Assembly: GCA_035274845.1 (NCBI GenBank)
Contig: DATENU010000022.1
Location: 248,001-312,000 of the forward strand
Reading direction: 5' to 3'
Length of the DNA stretch: 64,000 nucleotides
DNA from: Chthoniobacterales bacterium
Lineage (GTDB): Bacteria > Verrucomicrobiota > Verrucomicrobiia > Chthoniobacterales > UBA10450
Positions 1 through 64,000 of the stretch are shown here, piece after piece (position 1 is the stretch's first letter; each line of letters begins with the position of its first letter). The position numbers and the translations under genes are program-made. Below the pieces are notes generated by a model, which had not been told where the DNA came from, did not search any database, and saw only the letters and a program-made list of their open reading frames with translations.

Positions 1-823
1 TGCCTTTGACGTGCTGGCCGGCCGGGAACCGCTCTTCGATCTGGTCCCACGGATTCTTCTGGGTCTGCTTCAGGCCGAGGGAAACGCGCTCTTTCTCCTT
101 GTTGATGTCGAGCACGATCACTTCCAACGGCTGGCCCACTTTGAGAAGCTCGCTCGGGTGTCCGAGGCGTCCCCAGGTCATGTCGGTGATGTGGAGGAGG
201 CCGTCCATGCCATCGAGGTCGATGAACGCACCGAAGTCGGTCAGGTTCTTCACGCTGCCCTGGACCCGGTCTCCCACCTGCACGCCTTCGAGGAACTTCT
301 GGCGCTTTTCGCTCCGTTCCTGCTCGATCAGCTCGCGCCGGCTCAGGACCACGTTTTTCCGGTCGTCGTTGATCTTGACGATCTTGAAGTCGTAGGTGTT
401 CCCGACGAACTGCTGCAAATCCTTGGGCGGAATGATGTCGATCTGGGACGCCGGCAGGAACGCTTCCACGCCGATGTTCACCATGAGCCCGCCTTTGACG
501 ACGGACTTCACTTTGCCCTTGATCAATCCATCGCCGGCAAACACCTGGGCGATCTTGTTCCAATTCTGGCGGTAAGCGGCCTTTTCCTTGGAGAGCACGA
601 CCATGCCCTCGTCGTTTTCGAGGCGCTCGAGGAGCACTTCCACTTCGTCGCCAACTTCCATGGACTCGATGTCCTCAAACTCCGAGGAGGGAATGACCCC
701 TTCCGATTTGTAGCCGATATCGACCAGGACTTCTCGCGGGCGAATCTCGAGAACGCGTCCTTTGACGATGCTACCTTCTTTGAACTCGCGGTACGAGTTC
801 GCAAGCAAATCCTGCATTAACAT
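1..823 (-). CDS. rpsA: 30S ribosomal protein S1, N-terminal part (runs off the left edge)
   Basis: Ribosomal protein S1 binds mRNA on the 30S subunit and helps start translation. The minus-strand translation shows about 274 residues holding three consecutive S1 (OB-fold) domains. The first begins near residue 16 (EGSIVKGRVLEIRPREVLVD), the second near 100 (GLIKGKVKSVVKGGLMVNIG), and the third near 184 (the VGDRVQGSVKNLTDFGAFID stretch followed by MDGLLHITDMTWG). A fourth is just starting at the window edge. ATG at 823 is the first start after an in-frame stop at 836-838; a second in-frame ATG lies at 817. No strong Shine-Dalgarno is visible, which is common for S1 genes. The 3' part is outside the window. 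A long open frame on the opposite strand is only its shadow. Confidence 0.95.
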   Translation of the reverse strand, partial: MLMQDLLANSYREFKEGSIVKGRVLEIRPREVLVDIGYKSEGVIPSSEFEDIESMEVGDEVEVLLERLENDEGMVVLSKEKAAYRQNWNKIAQVFAGDGLIKGKVKSVVKGGLMVNIGVEAFLPASQIDIIPPKDLQQFVGNTYDFKIVKINDDRKNVVLSRRELIEQERSEKRQKFLEGVQVGDRVQGSVKNLTDFGAFIDLDGMDGLLHITDMTWGRLGHPSELLKVGQPLEVIVLDINKEKERVSLGLKQTQKNPWDQIEERFPAGQHVKG

Positions 824-1226
824 ATGGGTGAGTTTTTACCGCACGCGGCGCTGGGGCCGCTTTCTGGCTGTCACGCAGGCGCTCCTTACGCCCGGCAGCC
901 CAGAAAGGGGGAGCGGAATAATAGCCTGAAAGCAGCCTGGGTCAACCGGGGAGACGGGCCTCCTTTTCCCTCGTTGTCCTGGCCGTCCCCGTCCTCCTGG
1001 TCGTCCTCGTCCTCGTCCTCGCCATCGGCTTGGTCGCCGGCACTCGAGCACGAGCACGAGGACGAGCACGAGCACGAGGACGAGGAGGAGGACGAGCACG
1101 AGGACGAGGAGGAGGAGGACGAATCTGCCCTACCAACCTGCCGCGCCTCCTTGAGCCCCGCCAAAATCTCCCCATATTGAACATGTCCGTCGTAGCGTGT
1201 CCCTCGCTCTTAACCGGACGTTTCGA
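824..1226. other. Intergenic region between divergent rpsA and a thioredoxin-like gene
   Basis: About 400 bp without a convincing gene. It must hold the promoter of rpsA (left) and probably that of the gene to the right. Its middle is a simple-sequence block listed separately (971-1122). The open frames crossing it translate into Glu/His/Asp/Arg/Ser homopolymer-like strings and are repeat artefacts. Confidence 0.7.
971..1122. repeat. Hexamer-type simple repeat, pyrimidine arm facing purine arm
   Basis: 971-1021 is built from TCGTCC/TCGTCCTCG units. 1043-1122 is built from the complementary CGAGCAC, CGAGGAC and GAGGAG units. The two arms can pair into a long imperfect hairpin around a ~20 nt loop. 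The same hexamer vocabulary recurs at 46189-46275. Confidence 0.8.
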
Positions 1227-1703
1227 ATGAAAAACCTGGTTTTTGTCGGAATCTTTGCCTTCGCCACCTCGCTTTTCGCTGCTTCGCCCGCGGAACAGCA
1301 GCTCGCCGAGGCGATCAAGGCGCCGAACCTCAGCGTGGTCCATCTCTGGGCGCCCTGGTGTTCGAATTGCCAGGCGGAATTGAAGAGCGGCGGCTGGCTG
1401 AAAACCGTGAAGGAGCACCCGGACGTGAAATTCTATTTCGTCTCCGTCTGGAACAGCGGGGAGGACGGCAAGGCGATGCTCACCAAATATGAGCTGGCCG
1501 GGCAGCCAAATGTCACCATTCTCGCGGACCCGGGCCCGCGGAAAGGGGACGGCAAGATCAAGCGCTTCCTCGACCTGCCCTTGAGCTGGATTCCGACGAC
1601 CTGGATTTACAAAGGGGGCGATCTTCGCTACGCGCTCAATTACGGCGAGATCCGGTTCGACGTTCTCAATCAGATGTTCGCGGACAGCAAATCGGAGTGG
1701 TAA
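1227..1703 (+). CDS. Exported thioredoxin-like protein (TlpA/thioredoxin fold)
   Basis: A 158-residue protein with an N-terminal signal peptide (MKNLVFVGIFAFATSLFAAS) and a thioredoxin-fold active site W-C-S-N-C (Cys45 and Cys48), followed by a typical cis-proline region (SWIPTTWIY). The family acts as a periplasmic thiol-disulfide oxidoreductase. The position of the catalytic cysteines directly after the export signal fits a periplasmic or membrane-facing redox role. ATG 1227 is preferred because it starts exactly at the signal peptide; an in-frame upstream start at 1197 would add ten residues in front of it. It ends 10 bp before a cystathionine beta-synthase, so the two are probably co-transcribed, but a functional link to sulfur metabolism is only suggestive. 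Confidence 0.8.
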   Translation: MKNLVFVGIFAFATSLFAASPAEQQLAEAIKAPNLSVVHLWAPWCSNCQAELKSGGWLKTVKEHPDVKFYFVSVWNSGEDGKAMLTKYELAGQPNVTILADPGPRKGDGKIKRFLDLPLSWIPTTWIYKGGDLRYALNYGEIRFDVLNQMFADSKSEW

Positions 1704-1713
1704 TCCTTTTCGC

Positions 1714-3111
1714 ATGAGCCTTTTGCACGCCGACCCCCAACAAAAGCCACCTTCGATTCTTTCGTTGATCGGCGACACCCCGCTGGTCGAAATCACGCGA
1801 CTCGACACCGGCGTCTGCCAGCTTTTTCTCAAGCTCGAAAACTACAACCCGAGTGGATCGATCAAGGACCGCATCGCCCTCTCGATGATCGAAGCCGCGG
1901 AACGCGATGGCAGATTGCAGCCGGGCGGGACCATCGTTGAAGCGACGGCCGGGAATACCGGGCTGGGCCTCGCGCTGATCGGCGGCGCGAAAGGCTATCG
2001 CACCATCCTGGTGATCCCCGACAAGATGTCGCAGGAAAAAATCGCTCACGTCCGAGCGCTCGGCGCCGAAGTGCGGCTCACCCGCTCCGACGTCATGCGG
2101 GGGCATCCTGAATACTACCAGGACATGGCGGCGCGGCTGGCCTCGGAAATTCCCGGCGCCTTTTACGTGAACCAGTTCGGCAATCCCGCGAATCCGCGCA
2201 CTCACGAGAAAACGACCGGCCCCGAGATCTGGGAAGCAATGGGACACCATCTGGACGCCGTCGTGTGTGGCGTCGGTTCCGGCGGCACGATCACGGGTCT
2301 CTCGCGCTTTTTTGCCCGGGTTCAGCCGAACCTCGAGATGGTGCTGGCCGATCCCGCCGGTTCGATCCTGGTCGATTTTGTGAAGACCGGAACCGTCGGC
2401 AGCGCCGGAAGCTGGGCCGTTGAAGGGATCGGAGAGGATTTTGTCCCGGACATTGCCGACCTGTCGCGAGTCGCGGAGGCTTACACGATCGACGACGCGG
2501 AAAGCTTCGCCACCGCGCGCGAGCTCCTGCGGAAGGAGGGGATTCTGGCCGGTTCCTCATCCGGCACAATGCTGGCCGGCGCCCTTCGTTATTGCCGCGC
2601 CCAGACCGAGAAAAAACGGGTCGTCTCTTTCGTGGCCGACGACGGGAGCAAGTACCTCTCGAAGATGTACAACGACTTCTGGATGGCGGAGCAGGGATTT
2701 GTCCGACGCCCGGCCCAGGGCGACTTGAGCGATCTCATCAGCCACCGTTACGAGGCTGGCGAAGTCATCACCGTCGGCCCAGGCGACTCTTTGTTAACGG
2801 CGGTCAAACGGATGCGGGCCGCCGATGTTTCCCAGGTCCCGGTGGTTGATGAAACGGGGAAGGTGGTCGGGCTTTTGGACGAATCCGACATGCTCGTGAA
2901 AGTGCACCAGGATCCCGAGCGTTTTAATCATGCCGTCCACACCGCCATGACGGACAACTTGGAAACGCTTTCGCCGACCGCGAAGATGGCCAATCTCCTC
3001 GAGGTTTTCGAACGCGGCCGCGTCGCCATCATCATGGACGGTGACACATTCCTCGGCCTGATCACGCGGAGCGACCTCCTCTCCTATCTCCGCCGCCAAA
3101 TGCCTTCATGA
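1714..3111 (+). CDS. cbs: Cystathionine beta-synthase (PLP enzyme with C-terminal CBS pair)
   Basis: Condenses serine (or O-acetylserine) with homocysteine to cystathionine, the first step of reverse transsulfuration. The protein has 465 residues. Residues 14-330 are the fold-II PLP domain with N-P-S-G-S-I-K-D-R (Schiff-base Lys51), the substrate loop E-A-T-A-G-N-T-G, the phosphate-binding G-S-G-G-T and an S-S-G motif before the linker. Residues about 340-460 form two CBS (Bateman) modules. That domain order matches eukaryote-type CBS and some bacterial homologs, not plain cysteine synthase. The next gene encodes the enzyme family that processes cystathionine, which supports the pathway call. 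A cysteine synthase with regulatory CBS domains is the main alternative. Confidence 0.9.
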   Translation: MSLLHADPQQKPPSILSLIGDTPLVEITRLDTGVCQLFLKLENYNPSGSIKDRIALSMIEAAERDGRLQPGGTIVEATAGNTGLGLALIGGAKGYRTILVIPDKMSQEKIAHVRALGAEVRLTRSDVMRGHPEYYQDMAARLASEIPGAFYVNQFGNPANPRTHEKTTGPEIWEAMGHHLDAVVCGVGSGGTITGLSRFFARVQPNLEMVLADPAGSILVDFVKTGTVGSAGSWAVEGIGEDFVPDIADLSRVAEAYTIDDAESFATARELLRKEGILAGSSSGTMLAGALRYCRAQTEKKRVVSFVADDGSKYLSKMYNDFWMAEQGFVRRPAQGDLSDLISHRYEAGEVITVGPGDSLLTAVKRMRAADVSQVPVVDETGKVVGLLDESDMLVKVHQDPERFNHAVHTAMTDNLETLSPTAKMANLLEVFERGRVAIIMDGDTFLGLITRSDLLSYLRRQMPS

Positions 3112-3205
3112 AACCGCGGATTACGCGGATGACACGGATGAAGAAAAACATTCAGGCATCTTCGGTTCCCCTTCCCCATCCGCGATATCCGCGTAGTCCG
3201 CGGTT
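3112..3205. repeat. Palindromic intergenic element with 19-bp arms
   Basis: Left arm 3112-3130 (AACCGCGGATTACGCGGAT) and right arm 3187-3205 are inverted with one mismatch, around a 56-nt centre. The element fills almost the whole gap between the two transsulfuration genes. It could fold in mRNA, but it lacks a U-tract and does not look like a normal terminator. Confidence 0.75.
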
Positions 3206-3220
3206 CGAAAATTCTTTCCC

Positions 3221-4381
3221 ATGAAAAAGCAACACGACATCGCGACGCGCGTGATCCACGCCGGCCAATCGCCCGATCCCTCGACCGGCGCGATCATGAC
3301 GCCAATTTACCAGACCTCGACTTACGTTCAGGAGAGTCCGGGCCGGCACAAAGGCTACGATTATTCGCGCTCGATCAATCCCACTCGCAGCGCCTACGAA
3401 CGTTGCATTGCGAATCTCGAGAGCGGCACGCGCGGATGGGCTTTCGCTTCCGGCCTCGCGGCCATGGCTACCGCCCTCGACGGCCTCGACTCCGGTTCGC
3501 ATGTGCTCGTGAGCGACGATCTTTACGGCGGCACTTTCCGCCTTTTCGAACGCGTCCGGCGCCGCTCCGCTAATCTCGATTTCACCTTCATCGATATGAG
3601 CGATCCCGCGAAAATCGAGGGAGCCATGCGGCCGAACACGCGCATGGTCTGGGTGGAAACCCCGAGCAATCCGCTCCTGAAACTGATCGACCTCGAAGCC
3701 GTGGCGAAAATCGCGAAGGCGCACAAAGCCATCAGCGTTTCCGACAACACCTTCGCCAGTCCCTGGATGCAGCGGCCGATCGAATTCGGATTCGACATGG
3801 TGGTCCATTCCGCGACGAAATATCTGAACGGCCATTCCGACATGGTCGGCGGCGTGATTGTCGTCGGCGAGAACAAGGAGCTCGGCGACCAGATCGCGTT
3901 TCTCCAGAACGCAGTCGGCGCGATTGCCGGACCGTTCGACAGCTTTCTCGCAATGCGCGGATTGAAGACGCTGGCGTTGCGCATGGAGCGGCATTGCGAA
4001 AACGCGCTGGAGATTGCGCGCTGGCTGGAAAAGGAACCGAAGGTCGAGAAAATTTACTACCCCGGATTGGAACAGCACCCGCAGCACGAGCTGGCGCGTA
4101 AACAGATGCGCGCCTTCGGCGGAATGGTCACGATCGTTTTGAAAACGGACCTTGCCGGCACTCGCCGCTTCCTTGAGAACACGCATCTCTTCTCGCTCGC
4201 GGAAAGCCTGGGTGGCGTCGAAAGCCTGATCAATCATCCCGCGATCATGACCCACGGATCGATCCCGCCGGAGATGCGGCAATCGCTGGGAATCACAGAC
4301 TCGCTCGTCCGGCTCTCGGTCGGCGTCGAAAAGGTCGATGACCTCATCGACGACCTGAAAACCGCCTTCGCGGCGATCTGA
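3221..4381 (+). CDS. Cystathionine gamma-lyase / gamma-synthase family PLP enzyme
   Basis: A 386-residue member of the Cys/Met metabolism PLP family (fold type I). Visible landmarks are the N-terminal T-R-V-I-H-A-G motif, Y-D-Y-S-R-S-x-N-P-T-R, the cofactor-stacking D-D-L-Y-G-G-T, the W-V-E-T-P-S-N-P motif, and the PLP lysine in H-S-A-T-K-Y-L-N-G (Lys200). Paired with the cystathionine beta-synthase 110 bp upstream, it most likely acts as cystathionine gamma-lyase to give cysteine, 2-oxobutyrate and ammonia. Sequence alone cannot exclude cystathionine gamma-synthase or O-acetylhomoserine sulfhydrylase activity. ATG 3221 follows directly after the palindromic element. Confidence 0.9.
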   Translation: MKKQHDIATRVIHAGQSPDPSTGAIMTPIYQTSTYVQESPGRHKGYDYSRSINPTRSAYERCIANLESGTRGWAFASGLAAMATALDGLDSGSHVLVSDDLYGGTFRLFERVRRRSANLDFTFIDMSDPAKIEGAMRPNTRMVWVETPSNPLLKLIDLEAVAKIAKAHKAISVSDNTFASPWMQRPIEFGFDMVVHSATKYLNGHSDMVGGVIVVGENKELGDQIAFLQNAVGAIAGPFDSFLAMRGLKTLALRMERHCENALEIARWLEKEPKVEKIYYPGLEQHPQHELARKQMRAFGGMVTIVLKTDLAGTRRFLENTHLFSLAESLGGVESLINHPAIMTHGSIPPEMRQSLGITDSLVRLSVGVEKVDDLIDDLKTAFAAI

Positions 4382-4467
4382 GTTGTAACGACGGCGCTCT
4401 GTCGCCGTAAACACGCTTTTTGGAAGGACGCGCGTTCGCACGCCGACCGAGCGGCGTCGTTACAACT
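4381..4467. repeat. Palindromic intergenic element before aroC
   Basis: Left arm 4381-4399 (AGTTGTAACGACGGCGCTC) and right arm 4449-4467 pair with 18 of 19 matches. The stop codon of the upstream gene shares its first base. A second short palindrome (GTAGACGGCCGCTAC) follows at about 4484. Same general type as other intergenic hairpins in the window, but a different sequence. Confidence 0.75.
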
Positions 4468-4521
4468 AGACAGTCCGCGGTCGTAGACGGCCGCTACAGG
4501 CCCGTCTAAGATGCCGCCAAC

Positions 4522-5604
4522 ATGGGCAACACCTTCGGCCAGCTCTTTCGCGTCACGACCTGGGGCGAATCCCATGGCGGCGGGGTCGGGGTCGTGATCG
4601 ATGGTTGTCCGCCGCGGCTTCTATTGAGCGAAGAAGATATCCAGCGCGAGCTGGATCGGCGGCGGCCCGGCCAAAGCGCCATCGTCACCGCCCGCGACGA
4701 AGCGGATCGCTGCCAGATTCTCTCCGGTGTTTTCGAAGGCCAAACCCTTGGCACCCCGATCTCCATCATGGTCCTGAACAAGGATGCGCGGCCGGAAGCG
4801 TACGCCGAAATGAAGTCGACCTACCGCCCATCCCACGCCGATTTCACTTACGAAGCCAAGTACGGAATTCGCAACTGGCAGGGCGGCGGTCGCTCCTCGG
4901 CGCGCGAGACCATCGGCCGCGTCGCCGCCGGCGCCGTCGCGCGCAAGGTCCTGGCGAAATTATTCCCCGGCTTCGAACTAATGGCATACGTCACCGACGT
5001 ATATGATGTGATCACGCAAATTGATCCTGCGGCCGTGACACGGGAGCGGATCGAGGCGAATGCGGTGCGGTGTCCGGATCCAGCGGCAGCGGAGAAAATG
5101 ATCGCGGCGATTGAAAAAGCGCGGGAGGACGGCGACTCGTTAGGCGGAACGATCGGGTGCGTCGCGCGCGGCGTTCCAGCCGGCCTGGGCGAGCCTGTTT
5201 TCGACAAATTGGAAGCCGATCTCGCCAAGGCGATGCTCAGCCTGCCGGCCTCCAAGGGCTTCGAAATCGGGACCGGGTTTTCGGCGACCAGAATGAAAGG
5301 ATCGGAGCATAACGACCCGTTCGAGATGCGCGACGGCAAGGTGCGCACCGCGACAAACAATTCCGGCGGCGTGCAGGGCGGGATCAGCAATGGGGAAGAA
5401 ATTTTCTTTCGCGTCGCTTTCAAACCCACCTCGACGATTGCGCGCGAGCAAAAGACCGTCACCGCGGCGCAGGAAGAAATCACCCTTGCCGCCCGGGGAC
5501 GCCATGATCCCTGCGTCCTTCCCCGCGCCGTGCCAATCGTAGAGGCGATGGCTGCGCTCGTGCTTTGTGATCACGCCCTGAGGCAGAAAGCCATTGCAGA
5601 TTGA
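4522..5604 (+). CDS. aroC: Chorismate synthase
   Basis: Converts 5-enolpyruvylshikimate-3-phosphate to chorismate, the last shikimate-pathway step, using reduced FMN. The 360-residue protein has the family length and signatures: the N-terminal G-E-S-H-G[11 protein letters not shown], the R-P-S-H-A-D region, the [14 protein letters not shown] loop, and the C-terminal [13 protein letters not shown] and R-H-D-P-C-V signatures. ATG 4522 gives the canonical M-G-N-T-F-G-Q start. Its last codons (A-I-A-D-stop) lie inside an intergenic repeat beginning at 5593, so the stop codon is supplied by repeat sequence. Confidence 0.97.
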
Positions 5605-5680
5605 AGATTTCAGATTGCAGATTTTCTTATGACGCCCAATCCGAAGATCAATCTGCAATCGGCAATCTGAAATCTGCAAT
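5593..5680. repeat. GATTGCAGAT-type inverted repeat, empty form
   Basis: Left arm 5593-5623 and right arm 5650-5680 are built from ATTGCAGATT/ATCTGCAATC units in opposite orientation, with only 26 bp between them. The left arm overlaps the aroC stop codon, and the right arm ends three bases before the start of the next gene. The same arms flank a gene at 6597-7011. Confidence 0.85.
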
Positions 5681-5683
5681 CCC

Positions 5684-6595
5684 ATGACCGCCGGCTCAGC
5701 CCTTTGGCAGACCGTCTTCCTTTCGTTCGCGGCCGTGCTGCTTTTGTTCGAGGTGGTGCGCGGATGGCGCCTCGGCCTTCTCCGGCAGCTCGCGCGTGGC
5801 GCCGCTATCGTCGCCGGTTATGCCGCTGCTTATTTCGGCGGCGACCTCCTGCTACCGCTTCTTCGTCCCATTTTGAAATGGCCGGACTTCCTCATCTCAA
5901 TGCTCGGCGGCGCACTTCTCGCCCTCGTAGTTTACGGCGTCATCGCCAGCCTGGGGTCAATTCTCTTCAAACGGACCGCGCAACAAAGCTCCGGGACGGT
6001 GCGGCTAGTCTACGGCCTTAGCGGTGCGCTGGCCGGCCTTTGTTTTGGCGCTTTTTTCATCTGGCTCATTCTCGTGGGAATCCGGTCCGTCGGCTCCGTT
6101 GCCGAAGCCCAGGTAAATGCGCGTCCAAAAACGGCTGCGACGCCGAACGCCGTCTCTCGTCCCCTCCGTCCCTCGCGGCGGGAAGAGCCCCCGCCTTCCT
6201 TAACTCAAATCGACGCCGATTCCCTTACCACCTTCATCGCGCGACTGAAGAACTCCGTCGAATTGGGTCCTGTCGGTGATGCCGTGAAGAAGACCGACGT
6301 CACGCCGGCCAGTGTCTACCAAACTCTGCATGATGTTGGGACCATTTGCGCGAACCCGGAGAGCGCCCAGCGCTTTCTCAGTTTTCCCGGCGCGGTCGAA
6401 TTGAGCCAGCATCCAAAGATCATCGCGCTCCGGGACGATCCCGAGATCGCCGCTTTGATTTCGCAAGGCCGCGTTCTCGAACTACTCCAGCACCCGCGAG
6501 TGCTCGACGCGGCGAACGATCCCTCTCTCGTGGCAAAAGTGAAACAGTTCGATTTGAAGAAGGCGCTCGAGTTCGCGGCAAAAGGGGAAGAATAA
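5684..6595 (+). CDS. CvpA-like multi-pass membrane protein
   Basis: A 303-residue protein. Its first 140 residues hold four hydrophobic segments (about 10-28, 38-58, 70-90 and 104-132) in the order seen in CvpA/colicin-V-production proteins, with the usual R-G-W-R-x-G-L-x-R-Q loop between the first two. The rest is a soluble tail of about 160 residues with a basic, proline-containing linker and helical sequence. CvpA family members are inner-membrane proteins linked to envelope homeostasis and, in E. coli, colicin V export; the function here is unknown. The soluble tail is longer than in small CvpA proteins. It sits between two copies of the GATTGCAGAT repeat. Confidence 0.75.
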   Translation: MTAGSALWQTVFLSFAAVLLLFEVVRGWRLGLLRQLARGAAIVAGYAAAYFGGDLLLPLLRPILKWPDFLISMLGGALLALVVYGVIASLGSILFKRTAQQSSGTVRLVYGLSGALAGLCFGAFFIWLILVGIRSVGSVAEAQVNARPKTAATPNAVSRPLRPSRREEPPPSLTQIDADSLTTFIARLKNSVELGPVGDAVKKTDVTPASVYQTLHDVGTICANPESAQRFLSFPGAVELSQHPKIIALRDDPEIAALISQGRVLELLQHPRVLDAANDPSLVAKVKQFDLKKALEFAAKGEE

Positions 6596-6596
6596 A

Positions 6597-6629
6597 ATTG
6601 CAGATTGCAGATCTCAGATTGCAGATTGT
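6597..6629. repeat. GATTGCAGAT-type repeat, left arm of gene-carrying form
   Basis: Direct run of ATTGCAGATTGCAGATCTC-type units immediately after the stop codon of the CvpA-like gene and 4 bp before the start of the four-helix-bundle gene. It is inverted relative to the arm at 6980-7011. Confidence 0.85.
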
Positions 6630-6633
6630 CCTC

Positions 6634-6999
6634 ATGAACCCCGCAGAACTTAAAAATCGGACAAAACAATTCGCCTTGAGAATTCTGAAACTTACAGGCG
6701 CACTCCCAAACACCGTCGCAGGCCGAGCGCTCGCCAACCAGCTGGTACGCAGTGGAACGTCGGTGGCCGCAAATTACCGAGCGACTTGTCGTGCTCGATC
6801 AAGAGCTGAATTCGTCGCAAAAATTGGGGTAGTTTTGGAGGAAGCTGATGAATCGTTATTATGGCTGGAGCTAATCTCCGAAGGAAAATTATTGCCGGCG
6901 AAACGCGTCGAATCCCTGCTCGTCGAAGCCAACGAGCTCGTCTCCATCATGGTCACGTCGCGCAAGTCCGCCGGTTCCAATCTGAAATCTGCAATCTGA
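6634..6999 (+). CDS. Four-helix-bundle protein (23S rRNA intervening-sequence protein family)
   Basis: A 121-residue, mostly helical protein with the family's typical pattern: a start helix with F-A-x-R-I-L-K-L, then V-A-x-x-L-x-x-Q-L-V-R-S-G-T-S-V-A-A-N-Y-R-A, then the F-V-A-K-I-G-V-V-L-E-E-A-D-E-S-L-x-W-L-E-L helix, and a last helix with E-A-N-E-L-V-x-I-M. The family (S23/IVP) is named from proteins encoded in intervening sequences of 23S rRNA, and relatives accompany diversity-generating retroelements; the biochemical role is not established. ATG 6634 is chosen because the family motif starts there. The C-terminus (S-N-L-K-S-A-I-stop) is encoded by the right-hand repeat, so gene and repeat form one unit. 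Confidence 0.85.
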   Translation: MNPAELKNRTKQFALRILKLTGALPNTVAGRALANQLVRSGTSVAANYRATCRARSRAEFVAKIGVVLEEADESLLWLELISEGKLLPAKRVESLLVEANELVSIMVTSRKSAGSNLKSAI

Positions 7000-7011
7000 A
7001 ATCTGCAATCC
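6980..7011. repeat. GATTGCAGAT-type repeat, right arm of gene-carrying form
   Basis: AATCTGAAATCTGCAATC units, inverted relative to 6597-6629. It supplies the stop codon of the four-helix-bundle gene and ends 3 bp before the GTG of glycerate kinase. Confidence 0.85.
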
Positions 7012-7014
7012 ACC

Positions 7015-8115
7015 GTGCGAATTCTTATCGCGCCGGACAAATTCAAAGGCTCGCTTGAAGCTGGCGAAGTCGCCTTCGGCATCGCGGCGGGCCTTCGCGA
7101 TGTCCTGCCGGATGCGATCATCGACCTGATGCCGGTGGCCGATGGCGGCGAAGGCACGGCCGCGGTGATCCGCGAGGCGTGCGGGGGTGAGTGGGTGAAT
7201 TGCGCAGCGCACGATGCGCTCGGGCGGCCGATTGAGGCGCGCTATCTCTGGCTGCCCGATTTAGACACCGCGGTGATCGAGATGAGTGAAGCGGCCGGCA
7301 GCAGGCGTCTCGCGGACTCCGAGCGAGACTTATTGCGCGCCGACACCTGCGGCGTTGGCGAAATGATTCGGGATGCGATGAAGCGGGGCGCCCGAGAGGT
7401 CGTGCTGGGATTGGGAGGAAGCGCCACGAATGACGGTGGCTTCGGAATGGCGCGAGCGCTCGGATTTCGTTTTCTTGGCGCCGCCAAAGAGCTGACGGAT
7501 GGGCCGGGCGATCTGCTAAATCTAACGAAGATTATCCCGGCGGAGCCGCCCGCCATTCAAATCACCGCCGCGGCCGACGTAAAGAATCCGCTGCTCGGCG
7601 CACGCGGGGCGACGCGAACATTCGGTCCGCAGAAAGGCGGCGCCGCCGAGCAGCTTGACGTTCTGGAGAGCGGCCTCTCTCGATTAGCCGATGTGGTTCG
7701 GCGCGATCTGGGCTGCGATTTCCGAGACACGCCGGGCGCCGGCGCGGCCGGCGGACTTGGCTTCGGTCTCCTGAGTTTTTGTGGCGCAACTCTTCGTTCT
7801 GGCTTCGACCTGGTCGCCGAAATTCTCGGACTCGAAGCGGCCATCGAACGAGCGGATATCGTCATTACCGGCGAGGGGTGCCTTGACCGGCAAACGCTGG
7901 AAGGAAAAGCGCCCGCCGGCGTCGCCCAGCTCGCTCGCAAGATGGGGAAGCGCGTCTTCGCCATCGCCGGTTGTGCAACAGGCGAGGAAACGGTCGAGAA
8001 AATTTTCGACGGCGTTTTCCTGCTCGCCACGCCACCAGTCAGCCGCGAGGAAGCGATGGCACGCGCGAAGGACTTATTGCGGGTCCGGGGCCAGCAGTTG
8101 GCGCGGGATTTATGA
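7015..8115 (+). CDS. Glycerate kinase (type-2 GlxK/GarK family)
   Basis: Phosphorylates D-glycerate in the cytoplasm. The 366-residue protein has the family start (R-I-L-I-A-P-D-K-F-K-G-S-L), followed by P-V-A-D-G-G-E-G-T, then G-L-G-G-S-A-T-N-D-G-G near residue 135, P-G-A-G-A-A-G-G-L-G-F-G near 240, and the V-I-T-G-E-G-C-L-D-x-Q-T-L-x-G-K-A-P motif near 280. The start is a GTG at 7015; there is no better in-frame start because the upstream bases are the repeat arm. The last 6 bp overlap the convergent gamma-carbonic-anhydrase gene. It probably feeds glycerate into 2- or 3-phosphoglycerate metabolism. Confidence 0.93.
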   Translation: MRILIAPDKFKGSLEAGEVAFGIAAGLRDVLPDAIIDLMPVADGGEGTAAVIREACGGEWVNCAAHDALGRPIEARYLWLPDLDTAVIEMSEAAGSRRLADSERDLLRADTCGVGEMIRDAMKRGAREVVLGLGGSATNDGGFGMARALGFRFLGAAKELTDGPGDLLNLTKIIPAEPPAIQITAAADVKNPLLGARGATRTFGPQKGGAAEQLDVLESGLSRLADVVRRDLGCDFRDTPGAGAAGGLGFGLLSFCGATLRSGFDLVAEILGLEAAIERADIVITGEGCLDRQTLEGKAPAGVAQLARKMGKRVFAIAGCATGEETVEKIFDGVFLLATPPVSREEAMARAKDLLRVRGQQLARDL

Positions 8116-8688
8116 TCCCTCTCTGTAATGGGCGCGGAAGAACTTCGCGCTTTCGATGTACTTCAGCGCCCACTTCCTGATCGTGCCTTGTTCTTCCAGG
8201 TCGAGCGGTCTGATCACTTTCGCCGGTGATCCAACCACGAGCGAACCAGCCGGAATGACGGTTCCAGTCGTCACCAGCGCGTTTGCGCCAATAATGGAGC
8301 GTGCACCGATTACCGAGCCATCGAGAATGGTCGCACCCATTCCGACCAGGACTTCATCGTCCAGGGTGCACGCATGGACGATGGCGTTGTGTCCGATCGT
8401 GACCAGCTCGCCGACAATCGCGGGAAAATCGTCCGAGAGATGAATGACGACGCCGTCCTGGACATTGGACCGCGCTCCGATAACGATCCGGTTGATGTCC
8501 CCCCGCAAGACCGCGCCATACCAAATGCTCGATTCCTCATCCAGGGTTACGTCGCCGATAACCGTCGCGCCCTGAACCACGAACGCGCTCGGATGAATGC
8601 GCGGCCCGAGCTGGAGACGCCGGGCCGTCCCGGCGTGCCCGGTTGGAAGAGGATCTTCGGCCAGCTTCAGTCCCATTTCCCTGCTCAT
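8110..8688 (-). CDS. Gamma-carbonic-anhydrase-like hexapeptide-repeat protein
   Basis: A left-handed beta-helix protein of about 192 residues. Repeated hexapeptides begin at S-A-F-V-V-Q-G-A-T-V-I-G-D-V. Metal-ligand motifs of the gamma-CA family are present: the histidine in Q-D-G-V-V-I-H and the two in I-G-H-N-A-I-V-H. The R-G-D-I-N arginine/aspartate loop and the terminal V-V-G-S-P-A-K-V-I-R motif also match. Relatives (YrdA/PaaY/CaiE) include active carbonic anhydrases and proteins of unknown activity, so catalysis is plausible but not proven. ATG 8688 is preferred over a TTG at 8712; ATG 8676 is also possible. The 3' end overlaps glycerate kinase by 6 bp, tail to tail. Confidence 0.85.
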   Translation of the reverse strand: MSREMGLKLAEDPLPTGHAGTARRLQLGPRIHPSAFVVQGATVIGDVTLDEESSIWYGAVLRGDINRIVIGARSNVQDGVVIHLSDDFPAIVGELVTIGHNAIVHACTLDDEVLVGMGATILDGSVIGARSIIGANALVTTGTVIPAGSLVVGSPAKVIRPLDLEEQGTIRKWALKYIESAKFFRAHYREGS

Positions 8689-8779
8689 GCGCTCGATCCG
8701 GTCTCCCGGCAAGGGATTCGGTTCAAGATAACTGAACCTGGTTTAACCTTTTTACGCCGGACGTGGTAAGTTGGAGGAG

Positions 8780-11700
8780 ATGGAAGAGGATTTGCCCCCC
8801 GCAGTAACTCCGTTCGTTTTCTCCGATCCGGCCGGCAAACGCTGGCCGCGGCTCCGGCTTACCTTGCTCATAGGCGGCGTCGCGATCTTCCTCGGCACGG
8901 TCCTCTTCGTCCAAACGTTATTCGTCGCGCCCCAGTTGAATCTTCCATTTTCCCTGCGCCAGTTGAAGGGACAGTTGAAGTCTCTCCAAAAGGAAAACCC
9001 GGCGGGCCAGCAGCCGGCTAATCTCGCTCTCTGGGAAAAATTCGCCGCGGCCCGGATCGCCGGGAAAAAGCCCAAACCACCCGCACCCCCTGCCCCGCCG
9101 GCCCATCCCCGGAAAAAGCTGGCGAACAACGAGGTGCGCCTCGCTTTTTATACCAACGGCGACCCCTACAGCTTTACCTCGCTCGAACAGCACGCCAGCC
9201 AGATTACCCACCTTTGTCCCGAATGGATGGCGATGACGAATGGCTCGGGCGATTTGCAGATCGACCCGGACCCGCGGCTGCCGAAGCTCGCGGCGGCCAA
9301 AGGCATCGCACTCATGCCGCTCCTGACCAATCTGGTCGGCGACACCTGGCAACCGGAAGCCGTCGAGAATCTCGCGCATACCTCGCCGGAACGGCAGGCC
9401 CGCTTTATCCAGAAAGTCCTGGCGATTTTGAATGACGCGAAAGCGGCCGGAGTCATCATTGACTGGGAGCAGATCGATCCTGCTTACAAGAAGGACATCA
9501 CCGCGTTCCTGGACCGCTTCACCGACGCGCTCCATTACGACGACAAGCAGCTCTGGCTTTGTGTGCAGCCGGGCCAGGACCTGGACTACATCGACTTCGA
9601 TGAGTTATCCGACAACGTCGATCGCTTTGTCGCGATGCTTTTCGACGAGACTTCCGATATCGACGCGGCCGGCCCGCTCGGTTCGCGCCGCTGGTTCGAA
9701 GGTTGGCTGAGCGTCCTCATGGATGGCGCGGAAACAAACCAATGGATCATCGCTCTCGGCAGCTACGGTTACGATTGGACGGGCGGAGGAAAAAAAGCGG
9801 AACTAATTAGTTTTCCCGAAGCCATGAGCCGGGCGAGCTACGCCGGGATCGAGACGGCAACGGTCGCCGCGCCGCATTACAACCCATATTTCTATTACGA
9901 GGATGCGGACAAAGATCACTCGGTCTGGTTCCTCGACGTAGTGACGTTTCTCAACCAGTTGCGTCGCGTGCGGGAAGCGAAGACGGGCGGGTTCGCGATT
10001 TATCGCCTCGGAACGGAGGACGTTTCCATCTGGGACGCGCTCAATGTTCCGAACGATTTCAAGATGGATTCCGCGTCGCGTTCCGCTCTCGAAGTCCTGA
10101 AGGGAACCGACACCATTGCCGACGTGGGCGACGGGGAAATTGTTTCCGTCGACGAATCGACGGCGGATGGCCGCCGAACCCTCGCGGTGGACCAGGAAGG
10201 TTATCTCACTGCGACCTATTCGAAATTCCCGCAATTCCCGACCCTTTACCATCAGGGCGCTGGCACGGCTCATCAGGTCGCGTTGACCTTTGACGATGGC
10301 CCCGATCCAAAATGGACCCCGAAAATTCTCGATATCCTGAAAGCGGAAAACGTGAAGGCCGCTTTTTTCGTGGTGGGCGCCAACGCGGAAGAATATCCGG
10401 ACCTGGTTAGGCGGATCGTGGCGGAAGGCCATGAGATCGGGAACCACACCTATTACCATCCGAACCTGGCGCTGGCCTGGCCGGAGCATGTGCGGGTCGA
10501 GCTGAACGCCACTCAGTTGCTCCTGGAAACCATTACCGGACGTTCGACCACACTTTTCAGGCCGCCCTATGCCGCCGATACAAGCCCGTCAAGGGTCAGC
10601 GAGTTGACGCCGCTCCAGATGGCGCAGGACCTTGGCTACCTCGTCGTGCTGGAGAACATCGATCCACAGGATTGGGCGCGGCCGGGCGCGGATATTATTC
10701 TTCAGCGGGTGAAGCAACAGCGCCGGGATGGCAGCATCATCCTGTTGCACGATGCCGGAGGCGACCGCGAAGAAACGGTCGAAGCGCTTCCGCGCATTCT
10801 GGATTATCTCAAAACCCGCGGGGACACGGTGGTTTCGTTGAGCACGCTGCTCGGCACCACCCGCGACGCTCTTATGCCTTCGGTTGAAACCAAGGGACGA
10901 ACCTTGAATCACTTCGTTTCCGGCGTCGGCTTTCGCATCTTTCACGCGGCGGAAGAATTTCTCTGGGCCTTCATGATCGTGGCCACCGCGCTCGTTGTCC
11001 TGCGAACGCTGATCGTCATCTGGCTGGCGGCGCGTTTCCGGCGCACCTGGTCGCCTGGATTCGCGGAACCGATCAGCATTATTGTCGCCGCCTTCAATGA
11101 AGAGAAAGTGATTGCGGAAACGCTCCGCACGCTGCTCGCGACCGATTACGCGGGCGAACTGGAGGTCATCGTCGTCGATGATGGCTCCGCGGATGGAACG
11201 GCGCGGGAAGTGGAAAAATTCGCGACGACCGACCAGCGGGTTCGCCTCCTCCGCCAGCCCAACCGCGGCAAGGCTCGCGCGCTCCAACGAGGGCTCGCCG
11301 CGATGCGGAGTGGCATCGCCGTTTTTCTCGATGCCGACACCCATTGCCAGCGCAATACGCTCCGGCGCCTGGTCGAACCTTTTTCGGACGGCGGCGTGGG
11401 AGGAGTTTCCGGCCATGCGAAAGTCGGGAACCTGCGGACCTTCATCGCGCGCTGCCAGGCTCTCGAATACACCTGTGGCTTTAATCTCGATCGCCGGGCC
11501 TACACGCGCTGGAACTGCATGACCGTGGTCCCGGGAGCAATCAGTGCCATTCGGAAAACAGCGATCGACGATGCCGGCGGCCTCAGTCTCGAAACTCTGG
11601 CGGAGGACACCGATCTTACCCTGACCTTGCACAAGCGCGGGCAGCGAATGGTTTATGTGCCGGAAGCAATCGCCTGGACGGAAGCGCCGGAAACCGTCCG

Positions 11701-12139
11701 GACTCTCGCGCGGCAACGGTTTCGCTGGGCCTACGGGACCTTGCAATGTCTCTGGAAACATCGCGACATGGTCTTCAATTGGAACTACCGGGCTCTGGGC
11801 TGGTTTAGTTTGCCCAGCGTCTGGTTTTTCCAAATCGTCCTGGTGGCGATTACCCCGGCGGTGGATTTGTTTCTTCTTGCCTCCCTGCCCTTCGGAGCCT
11901 GGCACGCCGTCCTGCCTTTCGTGATTGTGTTTCTGAGCATGGACGTCGTGCTCGCCACCCTCGCCTGCATTATCGAACGCGAGTCTCTTCTCGTCGCCTG
12001 GCGCATTCTGCCGATGCGTTTGATCTACCGCCCGATGCTGAGCTACGTGATTTGGAAGGCAATCCTGCGCGCCATCAAAGGCGCCCTGGTTGGTTGGGGG
12101 AAATTGGAGAGGACGGCCTCAGTTCCCGTCAGGGCCTGA
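8780..12139 (+). CDS. Three-domain exopolysaccharide protein: GH18-like + NodB deacetylase + GT2 synthase
   Basis: About 1,119 residues. A membrane segment lies at 26-48 and a Pro-rich linker at 95-112. A GH18-like barrel follows (about 117-440) with a catalytic-type I-D-W-E near 225. A NodB polysaccharide deacetylase (about 495-690) has T-F-D-D-G-P-D-P, the N-H-T-Y-Y-H zinc histidines and F-R-P-P-Y. After a membrane segment near 728-752 comes a family-2 glycosyltransferase with V-V-D-D-G-S, D-A-D, E-D-T-D and the processive Q-x-F-R-W motif near 977, then several membrane helices. In PNAG-type systems synthase, deacetylase and hydrolase are separate proteins; here one chain carries all three. 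The polymer is probably a GlcNAc-type glycan, by inference. ATG 8780 abuts a GGAGGAG run, so a TTG at 8771 is an alternative start. Confidence 0.88.
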   Translation: MEEDLPPAVTPFVFSDPAGKRWPRLRLTLLIGGVAIFLGTVLFVQTLFVAPQLNLPFSLRQLKGQLKSLQKENPAGQQPANLALWEKFAAARIAGKKPKPPAPPAPPAHPRKKLANNEVRLAFYTNGDPYSFTSLEQHASQITHLCPEWMAMTNGSGDLQIDPDPRLPKLAAAKGIALMPLLTNLVGDTWQPEAVENLAHTSPERQARFIQKVLAILNDAKAAGVIIDWEQIDPAYKKDITAFLDRFTDALHYDDKQLWLCVQPGQDLDYIDFDELSDNVDRFVAMLFDETSDIDAAGPLGSRRWFEGWLSVLMDGAETNQWIIALGSYGYDWTGGGKKAELISFPEAMSRASYAGIETATVAAPHYNPYFYYEDADKDHSVWFLDVVTFLNQLRRVREAKTGGFAIYRLGTEDVSIWDALNVPNDFKMDSASRSALEVLKGTDTIADVGDGEIVSVDESTADGRRTLAVDQEGYLTATYSKFPQFPTLYHQGAGTAHQVALTFDDGPDPKWTPKILDILKAENVKAAFFVVGANAEEYPDLVRRIVAEGHEIGNHTYYHPNLALAWPEHVRVELNATQLLLETITGRSTTLFRPPYAADTSPSRVSELTPLQMAQDLGYLVVLENIDPQDWARPGADIILQRVKQQRRDGSIILLHDAGGDREETVEALPRILDYLKTRGDTVVSLSTLLGTTRDALMPSVETKGRTLNHFVSGVGFRIFHAAEEFLWAFMIVATALVVLRTLIVIWLAARFRRTWSPGFAEPISIIVAAFNEEKVIAETLRTLLATDYAGELEVIVVDDGSADGTAREVEKFATTDQRVRLLRQPNRGKARALQRGLAAMRSGIAVFLDADTHCQRNTLRRLVEPFSDGGVGGVSGHAKVGNLRTFIARCQALEYTCGFNLDRRAYTRWNCMTVVPGAISAIRKTAIDDAGGLSLETLAEDTDLTLTLHKRGQRMVYVPEAIAWTEAPETVRTLARQRFRWAYGTLQCLWKHRDMVFNWNYRALGWFSLPSVWFFQIVLVAITPAVDLFLLASLPFGAWHAVLPFVIVFLSMDVVLATLACIIERESLLVAWRILPMRLIYRPMLSYVIWKAILRAIKGALVGWGKLERTASVPVRA

Positions 12140-12273
12140 CGAGAATTTCGAAATCGAATTTCGAATCTCGAAACAATGACCGAAGTCCGAATGCCTAAAA
12201 CTCGAGCGCGCCTCCTTGGTCTCTTGGGCTTTCGAATTTGTTTCGTGCTTCGTGTTTCGTGCTTCGGATTTCT
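12140..12273. repeat. TTTCG-rich inverted repeat overlapping a signal-peptide coding region
   Basis: 12140-12173 consists of TTTCGAAATCGAATTTCGAA-type units. 12226-12273 has GTTTCGTGCTTCGTG-type units whose complement reads as CACGAAGCACGAAAC. The left part is intergenic, and the right part is translated as the signal peptide of the GH26-like gene. Confidence 0.7.
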
Positions 12274-13351
12274 CCTCGCTCTCGCTGCATGTCCCAGAAG
12301 CGAGCTCCCGAAGCCTCGCGATCCTTCCTCTCCCGTCGAAGTCCTTCTTCCCGAGCGAGGAGCCTACACCGGCGCCTTCATGGATTTTGGCGATGCGGAA
12401 GACGAAGTCACTCTTGAGACCATCGAAGAATTCGAGAACATGGTCGGCAAACACCAGGCGATTATTGCTTCTTCCAGCTATTGGGGTGAGCAAAGCTTTC
12501 CGCTCCGGAACCTCAACGTCATCTGGCGGCACGGCGCGATGCCCCTCGTCTTCTGGTCGCCCTGGGATCGGCCCTACACCCAGAATCGCGGGCCGGATAA
12601 ATTCAGCCTCAAGGAAATCACCGCCGGAAAGTGGGACGCCTATATCGACAAGTGGGGCGATTCCGCGCGCGAATTCGGGCAGCCGATGATCGTCGTGTTT
12701 GGGGTGGAGATGAACGGCGACTGGTTTCCGTGGTCAGGCTGGTATTACGGCGGAGAGGAATGGGTCGGCGACACACCGGACGTATGGGAAGGCCCGGAAC
12801 ATTTTAAGAAAGCGTATCGCTACGTGGTGGACCGGGTGCGCGCGCGCGGCGCCGCGAATGTGAAGTGGATGTTCCACACCAACAACTATTCCTACCCCAT
12901 CGACACCTGGAATTTCGCGCCGGCGTATTACCCGGGGGCGGATTACGTCGATTGGCTGGGCATGAGCGTTTACGGCCAGCAATTCAAAGACGAAACGAAC
13001 CCCGATATCCCGTCGCTGGTGGACTGGCCCTACAAGGAACTGTGCAGCCTCGATCCCACCAAACCGGTCATGATCGCGGAGTGGGCCACGGGCGATTTCC
13101 CTTTCTCGCCCGACACCCGCGGCATGCTCAAGCCTGAGTGGATCAAGCAGGCGCTGGAAATGTTTCGAACTCGCTATCCGCGCATCAAGGCCGCGATTTA
13201 CTGGCACGAGCGCTGGCAGAATCCCGACCAGACCTATAGCAATCTGCGGGTCAACTCGTCCGTGGAATCGCTGGAGGCATATCGTGCCGGCGTCGCCCAT
13301 CCGGATTGGCATGGCGAGCTGATTCTGCGGCCGGCGGAGCAGAAAAAGTAA
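12176..13351 (+). CDS. GH26-like endo-glycanase lipoprotein
   Basis: A 391-residue protein with a hydrophobic N-terminus ending in the lipobox L-A-L-A-A-C (Cys about 38), so probably lipid-anchored. The mature part looks like a clan GH-A barrel of the GH26 (beta-mannanase-type) kind: G-A-Y-T-G-A at the start, the acid/base candidate in G-V-E-M-N-G-D-W-F-P-W (Glu about 178), the W-L-G-M-S-V-Y-G-Q strand, and the nucleophile candidate in M-I-A-E-W-A-T-G (Glu about 302). It begins 36 bp after the exopolysaccharide synthase gene on the same strand, so it may trim or cut the polymer made there; that is inference from context. The signal peptide is encoded by a TTTCG repeat. Confidence 0.8.
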   Translation: MTEVRMPKTRARLLGLLGFRICFVLRVSCFGFLLALAACPRSELPKPRDPSSPVEVLLPERGAYTGAFMDFGDAEDEVTLETIEEFENMVGKHQAIIASSSYWGEQSFPLRNLNVIWRHGAMPLVFWSPWDRPYTQNRGPDKFSLKEITAGKWDAYIDKWGDSAREFGQPMIVVFGVEMNGDWFPWSGWYYGGEEWVGDTPDVWEGPEHFKKAYRYVVDRVRARGAANVKWMFHTNNYSYPIDTWNFAPAYYPGADYVDWLGMSVYGQQFKDETNPDIPSLVDWPYKELCSLDPTKPVMIAEWATGDFPFSPDTRGMLKPEWIKQALEMFRTRYPRIKAAIYWHERWQNPDQTYSNLRVNSSVESLEAYRAGVAHPDWHGELILRPAEQKK

Positions 13352-13354
13352 TGA

Positions 13355-13378
13355 AGTGCTGTCCTCCCGGAGGGCACT
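13355..13378. terminator. Possible bidirectional terminator hairpin between convergent genes
   Basis: AGTGC...CCTCCCGGAGG...GCACT forms a short palindrome exactly between the stop of the GH26-like gene and the stop of the convergent membrane-protein gene. There is no clear T-run on either side. Confidence 0.45.
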
Positions 13379-14939
13379 ATCGGAGCTTGAGGTTCTCCTT
13401 TGCTTCCCGGAGCGCCGGAATGTCTTTCGCGTATCGCTCTGCAGGCTCGCCGGAGATTTGCTGCCAAGGAATGAACTCAAGGCTAGTCTCAGCTGCCACG
13501 TTCAGGTCTGCGCGGAGCAACGGCTCAAATAGTTTCAAATCCCAGTCCCCAAATTCCTGGGTTAACGCGCCCAGCGGGAGATTCGGAATAGGGAGGCCGG
13601 CCTTTTGACACTGGGACGCCATCGTTACGATTGATTGCCAGGCGCGGTCATGAGAGATGACAGATTTTGGTTCCACGTTGGGGTAAACGTTTCTTCTGAA
13701 CTGCGCGTTGCCAGTGATCGCGCTCAATACCAGAACGAGGTTCACGACCGCGCAGACCGCAAAGGGAACCGCATTCGCCCGGACGAACAAGAGGACGGCG
13801 AGGCCAAGAAGGGCAAATCCTCCAGGGACAAGGTAACGCTGACCGATTAGATAATTGCCGAAACCATTCGGAGACGGGTGCGTTATCTCGCGCGTTGAAA
13901 TGAGAATGACAAGCGCGATGAAACAAACGGTGCCAAAGGCGGCCAGGACAAAACTGCCCCGTTGCGCCGGAGTCGATTGCTGACTCCGAAGAGCTTGAAA
14001 AGCTATCGCGCTCGCGGCCATAACCAGGATTACAATTAAGGCAACTCCGTACGGCCAATCTGCCTGGAGTTCCGTGGCCTGGAGCGTGGATGGGTAGGCA
14101 CTTATTAGAGTGCGAAGCGCAGCCACCGCGAAATTGGAAACAAAACCGAAGGCGGCCGACAGGAAATGGGGCGACCGATCAATCTGGAGCGTGCCTTCGA
14201 CGCGAGGAAGTATCAGCATCAGGAAGGCATGGAGGGCGCTGACTATGAGTAAAGTCACCAACGGCATCACCAGCTTCTTGGATCGAGCGGTTCGGTACTC
14301 CCAAGAGAGCAACCCGGCCAGGACCGCGGCAGTGGCTCCTACAGTCGTGAGACCCAATCCTACAAAATTTAGAGAACCATAAGCTGCGCCGATCGCCAAC
14401 CAGGGCCAGGAGGCAGAGTCTGGCCTCTCGACGGTTTTCATCAGACTGGCAAGCGCTACGAAAGTCAGGAGCAGCCAGAGAAGCTGAAAAATCAGGAATG
14501 GCCACGCGATGAAATCTGTCATCCCGGGTTGAAAAACAAAAAGGGCGGTAAGGGCGGCGGCGGAAAGAACCCTCTTAGGGGGCGACAGGCCCAGGAGACG
14601 CCCGAAATCACTGGTTAGACCGGACAAGATCGTGGCCAAAAGAGCTACAACTGTGATCTGCCGCCATTTCCAAAACGGTGCCCTGGTCCCGACGAATCTG
14701 GCGGTAACGAATTCCGAAATGAACGCGACCGGCGTGTAATGACCATTATAACTGCTGGTTGCCCAGAGTTTCATGAAGCGTTGCTGAAGGTCGGGTGGCG
14801 AATGCGAAAGACATAGATACCACCCGCTTTCGGCTCGCAGGAAATTGCTCTCCGTCCGCCAATAGACGATGGCTGCCAGGAACAACCACAGCAGGAAGAC
14901 GGCGAGCAGTTTTACCATGAAAGATTGGCGGAATCTCAT
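13377..14939 (-). CDS. Multi-pass membrane protein of unknown function
   Basis: A 520-residue integral membrane protein with about ten or eleven hydrophobic segments, the first at residues 9-28. A soluble tail of about 110 residues carries conserved-looking acidic and aromatic positions. The pattern (one N-terminal segment, a large first loop, many closely spaced helices, a soluble C-terminal part) resembles lipid-linked-sugar glycosyltransferases or uncharacterised polymerase-like membrane proteins. I see no diagnostic D-D/E-x-D type motif that would settle it. It is convergent with the exopolysaccharide genes, so a role in surface glycans is possible but unsupported. A second in-frame ATG at 14918 would shorten the N-terminus by seven residues. 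Confidence 0.6.
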   Translation of the reverse strand: MRFRQSFMVKLLAVFLLWLFLAAIVYWRTESNFLRAESGWYLCLSHSPPDLQQRFMKLWATSSYNGHYTPVAFISEFVTARFVGTRAPFWKWRQITVVALLATILSGLTSDFGRLLGLSPPKRVLSAAALTALFVFQPGMTDFIAWPFLIFQLLWLLLTFVALASLMKTVERPDSASWPWLAIGAAYGSLNFVGLGLTTVGATAAVLAGLLSWEYRTARSKKLVMPLVTLLIVSALHAFLMLILPRVEGTLQIDRSPHFLSAAFGFVSNFAVAALRTLISAYPSTLQATELQADWPYGVALIVILVMAASAIAFQALRSQQSTPAQRGSFVLAAFGTVCFIALVILISTREITHPSPNGFGNYLIGQRYLVPGGFALLGLAVLLFVRANAVPFAVCAVVNLVLVLSAITGNAQFRRNVYPNVEPKSVISHDRAWQSIVTMASQCQKAGLPIPNLPLGALTQEFGDWDLKLFEPLLRADLNVAAETSLEFIPWQQISGEPAERYAKDIPALREAKENLKLR

Positions 14940-15061
14940 AGCCGAGCGGGAACCGGAATCTCAGCATTGGGAGGATCTCGATACAAGTCTAGAGCAACCG
15001 CGTGAGAATCTACGCGGAAATTGCCGCAGCGGTGAAATGACAACCTTTTCCGCCGGCGCAG

Positions 15062-17500
15062 TTACTCTGCTCTGAGCGCCACCATCGGGTCCACGCGGCT
15101 GGCTCGCAGCGCGGGGATCCAGCAGGCGAGAAGAGCGACGGCGCCAAGCAAAAACGTGACGCCCACAAACGTCGTCGGGTCGATCGCGTTCACGCCGTAG
15201 AGCACGCTCTTGAGCAGGCGCGTGGCGAGAAACGCAATCGCCAGCCCGATGCTTGCACCGATCACGGCCAGCGTCATTCCCTGGCGCAGAATCAATCCGC
15301 GGACGTTGCCGGTGCGCGCGCCGAGCGCCATTCGCAAACCGATCTCGCGCGTTCGGCCGGCGACCACGTACGACATGACTCCGTAAATCCCCACCGCCGC
15401 CAGCACCAGCGCAAGAACGCCAAAGCCGCCCAGCGCGCCCGCCGCCATCCGGGCGGGAAACAACGGGAGTCTCATATGCTCCTTGAGCGTTTTCACTTCG
15501 TAGAGCGGCAGCGTCGGGTCGAGACTCCTCATTTCCCGTTGGATGGTCACGAGCACGCTACTCGTGTCGCGATTCGTCCGCACGACCAGCGAAACCGTCG
15601 TGCTGTAATCGCGCAACTGCGGGCGGAACACAGCCGCCTTCGGTTCCTCACCGAGGCTGTTGTACTTCCCGTCGCCGCAAACGCCGATGATTTGCCAGAA
15701 CGGATTCTCCGGTCCGCTGAAATTGAAACGTTTCCCGATCGGATCCTGTCCCGGGAAAAATTTCTTCGCGAAAGTTTCGTTTACCACCGCGACCCGATCT
15801 TCCTTCCGCTCTTCCTGCTCGGTGAAATCGCGGCCGCGCAGGGTGATCCCCATCGTCCGGAAATAATCGGGTGTAACCGAAGTGGGAATGGCGAGCGGCA
15901 GTTGCGCCATTGGGGTAACCGGCTGGCCTTCGAGATAAACCGCGGTGCTGCTGTAGTTGAGACTGAGCGGAATGCTATCGGTAAGAGCGGCCGATTCTAC
16001 TCCAGGCTGCACCCGGATCCGCTCGAGGACCTGTTTCTGGAAAGCGCGCCCTTTGGCTTCATCGTAACCCTGCAGCCCAACATCAAAGGAGAGGGCGACG
16101 GCGTTTTCCGGATTGAAGCCCGGCCGCATCCGTTGCGCCTCCTGCAGGCTGCGCACGATCAATCCGGCGCTGATCAGAAGAACAAGCGAGAGCGCGACCT
16201 GGACGACGACCAGGGTATTGCGCAACCGGGAGCGGCGGAAACCCGCCATCGAAGTTTCGTCTTTCAACGCGGGAACAAGCTCCGGCTTCGAGGCCTGTAG
16301 CGCCGGGATCACGCTGAAGAGAAGACCGGTGAGGACGGAAAGCGCGAGGGTGAACGAAAGCACCCGCCAATCGACCCGAAGATCGAACATCAGCGCAACG
16401 TCGGTCGGCAGCTTGATGGTACGCACGAGGTGATTGATCCACGACGCGACCACCACGCCGGCGGCGCCGCCCAGAAGCGAAAGCAGGACGCTTTCCGTCA
16501 GCAGTTGCCGGATCAGCCGCGAACGGCTTGCGCCGACGGCGAGGCGGATCGCGATTTCTTTCCGACGCTCGGTCGAGCGGGCGAGGAGGAGGTTGGCGAG
16601 ATTCACGCAGGCCAGGAGAAGAACGAGCCCACCGATCACAGTCAGGACCACGGCCAGCGTCAGAACGGGATTGCGGATTTCCGGAATGAAAAGGCCGGGC
16701 GGGATGAGCTCGATCCCACGCCCGGCGGCTTCTTTCGGATTCTCCTTGCCGATCTCCGCCGTCAGGATCTCGAGGGAAGCCTGGGCCTGGGCGCGGGTCA
16801 CGCCATGCTTGAGGCGGCCGACGACGAAAAGATTATCACTGTCCCGATGCTCCAAATAGGTGCTGCCCGGCTCGATCACCGGGCCCATCATTAACGGCGT
16901 CCAGATTTCCGGCGCGTAGGCGACTTCCGTGCCGATGAATCCCTTCCGGGCCACGCCGATGACGGTGAACGCGACGTTGTTTAACGAAACCGTTTTTCCG
17001 ACGATGGACGGATCGGAGCCGAAGCGCTTTTGCCAGCAGCCGTAGCTGAGGACGACGACCGGATGCGATTTCGGCATTTCATTTTCCTCCGGGAGAAAAC
17101 CGCGGCCCAGCAGGAGCGGCACGCCGAGAACGTCGAAGTAGTTGCCGGAAACGACCGTGCCCCAGACGCGCTCGTTATTTCCGTTGTGACTGAGGCTGGC
17201 GACGATGATCCGGTAGGCGATCAACCCGGAGAAGACCTGGTTGCGATCGCGGTAATCCTTGTAGTTGAGGTAGGATTGGAGCGTGTAATCGGCGCCGTTA
17301 TGAAGCGTGCCGTAAAGTTCCTGGAGCTCGGAAGCGTTACGGACGGGAAGGGGGCGGAAAGCGACGGTATCGACCAGGCTGAAGATGGCGGTGTTCGCGC
17401 CGATGCCGAGCGCCATGGAAATGATCGCCAGCAGGGTGAACCCCGGGCGCTTCAGCAACTGGCGAGCGCCGTAGCGAAGGTCCTGGATTAAAGTTTGCAT
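15062..17500 (-). CDS. ADOP-type orphan ABC permease (MacB/FtsX family)
   Basis: An 812-residue membrane protein starting M-Q-T-L-I-Q-D-L-R-Y-G-A-R-Q-L, the characteristic entry of acidobacterial duplicated orphan permeases. The order is one helix (about 21-45), a MacB-type periplasmic domain (about 50-250), an FtsX block of three helices (about 280-410, with R-K-E-I-A-I-R-L-A-V-G-A), a second periplasmic domain, and a second FtsX block (about 690-800, with T-R-E-I-G-L-R-M-A-L-G-A). The duplicated architecture is complete and the length normal for the family. No ATPase gene lies nearby, which is also typical. MacB relatives work as mechanotransmitters or efflux permeases; the substrate here is unknown. 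Confidence 0.88.
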   Translation of the reverse strand: MQTLIQDLRYGARQLLKRPGFTLLAIISMALGIGANTAIFSLVDTVAFRPLPVRNASELQELYGTLHNGADYTLQSYLNYKDYRDRNQVFSGLIAYRIIVASLSHNGNNERVWGTVVSGNYFDVLGVPLLLGRGFLPEENEMPKSHPVVVLSYGCWQKRFGSDPSIVGKTVSLNNVAFTVIGVARKGFIGTEVAYAPEIWTPLMMGPVIEPGSTYLEHRDSDNLFVVGRLKHGVTRAQAQASLEILTAEIGKENPKEAAGRGIELIPPGLFIPEIRNPVLTLAVVLTVIGGLVLLLACVNLANLLLARSTERRKEIAIRLAVGASRSRLIRQLLTESVLLSLLGGAAGVVVASWINHLVRTIKLPTDVALMFDLRVDWRVLSFTLALSVLTGLLFSVIPALQASKPELVPALKDETSMAGFRRSRLRNTLVVVQVALSLVLLISAGLIVRSLQEAQRMRPGFNPENAVALSFDVGLQGYDEAKGRAFQKQVLERIRVQPGVESAALTDSIPLSLNYSSTAVYLEGQPVTPMAQLPLAIPTSVTPDYFRTMGITLRGRDFTEQEERKEDRVAVVNETFAKKFFPGQDPIGKRFNFSGPENPFWQIIGVCGDGKYNSLGEEPKAAVFRPQLRDYSTTVSLVVRTNRDTSSVLVTIQREMRSLDPTLPLYEVKTLKEHMRLPLFPARMAAGALGGFGVLALVLAAVGIYGVMSYVVAGRTREIGLRMALGARTGNVRGLILRQGMTLAVIGASIGLAIAFLATRLLKSVLYGVNAIDPTTFVGVTFLLGAVALLACWIPALRASRVDPMVALRAE

Positions 17501-17556
17501 CGCGGTGTCCTCATTGAGATGCGGGCTGCTCGCGAAACAGATTCAGGAATCTTGCG

Positions 17557-18300
17557 TTAGTTGCCGCCCGCGGGGTTCCATTCGGCCCTGGCAGCCTCCA
17601 CTTCTGCGAGAAATCTCTCGTTTTGTTGAAGAAGATCGAACAGCTCTTCGCCGAGCGCCCGGCTCGCTCTTGAATCGCTGGGATAGTGCAGTCCGGCGAC
17701 CTCGCGCTCGCGTCCAATCTGTTCTCCAAAAGTCATCAACGCCTCCGCGTTCTGCGGAAACAGGAGCGAAAGCGTGCGGGCCACCATGTAACCTTGGAGG
17801 GCGTGACTGCTCGGATAGGCGGGATGAGCCGGCACTGGAATTGCCGGATGAAGCCGCGACTCGAGTTGATGCGGGCGCGCCCGATTGAAACGTTTCTTGG
17901 CGTGAAAAATCGCCAGCGACGAATCGATCTCGACATGTCTGAGCAACGCCTTGGTTTTGGGCGCCCGGCTTAGCTTTCGATGAGTCGCCGCCGCAAGAAT
18001 AGCAGCGCAAACGCCGTCGTAATCCAGGTGCTTCGTGATCATCCTCACCTGCGCGCCGGTCCGTTCCTGTTGCAGCCGCAAGAGTTCATCGAGCTCGGCC
18101 CGCGTCTCGGCCGAACTGTTTGCCGGGGGAGCCGGAACGGGCAAAGAGATCAGGACTTCGCGAGCCAGAAAATACGAGGGAAGATCGAGACGCGAGAGCG
18201 CCCATTTTCCCCATGCTTCGAATCGAATGTCATCGAGGGGTGGCGCGGCCAGGGCGGTAAGGAAAGATGAAACGAGAACCAGCCCGGAGAGGTAACGCAT
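17557..18300 (-). CDS. Secreted PAP2-family phosphatase
   Basis: A 247-residue exported protein (signal peptide 1-18, ending A-L-A-A) with the three acid-phosphatase/vanadate-peroxidase motifs: K-R-F-N-R-A-R-P near residue 133, Y-P-S-S-H near 165, and G-R-E-x-x-V-A-G-L-H-Y-P-S-D near 195-207, where the last His and Asp complete the catalytic set. This matches periplasmic class-A-type acid phosphatases rather than multi-pass lipid phosphatases, since no transmembrane helices follow the signal. Its ATG overlaps the stop of the upstream VanW-like gene (T-G-A-T-G), so the two are translationally coupled. The substrate is not evident. Confidence 0.85.
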   Translation of the reverse strand: MRYLSGLVLVSSFLTALAAPPLDDIRFEAWGKWALSRLDLPSYFLAREVLISLPVPAPPANSSAETRAELDELLRLQQERTGAQVRMITKHLDYDGVCAAILAAATHRKLSRAPKTKALLRHVEIDSSLAIFHAKKRFNRARPHQLESRLHPAIPVPAHPAYPSSHALQGYMVARTLSLLFPQNAEALMTFGEQIGREREVAGLHYPSDSRASRALGEELFDLLQQNERFLAEVEAARAEWNPAGGN

Positions 18301-19148
18301 CAGGGTTTATTGCGGAGCGCGGCCAACACTGACTCTTTGGGCCGATCCCGGCAGCTCCGCTCACCGCACGATAAACATGTCTTGCCGAGCTCGTCGTCGG
18401 CCAGAATTTCTCGAATGCTGTGGGCGACCACCTCGCGGACGCCGTCGATGGAACGAGTGACTTCAATCTCGCGACAACGCCGGCCTTCGCGGTGAACAAC
18501 CTGCGCCTTCGTTTCAAGTTCGGTGTGTGGTGCCGGTTCGTCGGCAAAGATGGCAAGGCGCAATTCATCTTTCGGCGAGATGGTCGCCGCCAGCCGCGCC
18601 CAACCGCGCGCCGGAGCGACCACCAGATCCACGTCGGGCCAGGCCACCGTCGCGTCGAGCGGCACGCTGCCGGGAGCAGGCGGCACGGCTTCGAGCGAGT
18701 GTCCGTGGCGCTCGATAATTTTCCAGCCCGCGCGCACCGCCAGTTCGAAGATCGCATTCGACAGCAGACACAATCCTCCGCCAATCGCGGGCGTGACACA
18801 GCCGCCGCGAAGTTCCATCCCCCAGGAAAATCCGCGGTTCTCACTGGCGCGGCCGAGGACTCGCCAGAACGAAAGTGGGCTCTGCGAGGTGAGCAACAAG
18901 CCGTCGAATTGAGGCACAGCCAGCTCGAGATTGCGGCGCTTCCCCTGTTCCAGCGCCGGATGTGCGAATCCGTCGGCGCGCGAAATCGGAACGATGATCT
19001 CTGCGACCTTATGTCCGTTGTCGTTCCGGCAATAAACCGGCTTTGGCCAACGGTTTGAAACCAGCCAATTCACCAGGCGCGCGGCGGAAAGCCCCGCTCG
19101 CCGCAACCGGTAATCGAGCACCTGAAGCGCACTCTTTGGCCGTCTCAT
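18300..19148 (-). CDS. VanW-family protein with extra C-terminal cysteine cluster
   Basis: A 282-residue protein matching the VanW family through S-F-W-R-V-L-G-R at about 93-100, then E-N-R-G-F-S-W-G-M-E-L-R-G-G, and the hallmark T-P-A-I-G-G-G-L-C-L-L-S-N-A, followed by a histidine-containing strand (E-R-H-G-H-S). VanW proteins occur in glycopeptide-resistance clusters and many other contexts; their biochemical role is unresolved. The last 25 residues carry C-L-S-C-G-E-R-S-C, three closely spaced cysteines that could bind metal or form disulfides. No vanA/H/X genes are nearby, so resistance should not be inferred. It is coupled to the downstream PAP2 gene. Confidence 0.82.
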   Translation of the reverse strand: MRRPKSALQVLDYRLRRAGLSAARLVNWLVSNRWPKPVYCRNDNGHKVAEIIVPISRADGFAHPALEQGKRRNLELAVPQFDGLLLTSQSPLSFWRVLGRASENRGFSWGMELRGGCVTPAIGGGLCLLSNAIFELAVRAGWKIIERHGHSLEAVPPAPGSVPLDATVAWPDVDLVVAPARGWARLAATISPKDELRLAIFADEPAPHTELETKAQVVHREGRRCREIEVTRSIDGVREVVAHSIREILADDELGKTCLSCGERSCRDRPKESVLAALRNKP

Positions 19149-19364
19149 GTCGATATTACGTTCTGCACGGGCGGACTCTCATAAATATCGCATGGTGGCG
19201 CCGCGGTCGATCTCTCCGCGAGAGCAAACCCGTCGCCGAGAATACAAAGGCCGGGATAAGAACTGATGAGCGCGTCATTTGCCATAAATGTTCCGGCGGC
19301 CAGGTCCTTGCCAAGAGCAAATGTGCGGGCTTTCCTTTTTGATTCGTTCGAATAGAAAACGTCC

Positions 19365-20222
19365 ATGGAATTGGCGGAAGCCGGCGCGTGGTTGGAGTCG
19401 CCCGGGCGCGAAAAGATTCTCCTCCAGGGCAATTGCTCATTAGGTCGCTCGCCCAGCAACCGTGTCGTGATCGAGTCGCCCAAGGCGTCGCGCCGCCATT
19501 GCATCATCAACCTCCAGAACGTCGGCGAATTCTGGCTCATCGATCTCGGCAGCAGCAACGGCACCTTCCTGAACAAACGCCGGGTCCATCAGCCGGTCCG
19601 CCTTTGCGATATGGACCAGATCACCGTCGGCGACGCGCCGTTCACTTTTCGCCAGCCGGAAGAGATCACGAGTGAGCTGCGCACAACCATCGCGCAGCAA
19701 ACTATTCGGGAGACGGCCAACATCGCCGTCTGGATGCTGGTGGCCGATATCGAGAATTTCACGCCGCTGAGCCGGAGCATGGTGAGCGATAAGCTCGCGT
19801 TGCTCGTCGGCTCATGGGTCGCGGGCTGCAAATCAATCGTCGAGGAGCACAAAGGCGAGATCGATAAATATCTCGGCGACGGTTTCCTCGCCTACTGGCA
19901 CGAGGACGAGAAAGGCGCCGAAAACGTGGCGGCCGCGTTAAAGAAGCTGAAGGAACTCCAGAAGGTCGAGCCGCGTTTTCGGCTCGTGTTGCATTATGGC
20001 CTGGTTTCGAGCGGGGGCTTGCGTTCGATGGGCGAAGAGAGCCTCATCGGCAAGGAAGTGATCTTTGTTTTCCGGATGGAAAAACTGAGCGGCTCGTTGG
20101 GCATTCATCTTCTGGCCAGCGAAGCCGCGCAAAAAAAACTGGGCGATTTGCTGCCCGCCCAGCCGGCGGGGAGCCATGAGCTAAAGGGCTTCGACGGCCG
20201 GTTCGAGTTTTTCAAGCTGTAG
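19365..20222 (+). CDS. FHA domain - class III adenylate/guanylate cyclase
   Basis: A 285-residue soluble signalling protein. Residues about 18-92 form an FHA phosphothreonine-binding domain (G-R-S-P-S-N-R, S-R-R-H, G-S-S-N-G-T-F-L-N). Residues about 120-285 form a class III cyclase catalytic domain with the metal-binding V-A-D-I-E-N-F-T and the G-E-I-D-K-Y-L-G-D-G-F-L-A-Y second-aspartate motif. This looks catalytically competent, though I cannot tell ATP from GTP specificity. An FHA partner suggests regulation by a Ser/Thr kinase, and one (20918-22489) lies about 700 bp downstream on the other strand. Class III cyclases usually act as dimers, so FHA binding could control dimerisation or location. 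Confidence 0.88.
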   Translation: MELAEAGAWLESPGREKILLQGNCSLGRSPSNRVVIESPKASRRHCIINLQNVGEFWLIDLGSSNGTFLNKRRVHQPVRLCDMDQITVGDAPFTFRQPEEITSELRTTIAQQTIRETANIAVWMLVADIENFTPLSRSMVSDKLALLVGSWVAGCKSIVEEHKGEIDKYLGDGFLAYWHEDEKGAENVAAALKKLKELQKVEPRFRLVLHYGLVSSGGLRSMGEESLIGKEVIFVFRMEKLSGSLGIHLLASEAAQKKLGDLLPAQPAGSHELKGFDGRFEFFKL

Positions 20223-20223
20223 C

Positions 20224-20320
20224 GGCGTTATTAGCGCCAACGGCGCGCTTTCAACGCTAGAAAACCCTGGGGCGTTGCCCCAGGCTTTTGTGACGTCGCG
20301 CCTTTGGCGCTGAAAAAATG
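20224..20320. repeat. Intergenic hairpin element, CCTGGGGC family
   Basis: Contains the perfect palindrome CCTGGGGC-GTT-GCCCCAGG at 20266-20284, flanked by TTAGCGCCAACGGCGC on the left and GCGCCTTTGGCGCTGAA on the right, which can pair with each other. The same parts recur at 34773-34887. It lies between the convergent FHA-cyclase and secreted-protein genes. Confidence 0.8.
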
Positions 20321-20332
20321 CGGCAGGCGTCG

Positions 20333-20914
20333 CTATTTCGCCCGGCGATAGACCAGGCCGTTTGGGTCGTTGACCCGGGTCAACTGGTCGCCTTCCACTT
20401 TGTAAACCGCGGTTTCAGCCATCGGGGAGCCGAATCCTTCGACGACGGAATTCGGGACACTCTTCGGCGCCCAATCGGAGAGCTGACCTGGACTCCACTG
20501 GATCGTAATGCTGGTGCCTTGCTCCGTGCAGGCGACGGAATTGTAAGTCCAGCGGCGCTGCAGTTCGGAAACCGAAGTATAGAACGGCTTATCCGGCGTC
20601 GAGACGTTCGTCGTGTCCAGCGTCCTGCTCGCTCTTCCGTCCTTTATTATCATGGTGAACGTGCGGTTGATCGTCTGCTGGTTCTCGGGATTGGTCTTTG
20701 ATTGGGTCGCGAGCCAGGTGCCGTCGAAAAGCTTCTTCGGCTGGCGATTCGACTGCTGCCGCGGCTGTGGCTGCCGCCTCGGCTGAGGTTGTTGCTGTCG
20801 ATTGCGCGCCGCCTGGTCGACGAACGCGCGCACGATTGTGTCGATCTGCGCTTCGACGGTGAGCGCCGTGGCCAGGAGGGCCACAATCGCGACGAGATAT
20901 TTGGTCCGTGTCAT
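20333..20914 (-). CDS. Small secreted protein of unknown function
   Basis: A 193-residue protein with a signal peptide (cleavage likely after V-E-A at about 22). A Gln/Arg/Pro-rich low-complexity stretch follows at about 38-62, then a compact C-terminal part of about 130 residues beginning K-K-L-F-D-G-T-W that looks like beta-strand sequence, perhaps a small barrel. I do not recognise a named family. It starts 3 bp after the Ser/Thr kinase gene on the same strand, so it is almost certainly in that transcript and may be an envelope partner or target of the kinase. The basic low-complexity region could interact with nucleic acid or peptidoglycan; this is speculative. Confidence 0.65.
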   Translation of the reverse strand: MTRTKYLVAIVALLATALTVEAQIDTIVRAFVDQAARNRQQQPQPRRQPQPRQQSNRQPKKLFDGTWLATQSKTNPENQQTINRTFTMIIKDGRASRTLDTTNVSTPDKPFYTSVSELQRRWTYNSVACTEQGTSITIQWSPGQLSDWAPKSVPNSVVEGFGSPMAETAVYKVEGDQLTRVNDPNGLVYRRAK

Positions 20915-20917
20915 GGA

Positions 20918-22489
20918 TTAACCTCCAGTGAAGTCATTGAATGGAACGACTGGCGCCGCATTCGTTGCATCTTGATTAACAGGCGGCTTCGGCGGCGTCG
21001 ACGGGCCGGGCCTCACGTCGCTCTTGAACGGGTTGACGTCCTTGGCGGTGTTCGCCATGCCGCTACCGCGGACCAGAACAATCGTGCCGAGATCGACGAA
21101 CTGTCCCGGTTTCACCTCGACCTCGCGCTCGACCGGCTCGTAACCATCCAGCGAAATGCGAAGCGGATACTTCCCGGCCTTGATTCCCTTGAAGGTCACC
21201 GGACTCTTGCCGGCCTCCATTCCACCGAGGGTCACCGTCGCACCCTTCGGGGTCGTCTTCAGAATTACCCCGCCGAGCGCGCTTTCGTCAGGGGCAGCGC
21301 CAACCGCCGGCAGGGTCGAAGCCGGTGCGGTTGACGTTGGAGTCACCGCCGTGGTCTTCGGCGTCGATTTTTTCGCGACGAAATACCAGATCCCAAGGGC
21401 GACCAGGAAAAAGAACACCAGTGCCCCCACCCCGCCGAGGATAAGGGCGAGCTTCCCGGCACTCAGGCCGCCGGTTTTTGGAAGAGGCGGCAACGTGCTG
21501 GTTGTCGCCGTTCCTGGCGAGACCGACGGGGTAGGAACGGGAACGGGAACGGTAGCCATCGTCGGGGGCTGAATGGCGCGGGCCGCGCGGACGGTTTTCG
21601 GCGAGGCGATCTCGAGCCGTTCCGCGATTTCCACGAACGATTGCGGCCGGCGCGCGGGATCCTTGGCCAGACACGAAGCGATGACCTTCTCCCAGGTGTC
21701 GTCAATCATCTCGCCTTCGACTTCGAGGTCCTTGCGGCGTTCCCCCATGAGCGGCGGAATTTTTTCCCGAATCTGCCGGTCGACGTTGCCTGAGGAGAAT
21801 GGAGGTTTGCTCGTGATCAACTCATACATCGTCGCGCCAAACGAATAGATGTCGTCGGCCGGTGTGCCCCGCTCGCCATCGAGCTGTTGCGGGCTCATGA
21901 AGACCAGGGTGCCGCTGCGCCCCCGCTCCATCGTCAGCATGCTCACCGAATCGCTCAGGCTGCGCGAGATGCCGAAGTCAGAGACCTTCAGGTCGCCCCG
22001 CTGATTCACCATCAGGTTTGCCGGCTTGAGATCGCGATGAATGATGCGCGCGTGGTTATGCGCATAATCGAGCGCATCGCAAAGCTGGCTGGTCCATTCC
22101 TCCAGCTCATGCGGCTCAAAGACCTTGTGTTGCTTGTCGGCGCGTAAATTCGAAAGCGTATCGCCGTCGATGTATTCCATCGAGATACAGCCCGACTGTT
22201 CGCTGTGCACAAAATCGTAAATGCGAACGATGTTCTTGTGGGTCAGGTCGAGGCTGCGGCGGGTCTCACGTTTCATGTCGCCCAGCACCGCGCGGTCGTG
22301 CACGATCAGCTCCGGCAGGAATTTCAGGGCGACATTACGCTCCAGCTCGTCATCGCGCGCCAGCCAGACGACGCCCATGCCGCCTCGGCCAAGCGTTTTG
22401 ATCAGGGTGTAACGGCTAAAGACTTTCTGGCCGCTGTTAAAATCGCGGATCGTAACGTCCAACCCGGGGGCGGGTGCCTCGCCACTCAT
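20918..22489 (-). CDS. Transmembrane Ser/Thr protein kinase with PEGA domain
   Basis: A 523-residue Hanks-type kinase. The glycine-rich loop G-R-G-G-M-G-V-V-W lies near residue 34, followed by the catalytic lysine in V-A-L-K-F-L, H-R-D-L-K-P-A-N near 150, D-F-G near 171 and a normal activation segment ending S-P-Q-Q. After the kinase (to about 295) comes a Pro/Thr-rich linker, one transmembrane helix (about 345-368), another Thr/Pro linker, and an extracytoplasmic PEGA domain (about 415-462, with P-K-G-A-x-V-x-L-G-G and G-Y-E-P-V-E-R-E-V-E-V). PEGA domains are surface or wall-associated sensors or scaffolds. The kinase could phosphorylate threonines read by the nearby FHA-cyclase, an inference from proximity. 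Confidence 0.92.
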   Translation of the reverse strand: MSGEAPAPGLDVTIRDFNSGQKVFSRYTLIKTLGRGGMGVVWLARDDELERNVALKFLPELIVHDRAVLGDMKRETRRSLDLTHKNIVRIYDFVHSEQSGCISMEYIDGDTLSNLRADKQHKVFEPHELEEWTSQLCDALDYAHNHARIIHRDLKPANLMVNQRGDLKVSDFGISRSLSDSVSMLTMERGRSGTLVFMSPQQLDGERGTPADDIYSFGATMYELITSKPPFSSGNVDRQIREKIPPLMGERRKDLEVEGEMIDDTWEKVIASCLAKDPARRPQSFVEIAERLEIASPKTVRAARAIQPPTMATVPVPVPTPSVSPGTATTSTLPPLPKTGGLSAGKLALILGGVGALVFFFLVALGIWYFVAKKSTPKTTAVTPTSTAPASTLPAVGAAPDESALGGVILKTTPKGATVTLGGMEAGKSPVTFKGIKAGKYPLRISLDGYEPVEREVEVKPGQFVDLGTIVLVRGSGMANTAKDVNPFKSDVRPGPSTPPKPPVNQDATNAAPVVPFNDFTGG

Positions 22490-22545
22490 GCCGCGAAGCT
22501 AGCGGAACGAAAAATCGCATAAAGAATAAAATCAGGCCCAGGGTC

Positions 22546-22610
22546 GCCTCTTTTCTACACGAAATCACGTAAGATTAAGCTTGGCTTATTGATGCCTGCC
22601 GCATAAAAGG
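22546..22610 (+). promoter_or_regulatory. Conserved promoter block, copy 1 of 3
   Basis: A CGAAATCACGTAAGATTA box (22560-22577) is followed by TTGGCT (22581-22586), a 16-nt spacer and ATAAAA (22603-22608), resembling -35/-10 elements. All three delta-60 genes have this block. Just upstream, 22546-22554 (GCCTCTTTT) matches only the right half of the terminators found at copies 2 and 3. Confidence 0.7.
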
Positions 22611-22626
22611 GGGCCAGAGGCACCCC

Positions 22627-22737
22627 ATGCCCTACCCGATTCCCCGACGATTGTTTCAGCGTCCGCTTCGCGCAGAAGTGAGACTGTCAGTGCTGCCCCC
22701 GGACGAACCCGGCACCGGCGCTCCGCCGTCTGCCTGA
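22627..22737 (+). CDS. Candidate leader peptide upstream of delta-60 protein A
   Basis: A 36-codon open frame (starts M-P-Y-P-I-P-R-R) in the transcribed leader between the conserved promoter and the first delta-60 gene. Its middle P-L-R-A-E-V-R-L-S-V-L-P is matched by P-L-R-G-E-V-R-L-T-V-L-P in the leader of the third paralog (29576-29701), with several differences at third codon positions. It ends 15 bp before the main start codon. It may be a translated regulatory leader or simply conserved untranslated sequence; the second paralog lacks it entirely. Confidence 0.3.
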   Translation: MPYPIPRRLFQRPLRAEVRLSVLPPDEPGTGAPPSA

Positions 22738-22752
22738 CTCACTACACCGCAT

Positions 22753-25700
22753 ATGAAATCAACAATCTCGCGAATTGCCGCCGTTAGTCTGTTGTTCGGG
22801 GCCCTGGCGACCGGCATCATGGCCTTCACCTTAACCAGGAACGCCATCGACTCACCGGGTCGCCCGCTCGTCCAGGAACCGTCCGGCACGATCGAGACAG
22901 ACGGCACCCTCGATTCGACCTTCAACGCAGGAAAATTCACCAACGGACTGGTGTTGGCCTCGGCCTTGCAGGCTGACGGCAAACTCTTCATCGCGGGCCA
23001 ATTTTCAGAGGTGCATGGCGTCGCCCGTCCCGGTATTGCTCGTCTGAATGTGGACGGGACACTCGACCTGTCGTTCAACCCTGCCCTCGGTCCCGAGACC
23101 GGCATCCCTGCTATCGCCCTCCAACCGGATGGGAAAATTATCATCGCCGGATCTTTCCCGACTGGAGTTAACCGCCAGGGGATTGCCCGGCTCAATAGCG
23201 ACGGGTCGCTCGACACCGGCTTCGATCCGGGGCGCACCCTCTCGTTCTCTGCCGACGATGGCGGCACTGGCAGCGGGGCCGGCGCGAACGTATTCGCGAT
23301 TGTCCTGCAGCCCGATGGGAAGTTGGTCGTTTTCGGTCAATTTTTCTTTATCATCACCGGACCGGGCACGAATGTCCCCCGTTCCTGCGTCGCCCGGTTC
23401 AATAGCGATGGAACGTTCGATCCCTCGTACAATCCGGGGAGCGGCGCGCTGCAAAGCGACGCGTCGTTCAACACAAACGTATCTCACGCCGCGCGGCAGA
23501 ACCTGGCTGCTAACGCTGGAAAGATCGTCATCTCGGGACGCTTCGATACGTTTGACGGGCATCCCGTTCCGGGCCTCGCCCGGATGAACGCCGACGGGAG
23601 TTTCGACTCCACCTTTACCCCGGGCACCGCGGTGGATGCCGGGACCGGTTCGATCTCAGGTCTTTTCGCGCAAGCGGACGATCAGATCCTTGCCTTTGGC
23701 TACTTCGACTCATTCAGCGGGGCCGCGCGCCATAGTATCGTGCGTTTGGACGCCACCACTGGAGCCGTCGATAACGGGTTTAGCACCGAGGAATTCGAGG
23801 GGTATAACTACGACGCTTTGATCGATGCCATGGCCCAGCAGCCAGATGGCAAGTTAATCGCGGTTGGAGAATTTCATTCGTTAGGCTCTGCGACCGTAAA
23901 CAATGTGGCCCGGCTCGAAACCAATGGCGCTCGCGATGCCACTTTCGGCGGGACCGGGGCCGGCCCCTCCGCCGAGCAGGTATACACGGCACTTGTCCGG
24001 CCAAGTGACGGCAAGATTTTTTTCGGGGGGTATTTTTCGACCTTCGGTGGCCAGGTCCGTAACAACATAGCCTGGGCTAATCCCGATGGGTCCGTGGACA
24101 CAAGCTTCGCCGGTCTGGGCGGAGCGACGGAGTATCAGCCCAATATCTGGACCCTCGCGACCCAGGCGGATGGCAAGGTTATCATGACCGGCGTTTTCAG
24201 CTCCCACGATGGAGTCCCGCACAACAATGTCCTCCGCGTAAATCCGGATGGCACGGTTGACTCGTCTTTCGACGTCCACACTGACCGGTCGACGCGCGCC
24301 CTGCTCATTCAACCGGATGGGAAAATTCTGATCGCTGGATTTTTTGGCGAAGTGAACGGCGTGCCCATGCCGCGAATTGCCCGGCTCAACCCCGATGGAA
24401 CCCTCGATCCCTCTTTCAATCCTGGGTCGGGACCGGACAGATATTACATTCGCGCACTGGCGCTGGATGCGGCGGGAAATATTTATGTCGGTGGAGAGTT
24501 CTCCGCGTTCAACGGAGCACCGCACACCGGCTTGGTGAAACTAACTCCGACGGGAGCGGTTGATAATGTTTTTAGTCCAGCTAATGCAGGGCCGTTTGAT
24601 CTTGTTAATTTGGTCACTTCGATGACCCCCCCAGACAGCAGCGGTCATATCGTCATCGGCGGAAGTTTCAGAACCTACAACGGAACGAATACTCGCGGGA
24701 TTGCTCGGTTCGATTCAACGACCGGCGCGATTGATTCCGCCTTTAACGCCGGCGGCGCGGGTTTCAATAGTGGCACTGTCTATGCCGTGCGCCAGGCTCC
24801 GGACGGAAAATATTACGTGGGCGGCTCCTTCAGCTCCTACAATGGCGTCGCGCGACGGGGGATCGCTCGCCTCAACAGCAATGGATCACTCGACACCACT
24901 TTTTCGGGGCCCTTCGTGTCGGGAGACACCGTGTATGCCCTCGCGCTCCAAAATGGAAAAGTCTACGCCGGCGGATCCAAGGCCCCGGGTTCTGCTGGTA
25001 TCTTTGTCCGCCTAACAGATACCGGGGCGGTGGATTCGAGTTTGGTTACTGGAACAGGGTTTGAGATTTCTCCCACGAATCTTTACCACGGATTCCCCAC
25101 GAAGATCTCCGCTTTGACCGTTCAGGCAGACGGCAAACTCCTCGTCGGAGGAATCTTTAATCGGTACAACGGCACCGCTCTCAGCTGCCTCGCCCGGCTG
25201 ACGGGCCCTGCCCTCCCCACGCCTACACCAGCGCCCAGTCCAGGCCGGGCCTTGAACCTATCGACGCGCATGCTGGTGCAGAGCGGCGACAACGTCGGCA
25301 TCGGCGGGTTCATCATAACGGGTGGTCCGAAGCAGGTGCTGCTCCGGGGCATCGGACCGTCGCTCGCGCAATTCGGTGTGCAAAATTTCCTGGCTGATCC
25401 CGTAATGGAACTCCACGGACCCGCCGGCTTTACGACGGTCACCAACGACAATTGGAGAGACAGTCAGGATGGTGGCCTGGCGATCATGGGTACTGGCCTC
25501 GCGCCCACCAATGACTTGGAATCAGGCATCCTGGCAACGCTAGATCCAGGCGCCTATACGGCCATCGTGAAAGGCAACAATAACACCTCCGGCGTGGGCC
25601 TGGTCGAAGTTTACGATCTGGGTTCGGCAGCCTCCCAACTGGCGAATATCAGCACGCGTGCCTTTGTCAGCACCGCGGATAACGTCATGATCGGCGGCTT

Positions 25701-25989
25701 CATCCTTGGTGGAGGCGGCAACAGCCACATCGCAATCTACGCAGTCGGGCCTTCGCTGGCAGGGAGTGGAGTTGGCGGGGCATTAGCCGACCCGACGCTC
25801 GAACTCCGTGACAGCAGCGGCGCCATTGTGGCTTCGAATGATAATTGCGGAAGCATTACCATCCACCCTCTCGACCCGGCCGAAGCCTGCATTGACATCT
25901 CGCTTCCACCCGGCGCTTTCACTGCCATCCTGGCTGGAAAGAACGGCGGCACCGGAGTCGGCCTCCTCGAAATATACAACCAGCAATAG
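22753..25989 (+). CDS. Giant secreted delta-60-repeat protein A with two C-terminal NISTR domains
   Basis: A 1,078-residue exported protein with a signal peptide at 1-25. Residues about 45-815 are tandem delta-60 repeats, each with the pattern A-L-Q-x-D-G-K-x-x-I-x-G-x-F followed about 30 residues later by R-x-N-x-D-G-(T/S)-x-D-x-x-F-x-P. This repeat is expected to build beta-propeller or solenoid structures in surface proteins. A short Pro/Thr linker (about 818-828) leads to two copies of the ~120-residue domain I call NISTR (from about 832 and 962). The second has a cysteine pair (N-D-N-C-G, A-E-A-C). It is the first of three tandem paralogs. Its propeller is closest to protein C and its tail closest to protein B, a mosaic. 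The ligand is unknown. Confidence 0.85.
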   Translation: MKSTISRIAAVSLLFGALATGIMAFTLTRNAIDSPGRPLVQEPSGTIETDGTLDSTFNAGKFTNGLVLASALQADGKLFIAGQFSEVHGVARPGIARLNVDGTLDLSFNPALGPETGIPAIALQPDGKIIIAGSFPTGVNRQGIARLNSDGSLDTGFDPGRTLSFSADDGGTGSGAGANVFAIVLQPDGKLVVFGQFFFIITGPGTNVPRSCVARFNSDGTFDPSYNPGSGALQSDASFNTNVSHAARQNLAANAGKIVISGRFDTFDGHPVPGLARMNADGSFDSTFTPGTAVDAGTGSISGLFAQADDQILAFGYFDSFSGAARHSIVRLDATTGAVDNGFSTEEFEGYNYDALIDAMAQQPDGKLIAVGEFHSLGSATVNNVARLETNGARDATFGGTGAGPSAEQVYTALVRPSDGKIFFGGYFSTFGGQVRNNIAWANPDGSVDTSFAGLGGATEYQPNIWTLATQADGKVIMTGVFSSHDGVPHNNVLRVNPDGTVDSSFDVHTDRSTRALLIQPDGKILIAGFFGEVNGVPMPRIARLNPDGTLDPSFNPGSGPDRYYIRALALDAAGNIYVGGEFSAFNGAPHTGLVKLTPTGAVDNVFSPANAGPFDLVNLVTSMTPPDSSGHIVIGGSFRTYNGTNTRGIARFDSTTGAIDSAFNAGGAGFNSGTVYAVRQAPDGKYYVGGSFSSYNGVARRGIARLNSNGSLDTTFSGPFVSGDTVYALALQNGKVYAGGSKAPGSAGIFVRLTDTGAVDSSLVTGTGFEISPTNLYHGFPTKISALTVQADGKLLVGGIFNRYNGTALSCLARLTGPALPTPTPAPSPGRALNLSTRMLVQSGDNVGIGGFIITGGPKQVLLRGIGPSLAQFGVQNFLADPVMELHGPAGFTTVTNDNWRDSQDGGLAIMGTGLAPTNDLESGILATLDPGAYTAIVKGNNNTSGVGLVEVYDLGSAASQLANISTRAFVSTADNVMIGGFILGGGGNSHIAIYAVGPSLAGSGVGGALADPTLELRDSSGAIVASNDNCGSITIHPLDPAEACIDISLPPGAFTAILAGKNGGTGVGLLEIYNQQ

Positions 25990-25994
25990 CCTGA

Positions 25995-26026
25995 AGAGGC
26001 GTGCGTTGGACCTGGCCTCTGTTTTC
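25995..26026 (+). terminator. Rho-independent terminator after delta-60 protein A
   Basis: Stem AGAGGC (25995-26000) / GCCTCT (26015-26020) followed by GTTTTCT. An equivalent hairpin follows the second paralog. Confidence 0.65.
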
Positions 26027-26029
26027 TAC

Positions 26030-26080
26030 GCGAAATCACGTAAGATTAGCGTTGGCTTATTAATGCCGCTCGCATAAAAG
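26030..26080 (+). promoter_or_regulatory. Conserved promoter block, copy 2 of 3
   Basis: Same CGAAATCACGTAAGATTA box, then TTGGCT (26052-26057), 16-nt spacer, ATAAAA (26074-26079). Only about 19 bp separate the -10-like element from the ATG at 26099, so the ~150-bp leader of the other two copies is missing here. Confidence 0.7.
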
Positions 26081-26098
26081 CAGTCCGGTGGCGCGCAC

Positions 26099-29000
26099 AT
26101 GAAATCTACAGTTTCGCGAATTGCCGCCGTTAGTCTGTTGTTCGCAGCCCTGGCCGCCGGCGTCATGGCTTTCACGTCGACCGGGAACGCCGTTGCCTCA
26201 CCGAGTGACTTCACCCAAAGACAATCCGGCGTGATCGAGCCGGACGGCACCCTCGATTCGTCCTTCAACCTGGACAGGTTTACCAACGGATTGGTATTGG
26301 CGTCGCGATTGCAGGCAGATGGAAAACTGGTTATTTCGGGACAATTCTCAGAGGTGCATGGCGCCAGCCGTCCCGGCATCGCGCGGCTGAATGTTGACGG
26401 CACTCTCGATACATCGTTCAACCCCGGCATTGGGACTGATTATGGGGTTGGCGATATCGTAATCCAGCCGGACGGCAAAATTATCATCGCCAAACTTGTT
26501 TATGATTATTCGGGAGGATCGGATTGGCCGGCATCGGTTAAGCGGCTCAACAGCGACGGTTCGCTCGATTCCGGCTTCGATCCGGGCCGCGTCATCTCGT
26601 TCTATGGAACCAATCCCGGCGGGAGAGTGTACGGCTTTGTTTTGCAACCGGATGGCAAGGTCGTCGTCTTCGGTCAGTTTTACTACATCATTACCGGACC
26701 CAATTCGAATGTGCCCCGCTCCTGCGTCGCTCGATTCAATAGTGATGGCACGTTCGATCCGACATATAATCCGGGCGCTGGCGTGGTTCACTACAAGGGC
26801 CCGTCCCACACTTTTGTCTTTCATGCGGTCCGTCAAAACCTGGGGGCCAACGCGGGAAAGATCATCATCTCGGGAATGTTCGACGGGGTTGATGGTCATT
26901 CCGTTCGTAACCTGGCCCGGTTGAATCCCGACGGCAGTTACGACACCACGTTTTATTCTAACTCGGGGACGGATGACATTCTCTCCGGGCTTTTTGTCCA
27001 ATCGGATGATCAAATTCTTGGTTTTGGACATTTCGAGTCATTCGACATTTTCTCGCGTCACAACATCGTGCGCTTGAATGCCGACAACGGGCACGTCGAT
27101 CCCGGATTTAGCACCGAAGAATTCCTGGACTATGACCATGGCGCGAAGGTTCTTGGGATGGCGCAACAGGCCGATGGCAAGTTAATCGCGGTCGGACAAT
27201 TTCATTCGTTAGGCGCGGCGACCGCGAACAATGTGGTCCGGCTTGAATCCAACGGCGCCCGGGATGCCAGTTTCAGCGGAACCGGTGCGGGCCCATCCAC
27301 CTGGAACATAGCCACGGCCCTCGTTCAGCCGGGGGACGGCAAGATTTTTCTCGGAGGCTATTTTTCGTCGTATGGTGGTCAGGTTCGGCAGAGCATCGCC
27401 TGGGCGAATTCTGATGGTTCCGTGGACAACGGCTTCGCAGGTCTCGGCGGCGCCACGGAATATGGTCCAAATATCTCGGCGCTGGCCCTCCAAACAGACG
27501 GCAAGGTGGTAGTAGCGGGATCCTTCACCTCCTATGACGGAACCTCCCACAATAATGTTCTGCGGATGAACCCCGACGGAACGCTCGATTCCTCTTTTGA
27601 CGCGCAGACCGACCGATCCACTAGGACGTTGCTCATCCAGCCGGATGGAAAGATCTTGATCTCCGGGGATTTTAGCGAAGTGAACGGTCTCCTCCGGCGT
27701 CGAATTGCCCGGCTTAACTCCGATGGAACGTTAGACCTTTCCTTTGACCCCGGCACCGGACCCGACCAATCCATTGGGGCCCTGGAGCAGGATTCCCAGG
27801 GAAACATCTACGCCGGTGGCGACTTCACCGTTTTTGACGGGAAACCCCGGCTCAGCATTGTAAAACTGAGTTCCACCGGAGAGGTAGATCCTCTGTTTAA
27901 TCCAGGTGGTGGCGGCGCCAACGGTCCACCGGGTGTCTGGGCGCTCACCCGGCCCGACAGCAGTGGTAACATTGTTATCGGCGGGAGCTTCACCACCTAC
28001 AATGGCGTCACCATGCATCGGATAGCGCGAGTGAACGCAATCACTGGCGCGCGCGATACTTCCTTTAACCTTGGGGGGCCCGGCTTTGCGGGGCCGGGCT
28101 TTGACGGACCTGTGTATGTCTTACGCCAGGGAGCGGATGGGTCATACTACGCTGGAGGAGGGTTCGGTACCTTCAATAGCACCGGTCGATCGCATCTCGC
28201 CCGGCTGTATAACTACGGCGCGCTCGATCCCTGGTTCGACCCGCCCCATTTCCTAACTACGGTGTATGCGCTTGCCCTCCAAAACGACTACGTTTACGTC
28301 GGCGGGGCGCGCGTATTGGGCTACTCCGGCCAGACCCAGGCGCTTGTCCGATTGATTGGCAGCTTCCCGGATGGAAGCTTCCACACCGGAACAGGGTTCG
28401 AGATTTTTCCTCTCCTCGCCTATGGGCAGCGTACTGCCATGGTTTCGAGCCTCGTCATTCAGCCGGATGGCAAACTTCTCGTTGGAGGAATCTTCAATCG
28501 GTATAACGGAACCGCTCGCAGCTGCCTGGCTCGCTTAACAGCGACGGTTACTCCGACGCCGACACCGACACCCGCTCCGAGCCCGACCTCAACGCCCGCT
28601 CCGAGCCCAAGCCCGACTCCAGCTGGAACTCCATCGCCTACACCTTCGCCCACTTCCACGGTTTCTCCCACCCCCACGGCCACACCTGCCCCAACCCCAA
28701 CTGCTACCCCATCGCCCAGTCAAGGTCGGGCGTTGAACATAGCGACGCGCCTGCTCGTCCAGACCGGCGACAACGTCGGCATCGGCGGGTTCATCATTAC
28801 GGGCGGTCCGAAGCAGGTGCTCGTCCGGGGCATTGGACCGTCGCTGGCGCAATTCGGTGTGCAAAATTTCCTGGCTGATCCCGTAATGGAACTCCACGGA
28901 CCCGCCGGCTTTACGACGGTCACCAACGACAATTGGAGAGACAGTCAGGATGGTGGCCTGGCGATCATAGCCACTGGCCTTCAGCCGACCAATGATATCG

Positions 29001-29470
29001 AGTCCGCGATGCTGGCGACGCTGAATCCAGGCGCCTATACGGCCATCTTGAAAGGCAACAATAACACCTCGGGCGTGGGCCTGGTCGAAGTTTACGACCT
29101 GGGTTCGGGGGCCTCCCAACTGGGCAATATCAGCACGCGTGCCTTTGTCGGCACAGGAGATAACGTCGTGATCGGCGGATTCATTCTCGGAGGAGGCGGC
29201 AACAGCCACATCGCAATCTACGGAGTCGGGCCTTCGCTGGCAGGGAGTGGAGTTGGCGGGGCATTAGCCGACCCGACGCTCGAACTCCGTGACAGCAGCG
29301 GCGCCATTGTGGCTTCGAATGATAATTGCGGGGGCAGTACCATCCACCCTCTCGACCCGGCCGAAGCCTGCATCGACATCTCGCTTCCACCCGGCGCTTT
29401 CACTGCCATTCTGGCGGGAAAGAACGGCGGCACCGGAGTCGGCCTCCTCGAAATATACAGCTATCAATAG
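26099..29470 (+). CDS. Giant secreted delta-60-repeat protein B with two C-terminal NISTR domains
   Basis: A 1,123-residue exported paralog of proteins A and C, with the same signal peptide type ([11 protein letters not shown]). Its delta-60 repeat region (about 45-815) is the most divergent of the three. The Pro/Thr/Ser linker (about 815-876) is expanded to about 60 residues of T-P-T-P and A-P-S-P units, against about ten in A. The two NISTR domains (from about 878 and 1007) are almost identical to those of protein A, including a DNA tract of roughly 120 bp without differences (about 28850-28968 against 25370-25488). That suggests recent gene conversion or recombination at the 3' ends. Probably a cell-surface or secreted binding protein; function unknown. 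Confidence 0.85.
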
Positions 29471-29475
29471 CCTGA

Positions 29476-29505
29476 AGAGGCGTGCGTCGGACCCAGCCTC
29501 TTTCT
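29476..29505 (+). terminator. Rho-independent terminator after delta-60 protein B
   Basis: Stem AGAGGC (29476-29481) / GCCTCT (29496-29501) followed by TTCT, homologous to the hairpin after protein A. Confidence 0.6.
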
Positions 29506-29507
29506 GC

Positions 29508-29558
29508 GCGAAATCACGTAAGATTAGGCTTGGCTTATTGATGCCTCTCGCATAAAAG
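29508..29558 (+). promoter_or_regulatory. Conserved promoter block, copy 3 of 3
   Basis: CGAAATCACGTAAGATTA box, TTGGCT (29530-29535), 16-nt spacer, ATAAAA (29552-29557), followed by a ~140-bp leader homologous to that of copy 1. Confidence 0.7.
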
Positions 29559-29575
29559 GAGGCCGGCGGCTCCCC

Positions 29576-29701
29576 ATGCCCCTCCTGATTTCCAGATTTT
29601 CTCAGAGTCCACTTCGCGGAGAAGTGAGACTCACAGTTCTGCCCCGGGACCCATCCGGCTTCGGCCTTCGCCGTTTGCCTAACCCAACACTCCTCATATG
29701 A
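29576..29701 (+). CDS. Candidate leader peptide whose stop overlaps the start of protein C
   Basis: A 41-codon open frame (starts M-P-L-L-I-S-R-F) in the leader of the third delta-60 gene. Its TGA (29699-29701) overlaps the ATG of the main gene (29698-29700), the classical ATGA arrangement of translational coupling. The core P-L-R-G-E-V-R-L-T-V-L-P matches the leader frame of the first paralog. No clear Shine-Dalgarno is visible, so translation is unproven. Confidence 0.35.
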   Translation: MPLLISRFSQSPLRGEVRLTVLPRDPSGFGLRRLPNPTLLI

Positions 29702-32700
29702 ACTTAACAACCTCGCGAATCGCCGCTGTTAGCCTGTTGTTCGGAGCCCTGGCGATCAGCGTCATGGCTTTCACTTCCACCAAGAGCGCTATCGGCTCAC
29801 CAGGACGCCCGATCACCCAGCAACCGTCCGGCATGATCGAGACAGACGGCACTCTCGATACGACCTTCAATGCAGGAAAATTCACGGACGGGCTGGTGTT
29901 CCACTCGGCCCTGCAGCCTGACGGCAAGGTTATCATCACCGGATCATTCTCAGAGGTGCACGGCGTCAGCCGTTCCGGCATCGCTCGGCTGAATGGGGAC
30001 GGCACGCTCGACCTGTCGTTCGACCCCGGCCTTGGTGCCAGTTTTGGCCCTGGTGACATCGTCCTTCAGCCGGATGGCAAAATTATCATCACCGGGTTTT
30101 TCCAAACTGTTAGTGGGATTGACCGCAAGGGGATTGCCCGGCTCAATAGCGACGGTTCGCTCGACTCTGGCTTCGATCCTGGTTCCGTACTCTCGTTCGA
30201 CGGAACCTCCGCAGCCAACACTTCGATATATGGTGCTGTCCTTCAACCAGATGGCAAGATGGTCGTTTTCGGCCAGTTTTTCTTTGTCCTAACGGGACCG
30301 GGCACGAACGTGCCGCGCTCCTGTATCGCGCGGTTCAATAGCGATGGGACGTTCGATCCATCGTACAATCCGGGCACGGGCGCTGGGAACAGCGCTGGCA
30401 CATTCAGCACCATTGTGTATCACGCCGCGCGCCAAAACCTGGCGGCCAACGCGGGAAAGGTTGTCATCGCCGGAACTTTCGAAACGTTTGATGGTCATCC
30501 CGTTCCGGGCCTCGCCCGGATGAACGCCGACGGCAGTTTCGACGCCACCTTTACCCCGGGTTCGGCGGTGGATGCCGGGACCGGTACGATCTCAGGTCTT
30601 TTAGCGCAAGTGGACGACCAGATCCTTGCCTTTGGCTACTTCGACTCATTTAGCGGCGTCGCGCGCCATAGTATCGTGCGTTTGAGTGCCAGCACCGGAG
30701 TCGTCGATAGCGGATTTAGCACGGAAGAGTTTGAGGGGTATAACTACGACTCGATAATTTATAGCATGGCGCAGCAGCCCGATGGCAAGTTAATCGCGAC
30801 CGGAGAATTTCATTCGTTAGGTGCCGCCACCGTCAACAACGTGGCCCGGCTCGAAACCAATGGCGCTCGCGATACCAGCTTCAGCGGGACCGGAGCCGGT
30901 CCCTCCGCCTGGCAAATAAACACGGCGCTCGTTCGGCCGAGTGACGGCAAGATCTTTCTCGCTGGTTATTTTTCGAGCTTCGGCGGCCAGACCCGGAACA
31001 ACATAGCCTGGGCCAATCCCGATGGCTCCGTGGACAGCAGCTTCGCCGGACTGGGGGGAGTGGCGGAATACGATCCGAATATCTGGACCACGGCCACCCA
31101 GGCGGATGGCAAGATTATTATGACCGGCGTTTTCACCTCCCACGATGGCGTCCCGCACAACAACGTTCTCCGGGTAAACCCGGATGGCACAGTTGACTCG
31201 TCTTTCGACGTCCACACCGACCGGTCGACGCGCGCGTTGCTCATTCAACCGGATGGGAAGATTCTGATTGCGGGATTTTTTGGGGAAGTGAACGGCGTGC
31301 CCATGCCGCGAATTGCCCGGCTCAACTCCGATGGGTCCCTCGATCCCTCGTTCGATCCGGGAACCGGACCGGATAGATATTACATTCGCGCGCTGGCGCT
31401 GGATGCGGCGGGAAATATTTATGTCGGTGGAGAGTTCTCCTCGTTCAACGGCATACCGCACACCGGCGTGGTAAAACTAACGCCGACGGGGGCGGTTGAT
31501 AATGTTTTTAATCCAGCTAATGCAGGCCCCTTTGACCTTGTTTTTTTGGTCAGTGCGATGACCCCGCCGGACAGTAGCGGTCATATCGTCATCGGCGGAA
31601 GTTTCAGAAACTATAATGGAACGAATATTCGCGGGGTTGCACGGTTCGATACAACGACTGGCGCGATTGATTCCGCCTTTAACGCCGGCGGCGTGGGTGT
31701 CACCGGGAATTCTGCTACCGTCTTTGCCGTGCGCCAGGCTCCGGACGGAAAATATTACGTGGGCGGCTCCTTCAGCTCCTACAATGGCGTCACCCGACGG
31801 GCTCTTGCTCGCCTCAAGAGCGATGGGTCGCTCGACACCACTTTTTCGGGACCCCTTGTGTCCGGAGACACTGTCTACTCCCTCGCGGTCCAAAATGGAA
31901 AGGTCTACGTAGGCGGATCGAATTCCTCCGGTCCTGGTATTTTTGTCCGCTTAACCGATACCGGGGCGGTGGATTCGAGTTTGGTTACTGGAACTGGGTT
32001 CGCGATTTCTCCCCAGGGTCATTACCCCGGCTCCCCCGCGAAGATCTCGGCCCTGAACCTTCAGCCAGATGGCAAGCTTCTCGTCGGAGGAATCTTCAAT
32101 CAGTACAACGGAACCTCTCGAATCTGTCTCGCCCGCTTGACTGGCCCCGCCATCGTTCCCACGCCAACGCCGACGCCGACTCCCGCCACTCTTCTCGGCA
32201 ACATCTCGACACGAGGGTTCGTGGGAACGGGCGACAATGTCATGATCGCCGGCTTCATCATTACCGGAAACGCCGGCAAGCGGGTCACCGTGCGGGGCAT
32301 TGGACCGTCCCTGAGCGCCTTCGGCGTTTCCAATCCATTGGCTGACCCTGTTCTCGAACTACACGGCCCGGCCGGATTTGGAACAGTCATAAACGACAAT
32401 TGGCGAGACAGTCAAACTCAGTGCCTGGAAACAGCGGAACTGAGGCCCACGAACGATCTGGAGGCGGCGATCTGTGGTGCGACCTTGAGTCCGGGCGCTT
32501 ATACGGCGATCCTAAGGGGCAAAAACAATGGCGGCGGTGTGGGCCTGGTAGAAGTCTATGACGTCTCTCCGGCATCGGACTCCAGGCTGGCTAACGTTTC
32601 CACCCGCGGGTTCGTGCTGCCGGGTGAGAACGTCTTGATTGCGGGAACAATTCTGTCAGGCCAGGGGACGCAGCAACTGCTGGTGCGAGGACTAGGCCCA

Positions 32701-32988
32701 TCCTTGGGCCTCCCAGCTACCCTGGGGGACCCACTTATCCGGTTGTACGATGCGAATGGCGCCCTGATTCGCGAAAACAATAACTGGCGGGACGATCAGG
32801 AAGCTGCCATCGCCGCCACCGGTCTGGCACCCACGAATGATGGGGAGTCGGCAATCCTCGAAACATTGCCTGCCAATGGCGCTGCCTACACAGTGATCTT
32901 GACTCCGGGGAACCCGATTTTGCCAGGCCCGCCTCCGCCTCCTTTTGTGGGCGGTGTGGCGCTAGTGGAGATTTACAGATTGCCCTGA
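29698..32988 (+). CDS. Giant secreted delta-60-repeat protein C with two C-terminal NISTR domains
   Basis: A 1,096-residue exported paralog. Its delta-60 region (about 45-815) closely follows protein A, including long shared stretches such as [14 protein letters not shown] and R-Q-A-P-D-G-K-Y-Y-V-G-G-S-F. Its C-terminal part is clearly different from both A and B: a short T-P-T-P linker and two more divergent NISTR domains (from about 833 and 962), the last interrupted by a Pro-rich insertion just before the terminal V-A-L-V-E-I-Y. The first NISTR copy holds a cysteine pair (T-Q-C, A-I-C). The repeat region would be expected to fold as a beta-propeller or solenoid outside the cell; partner unknown. 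Confidence 0.85.
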   Translation: MNLTTSRIAAVSLLFGALAISVMAFTSTKSAIGSPGRPITQQPSGMIETDGTLDTTFNAGKFTDGLVFHSALQPDGKVIITGSFSEVHGVSRSGIARLNGDGTLDLSFDPGLGASFGPGDIVLQPDGKIIITGFFQTVSGIDRKGIARLNSDGSLDSGFDPGSVLSFDGTSAANTSIYGAVLQPDGKMVVFGQFFFVLTGPGTNVPRSCIARFNSDGTFDPSYNPGTGAGNSAGTFSTIVYHAARQNLAANAGKVVIAGTFETFDGHPVPGLARMNADGSFDATFTPGSAVDAGTGTISGLLAQVDDQILAFGYFDSFSGVARHSIVRLSASTGVVDSGFSTEEFEGYNYDSIIYSMAQQPDGKLIATGEFHSLGAATVNNVARLETNGARDTSFSGTGAGPSAWQINTALVRPSDGKIFLAGYFSSFGGQTRNNIAWANPDGSVDSSFAGLGGVAEYDPNIWTTATQADGKIIMTGVFTSHDGVPHNNVLRVNPDGTVDSSFDVHTDRSTRALLIQPDGKILIAGFFGEVNGVPMPRIARLNSDGSLDPSFDPGTGPDRYYIRALALDAAGNIYVGGEFSSFNGIPHTGVVKLTPTGAVDNVFNPANAGPFDLVFLVSAMTPPDSSGHIVIGGSFRNYNGTNIRGVARFDTTTGAIDSAFNAGGVGVTGNSATVFAVRQAPDGKYYVGGSFSSYNGVTRRALARLKSDGSLDTTFSGPLVSGDTVYSLAVQNGKVYVGGSNSSGPGIFVRLTDTGAVDSSLVTGTGFAISPQGHYPGSPAKISALNLQPDGKLLVGGIFNQYNGTSRICLARLTGPAIVPTPTPTPTPATLLGNISTRGFVGTGDNVMIAGFIITGNAGKRVTVRGIGPSLSAFGVSNPLADPVLELHGPAGFGTVINDNWRDSQTQCLETAELRPTNDLEAAICGATLSPGAYTAILRGKNNGGGVGLVEVYDVSPASDSRLANVSTRGFVLPGENVLIAGTILSGQGTQQLLVRGLGPSLGLPATLGDPLIRLYDANGALIRENNNWRDDQEAAIAATGLAPTNDGESAILETLPANGAAYTVILTPGNPILPGPPPPPFVGGVALVEIYRLP

Positions 32989-33036
32989 AACGCAGAACTT
33001 TGGTGGATCGGGCGCTCCGTCGCTCGATAGTTACAT

Positions 33037-33120
33037 GGTAGGGACGGCGCGCCGCGCCGTCCGCGGATCTTCTCCAGCGCGCGAAACCGGCCGCGGACGC
33101 CGCAGCGCGGCGTCCCTACC
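33037..33120. repeat. Long-arm palindrome between convergent genes
   Basis: Arms 33037-33066 and 33091-33120 (30 bp each, about 27 matches; ends GGTAGGGACG / CGTCCCTACC) with a 24-nt centre. It lies directly between the stops of delta-60 protein C and the convergent HExxH protein and could serve both as terminator structure. Confidence 0.8.
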
Positions 33121-33122
33121 AC

Positions 33123-34673
33123 TTAATTCAATCGATAAACTTCCACCAGCGCATTGCCGAGGCCGCCGTTCTTGCCGCGGACAATCGCCGTCGTGCTGCC
33201 GGGCGGCCGCGCAATCAGAATCGCGGATTCGGCGTTGTCACTGGGAGCGAAGCCGCTCGCGGTAATGGCGGTTTCATTTGTGTCCCGCCAATTATCATTC
33301 TCAACGATCTGGGCGCCATTCGCGTCATACAAAGTCAGGATGGGATCTTGCAGCGCGTTCGGCACTCCAAACTTGGCCAGCGACGGACCGATCGCGCGCA
33401 CGATCACGCTGACGTTGTCGTTGCTCGGGTGCCCCGCGATAAAGCCGCCAATCATGACATTGCTTCCGGTTTCGACAAATCCGCGTGTGCTGATATTCGC
33501 CAGCTTCGAGTTCGAGACAGAGGAGAGATCGTAAACTTCGACGACGGCTATTCCGGTCGTATCGTTCTTTCCGCGGACGGCCGCCGTGTATGAGCCTGGC
33601 GCGAGGGTGCGCAGGATGGCGGATTCGGTGCTGTAAATCGGCTGCAGGCCGGTGGCGCGAATCGCGTCGCCCTGCGAATCAAACCAATCGTCGTTGGCCT
33701 GCAATTGACTGTCGCCTTGGAAAAGAGTGAGCGTCGGATTCTGCAGCGCATTGGCTACGCCGAAGTCTGCGAGGGAAGGTCCAATCCCTCGAATCACCAC
33801 CGTCTTGGGCTCGGTCCCAGTAATGATGAAACCGCTGATCAGGACGGAGTCGCCGGTCTGGACCCGGAGCCGCGTGGAGATGTTCAAGAGCTTACCCGGC
33901 GGCGCCGCGTAGCCGAGAGTCCGGAGATAAGCGCGGTCATCGTCGTTTACGTTCACGCGATACGGAAAATGAATGCCGATCAGGTGCGTGAAATCGTCGG
34001 CGTGATTGATCGGATAATTTGGCCCGGTGCCGGTTGCATCGAAGTAGGCGTTGGGATCGTGGATATTGGCCGAGCCATTGATCGTGCCGCCCGGATTCAC
34101 CAGGGGGCGCCCCGCGGAATCGAACAGGAACGTATCATGCCGCGTCACCTGTGAAGCTCCGGGATTCGCCGGATCGATTCCCGACACCGCCCCGAGAATA
34201 TGGAGTATCTCGTGGCGCGTCAGTCCTTTCAGGTTGGCGATGAAGTCGAGATAATTGACGACGCCGTCGCCGTTCTGATCGGAGTAGAGCGACAGGTTAA
34301 AGCTGTATTCGATCGAGCCATCCGCCGCGCTGCCGTTCACGTCGGAGCCGGTCCGGATCTTGATGTAAGTGTTGCCGTCCCGAAAGCCGCCCGGCTGCAG
34401 GACCTGGAGCGCCGTAGTCGCGCCCGCCGCGTAGGCCGTCGTCATCGACGAGGTGATCGTCAGTTGAATCGTGGCGGTCTCGGCAAATTCCCGGCCGACC
34501 TCGTCGAGCGCCGCCTGCAACGTCGATCGGGCCACGGCGCCATTGGCGGGGTCGTCCCAGTTCTGGTTTGTGTGGCTGGTTACATCGGGAAAGCTGAGGG
34601 CGAACGTTACCTCGGCGCGGGAAGACGCCGCGAGCGTAACGAGGATCGCCAGCGCGATACTGAATCGGAGCAC
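33123..34673 (-). CDS. Secreted HExxH (metalloprotease-like) protein with two NISTR domains
   Basis: A 516-residue exported protein (signal peptide 1-20, GTG start). The N-terminal domain (about 21-255) contains an EF-hand-like calcium loop (D-Q-N-G-D-G-V-V-N-Y-L-D-F) immediately before R-H-E-I-L-H-I-L-G (about 152-160), an H-E-x-x-H zinc-binding motif. A downstream region has further histidines (N-H-A-D-D-F-T-H-L-I-G-I-H). Together these suggest a metzincin-like secreted zinc protease, but the full ligand set cannot be confirmed by eye. Residues from about 263 and 389 are two NISTR domains like those of the neighbouring delta-60 proteins. It is convergent with protein C and separated by a palindrome. 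Confidence 0.75.
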   Translation of the reverse strand: MLRFSIALAILVTLAASSRAEVTFALSFPDVTSHTNQNWDDPANGAVARSTLQAALDEVGREFAETATIQLTITSSMTTAYAAGATTALQVLQPGGFRDGNTYIKIRTGSDVNGSAADGSIEYSFNLSLYSDQNGDGVVNYLDFIANLKGLTRHEILHILGAVSGIDPANPGASQVTRHDTFLFDSAGRPLVNPGGTINGSANIHDPNAYFDATGTGPNYPINHADDFTHLIGIHFPYRVNVNDDDRAYLRTLGYAAPPGKLLNISTRLRVQTGDSVLISGFIITGTEPKTVVIRGIGPSLADFGVANALQNPTLTLFQGDSQLQANDDWFDSQGDAIRATGLQPIYSTESAILRTLAPGSYTAAVRGKNDTTGIAVVEVYDLSSVSNSKLANISTRGFVETGSNVMIGGFIAGHPSNDNVSVIVRAIGPSLAKFGVPNALQDPILTLYDANGAQIVENDNWRDTNETAITASGFAPSDNAESAILIARPPGSTTAIVRGKNGGLGNALVEVYRLN

Positions 34674-34999
34674 GCGGAGTAGTCGCCACGCGTTTCTACG
34701 CGGTCAAGGAGAAAACTTATTCGACGCAATTGATGCGCGCCTTCAGCGCTTCGTCATTTTCTCAATCAATTTCCTGGGGCGATGCCCCAGGCTTGAATTG
34801 AGGGCGCGCCGTTGGCGCTAATGCCGCTACTATTTTCTTCAGCGCCAAAGGCGCGACAGTCAGGTAAGCCTGGGGCAACGCCCCAGGTTTCGGCCAACAA
34901 AAAAAATCGCGCTGAAAGCGCAATTCACGCTCACCTGAGCGCTCTGCCACGCTTGGGTGTCGGAGACAAAAATGGGATCCGGCGGCGTTAAAAGCTTCG
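34674..34999. other. 326-bp intergenic region with hairpin cluster
   Basis: No coding sequence supported. It separates divergent genes and holds the hairpin cluster at 34773-34887. The remaining flanks must carry the promoters of the HExxH protein and the retropepsin-like protein; I see no clear consensus. Confidence 0.6.
34773..34887. repeat. Intergenic hairpin cluster, CCTGGGGC family
   Basis: CCTGGGGC-GAT-GCCCCAGG (34773-34791), GCGCGCCGTTGGCGCT (34804-34819), AGCGCCAAAGGCGCG (34841-34855) and CCTGGGGC-AAC-GCCCCAGG (34869-34887). The order is itself mirror-symmetric. The same components are at 20224-20320. Confidence 0.85.
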
Positions 35000-35887
35000 A
35001 TGCAAGCATTCCTCCGCCTTTCTCTCATCATCGCCATCATCCTTTCCTGCGCGACGTGGCATGCGCCCCGGGCCCATTGCGCCAGTTCCGAGACTAAGCT
35101 GCCGGTCGAGGTTCCGCTGCAAACCGGCGACCCATTATTCACCCTCGAAGTCATGGTCAACGGCCAGGGACCGTTCGTGTTCGCCTTCGATACCGGCGCG
35201 CAGGGCGACCCACGGATCGATGTTTCCCTGGTCGAGAAACTGAAACTCAAATCCACCGGTCAGGTGCAGGCCACCGATCCTTCACGCCGGAATTTCCAGG
35301 CTTCCGAGACCTACAAGGTCGATTCCCTTGCCGTCGGCAACCTGCGCCTTACCGATGTCACGGTCATCGGCCGCAACTTTCAAAACTCCCCGCGCCCCCT
35401 CAAGGTCGATGGCGTTCTCGGCCTTCAGGCCTTCGCCGATTATCTTGTCACGCTCGACTTCCCCGGCAAAAAACTTCGCCTCGAGAAAGGCGAACTCCCG
35501 AAGTCCGACGGCGCCGAGACTCTCGACTACAAGAACGACGCCGGCATCGCCCTGGTCGAATTGGCTGTCGGCGACAAAAAGATCCAGGCGCGCCTCGACA
35601 CCGGCAACGGGATCGGCGCCTTCGTTTTCCCGACCGCTTTCGCCGAGAAATTGACTTTCGCTGGTGAACCCCGGGTGGTTGGCCGCGCCCGCAGCGCCAC
35701 CGGCGACATGGAGATCAAGCAGGTCCAGCTTAAAGAGACGATCAAGCTCGGCCGCCACGAATTCCCCGACGCCATGATCGTTTATCCGGCTCTCGGCGAT
35801 CTCGGGAACGTTGGGCTAAAGACCCTGAGCGGATTTGCGGTGACCTTCGACCAGAAAAACCAGCGTCTCCGCCTCATCCCTCGGTAA
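35000..35887 (+). CDS. Secreted retropepsin-like aspartyl protease family protein
   Basis: A 295-residue exported protein with an N-terminal signal (about 1-27). It carries two aspartyl-protease-type motifs, F-D-T-G-A-Q-G near residue 64 and L-D-T-G-N-G-I-G near 200. Each is followed by a hydrophobic segment like the psi-loop of retropepsin folds (V-D-G-V-L-G-L, and L-G-N-V-G-L-K-T-L-S-G). Two D-T-G sites in one chain suggest a pepsin-like pseudo-dimer built from retropepsin units, as in bacterial periplasmic 'aspartyl protease family' proteins. Catalysis is likely but the substrate is unknown. It stands alone on the plus strand, 90 bp before a GNAT gene. Confidence 0.82.
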   Translation: MQAFLRLSLIIAIILSCATWHAPRAHCASSETKLPVEVPLQTGDPLFTLEVMVNGQGPFVFAFDTGAQGDPRIDVSLVEKLKLKSTGQVQATDPSRRNFQASETYKVDSLAVGNLRLTDVTVIGRNFQNSPRPLKVDGVLGLQAFADYLVTLDFPGKKLRLEKGELPKSDGAETLDYKNDAGIALVELAVGDKKIQARLDTGNGIGAFVFPTAFAEKLTFAGEPRVVGRARSATGDMEIKQVQLKETIKLGRHEFPDAMIVYPALGDLGNVGLKTLSGFAVTFDQKNQRLRLIPR

Positions 35888-35976
35888 GGCGAGCCCCGAA
35901 GTGGAGGGCGTCTCCGTGAGGAGCTGTTTTTGGATTGGGCGTTTCACGGAAACGGCCTGCAAGCTAATCTTCCTTC

Positions 35977-36441
35977 GTGAATCTTCGCCGAGGCACCGTC
36001 GCTGATGCTCGCCCGATTGCCGAGTTGATCGCCAGCTTCCAGTCCGAGCTAACCGTCGATCCCGCTGGAGTGGGAGCTGAGCAGTATCTAGCCTCTGTCT
36101 CCGAGCACGCTGAGCGTCGATACCTCGAGTCACCAAGATATTCCTTCATCGTCGCGGAGGAGAGCGGCACGGTCGCAGGATTCATTGCCATCCGCGACAA
36201 CACTCACCTTTTTCACTTGTTCGTAGCCCGGCCGTTCCACCGCCATAGACTTGCCCGCCGGTTGTGGCACGAAGCGCGACAGGAAGCACTCCACCGCGGG
36301 AATCCAGGCGAGTTCACCGTAAACTCGAGCTTGAACGCAATCGCGGTCTACAAGGCGTTTGGTTTCGTGCCGTCCGGCCCGGTCACCACCGCGCACGGCA
36401 TATCATTCCTGCCAATGCGGCTGTCGCCGTCCGAAGCCTGA
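35977..36441 (+). CDS. GNAT-family N-acetyltransferase
   Basis: A 154-residue cytoplasmic acetyltransferase with GTG start. The GNAT fold is visible as the opening beta-strand (L-R-R-G-T-V-A-D-A), a central strand V-A-G-F-I-A-I-R-D, the motif-A strand L-F-H-L-F-V-A with its pyrophosphate loop H-R-H-R-L-A-R-R-L-W, and the closing N-S-S-L-N-A-I-A-V-Y-K-A-F-G-F-V. The loop is R-x-x-R-x-A/G-like with histidines, somewhat atypical of the Q-x-x-G-x-G/A consensus. Acetyl-CoA would be the donor; the acceptor (small molecule or protein) cannot be told from sequence. Confidence 0.85.
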   Translation: MNLRRGTVADARPIAELIASFQSELTVDPAGVGAEQYLASVSEHAERRYLESPRYSFIVAEESGTVAGFIAIRDNTHLFHLFVARPFHRHRLARRLWHEARQEALHRGNPGEFTVNSSLNAIAVYKAFGFVPSGPVTTAHGISFLPMRLSPSEA

Positions 36442-36498
36442 GGCGCAGCTTCCAGGCGCGGCCGGAAAATCCGAATCAATTGCGGCGAGCGTCGCCGT

Positions 36499-37284
36499 TT
36501 ATCGCCGCTCCGCCTTCTCCAGGCGCGCCAGCGTGTCCTGACGGTAGAACTTTTTCAGTTCCGAGTACAGCTCCGGATGTTCTTCGTTCAGAGCCCTCGG
36601 CATTTCAAAGAATGCTTCCGTGACGACGGCAAAGAATTCCGCCGGATCGGTCGCGCCATATTGATCGATCAATGTTTCCTGCCCGCGCTCCGCCGCCCGA
36701 GTCAGCGCGTCATATTCCTTTCTCAGGACGCGCGCCCAGGACCGATAATGGGAAGACTTCTCCAAAATTGGCGCGCCATCGAAACTTCCGTCCTGCTGGT
36801 CGAGCTGATGCGCGAACTCGTGGAAGGTAACGTTGTAGCCATCCTGAAAATCGCGGGCATCCTGTCGCACCTCGTCCCACGCAAGGACGATCGATCCTCG
36901 CAGCCAGGCTTCGCCGAGCCGGCTTTGCTCACCTTCGTGCACCACGCCCACGGGATCGACGAATTGCGCGGGAGCCACATACCAGCTCGGATAAACCAGG
37001 ACCGAATGAAGCCCGGAATAATAGTCATGCTCCCGATTTAGCAGAAGAATGCACGCCTGCGCCGCGATCGTGACCCGGATTTCGTCGGTGATCTCCAGCC
37101 CGCCACAGCCCTCGAACCTTTTTTCGGCCAGGAAGACACGAATAAGCCTGCGCAAGTCGGTTTGTTCTTCGCTGGAGAGCAGACGGTAGTAGCGGACGCG
37201 ATCTTGCAAGATGCGGAGCCAAGCGGGCGGGAACGGCTCTTTATCGAACCGCCGTCTTCGCCATTTTTTGAATGCATCAAACAC
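36499..37284 (-). CDS. mtfA: MtfA-like zinc metallopeptidase (M90)
   Basis: A 261-residue protein of the MtfA/YeeI family. The zinc-binding helix V-T-F-H-E-F-A-H-Q-L-D is visible near residue 170, followed by the conserved Y-G-A-T-D-P-A-E-F-F-A-V-V-T-E-A-F-F glutamate region about 50 residues later. The N-terminal F-P-P-A-W-L-R-I-L and Q-A-C-I-L-L-L also match. In E. coli MtfA is an aminopeptidase that binds the glucose repressor Mlc and thereby modulates ptsG; no Mlc homolog is in this window. GTG 37284 is preferred because the family starts with a short basic helix; a TTG at 37314 would add ten residues. Confidence 0.88.
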   Translation of the reverse strand: MFDAFKKWRRRRFDKEPFPPAWLRILQDRVRYYRLLSSEEQTDLRRLIRVFLAEKRFEGCGGLEITDEIRVTIAAQACILLLNREHDYYSGLHSVLVYPSWYVAPAQFVDPVGVVHEGEQSRLGEAWLRGSIVLAWDEVRQDARDFQDGYNVTFHEFAHQLDQQDGSFDGAPILEKSSHYRSWARVLRKEYDALTRAAERGQETLIDQYGATDPAEFFAVVTEAFFEMPRALNEEHPELYSELKKFYRQDTLARLEKAERR

Positions 37285-37370
37285 CGCAGCTACTGAAGAA
37301 GCCCGGCACGCCAAGTCAATTGAGACGTGGGAAGCAACATGTCAGTCGTCACATGTCACTCGTCACTTTC

Positions 37371-38087
37371 TTACTTTGTCGCCACATAGACCGTGCTGGC
37401 GGAGTCTTCGTCGAGAAGCGGATTGGGGAAGGTCACGACGTGCGCCCGCGCCGTGGCGAACTCGGCGCTGAGCTTGTCGAGAAATTCGTCGTCCGGTGGA
37501 TCATCCGACCAGAGGGCGAAGATACCGCCTGGATGCAAATGGCCCGAGAGCGCGCGCAAACCATTCGGCTGATAGAAGGCCGCGTTGTGCGGGTCTAACA
37601 AATTGCGCGGGGAATGGTCGATATCCAGCAGCACCGCGTGAAACCGTCGGCCCGGCTGTTCTGGGTCGAACCCCTCCACCGATTGGGCGCGCGCAAAAAA
37701 GTCGCCCTGCAAGATTCGAGTTCGAGGATCGCTCGTGAGTTTCCCGCCGAGCGGGACGAGCCCGCGCTGGTGCCATTCGATCACCGGATTCAAGGCTTCG
37801 ACGATTAGCAACGACCCGACCTCGCGATGCTCGAGCGCGGCCACCGCCGTGTAGCCGAGCCCCAGCCCGCCCACGACGACATCCCACTTCTCGCCCTGCA
37901 GTTCGCCCAGTCCCAGACGCGCGAGCGCCTCTTCCACTTCATGAAACAGGCTCGACATCAGGAACGCGTCCCCGAGCTTTACTTCGTAAACCTCGACCCC
38001 GCCTAACGATAGAATCCGCCTACGCCGCAGGATCAGTTCGCCGAGCGGCGTGTTCTGGTAATCCAGCTCCTCAAAGTCCCTGCTCAT
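37371..38087 (-). CDS. Spermidine-synthase-like methyltransferase-fold protein
   Basis: A 238-residue protein with a Rossmann-type nucleotide-binding core: V-V-V-G-G-L-G-L-G-Y-T-A near residue 70, an acidic strand end L-L-I-V-E-A-L near 90, then the D-F-F-A loop and the L-L-D-I-D-H-S-P motif near 150. This order is that of spermidine synthase/SAM-dependent proteins, but the N-terminal beta-hairpin domain is short and polyamine-binding residues are not obvious, so aminopropyl transfer is uncertain. ATG 38087 is selected; the longer frame upstream runs into the neighbouring toxin gene. It lies 17 bp downstream of the toxin-antitoxin pair on the same strand. Confidence 0.72.
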   Translation of the reverse strand: MSRDFEELDYQNTPLGELILRRRRILSLGGVEVYEVKLGDAFLMSSLFHEVEEALARLGLGELQGEKWDVVVGGLGLGYTAVAALEHREVGSLLIVEALNPVIEWHQRGLVPLGGKLTSDPRTRILQGDFFARAQSVEGFDPEQPGRRFHAVLLDIDHSPRNLLDPHNAAFYQPNGLRALSGHLHPGGIFALWSDDPPDDEFLDKLSAEFATARAHVVTFPNPLLDEDSASTVYVATK

Positions 38088-38104
38088 CAGGCACGTCGTC
38101 TTGC

Positions 38105-38404
38105 TCACTGCATCCGCAACGCACTTGGACTTCGAGCCCCATGCCAGAAGCGGAGCACCTCCACCGATCGACACGTATCGTTGACGCGATAGAAAATCAG
38201 ATATGGGGAATGAACGAGCCTCCTCACGCCCGGACGCCGGCTCACATTGCGGCCACGCTCTGGAAATTGAGCAAGAGTTTCTGTCCGGTCGATCAGGGAA
38301 TTGCCAAGTCGATTTGCAGCCTGGGCATCATCTTCCGCGACATGCCTGACGATTGCTTCGAGATCCTGCAGCGCGAGCGGCAGGAAGATTACTTTGAAGT
38401 CCAT
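38105..38404 (-). CDS. RelE/ParE-family toxin
   Basis: A 99-residue basic protein of the ParE/RelE superfamily. It shows the N-terminal strand V-I-F-L-P-L-A-L-Q-D-L-E-A-I, the A-x-R-L-x-x-x-L-I-D helix, F-P-E-R-G-R near the middle, and the diagnostic last strands R-R-L-V-H-S-P-Y-L-I-F-Y-R-V and V-E-V-L-R-F-W-H-G-A-R. ParE-type toxins poison DNA gyrase and RelE-type ones cleave mRNA; the F-P-x-x-G-R and H-G-x-R features favour a ParE-like assignment without proving the target. Its start overlaps the antitoxin's end by 16 bp, the usual antitoxin-first order. Confidence 0.87.
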   Translation of the reverse strand: MDFKVIFLPLALQDLEAIVRHVAEDDAQAANRLGNSLIDRTETLAQFPERGRNVSRRPGVRRLVHSPYLIFYRVNDTCRSVEVLRFWHGARSPSALRMQ

Positions 38405-38607
38405 TGAGCGACGCGCCGGCGCGCCTCTTCAATGCTGACCCCTTGCCCTGCATCCGATTGGGCGAGAGCATCGTCGATGGCCGCCAGCATCTCCGGCGTC
38501 TCCTCCGCGTCCAAGGCAGGATCGATCTCGACGAGCCGGCGATAAACGGTCTGGCGCTCGCTGGCATCGAGCCGCGGCAGTTCGTCGAGGATTTCTCTAA
38601 CACTCAT
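38389..38607 (-). CDS. Antitoxin of the RelE/ParE pair
   Basis: A 72-residue acidic protein immediately upstream of, and overlapping, the ParE-like toxin gene. Its sequence begins M-S-V-R-E-I-L-D-E-L-P-R-L and ends in E-E-A-R-R-R-V-A-Q-W. It is helical, without an obvious ribbon-helix-helix, and resembles the short 'addiction module component' antitoxins. It should neutralise the toxin by direct binding and may autoregulate the pair. ATG 38607 is the natural start. The pair sits between a possible defence module upstream and metabolic genes downstream. Confidence 0.8.
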   Translation of the reverse strand: MSVREILDELPRLDASERQTVYRRLVEIDPALDAEETPEMLAAIDDALAQSDAGQGVSIEEARRRVAQWTSK

Positions 38608-38725
38608 GCGCCGAAAATACTTTAGTCACTGGCCCGAAGCAACGGTCGTTAATGGACCCCAAGTGTCCATAGTAAGCTCTGACCCGGCTAAGCTGTCGGC
38701 TGCTGTTCCTTCCGTCTTTCTTGGC

Positions 38726-39346
38726 TCACCCTGCAAGACCGCGAAGAAATTTCTCAAGAGGCGCAAAGGCTTCATGTTCAAAATTCCAAACGCCAGCGTC
38801 TGCGGCACGCCCGACGTGATAGTCTACCTTTTGGCGGGTCGCCAAGAACGCCTGCGCGCGCGCCTTATGCATATTCGACGGCGGCATACCCACACGTTGA
38901 AAAACGCATTCAAAGAATTCATCGAGACACGAAAAGGCAGGATCCGAAGCCACTGATCGCAGACATAGCGTTTCAATCATTCCGGAGTCCGCATTGTCCG
39001 GCACTATAAAGACGCCAACCCGACGATCATCTCCGGCAACTTCGCCAGGAGCGTTTGGGGCCGGAAGGCCGACCTCGATGAGTGCATGACGAACGCTAGC
39101 GAAGGCGGCAGCGGCATCGTGTTCGGCATCGCGCACGACTGCCAGCGTATGAACTTGAGCCTCGAACCCCGGCAATATCGTAACGTCTTTCAAGAAGTTT
39201 CCAAAGTTGTCTTTGCTGCCAAAATCCAGAGGTTGGAAACCTTGAATGTCCATCTTCCGGCAGAATGGCCCAAGAACGAGAAGCGTTGTCTTCCCCTCGC
39301 ACAACAAAAGTCGCTCTGAGCTAATATTGATTGGATCCTGCGACAT
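38726..39346 (-). CDS. DUF3226 (TOPRIM-like) protein paired with AAA ATPase
   Basis: A 206-residue protein matching the DUF3226 pattern: an N-terminal strand with an acidic residue (R-L-L-L-C-E-G-K-T-T), a central V-V-R-D-A-E-H-D acidic motif, and the family's F-I-V-P-D-N-A-D-S-G-M-I-E-T-L-C-L segment. The E ... D-x-E/D arrangement is that of TOPRIM-like metal-dependent nucleases. It starts 3 bp after the end of the AAA ATPase gene, so the two are one operon. The combination resembles OLD-family and PARIS-type systems, where an ABC-type ATPase and a TOPRIM effector work together against phage. Specific activity is not established. Confidence 0.8.
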   Translation of the reverse strand: MSQDPINISSERLLLCEGKTTLLVLGPFCRKMDIQGFQPLDFGSKDNFGNFLKDVTILPGFEAQVHTLAVVRDAEHDAAAAFASVRHALIEVGLPAPNAPGEVAGDDRRVGVFIVPDNADSGMIETLCLRSVASDPAFSCLDEFFECVFQRVGMPPSNMHKARAQAFLATRQKVDYHVGRAADAGVWNFEHEAFAPLEKFLRGLAG

Positions 39347-39349
39347 ACT

Positions 39350-40327
39350 TCAACGGACTTCAAAATTACGGTCGTCGGCGCCATCCAATCGGTCTTTTTC
39401 GTAGGTAACCGCGCGAATGTCGCCGTCAACACGTTCGAGACGATGATAGGCGAAATCATATTCCGGCTGATCTAAGAAAATGCGGTGTGCATCAAAGATC
39501 GCTTCGCGGCTATGCGAGGTCGCAAAAACCTGCACGTCTTCCTGTCGCGCCATTGCTGCCAACCCCCTCCAAAACATTGGAAGCGCGCTATGGTGAAGTC
39601 CTGTTTCTATTTCATCGATCAGGAATATCTTGGCCTCCGCACATAATAGGGAGGAATAGATCCGCAATAGTCGATTAAATCCTTGCCCCAATTGATTCGA
39701 AGGAAGCGCTTCGCCGCGATTGAGTCCGACATGGATAAGCGGCTGATTCGTTTGCTCGTCAGGGAATGCTCGGACTCGCTTAAGACGCGGTTCGATTTCT
39801 CGCAACAATGATTCGATGCGCTCCTCGCCATCCGTAGCCATCTTCGCCGCCCTAATGTAAATTTGAGCATCTTCAATTGGTTTAGTCGGTGCCGGAGAAA
39901 ACACTTCTGGCTTGGGCCAATCATCCAACGGTTCCCTCGGAATCAGCGGAAGAATTAATTGCCTGCCGGCGTGTTGGAAGATCGCCTGACCTTCGAACGG
40001 AAGGTGAGAGGCCACCCGCCAGAGGACACGACGAAGCACATTCCCCACGGGACCTGCAATCACCGTTTCTCGCTTGTCATTCTTGTCGTTCGCTAGCCAT
40101 TGCCAAAAATATCGATCATCGTTTACGCCAGACGCAGGGCGGAAAAGATGCGGTAGCGAGTTAAGGCGGGCAGGGTCTCTCTCGGTAAGCAAATAAATGG
40201 CCTCGAGAAGAGCGGTCTTTCCTGCGTTGTTAACGCCGCCAATCAAGTTGACTCGCGCCAGCTTGGGAATGTGCAGCTCCTTAAATCCGCGGAAACTTTG
40301 GACGCTCAATGACGTAATCACAGTCAC
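39350..40327 (-). CDS. AAA (SMC/OLD-like) ATPase
   Basis: A 325-residue ATPase of the AAA_15/AAA_21 type (ABC/RecF-like). It begins V-Q-S-F-R-G-F-K-E-L, typical of RecF/SMC heads, with Walker A G-G-V-N-N-A-G-K-T near residue 30. An ABC-signature-like L-G-Q-G-F-N-R lies near 215, Walker B I-F-L-I-D-E-I-E-T-G-L-H near 234, and a histidine switch A-T-S-H-S near 267. There is no C-terminal TOPRIM domain as in single-chain OLD proteins; that role seems to be taken by the adjacent DUF3226 protein. GTG start. Probably a sensor or motor in a two-gene anti-phage or genome-guarding module. Confidence 0.88.
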   Translation of the reverse strand: MTVITSLSVQSFRGFKELHIPKLARVNLIGGVNNAGKTALLEAIYLLTERDPARLNSLPHLFRPASGVNDDRYFWQWLANDKNDKRETVIAGPVGNVLRRVLWRVASHLPFEGQAIFQHAGRQLILPLIPREPLDDWPKPEVFSPAPTKPIEDAQIYIRAAKMATDGEERIESLLREIEPRLKRVRAFPDEQTNQPLIHVGLNRGEALPSNQLGQGFNRLLRIYSSLLCAEAKIFLIDEIETGLHHSALPMFWRGLAAMARQEDVQVFATSHSREAIFDAHRIFLDQPEYDFAYHRLERVDGDIRAVTYEKDRLDGADDRNFEVR

Positions 40328-40470
40328 ATCTTTAACCGCTAGAATATCGTAGCAACAGCCAATTTTGATCCGCTATGACGACCATTCCCGTCAGATATCA
40401 AATCGTTACCCCCTTTTAGACAAAATACGCGGTTGGCGGCGTTTGGTTATTAAAAGACCGTAAAGAGGTC

Positions 40471-40968
40471 ATGGAAGATGTCGTCACTCATGAAGAAGAT
40501 TGGAAAGTCTGTTTCGCGGAACTGGGGCCGGGCCTTGTCCTGTTTGCCCGCCAGTTTGTCCGCTCGATCGCAGACGCCGAGGACATCGTCCAGGAAGCTT
40601 TCGTCCGATTCTGGCGAAAACAGCATTCGATCGAAAATCGCGGACTGCTTTACGCCACGGTCCGCTCAGTCGCGCTCGATCTCCTGCGCCGCGACAGCCG
40701 CCGGGCCCGGCGCGAAGCAGCTGCTTCGGCCGACATGGAGCAAATCACCGAGCCGCAATTTGATTTCGATGATGGCTCCCAGCGCGAGCTGTCCGCAGCC
40801 CTCGATCTTTTGCCCGTCGAGCAACGGGAGGTGCTGGTCATGAAAATCTGGAACGAATTGACCTTCGCCGAGATCGGCGCCGCCCTCGCAATTTCACAGA
40901 ACACCGCCGCCTCGCGTTATCGCTACGCACTGGCCTCGCTCAAGAAAAACTTTGTCGCCCATGAATGA
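40471..40968 (+). CDS. ECF-type RNA polymerase sigma factor
   Basis: A 165-residue sigma-70 family factor with only regions 2 and 4. Region 2 is seen in F-A-R-Q-F-V-R-S-x-A-D-A-E-D-I-V-Q-E-A-F-V-R-F-W followed by L-Y-A-T-V-R-S-V-A-L-D-L-L-R-R. Region 4 is L-P-V-E-Q-R-E-V-L-V-M-K-I-W-N-E-L-T-F-A with its helix-turn-helix A-I-S-Q-N-T-A-A-S-R-Y-R-Y-A-L. An AGAGG Shine-Dalgarno lies 5 bp before the ATG. The stop overlaps the start of the next gene, whose product looks like its membrane anti-sigma partner, so it probably responds to an envelope signal. Confidence 0.93.
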   Translation: MEDVVTHEEDWKVCFAELGPGLVLFARQFVRSIADAEDIVQEAFVRFWRKQHSIENRGLLYATVRSVALDLLRRDSRRARREAAASADMEQITEPQFDFDDGSQRELSAALDLLPVEQREVLVMKIWNELTFAEIGAALAISQNTAASRYRYALASLKKNFVAHE

Positions 40969-41476
40969 TTTCTCGGAACTGGAAGCCGAACTGAAAAAGC
41001 TGCGTCCGCGCGGCGTCTCGCCGGAGCTCAACGCCCGGATCGAGATCGGCCTGGCGGAAGAAGCGGCCGGGCGCGGGGTCCCGACGGCGGGGATATTGCC
41101 GAAGCGCCGGAGCTTTCGCCCGAATTGGATTGCGCTTGGCCTCGGGCTCGCGGCCGCGGCGGTCTTTCTCCTCCTGGCCCGCCTCAACGTGGACCGGCCA
41201 TCGAGCAAAGCGGCTGGCCTGGCCTTGATTTCGCCGGCGCCGGTTACCCCGGCCGCCAAAGTGGATGACAGCTTCGTGCCGGCGGCCCTGACCCGGGTTG
41301 TCTACGATACGCGGGATGAAGGCTTGCACTTCACCGAGGGAGCAGACCAGCCGATGCGCCGGCTTCGCTCGCACAAACGCGAGACCGTGCAGTGGAAGAA
41401 TCCCCAGACCGGGGCGTCGCTGCGCGTTTCCTACCCGACCGAAGAAGTGACCCTCATCCCCATTTCCGGCCAATGA
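40961..41476 (+). CDS. Single-pass membrane protein, probable anti-sigma factor
   Basis: A 171-residue protein: a cytoplasmic part of about 55 residues (M-N-D-F-S-E-L-E-A-E-L-K-K-L-R-P), one transmembrane helix (about 57-76, I-A-L-G-L-G-L-A-A-A-A-V-F), and a periplasmic part of about 90 residues. No zinc-binding H-x3-C-x2-C motif of the ZAS type is present, so the anti-sigma assignment rests on topology and on the ATG overlapping the sigma stop by 8 bp (ATGAATGA). The periplasmic domain may be the sensor. The next gene, a secreted PDZ protein, would be a logical regulator or target of this pathway. Confidence 0.7.
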   Translation: MNDFSELEAELKKLRPRGVSPELNARIEIGLAEEAAGRGVPTAGILPKRRSFRPNWIALGLGLAAAAVFLLLARLNVDRPSSKAAGLALISPAPVTPAAKVDDSFVPAALTRVVYDTRDEGLHFTEGADQPMRRLRSHKRETVQWKNPQTGASLRVSYPTEEVTLIPISGQ

Positions 41477-41500
41477 TTGCCAGCCAACACAACAAAACTT

Positions 41501-41567
41501 TTGTAGGGCGGGCGCTCCGCCTGCCTCGCCGCGCCACTAGGCGGCAAGCGAGGCGCTTGCCCTACAA
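41501..41567. repeat. Intergenic palindrome upstream of PDZ gene
   Basis: TTGTAGGGCGGGCGC (41501-41515) pairs with GCGCTTGCCCTACAA (41553-41567), with nested shorter pairings inside. It sits between the anti-sigma-like gene and the PDZ gene, and could attenuate read-through. Confidence 0.75.
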
Positions 41568-41605
41568 CAACGCAAAACAGAATCGCCCTTAACCAAAACC
41601 AAACC

Positions 41606-42772
41606 ATGAAAACAAAAACAGTATCAATCATCGCAGCTCTCGCGCTGCTTCCTATTGCCGGGTTTGCCCAGTCCCCACCGGTGCCGCCAGTTCCACCAGT
41701 TCCACCGGTCCCACCGGTTCCGCCGAGCCATCGCGACAGGGACAAAGACAAGGACCGCCCGATGGTCCCCGTCACCTTCCTCGGAGTCGAAACCTCGAGT
41801 GTGCCCCGGGTGGTGAGCGAGCAGCTCGGGTTGCAGAAAGGCTTCGGCCTGGTGGTCGACTACGTGGTTCCAGATGGACCGGCCGCAGCCGCGGGCGTGC
41901 AGCAGAACGACATCCTCAAGATGTTTAACGACCAGATCCTGATGGATCCCGATCAGCTCAGCAAATTGGTTCGCAGCCTCCAGGAAGGGACAAATGTGAC
42001 CCTGACCATCCTGCGCAAGAACGCCGAGACCAAGGTCACGGTGAAGCTGGGCAAGAAGGAAATCCGCCAGCGCGACCACGACTACGGCATGTTCAATATG
42101 AACATGGATGAGTTCAACGAGAAGATGAAAGACTTCAATGAGAAGATGAAGGACTTCCACGTCGACGTGAGTAACACGAACTTCGGTCCGGATATCCGCG
42201 AGACGGTTCGGAATGCGCAGCGGGAAGCGGCGCGGGCCACCGCCGAAGCGCGCGCCGAGGCCCGGCGCGCCCGGGATGAAGCGCGCCGAAACGCGCGGGA
42301 GATGCGCCTGTATAGTCGCGACAAAGGCGCCCTGAAATCGACCACTATCGACCTGGGCAAGGCGACGATCGTGTTTGCGGACGACAAAGGCGAGCTAAAG
42401 CTCGAGACCGTCGCGGGCAAAAAGATCCTGACCGCCAAAGATCCCCAGGGCCGGTTGCTCTTCAGCGGGCCGGTCGATTCGAAGGAAGAGATCGACAAAA
42501 TGCCTCCGGAAGTTCGCAAGCGTTTCGATCTGCTCGACCAGAGCCATCTGCCGGTGGTTGGGCCGAACACCTTCGTTGATAACGAAGACAACGACGACAT
42601 CGAGATCAACGTCGATGGCGATAATGATAATGATAACAACGACGCCGACGACAACGATAACGACAACGATGAGGACAACACGAAGGTCGATGTCTCAGGC
42701 GTGACCGTGCAGCAGGTCTCCATGCAACATTGCCCGCGTTTGCTTCGCCATCTCAACGTCGTCAAGATCTAA
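41606..42772 (+). CDS. Secreted PDZ-domain protein with P-P-V repeats and Asp/Asn-rich tail
   Basis: A 388-residue exported protein (signal peptide 1-21). Immediately after it comes a P-P-V repeat run (five units, about 24-39), a charged D-K-D-K segment, and a PDZ domain (about 55-150) with the carboxylate-binding G-F-G-L-V-V and G-P-A-A-A-A-G-V-Q-Q-N-D-I-L motif. Then follow N-E-K-M-K-D-F repeats, an Ala/Arg-rich coiled segment (about 190-235), a folded part and a strongly acidic Asp/Asn stretch (about 325-355). No protease triad is present, so it is not DegP. PDZ proteins of this kind bind C-termini of envelope proteins. It follows an ECF sigma/anti-sigma pair and might be regulated by it. 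Confidence 0.8.
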   Translation: MKTKTVSIIAALALLPIAGFAQSPPVPPVPPVPPVPPVPPSHRDRDKDKDRPMVPVTFLGVETSSVPRVVSEQLGLQKGFGLVVDYVVPDGPAAAAGVQQNDILKMFNDQILMDPDQLSKLVRSLQEGTNVTLTILRKNAETKVTVKLGKKEIRQRDHDYGMFNMNMDEFNEKMKDFNEKMKDFHVDVSNTNFGPDIRETVRNAQREAARATAEARAEARRARDEARRNAREMRLYSRDKGALKSTTIDLGKATIVFADDKGELKLETVAGKKILTAKDPQGRLLFSGPVDSKEEIDKMPPEVRKRFDLLDQSHLPVVGPNTFVDNEDNDDIEINVDGDNDNDNNDADDNDNDNDEDNTKVDVSGVTVQQVSMQHCPRLLRHLNVVKI

Positions 42773-42804
42773 GCGATCGTTTGCGGCCGGAGCGCGAAGG
42801 AAAA

Positions 42805-43923
42805 ATGAAACGCATCGTTACGGCTCTCCTCGCGATCCTGGCAGCGAAATTTCTGGTCGCGGTCGAGGAGCCGGCTCCCAGCAGTTCGACCAAGCCCGAA
42901 GCCGGCCTGGCGAAAGAACTCGAAAGCTACTTCGATTCTTTGGTGGCCGAGAACAAACTCTCCGGCGTGGTTCTGGTGGCCAGGGATGGAAAGACGGTCG
43001 CAAGCAAGGCGGCCGGGATCGCCAACAAAACTACCAACGCGCCGATCGACCTGAACACCAAGTTCAACCTCGGGTCGATGAACAAGATGTTCACCGCGGT
43101 GGCGATCGCCCAGCTGGCGCAGGCGGGCAAACTTTCGTTCAACGATCCGGTGGGCAAGCATCTGCCTGATTACCCGAACAAGGAAGTCGCGGAGAAGGTA
43201 ACGATTCACCACCTGCTGACGCATACCTCGGGCATGGGATCGTACTGGGGAGAAAAGTTCGCGGCGCAACGCGACAAGCTCCTCACGGTCGCGTCCTACC
43301 TCCCGTTGTTTGCGGCCGAGCCGTTGTCATTTCCTCCCGGCGAAAAATTTCAATACAGCAATTCCGGCTTCCTGCTGCTCGGCGCGATCGTCGAGAAGGT
43401 CTCCGGCCAGGATTATTACAGCTACGTCCAGGAACATATTTTCAAGCCGGCCGGAATGAACGACACCGGATTCTACGAGCCTGGAAAGGAAATTCCGAAC
43501 CTGGCGATTGGCTACACGAAGATGTCTCCGCAGGGACAGCCGCAGGAAGAAATCCGCGATAACACCAACCTGCGCGAGGTCAGAGGGGGTCCGGCGGGCG
43601 GCGGTTTTTCCACGGCACCGGACCTGGTGAAGTTCCAGCAGGCGCTCTTCAGCTCCAAACTTCTCGATAAAACGCACACCGAGTTAGTGACTACCGGCAA
43701 AGTGGAAGGTCCGCGCGGAATGGGGAAATACGGTTACGGCTTTGGCGACAACAATTCCGGCGGCAAACATAGCGTGGGCCACAACGGCGGCGCTCCCGGC
43801 ATCGCGGCAGACCTGCAAATGTTTCCGGAATCCGGCTACACGGCCGTGGCGCTGATGAACACCGATCCACCGGCCCTGATGCCGGTGGCCAAAGCGATCC
43901 GGGAACGAATTCCGGCAAAGTAA
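42805..43923 (+). CDS. Secreted beta-lactamase-family serine hydrolase
   Basis: A 372-residue exported protein of the class C beta-lactamase/penicillin-binding superfamily (esterase/D-aminopeptidase-like). It has S-M-N-K as the catalytic Ser-x-x-Lys near residue 92, the Y-S-N motif in Q-Y-S-N-S-G-F, an H-L-L-T-H-T-S-G motif typical of the family, and H-N-G-G as the third (K-T-G equivalent) motif near 325. ATG 42805 is chosen because it begins a signal peptide and has GAAGGA 6-8 bp upstream. Members hydrolyse peptides, esters or peptidoglycan stem peptides; a role as true beta-lactamase is not supported by these motifs alone. Confidence 0.88.
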   Translation: MKRIVTALLAILAAKFLVAVEEPAPSSSTKPEAGLAKELESYFDSLVAENKLSGVVLVARDGKTVASKAAGIANKTTNAPIDLNTKFNLGSMNKMFTAVAIAQLAQAGKLSFNDPVGKHLPDYPNKEVAEKVTIHHLLTHTSGMGSYWGEKFAAQRDKLLTVASYLPLFAAEPLSFPPGEKFQYSNSGFLLLGAIVEKVSGQDYYSYVQEHIFKPAGMNDTGFYEPGKEIPNLAIGYTKMSPQGQPQEEIRDNTNLREVRGGPAGGGFSTAPDLVKFQQALFSSKLLDKTHTELVTTGKVEGPRGMGKYGYGFGDNNSGGKHSVGHNGGAPGIAADLQMFPESGYTAVALMNTDPPALMPVAKAIRERIPAK

Positions 43924-43924
43924 G

Positions 43925-44000
43925 AAACAGTCCGCCGGGGCTTAACCCAGCTTCGGCAACCCCGAACCTTTCCGGGGCAACGCTGCCCGGCGGACTGTTT
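43925..44000. repeat. Palindrome with perfect 15-bp arms after the serine hydrolase gene
   Basis: AAACAGTCCGCCGGG (43925-43939) pairs perfectly with CCCGGCGGACTGTTT (43986-44000). An inner CCCCGAACCTTTCCGGGG forms a second stem. Possible terminator structure for the hydrolase gene. Confidence 0.8.
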
Positions 44001-44023
44001 CCGAATCTGGAGACGGCACGCTA

Positions 44024-44098
44024 TGGAGACGGCCTGCCCTCAGGCCGTTGAGAGAAAGCGATGCTGCACCCCTCCGGCACGATGGCGTGCCGGCTCCA
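44024..44098 (+). repeat. TGGAGAC...GGCTCCA dispersed repeat, copy 1
   Basis: Ends TGGAGAC and GGCTCCA. It contains GGCCTGCCCTCAGGCC (44031-44046) and CCGGCACGATGGCGTGCCGG (44074-44093) hairpins. Homologous copies lie at 49709-49791 and, inverted, at 52660-52735. This copy overlaps the 3' end of the membrane-protein gene. Confidence 0.8.
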
Positions 44099-45668
44099 AG
44101 ATAAGCAAGTCGACGGTTTTGCCGAGAAGGAGGCTGAGAGAGAGCAGCAACGTCTGCCACATTGTCAGAGCGAATCGCGGCTCGATCTCATGCAACACGC
44201 AGGCCACCACGCAGATCAGCACCCCAACCGCGGTGAGAGCGAAGCTGAAGCCGACGACTGCTCCCGGGTTAATTCCTCGTCGTCGAGCCATGAAGACGAA
44301 ACCCGCCAGGGCGATAATCCAAACCAAAAAAATCCGGCTGTAGCGCACCCCCTGCCAAAGGCGAAAGTAAAGGTGCTGGGACGGAATCGCTCTTATCTGA
44401 TCCGCGGTCGCGCCGCGAAATGTCACCAGATTCGCCACGGCATGCAGTTCCTCCCGATGCTCAAAATAGTAAGTGGTCGTGGCAAAAAGGTAATTGGTGA
44501 TCTCGGTCGGCGGCATCGTCACGGCGTGGATCAAATCGGTGCTGGTAGCCTGCAAATGTTCGGGGGTTGGAGGCAAAAGGAACGCGAAAGCCATTTCGTT
44601 CAAGGCGCGATCGAGCTCTTCCCATTGGGGACCGTCGAACAGAAGGATGGCGCGCTGCATGAAAGGCCCCGAACTCATATCCGCTTTTTCCGCCTGCATC
44701 TGTCCCAGCAACGCGATGATCTGGCGCGCCTTTTCGGAATGGGCGCGGGCGGCGACCTTCCCTAACAGAACTCCGCGCGCCTCCGGGGAGAGATTATCCA
44801 GAAAATTCAGGCGCCAGAGGAACGTAAATCCGATCCTCGAGTGAGGATGCAGTTTGGTCTTTCGCGCCAGGTTTTGCTCCAGGGAATCCTCGACCCAGAC
44901 GCAGGCAAAGCCGATCGCAATCGCGACCACGGCGGACCAAAGGTAGAGCGCTCTTCGTTCGCCCAAGCCAAACTTCTCGCTCTCTTTCGAGGACCGGAAA
45001 ATTCCGGGCCGGTTCCAATTCCAGGCAATGACAAATGCGACCGCCAGGAGCGCGATGAGGCCGAGGTTGAGGTCTCGGGCGAGAATGCAAAAACACAAAA
45101 TAACCGCGAAAAAATACCAATCCTTCCATTCGGGTTGGCGACGGTCCTGGAGCAAACGCAAACCTTTGGTTGCAAGCACGACAGTGAGAATCGAGCTCAG
45201 CGTTTCGGATCCAAGGCAGTGAGCATAGGTGTAAAGCATTGGATTGGTGGCCCAGGCCACAGCCAATGCGAGACGCACCCAGAAAAATTGGCTGACCGCA
45301 CGAAGAAAACAGAAGAGGCCCGCGGCCAGAGCGAGGTGCTGGCCGATGATTATCAGCCAGATCCCGGTATCGGTCAGACCGGGCTGGGATGATTCAGCCC
45401 GATGTTTGGCCGAAGCTCTCCCCTGCCATCGCTCCCACTGTTCACCGGCGAAAAGAAGAGGCTTCGTAGCATAACTGTACCCGGGGGCGTGACCCCAGAA
45501 GGTCACCACCAATGGATTTTCGGTCAGCTGAACATAAGCGTCCGCGTCGCGCCACAGCGGCGGGATCGTGACGATCATCCAAACCGAAGGAGCGATCAGG
45601 CACAAAAGCAGAGCGCAATTCTTGAAGAAATTCGCCGTCTCAAACCGCGCTGTCCTGTTCTCCGACAT
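44040..45668 (-). CDS. Multi-pass membrane protein of unknown function, repeat-derived C-terminus
   Basis: A 542-residue integral membrane protein with about nine hydrophobic segments. The first lies at 17-33, a second group at about 110-130 and 140-215, and the last three at about 445-520. It resembles C-terminal-loop membrane glycosyltransferases or uncharacterised 'hypothetical membrane proteins', and I cannot name a family. The last ~18 residues (A-R-H-R-A-G-G-V-Q-H-R-F-L-S-T-A) are encoded within the TGGAGAC...GGCTCCA repeat and are probably not ancestral; the original stop may have been lost when the repeat inserted. It is divergent from the DUF485/ActP genes. Confidence 0.6.
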   Translation of the reverse strand: MSENRTARFETANFFKNCALLLCLIAPSVWMIVTIPPLWRDADAYVQLTENPLVVTFWGHAPGYSYATKPLLFAGEQWERWQGRASAKHRAESSQPGLTDTGIWLIIIGQHLALAAGLFCFLRAVSQFFWVRLALAVAWATNPMLYTYAHCLGSETLSSILTVVLATKGLRLLQDRRQPEWKDWYFFAVILCFCILARDLNLGLIALLAVAFVIAWNWNRPGIFRSSKESEKFGLGERRALYLWSAVVAIAIGFACVWVEDSLEQNLARKTKLHPHSRIGFTFLWRLNFLDNLSPEARGVLLGKVAARAHSEKARQIIALLGQMQAEKADMSSGPFMQRAILLFDGPQWEELDRALNEMAFAFLLPPTPEHLQATSTDLIHAVTMPPTEITNYLFATTTYYFEHREELHAVANLVTFRGATADQIRAIPSQHLYFRLWQGVRYSRIFLVWIIALAGFVFMARRRGINPGAVVGFSFALTAVGVLICVVACVLHEIEPRFALTMWQTLLLSLSLLLGKTVDLLILEPARHRAGGVQHRFLSTA

Positions 45669-45753
45669 TCGGGCTTTATCGTGCGCATTCCGGTTGCATC
45701 GGCCAGACTTTTCCTTGGCCTTTTCCCCGGGCCCACCTTATAACCTTGGCGCG

Positions 45754-46194
45754 ATGGCGGCTGACGATCGAAAGACCCCGAGCGACCCCACTCCGATCGT
45801 CGCGGCGCCCACTGACGTCGCCCCCTTGACGCACCAGGGGTCGAAGCCGCCCCACGAACGCACCGCCGACGAGGAGATGGACGTGGTCAACTGGGAGGGA
45901 CTCGCGGCCAGCGAGCGGTTTCGGAATCTGCTCAAGGCCAAGCGCCGGTTCATCATTCCGGCGATGATCTTTTTCGTTGTCTATTACTTTGCGTTGCCCG
46001 CGCTGATTGGTTACGCCAAACCGTTCATGGAAAAGCGGGTGCTTGGGCCGGTAAACCTCGCCTATCTCTTTGCGCTTTCGCAGTTTTTCGTCGCCTGGAT
46101 TATCGCGGCTCTCTACGTTCGCGCCGCGGCCAGGTTCGACAAGATGGCGGCTGAGGTCGTGGCGGGGGAGGATGATCGCGGCTCTGCCTCGTAA
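45754..46194 (+). CDS. DUF485 membrane protein (symporter small subunit)
   Basis: A 146-residue protein. About 65 soluble, charged residues precede two transmembrane helices (about 68-88 and 103-124) with the DUF485 hallmarks F-x-x-L-x-K-A-K-R-R-F-I-I-P-A-M-x-F-F and N-L-A-Y-L-F-A-L-S-Q-F-F-V-A-W. In many bacteria DUF485 genes directly precede ActP-type acetate/cation symporters, as here (94 bp apart). The long acidic N-terminal extension is unusual, since most DUF485 proteins are about 100 residues. ATG 45754 is preferred because upstream codons belong to the divergent gene's region. The stop codon falls in the TCGTAA repeat. Confidence 0.82.
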   Translation: MAADDRKTPSDPTPIVAAPTDVAPLTHQGSKPPHERTADEEMDVVNWEGLAASERFRNLLKAKRRFIIPAMIFFVVYYFALPALIGYAKPFMEKRVLGPVNLAYLFALSQFFVAWIIAALYVRAAARFDKMAAEVVAGEDDRGSAS

Positions 46195-46275
46195 TCGTAA
46201 TCGTAATCGTGCTCGTGCTCGTGCTCGATCTGGAAAGCCTTCGATCACGATTACGAGCACGAGCATGAGCACGAG
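46189..46275. repeat. Hexamer simple repeat between DUF485 and actP
   Basis: 46189-46230 contains TCGTAA x3 followed by TCGTGC x3. 46243-46275 is built from the complementary CACGATTACGAGCACGAG units. The arms can pair partially. The DUF485 stop codon (TAA at 46192-46194) is formed by the first unit, and the actP start follows 12 bp after the last. Confidence 0.85.
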
Positions 46276-46287
46276 TAAGAATTTATT

Positions 46288-47898
<1,611 letters not shown>

Positions 47899-47912
47899 AA
47901 TCGCGCCGCCGA

Positions 47913-48590
47913 TCAGCGGGTCTTTGTCTCGGGCGTCTTCTTTTTTGGAACCGTGTTTTTCCTGGCTTGATCGGTCCCGGCCGGCTTTCGCTTCACCCTG
48001 CTGAAGTAGGCAGCTTTGTTCTCCTGCCAGGTGTGATCAACATCCCACTCGAAGGGTCCCCAGAGCAGGCGTCCCGAACGCCGCCAAAGATCAAGCATGA
48101 TCGCCTGTTCAAACGGCTGCCCTCGCGCGGTGACCGCGATGACGTTGTGCTCGGTGTCGGTTCCCACGTCGGATTCGGCCCAATGGAACTCGAGGGTTTT
48201 GAAATTTTGCGCCTCCAGCCGAAGGAGCAGCTCGGTGGCGAATTGATAACAGTAACCAGCTTTCCTCGCGCCGATGTTGATGAGAAAAGAGTGCATGGTG
48301 GGCGACGAACCCATGTCCCACTTGCGGGCCAGCTCGAGTCCCGTGGTGTAGGCAATAAAGGTCACGTGCCGGGCTTCCTCCGGATTGACGCTCGGCGAGA
48401 GGGAAACGAGACGCGCTCGTAAAACCGGGTCCTCCGCTGAGGTTGCGAGAAGCAATTTTCCACCCGGGCGCGCCTGGGCCGAGGGAGCAGGCGAGGCCCA
48501 CGGCATTACGACGGCCAGGGCGAAGAGGGTGAAGGCGGAGCGGATCCGCCGCGGAAGAGCCGGCGTGAGGGTGGGATCGGGTTCTGCCAT
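47913..48590 (-). CDS. Exported protein with transglutaminase-like Cys-His-Asp pattern
   Basis: A 225-residue protein with an N-terminal R-R-containing signal (cleavage near A-Q-A at 40). It shows a cysteine in a helix start (A-G-Y-C-Y-Q-F-A), a histidine about 40 residues later (T-E-H-N-V-I-A-V) and an aspartate (M-L-D-L-W). That spacing fits the Cys-His-Asp triad of transglutaminase-like/cysteine-protease folds, which in bacteria often act on peptidoglycan-linked or surface proteins. The last ~30 residues are Lys/Thr-rich. This is a pattern-level suggestion, not a family assignment. Its ATG lies in the same CCATGG palindrome as an alternative start of the divergent PHP gene. Confidence 0.55.
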   Translation of the reverse strand: MAEPDPTLTPALPRRIRSAFTLFALAVVMPWASPAPSAQARPGGKLLLATSAEDPVLRARLVSLSPSVNPEEARHVTFIAYTTGLELARKWDMGSSPTMHSFLINIGARKAGYCYQFATELLLRLEAQNFKTLEFHWAESDVGTDTEHNVIAVTARGQPFEQAIMLDLWRRSGRLLWGPFEWDVDHTWQENKAAYFSRVKRKPAGTDQARKNTVPKKKTPETKTR

Positions 48591-48666
48591 GGTATCGGAC
48601 TACGCCGGCCGGTTCCTTGAAAACCGGCGCTTTCCATTTCGCGCCCCGCAAATTAGCCTCCCCGCG

Positions 48667-49383
48667 GTGGCCTTCAACATCGACCTTCATACCCATACGT
48701 TCTTTTCCGGCGATGGCGTCTCGAGCCCGGAGGAGAATATCGCCGCCGCGCGGGAGAAAGGTCTGCACGGTTTCGCGATCACCGATCACAACACCTGCGA
48801 CGCGATTACCTACCTCCTCGAAAAAGGCCTCATGCGTGAGGATGGATTGCCGGTGGACGATTTTCTCATCATCCCCGGCGTGGAAGTCACGACCGCGGAA
48901 GGTCATCTCCTCTGCCTCGGCGTCACCCTTCCCTATTTGAAGGGCACCCCGGCGCGCGAAGTTTGCGAAATCATTCACGAACGGGGCGGCCTCGCCATTC
49001 CTCCTCACCCCTACGACCTCTTTCGCGCCGGGATTCGTTTTCCCGTGCTGGAAACGTTGCCGATCGATGCCCTGGAAGTTTTCAACGCCGCTACCACCCT
49101 GCGGCGCTACAATCGCTATGCCTTTAAGTATGCCCAATTGCGCGGCCTGCCGATGACGGCCTCCAGCGATGCCCACCACTCGGAAGCGATCGGCACCGCT
49201 TACACAATCTTGAATACGAGCGATTTCTCCGTGCAGGGGGTCCTCGCTCAGCTCGTGAAAAGCAACGAGCTCAATCAACATTACCTCACGCCCCGGGACA
49301 GTGTGCGCAAGACCTGGAACAACTGGATGCGGTTACGGCGCCGGAAAAAATTGCCGGCCGCCTCAACCGAGAACGGCGGCTAG
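48667..49383 (+). CDS. PHP-domain phosphoesterase
   Basis: A 238-residue protein with the PHP (polymerase and histidinol phosphatase) metal-binding motifs: I-D-L-H-T-H-T-F-F-S-G-D-G near the N-terminus, A-I-T-D-H-N-T at about 39-45, P-G-V-E-V-T at about 77, I-P-P-H-P-Y near 115, and S-S-D-A-H-H-S near 175. These supply the usual trinuclear metal ligands, so it is probably an active phosphoesterase; stand-alone PHP proteins include nucleotide, oligonucleotide and sugar phosphatases. GTG 48667 gives the family's normal start; an in-frame ATG at 48589 would add 26 residues and overlap the divergent gene's start codon. Confidence 0.85.
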   Translation: MAFNIDLHTHTFFSGDGVSSPEENIAAAREKGLHGFAITDHNTCDAITYLLEKGLMREDGLPVDDFLIIPGVEVTTAEGHLLCLGVTLPYLKGTPAREVCEIIHERGGLAIPPHPYDLFRAGIRFPVLETLPIDALEVFNAATTLRRYNRYAFKYAQLRGLPMTASSDAHHSEAIGTAYTILNTSDFSVQGVLAQLVKSNELNQHYLTPRDSVRKTWNNWMRLRRRKKLPAASTENGG

Positions 49384-49419
49384 TTTTGCCTTACTCGCAG
49401 ATCCGTCAGTATCTCCATT

Positions 49420-49707
49420 ATGCCTGCTTACGTAATCGTTGAAATCGAAGTGACCGATCCGGTCGGTTACGAGGAGTACAAAAAACAAGCGGCCGCGACG
49501 ATCACTGCCCAGGGTGGCAGGTACATCGTTCGGGGCGGCAAGACCGAAGTGCTCGAGGGCGATTGGCAACCGAAACGGCTCGTCGTGCTGGAATTTCCGT
49601 CGATGGAACGCGCGAAAACGTGGCTGAACTGCGAAGAATACCGCGAGCCCCGCAAGCTGCGGCAGCGCACCGCCAAGACGAACATGATCTTGGTGGACGG
49701 GATCTAG
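49420..49707 (+). CDS. DUF1330 family protein
   Basis: A 95-residue protein with the complete DUF1330 pattern: M-P-A-Y-V-I-V-E-I-E-V-T-D-P at the start, Y-I-V-R-G-G-K-T-E-V-L-E-G-D-W in the middle, then R-L-V-V-L-E-F-P-S-M-E-R-A-K-x-W, and the R-x-x-x-A-K-T-N-M-I-L-V-D-G ending. It is a ferredoxin-like (dimeric alpha/beta barrel) fold related to EthD/antibiotic-biosynthesis monooxygenase-type proteins; no function is established for this group. A cytoplasmic protein, 37 bp after the PHP gene and probably in the same transcript. Confidence 0.9.
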   Translation: MPAYVIVEIEVTDPVGYEEYKKQAAATITAQGGRYIVRGGKTEVLEGDWQPKRLVVLEFPSMERAKTWLNCEEYREPRKLRQRTAKTNMILVDGI

Positions 49708-49708
49708 G

Positions 49709-49791
49709 TGGAGACCGCCTGCCATCAGGCCGTTGGTGGAGGGAAATCTATGCTTCGCCACCGTCCCCGGCACGAAGGCGTGCCGGCTCCA
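49709..49791 (+). repeat. TGGAGAC...GGCTCCA dispersed repeat, copy 2
   Basis: Starts two bases after the DUF1330 stop. It contains GCCTGCCATCAGGC and CCGGCACGAAGGCGTGCCGG hairpins as in copy 1. A further palindrome ATCGCGCGGCGGAGCGCGCGAT follows (49800-49821), before the stop of the convergent DUF255 gene. Confidence 0.8.
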
Positions 49792-49826
49792 TTGAGAGCC
49801 ATCGCGCGGCGGAGCGCGCGATCCAC

Positions 49827-52001
49827 CTACAGCATTTCGCCGAGCGCCTTGGGATCCGTGACCGGCGCTTTGCAGGTGAAATTCTCGCAGACGTAAGCCG
49901 CGGCTTTGCCGCCGACCGGTTTCATCCCGCGAACGGCTTCGAGTTTTTCCTCAAGATATCGTTGCCCGTCGCCGCCCTCGGCCAGGAGCAGAACCTTGTT
50001 CGGCACGAAATGACGATGCACTTCGGCGATCAGCGCGCGCGTCTCAGCCGACGCTGGGTGGCCCGCGATCACGATTTGCCGCGGCTTGCTCAACGAAAGA
50101 TTCAACGCGACCAGCATCTGCGGCATCGCGCTGGCGAAATGGCCGATCTGGGGCGCAAAGGCATCGATCGTTTTCTCAGCCTGCTCAAACCAACGGGCCT
50201 CGTTTCGGATTTGGGCGAGCCGAAAAAGATTGAGGGCCGCCACGGAGCTGGCCGCCGGTTCGGCACTGTCGTTGTCCTCCTTCAGGCGAAGGAGAATGCT
50301 TGGATCGTTCCCCGCCGCGCCAAAATAGCCGCCGCGGGCCTCATCGAAAAAGAGCCGGTCCTGTATTTCCTGCAATTCAATCGCCCAACGAAGCCAGGCG
50401 ACATCAAACGAGGCTTCGTAGAGATCGAGAAGCCCCTGAATCAAAAACGCGTAATCATCCGCAAAACCTTCCACGGCGCTGCGGCCTTCCCGATAATTGC
50501 GAAACAGGGTCTTCCGCGAGTCGTCATAAAGCTCCGCTCGCAGAAATTTCGCTGCCCGCTTCCCGGCCTCGAGGTAAGCCGAATCGCCAAGGACCTGGGC
50601 CCCGCGAGCAAACGCGGAGATCATGAGTCCGTTCCAGGCCGTGATGATTTTGTCGTCGAGATGCGGACGCGGCCGTTTGGCGCGAAGCTCGAACAGAGTG
50701 GCGCGGCTTTTGGCGAGGAGCTGGCGCACCGCCGCTTCATCCTTTCCGAAATGTTTCGCGGTCGCCGCCCTACTGCCCAGCTCGATCAGAATATTTTTCC
50801 CGGTGAATTCGCCATGCGGATCGCCTCCGGCCGGAACATTTCCTTCCGGCTTAACGGCGTAATGGAAATTGAAGACCTCTGCACCTTCGCCCAAAGCCTT
50901 GTCCACTTCGTCCTTCGACCAGACGTAGAATGCTCCCTCAGCCTTCTTCTTCTGTCGCGGCGGTTCCTGACCGTCGTCCTTCTCTCCACCGCCTTCCCGG
51001 CGGTCAGGGACCGGCGCTCCAATTTCGCTGTCGGCGTCCTCCGCGGAAAAAAATCCGCCGCTCTTCGCGGTCATGTCGCGCCGGACGTATTCGAAGATAT
51101 CGCGCGCGACTTTTTCGAAAAGCGGTTCGCGGCTGATCTGAAACGCGTCCAGGTAGGCGACGGCCAGCTGTGCCTGGTCATACAGCATTTTTTCGAAATG
51201 CGGAACGTGCCAGTAGGCATCGACCGAGTAGCGGTGGAAACCGCCCCCCAGGAGATCGTGCATCCCGCCCGCCGCCATTTTCCGAAGCGTGAAGAGAGCC
51301 ATCTCCAGCGCGTGCTTGCCGCTATCCGTTCCTGGGTTTCGCGCATGGATGCGGGTGAGAAAATTCAGCGTCACCGGGCGCGGGAATTTGGGCGCGACGC
51401 TAAATCCGCCTTCGTGCGCGTCGTAACTGCGGGCAATTTGCTGGTAGGCGGCGTCGAGCGCCTTTCCGCCGAGCGGCGGGCCGGGATCTCCGGTGCCGGT
51501 CACCGATTGTTCCAGGGCCGCGACGATCTTCGTCCCCTGCTCCGCAATCTTTTCGTGGTCCTGTTTCCACGCTCCGGCAATGCGCTCCAGCACCTTGGCA
51601 AAACCCGGCTGCCCCCAGCGATCTTCCGGCGGAAAATAGGTGCCGCCCACGAAGGGCTTCAGCTCCGGGGTGAGCCAGACGCTCATCGGCCAGCCGCCTC
51701 CGCCGGTCGTAGCCTGGACGAAAGTCATGTAAACCCGATCGACGTCGGGCCGCTCTTCCCGGTCGACTTTGATGTTCACGAACTCGCGGTTCATGACTTC
51801 GGCGACCTCCGCGCTCTCGAACGATTCGTGCGCCATGACATGGCACCAGTGGCAGGTCGAATAACCTATCGAGAGAAAGATCGGCTTATTTTCGCGGCGG
51901 GCCTTGGCGAACGCTTCTTCGCCCCACGGCAACCAATCGACAGGATTCTCCGCATGCTGGAGCAGGTAGGGCGATTTCTCGTGAGCGAGCCGATTGGGCA
52001 T
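49827..52001 (-). CDS. DUF255 thioredoxin-domain protein (YyaL/SSP411 family)
   Basis: A 724-residue protein of the YyaL/spermatogenesis-associated-protein-20 family. It begins [21 protein letters not shown] and has the thioredoxin-like motif [14 protein letters not shown] near residue 48. The R-E-E-R-P-D-V-D loop and [11 protein letters not shown] follow. The remaining ~500 residues form an alpha/alpha-barrel related to N-acylglucosamine 2-epimerases. Length and order are normal for the family. Function is not established; the combination suggests a redox- or nucleotide-dependent role in the cytoplasm. A very long open frame on the opposite strand across it is an antisense shadow. Confidence 0.93.
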
Positions 52002-52037
52002 TTTTCACGTTATCGTGTTGCGGGCCGCAAAGCCAAC

Positions 52038-52146
52038 TGTAGCCGTCGCCCTGTGGGCGACGTTGTAGTGTGCGCTGTCATCAGCGCATGCCTATCCGCT
52101 GGCGACAGCGGACGCTACAGCGCTTCGCACAGCGAAGCGGCTACAG
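52038..52146. repeat. Cluster of intergenic hairpins (CTGTAGC...GCTACAG)
   Basis: CTGTAGCCGTCGCCCTGTGGGC at the left, CCGCTGGCGACAGCGG in the centre, and CTACAGCGCTTCGC...GCGAAGCGGCTACAG at the right. The right end contains the stop codon of the DUF309 gene. Confidence 0.75.
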
Positions 52147-52611
52147 AAGAGCAACCTTCGGGGCGCTCTCCGGCGTCCAGGGATTTTTTCCCTCCGCCTC
52201 CACGCGATCGCGGTATGTCGAAAGAATTTCCCGAAACTGGGCGAGATCCAAGGCATGTCGCTCATCTCCAAATGGCGCCAGGTTCTTTTCCGCCAACCGG
52301 AACAGGCGGACCGCCGGGCCGAGCCGTTTCCCGTGTTTCGGATGGGTCGGATGTTCGAATTGCTTCTGCAGATGGACGAACGCCCCGGCCGCCTGGATCA
52401 GCCCCTTGAAATATTGCGCATCCTCCGGGCTGATCGGGTCCTTCAGCCAGACCTGCTCGAGCACATCGTGGGCTTCGTAGTAACGCCGCTCGTTCCAGCA
52501 CTGGAAGAACGCTCGATAGTAGGGATGGTCCGCCATCCGGCCGCTGCCAGCGCGGGTGTTGACCCCCTCCAGCGATTGCACGAAATGCGAAATCCTCTCG
52601 CCTTTGCTCAT
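52141..52611 (-). CDS. DUF309 family protein
   Basis: A 156-residue protein whose core A-F-F-Q-C-W-N-E-R-R-Y-Y-E-A-H-D-V-L-E-Q-V-W-L is the DUF309 signature, followed by Y-F-K-G-L-I-Q-A-A-G-A-F-V-H. The fold is a small helical bundle with conserved histidine and glutamates that may bind a metal; no function is established. ATG 52611 is chosen, since the upstream open frame is only the translated GGAGAC repeat. The stop codon lies at the edge of the neighbouring hairpin cluster. It is divergent from the CNNM/CorC gene pair across the third copy of the dispersed repeat. Confidence 0.82.
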   Translation of the reverse strand: MSKGERISHFVQSLEGVNTRAGSGRMADHPYYRAFFQCWNERRYYEAHDVLEQVWLKDPISPEDAQYFKGLIQAAGAFVHLQKQFEHPTHPKHGKRLGPAVRLFRLAEKNLAPFGDERHALDLAQFREILSTYRDRVEAEGKNPWTPESAPKVALL

Positions 52612-52659
52612 GAAGGCCTTAATTTGGCGGTGCCTGTGATGATGGGCAAACGACGACAC

Positions 52660-52735
52660 TGGAGCCGGCGCGCCTCCGCGCCGGAAGAGCACTCGAGTGT
52701 CGTCCACCAAACGGCCCGGGGGCGGGCCGTCTCCA
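52660..52735 (-). repeat. TGGAGAC...GGCTCCA dispersed repeat, copy 3 (inverted)
   Basis: Read on the minus strand it starts TGGAGACGGCCCGCC, has CGGGCCGTTTGG, and ends GCGCGCCGGCTCCA, matching copies 1 and 2 at both ends with a different centre. It fills most of the divergent promoter region between DUF309 and the CNNM gene and ends 4 bp before the latter's ATG. Confidence 0.78.
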
Positions 52736-52739
52736 GAAA

Positions 52740-54026
52740 ATGACGCTGACAGCCCTGATCCTTCTCCTCTTTTTCATTGCGGCCCTGATCTTTTGGTCGG
52801 CTCTCTTTTCCGGCCTCGAAACCGCCCTGTTCTCTCTCAAATCCCACCAGCTCCGCCGGCTGGAGGAAACGCATCCCTCTCTCAAGGAATTCATCAACGT
52901 GTTCCGCCAGAATCCGCGGCGCGTCCTGAACGTCCTGCTCCTGGGCGATGTTTTCGCCAATGTCCCGCTGATTGTCCTTTGCTGCCTCCTCATTTGGAGA
53001 GGGCCCCTGGCCGGACAGTTCTCGGCCTGGCTCGGCGCCACCGTCATTTTCGCCATCGTCGTTTTGCTCTGTGACCTGATTCCGAAACTGCTCGCCCTCT
53101 CCGCGCCTTACCGATTATCGGCGCTCGGCGTTTTTACTCTGAGAGCCACCATGCCCCTCCTCGACCGGGTCGGCCGCATCCTGGAGCGGGCCAGCACTGC
53201 AATCGTGGACCGGATGACGCCGGTTCACTTGCGGAACCGAAAGAAATTAAGCGACGAGGAACTCGAAACCCTTGTCGAGATGGGTGAGGAACAGGGCACC
53301 CTGCAGGAGGCCGAAGGGGAGATGATTCAGGAAATCATCAAGCTCGGCGACAAGACCGCGAAGGATTGCATGACGCCGCGGGTCGACATGTTCGCACTCC
53401 CGGACGACCTGACGAACGACGAGGCCATGGGGCAGTTGCGCGAGCGCCGCCACCATCGCGTCCCGGTATATGCGGACACACCCGACCAGATCGTGGGCGT
53501 GCTGGACGTGAAGCTTTTTCTCCTCAACTCCGCCGACCACTACACCGAGCTGATGGGCGCGCCCTCCTACGTCGCCGAGACGATGAAAGCGCTCGATTTG
53601 CTCCGGAGTTTTCTCAACCATCCCCAGGGTCTCGCCATCGTGGTCGACGAATTTGGCGGCACGGAGGGGATCATCACCCTCTCCGACATCACGGAAGAAA
53701 TCATTAGCGACGCCGCGCCGCTCGGCGACGCCGATCTCTACATCGAGCCGCTGGAAGATGGACGTTTTCTCGTGAGCGGGAACGCGCGCCTCGACGACTT
53801 GAGCGAGCACCTCGGGTTCGAGCTGGAAGCGGAGGGGCTGGATACGATTGGCGGCCTCGTCTTCAACCGGCTCGGTTATCTGCCGCCTTCAGGAACGCGT
53901 TTCGAAATGCCGCGACTCGCGATTACGGTCCGGCGAGCCGGGCGAAAACGGATTGAAGAAATCCTTCTCGAAAAGACTGCCTGTCTCGATCCGGAGCAGG
54001 AAGGTAACGGAGCCACCGAGCCATGA
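52740..54026 (+). CDS. CNNM/CorC (HlyC-CorC) family transporter, first of a pair
   Basis: A 428-residue protein with a DUF21/CNNM membrane domain (three helices at about 5-27, 60-83 and 96-116, with F-S-G-L-E-T-A-L-F-S-L). A helical linker (E-E-L-E-T-L-V-E-M-G-E-E-Q-G-T-L) leads to two CBS domains (about 205-330, with M-T-P-R-V-D-M-F) and a CorC_HlyC C-terminal domain (about 340-420, with I-G-G-L-V-F-N-R-L-G-Y-L-P). The family is linked to magnesium/cobalt efflux and homeostasis. The ATG comes 4 bp after an inverted copy of the dispersed repeat, leaving no normal Shine-Dalgarno. Its end overlaps the second paralog by 4 bp (ATGA). Confidence 0.9.
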   Translation: MTLTALILLLFFIAALIFWSALFSGLETALFSLKSHQLRRLEETHPSLKEFINVFRQNPRRVLNVLLLGDVFANVPLIVLCCLLIWRGPLAGQFSAWLGATVIFAIVVLLCDLIPKLLALSAPYRLSALGVFTLRATMPLLDRVGRILERASTAIVDRMTPVHLRNRKKLSDEELETLVEMGEEQGTLQEAEGEMIQEIIKLGDKTAKDCMTPRVDMFALPDDLTNDEAMGQLRERRHHRVPVYADTPDQIVGVLDVKLFLLNSADHYTELMGAPSYVAETMKALDLLRSFLNHPQGLAIVVDEFGGTEGIITLSDITEEIISDAAPLGDADLYIEPLEDGRFLVSGNARLDDLSEHLGFELEAEGLDTIGGLVFNRLGYLPPSGTRFEMPRLAITVRRAGRKRIEEILLEKTACLDPEQEGNGATEP

Positions 54027-54979
54027 TCTACGGCGTTGCCATTTTCCTTCTCTGGACGGTCTCGTTTTTCTTCGCCGGCATCGAAGCCGGATTGCTCTCG
54101 GTCGACCCCGTTCGGTTGCGCCATCACGTGAAGCAGCGGAGCCGGGCCGCCCTGCGGCTGGATCGGCTCATCAAACGGCCGGAGCGCCTGCTCGTCACCG
54201 TTTTGCTCGTGACGAACCTCGCCAATATTCTCAGCCTGCTCCTCCTGACGAAAGTGATCGTCAACTCGTTCGGACCGGCAGGTTTTCTCTGGTCGATTTT
54301 GATCGCCCTGCCGATCTATCTTTTCGTTCTCGGCGTTCTGCCGAAATCGCTCTTCCGGCGTTTTCCGTTTCGCGCCCTGGCTGCCCTGGGCGGTGTGCTG
54401 GAATGGGTTTCTATTTTGCTCTGGCCCGTTTTGGAGATCGGCGAACGCGCCGGCCATTTACTCCTCCCCAAGCGCGCCAGCGAATCGGGGCGCCTTTTCA
54501 TCGCGCGAGAAGAGTTGAAACAGATCGCCGTGCAGGGCGAGCGGGAAGGCGCTCTCACTTCGACCGAGCGCGCCATGATTCACAACGTGGTCGACTTCCG
54601 GAACGTCAAAGTCTCCGACGTGATGGTGCCCTTGGAGAAAGCGGTCACGGTCACTCCAGACACGACCATCGATGAAGCATTACGGCTCAGCGCCGCCCAC
54701 AGCGTCGACCGCCTGCCAGTTATCTCGCCGGAAGGCGAGGCGATCGGGCTATTCAACGCCCTCGACATTCTTTTCGATCAAACGCGTCCCGAATCCCTCA
54801 GCCGTTACATGCGCCGCATCGTCACCGCACGCGATGCCGAGCCGGCCTACCGAATCATTCAGCGCCTGCGCGCCGCCCGCCTCGGCCTCGCCGCCGTCAT
54901 CGATCCCCAACGCAAACTCATCGGCATCGTCACCGTCGAAGACATGATTAACCGGCTGCTCCAGATCGGCGCGTTCTAA
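54023..54979 (+). CDS. CNNM/CorC-type protein, second of a pair (no C-terminal CorC domain)
   Basis: A 318-residue paralog: CNNM membrane domain (helices at about 3-22, 55-80 and 90-110, with F-F-A-G-I-E-A-G-L-L-S-V), linker with E-E-L-K-Q-I-A-V-Q-G, and two CBS domains (about 195-318, with V-S-D-V-M-V-P-L-E). It ends after the CBS pair and lacks the CorC_HlyC domain of its upstream neighbour. The ATGA overlap suggests coupled translation and equal amounts, so the two could form a heterodimer; CNNM proteins are known as dimers. A fragment resembling its C-terminal CBS region occurs at 58188-58263. Confidence 0.88.
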   Translation: MIYGVAIFLLWTVSFFFAGIEAGLLSVDPVRLRHHVKQRSRAALRLDRLIKRPERLLVTVLLVTNLANILSLLLLTKVIVNSFGPAGFLWSILIALPIYLFVLGVLPKSLFRRFPFRALAALGGVLEWVSILLWPVLEIGERAGHLLLPKRASESGRLFIAREELKQIAVQGEREGALTSTERAMIHNVVDFRNVKVSDVMVPLEKAVTVTPDTTIDEALRLSAAHSVDRLPVISPEGEAIGLFNALDILFDQTRPESLSRYMRRIVTARDAEPAYRIIQRLRAARLGLAAVIDPQRKLIGIVTVEDMINRLLQIGAF

Positions 54980-55028
54980 AGATTCCTGCTGGCGACCGGG
55001 GAAACCAGCCTCGCAGGATCGCTTTCTC

Positions 55029-58016
55029 TCATGGATCCAGGTCGTAAACCTCCACCAGGCCGACGCCCGCGGCGCCGTTCGCGTCTCTAATAATTGCGGT
55101 GTAGGCGCCGGCTGGAAGGTTTGTCACAATCGCCGCTTCGAGATTCTGCGAAGGAGAAAGCCCGGTCTGGATAATTTCCTCCTCCTGTTCGGAGCGCCAA
55201 CTGTCATTCGACGCGAGCACCGCACCGTTACTGTCGTGCAGCTCGAGAAAAGGATCCGGTAACGCATTGTTGATTCCGAAGGCCTGCAGGGAGGGCCCAA
55301 GGGCACGGACGATCACTCGTCCGGAAGGTTGGCGGATAATGAAGCCGCCTATCATCACCTGCTCGCCGGTCTGAACCAGGCCGCGCGTGCTGATGTTCGC
55401 GAGCCGGGCGACCGAGCCATAATTCAAATCGTAAACTTCTGCGACAGCGATGCCGGAGCTGGAGGCAAGACCGCGGATCAGGGCGGTATAGCTGCGATTG
55501 GGTTGAAGGGTGACGATCATGGCCGACTCGCGATCGTCAGTGGGAGCGACGCCAAGCGCCTGAAGCTCAGCAGTCTGGTTTGCCGGAATAAGGTCTCCGA
55601 GCTGGGTGATTCTCCAATCATTGTTGGCCGCGAGCAGTGCGCCGCTGCTGTCATACAAGCCGAGCGTGGGGTCGTTCAGACTCGTGGTGATGCCGGACGC
55701 GCTCAACGATGGGCCAATGGCACGAAGCAAAACCCGGGTCGGCCCGTTACCGGTAATGATGAATCCGACAATTACAGCATTGTCGCCGGTTCCAACCCAC
55801 GCCCTCGTCGAGATGTTGGCCAGACCGCCGGCAACCGATTCGAGTTGGAAGGCAAAATCGAGGTCGTACGGTTCCCAGGGGCCGTTGACGGGATCGCTAA
55901 TGCTGCGCGCAGCGCCAACCAGACCATGATCGTGAGATGGCTCCCAGGCCCAAACCGGCACGGGATTGGTGATCGAAAGCCAGTATCGAACGCCCGCCTT
56001 GGCCAGGAACGGGGTCCGCAGGTCTGCCACCTGTTCGAACTCCGGTGCGTTACCTGAATCAAATGCCGTCCGCGTCTTACTGATCGGCCCAAGATCCAAC
56101 GTCCGGATCAATGCGCCGGGATGGCCGTCGGCATCCGCAAACAATCGCAACGTGAAGGTGTCCGGGACCGGAGCCGGACCGAAATACCCGCTCCACCATC
56201 GGATCCGCGTGACGGTCGTATCTTCACTTAACTGAAAGTCGTCGGCGACCGTGATTCGCACCCCATCCGAGAGGGCGCCAACGGAGTGCGCGGGATTTTG
56301 AGCATAAACGTTCAGGACGGGTCGCGGGGTGGGTGTGGGTGCCGGCGTTGGAGTCGGCGTAGGCGGTGGGGTGGAGCTTCCTCGCCAAACCCAGACCGCG
56401 TCGATCAGTGATTCGGACGAGCCAGAGTTGACGTTTGTGACTCGAAGCGGATAGAGAGCGTAGGTTGCAAACGGGATGGGAACGTTATCCGCCCTGATGG
56501 TTATGGAAGTCGCTGTCAAGTCGGTAACCGTCTGCTCCCGGTCTCCGATGAAGGCGCGCATTCCTTTTAGGAAACCCCTGCCCGTGACAGTGAAGTCTAC
56601 GACCTGGTCGGTGTATGCGTAGACCGGGTTTCCGATCGGGTCGAAGGCCGGCTCCGGTGCATACCGCGACATGTGCTGATTACCGCCCATGAAGCCCGGA
56701 TTACGCGCCAGATAAGGATTGTAGGTCGTCGGCAAATCCCAGACGTGAATTACCGACTCCCCGAGCGCGAAAAACTCATTCAGTCCGTCCCCGTCGATGT
56801 CCGCGACGATCGGCCCAGAGTAAAAGCCGAAATTGCCGGGGACTTGGAAAGGAAAGCCAAGTTCACTGATCGGCGTGCCGTCGTAGTTCCAGGCGTAAAC
56901 ATTGCGCTGACCATCGGTCGCGAGAAGGTCCACCTTGGAATCCGCATTCAAGTCCGCGAGAGCGACGGAGTGGACCCTGATGGGGAAAATCTTCGGCCAC
57001 CCAGGAAAGTTCGTGCCGTCGGATCGCAGGACATAGACTCCGCCACCAAGCGTTCCAAAAACTATTTCGAGTTTGCCGTCGTTGTCCAAGTCGGCAAAGG
57101 CGGGTGGATACGGGTGATCGCTGACTGTCTTGGGCCAGCCCGGGAGTAAATTTCCAGCTGGGTCGTAAACCCCCACCCGATTGTCGTACGTGGTGACGAC
57201 CAATTCAAATCCCCCGTCGCCGTTGACATCCGCGAACGAAACCGAATTGGAAATGTAACTGTCGCTCAAGGTTACGGGCCAACCCGGAAACACGACCCCG
57301 TTATCATGAAAGAGAAAGATTTTACTATGGTGAGTCACAACCGCGAGATCCAGCCGCCCGTCGCCATCGACGTCAGCCACCGCGGGAGATCCATCATAGA
57401 TATCCTCGCCCGCTACTGGCAGGGTCACAGGCCAACCGGACAAAGGCGTTCCGTCGATGCGATCGACGTGAATGACCGCCGTGCCGGTTCCATTAGCCGC
57501 TGTGCTTGAGACGTAAATCACCTCCGGCTTCCCGTCGTTGTCGACGTCGGCCAGCACCAATGGAAACTGATGAGGCACCCAGGGATTTCCTGTAACGATT
57601 GTCTTCGGCCAACCCGGAAGAGGCGTCGCGTCACCGCGCCAGAGCGAGACCTGCCCCTGCCCGACATTAAAGTCGTAGGAAAGCATGCCGACGATCGGAG
57701 CCCCGTCGAGTTCGGCGACGGAGGGAGGGCCCGCCGGTGACTCGTACATGGCGGCCGGCCAGCCGTTGACAAAGGTGCCGTCTTCGTGCCGCGCACTGAC
57801 GCCGAAGCGTCGGCCCCAAAGAATCTCGAGTTTGCCATCGCCGTCGAGATCGGCGGCTACCGGTGTCTCCGCATTAACCGAAATAGGCGAGGACGGCCAG
57901 CCGGGATGGGCAGGCGGAGCAGCTACAAGGGCGACACCGGCGCCGTTCAGCAAAACGAGCGTCGCTATGAGGCTGCAGCACAATCCAAATCCAAATAACC
58001 GGGGAGGAGGAGACAT
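55029..58016 (-). CDS. Secreted FG-GAP/VCBS-repeat protein with two NISTR domains
   Basis: A 995-residue exported protein (signal peptide 1-33). Residues about 50-440 hold repeated A-D-x-D-x-D-G-x-x-E-I/D-L units (for example V-A-D-L-D-G-D-G-K-L-E-I-L and V-A-D-V-D-G-D-G-R-L-D-L-A), the calcium-binding FG-GAP/VCBS pattern of integrin-like beta-propellers, each followed by a P-G-W-P motif. A T-P-T-P linker (about 550-572), a domain of unknown type (about 575-725) and two NISTR domains (from about 730 and 870) follow. ATG 58016 is preferred over a TTG at 58037 because it opens directly into the signal peptide. The surface ligand is unknown. Confidence 0.82.
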   Translation of the reverse strand: MSPPPRLFGFGLCCSLIATLVLLNGAGVALVAAPPAHPGWPSSPISVNAETPVAADLDGDGKLEILWGRRFGVSARHEDGTFVNGWPAAMYESPAGPPSVAELDGAPIVGMLSYDFNVGQGQVSLWRGDATPLPGWPKTIVTGNPWVPHQFPLVLADVDNDGKPEVIYVSSTAANGTGTAVIHVDRIDGTPLSGWPVTLPVAGEDIYDGSPAVADVDGDGRLDLAVVTHHSKIFLFHDNGVVFPGWPVTLSDSYISNSVSFADVNGDGGFELVVTTYDNRVGVYDPAGNLLPGWPKTVSDHPYPPAFADLDNDGKLEIVFGTLGGGVYVLRSDGTNFPGWPKIFPIRVHSVALADLNADSKVDLLATDGQRNVYAWNYDGTPISELGFPFQVPGNFGFYSGPIVADIDGDGLNEFFALGESVIHVWDLPTTYNPYLARNPGFMGGNQHMSRYAPEPAFDPIGNPVYAYTDQVVDFTVTGRGFLKGMRAFIGDREQTVTDLTATSITIRADNVPIPFATYALYPLRVTNVNSGSSESLIDAVWVWRGSSTPPPTPTPTPAPTPTPRPVLNVYAQNPAHSVGALSDGVRITVADDFQLSEDTTVTRIRWWSGYFGPAPVPDTFTLRLFADADGHPGALIRTLDLGPISKTRTAFDSGNAPEFEQVADLRTPFLAKAGVRYWLSITNPVPVWAWEPSHDHGLVGAARSISDPVNGPWEPYDLDFAFQLESVAGGLANISTRAWVGTGDNAVIVGFIITGNGPTRVLLRAIGPSLSASGITTSLNDPTLGLYDSSGALLAANNDWRITQLGDLIPANQTAELQALGVAPTDDRESAMIVTLQPNRSYTALIRGLASSSGIAVAEVYDLNYGSVARLANISTRGLVQTGEQVMIGGFIIRQPSGRVIVRALGPSLQAFGINNALPDPFLELHDSNGAVLASNDSWRSEQEEEIIQTGLSPSQNLEAAIVTNLPAGAYTAIIRDANGAAGVGLVEVYDLDP

Positions 58017-58094
58017 CGGGCGCTGATTTTCACCCAAGAAAGTTTTTCAGTAAAGCCGCTAATTAATACGGCTGGGACGCTACCGCCGGCCATT

Positions 58095-58185
58095 CAGTAA
58101 TGGCCCGGTATTGACGAGGGCCACGTGGGTGAAGGCCTGGGAGAAATTACCGAGCTGGCGTTTGGCGCGCGGGATCGTATTCCTC
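58095..58185 (-). pseudogene. Remnant of a GH15 glucoamylase-like gene (C-terminal end)
   Basis: Closely resembles 63630-63710, the C-terminal coding part of the GH15-like gene, in the same orientation: the segment translating E-E-Y-D-P ... R-Q-L-x-N-F-x-Q-A-F-T-H-V-A-L-V-N-T, with roughly 80% nucleotide match by eye. One inserted G in GCGCGCGGGATCG breaks the frame. Only the 3' end remains; it stops at GTATTCCTC, where the CorC fragment begins. Confidence 0.75.
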
Positions 58186-58187
58186 GT

Positions 58188-58263
58188 CCATGCGGCGCAT
58201 TGTTCCCGCCAACGAAGCCGAGCCGGCCTATCGAATCATCAAGCGCCTCGTGCAAAGCGTCTA
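58188..58263 (+). pseudogene. Remnant of a CNNM/CorC-type gene (C-terminal CBS end)
   Basis: Translates M-R-R-I-V-P-A-N-E-A-E-P-A-Y-R-I-I-K-R-L then V-Q-S-V-stop. The functional CorC paralog at 54807-54866 reads M-R-R-I-V-T-A-R-D-A-E-P-A-Y-R-I-I-Q-R-L (48 of 60 bases identical by my count). Directly joined to the GH15 fragment at about 58186. Confidence 0.7.
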
Positions 58264-58341
58264 ACGGTTTCGACCAGTGGGACCGCTGCCTTCCGTAGGA
58301 AAAACCTTGCCCTCGGGCGTGGAATCACGATAGCCTGCGGC

Positions 58342-60915
58342 ATGTCCTTCCCTCCCGTCGGGCTCGGCGTTTTCCTGACGTTTCTCGCCGGCCAGCTTGC
58401 GGTCGGACAAACCGTGGTGAATTCAACCTTCACGCCGCACGGCGTCGGGTACTATGGGGATCCAAATAACTGGTCGCCTCCAGAAGTCCCAAACAATACC
58501 GCGGAGAAAAGCTACAACATTACGATTCCACAGTCGGGCTTCCAGCTTCGGCTAAATGTTGATGCGACGGTGTCGAATGTCACCCTCGATTCCGCCACGA
58601 TTCTCTCCGACGGCGAACGGCACACCCTTACCGTGACCGGCGCCACGACCGTAACGCACAGCTCCCCTCAGCAATTATGGGATTTTTTTCTGACCGCCCC
58701 AGATCCGGCCGGCTCGACGTTTGCCGCGGGTTCCTTGAGTACTTTCTCCGCAGGCTCGCTGACGGGTTGGTATTATCTTTCCAATTACACCCTGCAATTC
58801 AACGGCGCGCACGTTACCACCTTAAGCAACTCCGCCTACCTGGCCCTCGCCAGCCCCTTGACCCGGATCGTTGACGAATTCGGAAACGACGCCCTCCGCG
58901 ACCTTGCTCATATCGACAGCACTTCGAGCCTGTCCATGGCCGGGCGTGAATTCTTCGTCACGGGGCCCTTCACCAATGAAGGCGAATTGTCGATCGGCGC
59001 TGGTTCCGACCGGGTCGGCCTTTTCAGTATCCCCGGCAATCTGACCAACTTCGACGGGACGACGCACACCCTGACCGGCGGAAGCTACTCCATCGTTGGA
59101 AACAGCTCCTATTCCGCCACTCTCCAGTTCGCCGGGGCCGATATCGTCAACAACGCAGCCACCCTCGGAATCCACGGGCCGCTCGCGAAGATCGTCGACC
59201 AGAACGGATCGGACGCCTTACGAAATTTTTCTCATAACACCGTGACGGGTGTCTTTAGTGTGAGCGGCCGTGATTATTCCATCCCAGGGAACTTTACCAA
59301 TGACGGTATGCTCAGCCCCGGGAGGAGATTTACGGTAAAAGGATTGCTGACCAATTTCGACCCGGCCACCCGCACCCTTACTGGCGGCTCTTACCTGCTT
59401 GAAGGCAGCGCTCGTTTCGTTTTCAACGGCGCTGACATTACCGATAACGCCGCCTCAATCTATCTCTACCAGGGCGGGAAAATCTTGGATGAAAGCGGAA
59501 ATGACGCGCTTCGCAATCTTGCCCACAACCGGAAGAGCGGTGAGTTCGCGATCATCTCCCAGACTTTCACCGCGGCCGCCGATTTCACGAACGCGGGAGT
59601 CGTCATCATGCAGGGCACCGGGGATATTGCCCGGGCGCACTTCATCCTTCCAGAAGGCCATCGCTATACTCAAACGGAAGGAGAGACCTCTCTTTTGGAT
59701 GCAGATTTTACCGGCGAAATGGAGGTCCTGGGGGGCTCTTTTACGACAGCTGGCAACCCTTATTTCGGAAATCCTGCTTTTCTTGAGGGGGATCTTACGA
59801 TTGATGACGCCCTTTTTGCCGCGCGCTCGTTCACCGTGCAGGGGACAGTCCATCTCTCTGCGAACTCGCGGCTCTTAACGAGACCGGAGCAGTATGGTGC
59901 TAATTTTAGAGTGAATGAAACGTTCACAGCCGCTGGCACTCTTCAGATTGCAGCGCCGGAATCGACACCATCGCCCACGGCGACCTATCGCGTAGTGGAG
60001 AGCGCTGGAGGGATCATTGGGGCGTTCAGTAATGCTCCCCATGGGAGGCGTATCCCAACCGTGGATGGTCGCGGGTCGTTCCTCGTCACTTACACGCCGA
60101 ACTCCATTTTGCTTACTGGCTTTCAGGCCACCCCTGCCACGGGGCAGTTGCTGAACATCTCCACGCGGGTCCGGGTCGAAACGGGGGACAATGCTCTGAT
60201 TGGTGGATTCATCATCACCGGCACGGAGCCAAAGAGAGTTATGGTGCGCGCGATCGGGCCGTCGCTCTCTTCCTTCTTTCCCGGAGCGCTCGCCGATCCC
60301 ATTCTCGAGCTGCGTAATTCCGCCGGTGATCTGATTGCTTCGAACGATAACTGGCGGAGCAATCAAGAGGCGGAGATCATCGCGACCACGATTCCGCCGA
60401 GCCATAATTTGGAATCGGCCATTGTGGCCTATCTGCCCGCCCAAAACTCGGCCTATACCGCCATCGTTCGCGGGGTGAACAACGGGACCGGTATAGGATT
60501 GGTTGAGGTGTACGATCTGGCCCAGACGCTCGAGTCGAAGCCGGCCAATATTTCGACCCGCGGATTTGTCCAGACCGGGGACAACGTTTTGATCGGCGGC
60601 TTGATTGTTTGGGGGCAAGATCCGCTGAAGATAATCGTCCGGGCGACAGGGCCATCGTTGCCCGTGCCCCAACCCCTGGGAGATCCGACCTTAAGCCTGT
60701 ATGACGGGAACGGCCTGTTGATTGCCTCCAATGACAATTGGCGGAGCAATCAGGAAGCCGACATCATCGCCACCGGCCTGGCGCCGAGTCACAATCTGGA
60801 ATCGGCTATTGTGACCACCCTGCCAGCCAATGGCGGATCTTATACGGCAATTGTCCGGAGCAACAGCGGCGCGAGCGGTGTTGCCCTCGTTGAAGTTTAC
60901 GACATCAACCGCTGA
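58342..60915 (+). CDS. Secreted protein F: GNDALRN-repeat region plus two NISTR domains
   Basis: An 857-residue exported protein (signal peptide 1-22, ending G-Q-L-A-V-G-Q). It starts T-V-V-N-S-T-F ... D-P-N-N-W-S-P-P-E-V-P-N-N, an opening shared with protein G. Three repeats of about 100 residues follow, each with F-x-G-A-x-(I/V), (I/L)-V-D-x-x-G-(N/S)-D-A-L-R-(D/N), H, G-x-F and (F-T-N)-x-G motifs. They look like beta-helix or autotransporter-type passenger sequence. A part similar to secreted beta-helix ends (F-S-N-A-P-H-G-R-R-I-P-T-V-D-G) precedes two NISTR domains (from about 603 and 734). ATG 58342 opens the signal peptide; upstream codons are gene remnants. It is tail to tail with paralog G. 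Confidence 0.78.
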   Translation: MSFPPVGLGVFLTFLAGQLAVGQTVVNSTFTPHGVGYYGDPNNWSPPEVPNNTAEKSYNITIPQSGFQLRLNVDATVSNVTLDSATILSDGERHTLTVTGATTVTHSSPQQLWDFFLTAPDPAGSTFAAGSLSTFSAGSLTGWYYLSNYTLQFNGAHVTTLSNSAYLALASPLTRIVDEFGNDALRDLAHIDSTSSLSMAGREFFVTGPFTNEGELSIGAGSDRVGLFSIPGNLTNFDGTTHTLTGGSYSIVGNSSYSATLQFAGADIVNNAATLGIHGPLAKIVDQNGSDALRNFSHNTVTGVFSVSGRDYSIPGNFTNDGMLSPGRRFTVKGLLTNFDPATRTLTGGSYLLEGSARFVFNGADITDNAASIYLYQGGKILDESGNDALRNLAHNRKSGEFAIISQTFTAAADFTNAGVVIMQGTGDIARAHFILPEGHRYTQTEGETSLLDADFTGEMEVLGGSFTTAGNPYFGNPAFLEGDLTIDDALFAARSFTVQGTVHLSANSRLLTRPEQYGANFRVNETFTAAGTLQIAAPESTPSPTATYRVVESAGGIIGAFSNAPHGRRIPTVDGRGSFLVTYTPNSILLTGFQATPATGQLLNISTRVRVETGDNALIGGFIITGTEPKRVMVRAIGPSLSSFFPGALADPILELRNSAGDLIASNDNWRSNQEAEIIATTIPPSHNLESAIVAYLPAQNSAYTAIVRGVNNGTGIGLVEVYDLAQTLESKPANISTRGFVQTGDNVLIGGLIVWGQDPLKIIVRATGPSLPVPQPLGDPTLSLYDGNGLLIASNDNWRSNQEADIIATGLAPSHNLESAIVTTLPANGGSYTAIVRSNSGASGVALVEVYDINR

Positions 60916-60924
60916 TCGGCTTCG

Positions 60925-63525
60925 TTACCGGCGAAGATCGTAGAACTCGACTAACGCGACTCCGCTATTGTTCGGTTTTGCCCGGACGATCGCCGTGTAG
61001 CTCCCGCGGGGCAGCGAGAGGCGCAGCGCGGATTCTCTGTTGTTCTGCGGCAGAAGGCCGGTGGAATTGAGCTGCTGGGCATTAGCCAGGCAATCATCAT
61101 TGAAGGCGAGCACGACACCGTTCGCGTCGCGCACCTCAAGGGTAGGATCGGCAAGTGGATTCGAAATACCGGAATATTGCAACGTCGGGCCGAGTGCGCG
61201 GGCGACGATCTCGGCGTTTGCCTGGCCGGAGCCGGCCACGATGATTCCACCGATGAGCACGTTGGTTGCGTCCACGAAACCGCGCGTACTGATATTCCCC
61301 AGTTTCGAGGTGGAGTTTTGCGTGAGGTCGTAAACCTCGACCAGCCCATGCCCGGCCAACCCGCTTTTTTCCCGGACCACCACCGTGTAAGTGCCGGGGG
61401 AGAGCGACATTCGCAAGGCCGCTTCCCGGTCGTCACTCGGCGCCAGACCAGTCGCCAAAATCGCCGCCTCGTTTTCCCGCCAGTTATCGTTGCTCGCGAT
61501 GAGCGCGCCGCCGGCCGCATGCACTTCCAGGGTCGGATCGGCCAGGACTGGATTGAGGCCGAACTGGGCGAGAGATGGGCCAAGCCCGCGCAGCACGACT
61601 TCTTTCCCAACGCTCCCGGGAATGATAAATCCGCCGATCATGACCGACTCCTGGCCCGTCGGGTCGCCCTGGGTCGCCCGCAAAAAGACGCGCGACGAAA
61701 TGTTGAGCAGTTGGGAGGGCGGGGGCTCGGCATGGTATTGAGTGACGGAAACCGAGTTGGAGCTGTAGAGCACGACGACCGACCCTTTCCCATCCACGGT
61801 CGGAATCCGCCCGCCATTCGGCGCGTTGGAGAAAACACCGGAGAGGGGCGTCGCACTTTTCAAGATGGTGAGGACTTGGGTGCTGGAAATGAAACGCTCG
61901 CTTGGGATATCGACCTCGAGCGTTCCGGCCAACTTCACCGTTCCATTGATGTCGTGGAGAGGCGGGTCGTAGGTTTCGAACTGATAGCGAACGCGCGACT
62001 CCGGCGTCAGCGTCAGATTGCCGTTCACGGTCGCCTGATAGGACAAGACGAACCTCGCATTCGTCACCATGACATTCCCCTGGATAAGGCCTCGGCCCGA
62101 GAAGGTGCCTCCGAGAAGATCTACCTGATCGGCGATCAACCATCCGTTATTGACTGTTTCGCCGGCGCTCTGGATGTAACGAAAACCGGCGGACACGATG
62201 AAGCGGCCTTCGTACAAGGTCCCGTGAAGAAAAAACTGGTAAGGCACCGTCTCGATGCGGCCTGCGTTCGTGAAATCCCCGGGCGCGTTGAAATGACGGG
62301 AATGGCCGACTACAAAATTTCCGCCACTGAGGTTATCGTTGAAATTCCGAAACGCGTCGTTGCCAGTCAAATCGGTGACCGTCGCCGTATTCGACAGCGT
62401 GATTGCCGAAGCGTTATGGACAACGTCGGCGCCGGCGAACTTTAACTGTGCATCCTTTGACAGGCTCCACGTCCCGCCGCTCAAGGTGTGCGTAGCCGGA
62501 TCGAAATTCGAGAAACCTCCTGCAATGGTCATCACCGCTCCGAGAGAGAGCGAGATAGTCCCATCGTTCTGGAAAGGCTGGGTGATCGTGATCGCGCGCT
62601 GCCCCAGCCCAAAGGTCCCGCTGGAAAGAATGTGACCAAGGTTTCGCAAGCCATCATTCCCCATGAGATCGACGATCCCGGAAGTCGCGCCAGCCAGGCT
62701 GATCCAGCTGGCGAGGTTCACGATATCCGCTCCGTTAAAGCGCAACTCGACCGGCCCCGCGGGGGGATCCGCGGAGCCAATTGTAAACAGTCCGCCGGCG
62801 AGCGTCCGCGTGGCCGCGTCAAAGTTCACCAGACCCGCCGCCGCCGTAAAGCTCGAAGGCGTGAAGCTCTGCGCCACGTTGAGTTGACCATCATTAAAAA
62901 ACGGCGCGCCAGTCACAAACGCGTGATCGCTAATGAAGAGCGTGGCTGTCTTATCCAACCAGGCGAAATCTCGAAACGCGTCGTTCCCTGCTTCATCAAC
63001 CACCTTCGCGGAAGCTCCGGAGAGAGAGAAGTAGGAATCAGTCAGGCGCTCGATGTTGGCGCCATTGAATTGAAAGGTAGCCGCCCCTTGGTCGGCTGCG
63101 ATGTCACAGGAGCCGCTGAGGGTATTGTTCGCGAAGCGCGAGAACGTACCGGCATTGAACAGGGCCGGGCTGCCCGGCGTGGAAATAATCCGAATGTCAC
63201 CTGCCGCCGTTTGATTCGAGGTGGTGCCATTCACGTTCAAGGCGTGACCTGACACCTCGATCCGAGCAAAAAAGCCGGTAAGGTTCAGGTTCGAAATCGT
63301 CGCATCCGTATCGAGCTCGACCCAAAAACCATCTCCAATCGTGACATTGTAGAGCGTCGTCCCGTTGTTGTTCGGAACCTGCGCCGGAGACCAATTGCTC
63401 GGATCGCTGTAGAAGGAGGGCCCGAAGAGATTCAGAAACGTGGAATTCACCACGGTTTGAGCGGTGCAGAGGCTCGTGCCGAAAACGAAACAAATAACCG
63501 GGACGCTGCGCCTCCAAGGGAACAC
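60925..63525 (-). CDS. Secreted protein G: GNDALRN-repeat region plus two NISTR domains
   Basis: An 866-residue paralog of protein F. GTG 63525 gives M-F-P-W-R-R-S-V-P-V-I-C-F-V-F-G, a signal peptide ending T-A-Q, followed by T-V-V-N-S-T-F and N-W-S-P-A-Q-V-P-N-N-N. The three repeats carry G-N-D-A-F-R-D, G-N-D-G-L-R-N and G-N-D-A-F-R-N. A shared F-S-N-A-P-N-G-G-R-I-P-T-V-D-G precedes NISTR domains (from about 607 and 742), the first with an insertion (R-A-T-Q-G-D-P-T-G-Q-E-S). Frames further upstream are antisense or out-of-frame sequence of the GH15 gene. It ends 9 bp from protein F's end, so the two are an inverted pair. Confidence 0.78.
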   Translation of the reverse strand: MFPWRRSVPVICFVFGTSLCTAQTVVNSTFLNLFGPSFYSDPSNWSPAQVPNNNGTTLYNVTIGDGFWVELDTDATISNLNLTGFFARIEVSGHALNVNGTTSNQTAAGDIRIISTPGSPALFNAGTFSRFANNTLSGSCDIAADQGAATFQFNGANIERLTDSYFSLSGASAKVVDEAGNDAFRDFAWLDKTATLFISDHAFVTGAPFFNDGQLNVAQSFTPSSFTAAAGLVNFDAATRTLAGGLFTIGSADPPAGPVELRFNGADIVNLASWISLAGATSGIVDLMGNDGLRNLGHILSSGTFGLGQRAITITQPFQNDGTISLSLGAVMTIAGGFSNFDPATHTLSGGTWSLSKDAQLKFAGADVVHNASAITLSNTATVTDLTGNDAFRNFNDNLSGGNFVVGHSRHFNAPGDFTNAGRIETVPYQFFLHGTLYEGRFIVSAGFRYIQSAGETVNNGWLIADQVDLLGGTFSGRGLIQGNVMVTNARFVLSYQATVNGNLTLTPESRVRYQFETYDPPLHDINGTVKLAGTLEVDIPSERFISSTQVLTILKSATPLSGVFSNAPNGGRIPTVDGKGSVVVLYSSNSVSVTQYHAEPPPSQLLNISSRVFLRATQGDPTGQESVMIGGFIIPGSVGKEVVLRGLGPSLAQFGLNPVLADPTLEVHAAGGALIASNDNWRENEAAILATGLAPSDDREAALRMSLSPGTYTVVVREKSGLAGHGLVEVYDLTQNSTSKLGNISTRGFVDATNVLIGGIIVAGSGQANAEIVARALGPTLQYSGISNPLADPTLEVRDANGVVLAFNDDCLANAQQLNSTGLLPQNNRESALRLSLPRGSYTAIVRAKPNNSGVALVEFYDLRR

Positions 63526-63544
63526 GGGTCGAGTATCCCGCTCT

Positions 63545-64000
63545 CTAGTTTTTATGTAAAGAACTAACCATCTTTGGGCGCTCGGCCCTTTGCCGATAAT
63601 GCAAGGCTCGCGAGCCGCCGGAGAGTAGGTTCGCGGTATTGACCAGGGCGACATGAGTGAACGCCTGGGGAAAATTTCCGAGCTGGCGTTTGGCGTGCGG
63701 ATCGTATTCCTCGGAGAGAAGGCCGACGTCGTTACGCAATTCGAGCAGGCGCTCGAACAATTCGGTCGCTTCCGCCGTTCGCCCGAGCAAATGCAGGCAA
63801 TCGGCCAGCCAGAATGAACACGGCAGGAAGACCCCTTCGCCGCCGGGCAACCCGTCCACGTCATTGATCTCAGCGCGATACCGCAGGACAAAGCCGTTCC
63901 ACATCAGCTCGCGCCGGATCGCTTCGATGGTGTTGACGACCCGTTCGTCGTCGAGCGGGAGAAATCCCGTGAGCGGCATCATCAACAGGCTCGCGTCCAG
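63545..64000 (-). CDS. GH15 glucoamylase-like enzyme, C-terminal part (5' end outside)
   Basis: The visible 151 residues correspond to the end of a GH15-family (alpha/alpha)6-barrel enzyme: L-D-A-S-L-L-M-M-P-L-T-G-F-L-P at the edge, then the helix T-I-E-A-I-R-R-E-L, then G-x-G-V-F-L-P-C-S-F-W-L-A-D-C-L, and L-L-S-E-E-Y-D-P-H-A-K-R-Q-L-G-N-F-P-Q-A-F-T-H-V-A-L-V-N-T-A. In GH15 proteins E-E-x-D-P plus the G-N-F-P-Q-A-F-(S/T)-H stretch contains the second catalytic glutamate region. It probably hydrolyses alpha-glucans or trehalose. A remnant of the same family is at 58095-58185. Confidence 0.88.
   Translation of the reverse strand: MDASLLMMPLTGFLPLDDERVVNTIEAIRRELMWNGFVLRYRAEINDVDGLPGGEGVFLPCSFWLADCLHLLGRTAEATELFERLLELRNDVGLLSEEYDPHAKRQLGNFPQAFTHVALVNTANLLSGGSRALHYRQRAERPKMVSSLHKN

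Follow-up and report, generated by a model that had tools for sequence, protein, structure and literature searches.

Three adjoining genes of a soil bacterium, here termed A, B and C, lie in the window (the whole 64,000-nucleotide stretch of DNA that was analysed), and their large, probably exported products are a patchwork of parts (Table 1). The bodies of all three belong to the delta-60/DUF5122 family, as their repeats exceed the curated cut-offs for both PF17164 (446.6, 386.6 and 460.7 bits in A, B and C, over 13, 12 and 12 stretches; cut-off 27) and TIGR02608 (312, 266 and 313 bits; cut-off 76.5). An AlphaFold2 model of the A body, built from five sequences, had a pLDDT of 73.5 and a pTM of 0.59, and its top Foldseek match was the periplasmic sensor domain of BT4663 (4a2l; E 1.5e-17), at a TM score of only 0.3; a propeller template is listed in the literature on DUF5122. 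We regard A, B and C as tandem delta-60 (propeller-like) proteins that are probably exported. A literature search for the delta-60 repeat in Verrucomicrobia returned nothing, and the array was absent at the kinase locus in all seven relatives from the genus that were inspected.

Table 1. Genes, domains and mosaic features of the A/B/C array, in positions of the window.
Feature	Position	Strand	Description
Gene A	22753-25989	+	1078 aa; signal-like N-terminus, delta-60 (DUF5122) body, short Pro/Thr linker, two-domain tail; mosaic
Gene B	26099-29470	+	1123 aa; architecture of gene A with a longer linker; tail common to A and B
Gene C	29698-32988	+	1096 aa; body common to A and C; tail from another lineage
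A body	22882-25197	+	DUF5122/TIGR02608 repeats; propeller-like model of moderate confidence; C-like
A linker	25198-25254	+	Pro/Thr/Ser-rich; contains the main switch point (25245/25246)
A tail	25255-25986	+	Two beta-sandwich domains (profile matches at about 25255-25620 and 25645-25980); B-like
B tail	28736-29467	+	Partner of the A tail at 92.6% DNA identity, the tightest pair among 113 complete tails
C tail	32200-32985	+	Domain family of the A/B tail, other lineage; nearest of the other 112 complete tails at 59% DNA identity
Neighbouring ORF	33123-34673	-	Same two-domain tail at the C-terminus; metalloprotease-like NF038122 match below cut-off
Conserved upstream element of A	22561-22590	+	Counterparts upstream of B and C; 0 in 100 shuffles
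Conserved upstream element of B	26032-26061	+	Sits in the 3′ flank of A
Conserved upstream element of C	29510-29539	+	Sits in the 3′ flank of B
Second, weaker mosaic boundary in the A/C body	23548	+	Chi-square 46.5; reached by 0/1000 permutations
Exact A=B run, 122 bp	25366-25487 (A), 28847-28968 (B)	+	P 0.0012 for such a length at the overall tail identity
Exact A=B run, 108 bp	25743-25850 (A), 29224-29331 (B)	+	For the two runs, P 0.0012 and 0/20000
Shared block, A copy	25215-26092	+	Linker, tail, stop codon and 3′ flank; ends just before the B start codon
Shared block, B copy	28696-29570	+	91.1% identical to the A copy over 878 columns

Gene A is a mosaic, in which a C-like body is joined to a B-like tail at one sharp switch in the linker. 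In windows of 180 nt, identity across the body is 70-92% between A and C and 49-79% between A and B, and over the tail domains it is 87-97% between A and B and 40-66% between A and C; the uniform identity of all pairs that the first-pass annotation had named as evidence against its own proposal was therefore not seen. When the comparison was restricted to informative columns (positions where A matches B alone or C alone), the main split reached a maximum chi-square of 466.3, the highest value among 1000 permutations being 21.4, with 151 A=B and 542 A=C columns to its left and 287 and 12 to its right. The earlier statement that the body of A follows C is correct in direction but not uniformly so, as there is a break near 23548 and identity to C over the first 800 bp of A is merely 70-84%; a 14-residue stretch cited as an example of this sharing is a weak one, since B differs from it at a single residue. 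The near-identity of the last two domains of A and B was borne out, as was the divergence of the C tail. So was a difference-free A-B stretch of about 120 bp, in fact an exact run of 122 bp, for which the positions first given (25370-25488 against 28850-28968) are one base off in register. The block shared by A and B passes the stop codon, taking in about 100 bp of 3′ flank, and has a sharp 5′ edge and a 3′ edge that falls at an indel preceding the B start codon.

The second outcome named as contrary evidence, an assembly that mis-joined repeats (here the near-identical tails), is very improbable. Several contigs break off within tails, and their ends overlap exactly by 94, 104 and at least 141 bp, a range that includes the 122-bp A-B run; judged by its length, that run could have been mis-joined. 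However, the longest exact within-array repeat at 25090-25365 is 33 bp, and none of 20 bp or more lies across the switch, so that a mis-join at the 122-bp run could not create a switch at 25245. The A and B tails moreover differ at 57 of 741 positions, and a like pattern was found in another assembly (G003). Since several contigs end in tails, the latest exchanges may be under-counted.

Silent sites point to a real exchange between A and B. Between A and B, the three main segments of the body have a dS of 0.9-1.8, and the short N-terminal segment and the last-blade segment 0.38 and 0.43, as against 0.13-0.22 in the tail, so that silent divergence is lower inside the tract than outside it, as gene conversion entails; between A and C, on the other hand, dS is 0.30-0.59 over the three main segments, and the tail has a value of about 2 or is saturated. 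In the tail tree, forcing A and C together lowers the log-likelihood by 70 units (p-AU 0.028). Along with the sharp breakpoint and the reversal at silent sites, this tree supports the proposal made at first reading, namely recombination that switched at the T-P-T-P linker. The body tree, built with a distant outgroup (L012/L025), gives no firm support for rooting A with C (p-AU 0.284 for A+B and 0.101 for B+C). It might be argued that there was no exchange and that the tail is merely under stronger selection than the body, and pN is indeed lower in the tail than in the body in 10 of 13 alignable adjacent pairs; yet the signal is in silent sites, where the A-C tails are saturated or nearly so and the A-B tails are not, and constraint alone cannot invert the order of divergence, which leaves this explanation with hardly any probability.

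The tail itself is a tandem pair of beta-sandwich domains of about 121 residues, with 125 matches in the genome. The inventory comprises 236 domains in 120 ORFs, a few of them truncated at contig ends; 116 of these ORFs have two domains, and in 116 the last domain lies no more than 7 residues from the protein end. The bodies that carry the tail are diverse. Across eight genomes of the genus there are 62-130 tail matches per genome, and the tail is present in 21 of the 387 genomes of the phylum sample. A model of the tail (pLDDT 85.4) found its best Foldseek match in the tandem collagen-binding pair of ColG (5iku; E 3e-6, TM 0.33), and VIA-align placed ColG, TkSP and collagenase PPC chains at Z 5-7.5, a range rated as middling by the tool and in which an unlike protein, LipL32, shares the top Z with the PPC-type chains. 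The predicted fold is nearest to pre-peptidase C-terminal (PPC) domains, at these middling scores; PPC and clostridial collagen-binding domains are likewise beta-sandwiches of about 100-120 residues.

Profile searches did not assign the tail domains to any Pfam family. Matches to PF04151 (PPC) were weak and found in 5 of 32 tails (best E 0.066) and not in A, falling short of family membership. NF038127 (DVUA0089) matched 27 of the 32 tails at E up to 1 (best 2.1e-13), and its cut-off of 29 bits is passed by the ORF at 33123-34673 (36.1 bits); there was no match in the tail of A itself and none in whole A, B or C at E up to 0.01. When the tail profile was compared with PDB sequences, 14 matches were obtained at E≤10 (best 4.7e-6), which were chiefly to short stretches of designed or Kelch/WD40 propellers and were judged to be due to chance. 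The A tail was unmatched at E 1e-5 in plasmid and phage collections, and the titles and opening lines of abstracts on chimeric paralogs and related topics do not name the tail.

The tail was also compared with known C-terminal sorting signals. TIGR04183, which describes the type IX secretion C-terminal domain, gave one G000 match, below the cut-off and away from the tails; in a control this profile rang in 2 of 14 genomes, 1 of them above the cut-off, and by this test the tail is not a domain of that type. A search for SprA of the same secretion system was silent in its controls as well and is therefore uninformative. In 116 of the 120 tail ORFs, which end 0-7 residues past the last beta-sandwich, a transmembrane PEP-CTERM sorting signal at the extreme C-terminus would have no room. 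Exosortase is not an obvious partner either: PF09721 occurs in 17 of 18 genomes chosen for having the tail and in 10 of 10 chosen genomes with no tail match.

The A/B/C array is one instance of a genome-wide pattern. Both here and in G003, adjoining genes often have similar tails on bodies that are diverged or cannot be aligned. The median tail DNA identity is 0.734 for adjacent same-strand pairs (n = 36) versus 0.565 for all others (n = 6288). Among adjacent pairs with alignable bodies, picked irrespective of tail identity, 10 of 13 here and 9 of 11 in G003 have a smaller silent difference in the tail than in the body. The opposite trend, with tails differing more than bodies, was seen in 3 of 13 and 2 of 11, and three of these five cases are significant, namely B/C, one C9 pair of this genome and one C22 pair of G003. 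A tail brought in from a third source could give rise to such pairs, whereas simple homogenisation of tails would not. Of the adjacent pairs with no or only a short body match, 10 of 23 here and 7 of 19 in G003 have a tail pS below 0.60, the value at the 1st percentile among unlinked pairs, and the other 13 and 12, respectively, do not fall below that percentile; constraint on silent sites might reduce tail pS somewhat. The clearest case is G003 C15, where the tails have a pS of 0.18 and a pN of 0.00, the bodies are unmatched by blastp, and yet DNA similarity extends to 488 nt ahead of the tail. Of 34 adjacent pairs selected at a tail identity of at least 0.72, 25 have similar DNA that starts no more than 200 nt from the tail, although BLAST edges also vary with the rate of body divergence. 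The suggestion made in the first-pass annotation, that heads and tails are shuffled, is better described as one kind of tail shared by different bodies.

We infer, with a probability of about 80%, that the tail of A and B was made common by homologous recombination between neighbours, that like events were repeated elsewhere, and that the tail is generic. The bodies of A and C would have diverged first, and recombination between A and B would have followed, leaving one common A/B tail; the 5′ edge of the exchange would lie in the Pro/Thr linker and its 3′ edge right before the B start codon, and the simplest history would be a replacement from B to A. More generally, the conserved tail and the low-complexity linker would provide shared homology through which neighbours swap tails or gain new bodies, and such swaps would be tolerated because the tail is generic and not specific to one body.

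Within this recombination between neighbours, the exchange may have taken the form of unequal crossing-over and deletion, a route that we consider possible but below even odds. The B unit would have been duplicated in tandem, and a deletion would then have fused the A body to the extra B tail at the linkers. Such a route fits a shared block that spans the 3′ flank of A up to the B start codon, as in a tandem copy, and is compatible with a 3′ edge at the indel; upstream elements are repeated before A, B and C, and low-complexity linkers are natural sites for such events. A single event between B and C, however, would put the chimera between these two genes, and the actual order, A (the chimera), B, C, means that an extra duplication plus a deletion is needed; the patchy exact A-B runs, too, are better matched by small conversion tracts. 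It is also conceivable, if unlikely, that C was the gene that changed: an ancestor of A and C would have had a tail of the A/B type, a foreign tail would have entered C, and A and B would have been homogenised separately. Among the 113 complete tails, none is close to that of C (59% DNA identity at best), and a tail more diverged than its body is known elsewhere, in the C9 pair. This history nonetheless requires two events and still needs an A-B tail exchange after the A/C split, as the tail dS of 0.13-0.22 is smaller than the A-C body dS of 0.30-0.59.

It seems most likely that the tail serves as a module for secretion, surface retention or matrix binding that is generic across bodies. A more speculative idea, to which we give rather less than even odds, is that it is a dedicated C-terminal tag for export or surface attachment, read by unseen machinery, which doubles as a recombination adaptor: the common homologous ends of the cargo genes, often behind a low-complexity linker, would keep neighbours trading the bodies that precede their tails, and the tag would in this way drive the invention of new exported proteins.

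Recombination among tandem paralogs is already known. In the gingipain/HagA genes of Porphyromonas gingivalis, modules are reported to be rearranged combinatorially, with repeats that broke short-read assemblies; what varies there, in a comparison between strains, is adhesin modules belonging to a few genes (PMC5266723). Here, by contrast, one C-terminal module is found on more than 100 proteins of one genome, and paralogs are compared. Polymorphic toxins are likewise modular, and recombination between conserved and variable parts is reported to diversify them, but there the C-terminal domain is the one that varies (PMC3482391), whereas here the C-terminal part is constant in kind and the N-terminal body varies. 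The delta-60/DUF5122 family (TIGR02608, PF17164) covers the repeats only, and neither the tail nor the mosaicism. In this case the exchanged unit can be identified, as an uncharacterised tail on more than 100 proteins of one Verrucomicrobiota genome, and exchanges recur at its border and can be ordered in time by silent sites. The resulting body-tail fusions form a natural series in which it can be asked whether new exported proteins arise faster when a generic C-terminal module is present, and the tail may lead to a secretion or attachment system yet to be found. The genome-wide tail module, the 3′ flank within the shared block and the further adjacent pairs of the same kind are additions to what the first-pass annotation had described.

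Codon-aligned windows across the tandem genes A, B and C bore out the first-pass annotation's view of A as a C-like body joined to a B-like tail, since A follows C in the body and B in the tail. Among the 992 columns at which A matches just one of B and C, the best split lies at 25245/25246: to its left, 542 columns pair A with C and 151 pair A with B; to its right, the counts are 12 and 287 (chi-square 466.3 vs a maximum of 21.4 in 1000 permutations). The switch indeed falls in the Pro/Thr linker as proposed, with the start of A's linker C-like and its end, from GRAL onward, B-like; a second, weaker break at 23548 splits the A/C body.

Between A and B, silent-site divergence (dS) drops from 0.92, 1.22 and 1.81 across three segments of the body to 0.22 and 0.13 across the two domains of the tail. 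The A-C comparison runs the other way: 0.59, 0.41 and 0.30 for those body segments, and 1.96 and saturated for the tail domains. This pattern implies that the A and B tails became alike after A and C had separated. Two short segments, one N-terminal and one covering the last blade, gave A-B values of 0.38 and 0.43, and A-C values of 0.32 and 0.17, respectively. In a tree of 113 tails, A and B were joined with an SH-aLRT of 100, and forcing A with C cost 70.2 log-likelihood units (p-AU 0.028); a body tree with a distant outgroup did not decisively place the root. The bodies of all three proteins are delta-60/DUF5122 repeats, scoring over curated cut-offs, and their tails matched no Pfam family above its cut-off.

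Features of the A/B/C array and of contig ends in the same genome (L-numbers, stretches of that genome)
Feature	Location	Remark
Gene A	22753-25989	
Gene B	26099-29470	
Gene C	29698-32988	
Upstream element common to A, B and C	22561, 26032, 29510	Found before all three genes
Contig ends within tail domains	L109 end/L081 start, L061 start/L087 start, L088, L103, L104	94 to at least 141 bp in common

The DNA block shared by A and B (25215-26092 vs 28696-29570, 91.1%) extends through the stop codon into roughly 100 bp of flank, ending right before the B start codon; its 3' end lies at an indel, the 3' flanks measuring 109 vs 227 bp. Between A and C, similarity spans the upstream flank along with the body (22546-25616 vs 29496-32561, 80.8%). 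The exact 17-mer of the upstream element, possibly a shared promoter, was absent outside the array among 124 fetched loci. A and B differ at 57 of the 741 tail sites, and two identical runs of 122 bp (P 0.0012) and 108 bp (0/20000) lie amid these differences, suggesting more than one exchange.

The window is positions 248001-312000 of contig C22. The tail module seems to break up the assembly of this genome (4.54 Mb in 24 contigs): the end of contig C1 and start of C14 have at least 141 bp in common, as do the starts of C22 and C3, while C12 overlaps C1 and C14 by 94 bp, and C5 and C6 overlap by 104 bp. The 122-bp run lies within this range, and its length alone thus gives no clearance from assembly error. 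A mis-join requires a repeat, however, and around the switch (25090-25365) exact repeats within the array reach only 33 bp (25284-25316), with none of at least 20 bp crossing 25245; this argues against the mis-join that had been named as a refuter, and the 57 tail differences count against a collapsed assembly. Exchanges so recent that their copies are still identical may have interrupted contigs and escaped notice. One tail-gene stretch (L095) carries a 566-bp direct repeat (70-635 and 548-1111, 97% identity) whose copies overlap.

The recombination reading is supported, and homologous recombination between adjacent paralogs explains the mosaic best, with tail and linker as the putative common homology. 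We infer that the shortest history is replacement from B to A. Duplication of B followed by deletion would also yield the chimera, whereas a single unequal crossing-over between B and C should place it between those genes, which is not the order seen. Orthologs cannot polarise the exchange, because the genus relatives covered lack the array at this locus; either this genome acquired it or the others lost it. Two congeners, G006 and G007, retain both flanking genes in the stretch covered: matches to the kinase gene on A's left and to the aspartyl-protease-like gene at 35000 are separated by 133 and 215 bp, and neither A, B, C nor any tail occurs there; none of seven kinase-region stretches from the genus held a tail. 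With 13 candidates scored per genome, 1 of 57 relatives matched A at E 1e-100 (44% over part). No relative's body match within the genus exceeded 44% over part. A palindromic, intergenic REP-like element (CCTGGGGC...GCCCCAGG) occupies 34700-34930 of the window, next to the protease-like gene that bears a tail, and G006 has similar DNA near the kinase (L121 555-783).

A and B have the closest pair of tails among 113 complete ones (0.926). Median tail identity was 0.734 for 36 same-strand adjacent pairs vs 0.565 for 6288 other pairs. Bodies were alignable in 13 of the 36, and silent difference (pS) was lower in the tail than in the body in 10 of these (of the 13, z was above 2 in seven and below -2 in two, B/C and one C9 pair); of the other 23, tail pS was below 0.60, the 1st percentile for unlinked tails (median 0.70), in 10 and not in 13. 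A trio on contig C9 (105552/108203/110037) mirrors A/B/C, its middle gene combining the third's body with the first's tail. A congener, G003, repeats this result in 19 stretches picked because their tails cluster, which hold 56 complete tails out of 130 matches in that genome: among 30 adjacent pairs, the tail was lower in 9 of 11 alignable ones (of the 11, z was above 2 in five and below -2 in one), and tail pS was below 0.60 in 7 of 19 others. One of these seven, with bodies not alignable by blastp, has a tail pS of 0.18 and a nonsilent difference of 0.00, the similar DNA beginning 488 nt upstream of the tail. When only adjacent pairs whose tails are at least 0.72 identical are considered, the similar DNA starts no more than 200 nt from the tail in 25 of 34 cases (16/19 in the window's genome, 9/15 in G003). 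G003 also has a long one-strand run of tail genes (L125-L127, C2:2397-50629), in which several neighbours have similar tails and non-aligning bodies. The window holds three further adjacent tail genes of alternating orientation (55029-63891). These supply two of the genome's four adjacent opposite-strand pairs, all with unlike tails (0.54-0.61), as would follow if only directly oriented genes exchange, although four pairs are few.

These data move the focus away from a local oddity and onto a C-terminal module that is exchangeable and occurs genome-wide. A profile started from the window's own tails, searched against the window and 74 stretches chosen for matching, found 236 domains, each some 121 residues long, spread over 120 ORFs, with two domains in 116 and one in four (two of them cut by contig ends). 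The inter-domain gap is 8-10 residues in 114 of the 116, and the last domain ends 0-7 residues from the ORF end in 116 of 120, the tail being internal in four. In one exception, L041 (C11:87058-89877), the two-domain tail lies near the N-terminus, before a putatively DUF1800-like second half of about 650 residues. Whole-genome searches gave 125 matches here and 62-130 across eight genomes of the genus (G003 with 150 of 185 candidates scored). The tail is present in 20 of 286 genomes of a class sample and in 21 of 387 of a phylum sample, under four family codes. Seven matches were scored per genome, and 18 of the phylum sample's 21 had at least that many. Of 15 public loci found by sequence, 13 were titled Verrucomicrobiota (Verrucomicrobia, Chthoniobacterales, Spartobacteria), one Acidobacteriaceae and one Mucilaginibacter.

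Bodies that carry the tail include delta-60 and FG-GAP repeats and one ORF with weak resemblance to proteases; others have no assignment. At least 15 of the 30 residues preceding the tail are Pro, Thr or Ser in 56 of 113, and a crude signal-peptide rule picked out 70 of 113 tail ORFs vs 30 of 99 others, some ORFs being cut by stretch ends. The tail's role is putative; if it is a generic part, the persistence of swapped genes would be accounted for. Assignment as a type IX domain was rejected by the test applied, and a PEP-CTERM signal was rejected because the last domain leaves no room after it. The tail is predicted to form two beta-sandwiches (pLDDT 85.4, pTM 0.75), the nearest folds, with middling scores, being collagen-binding and PPC domains.
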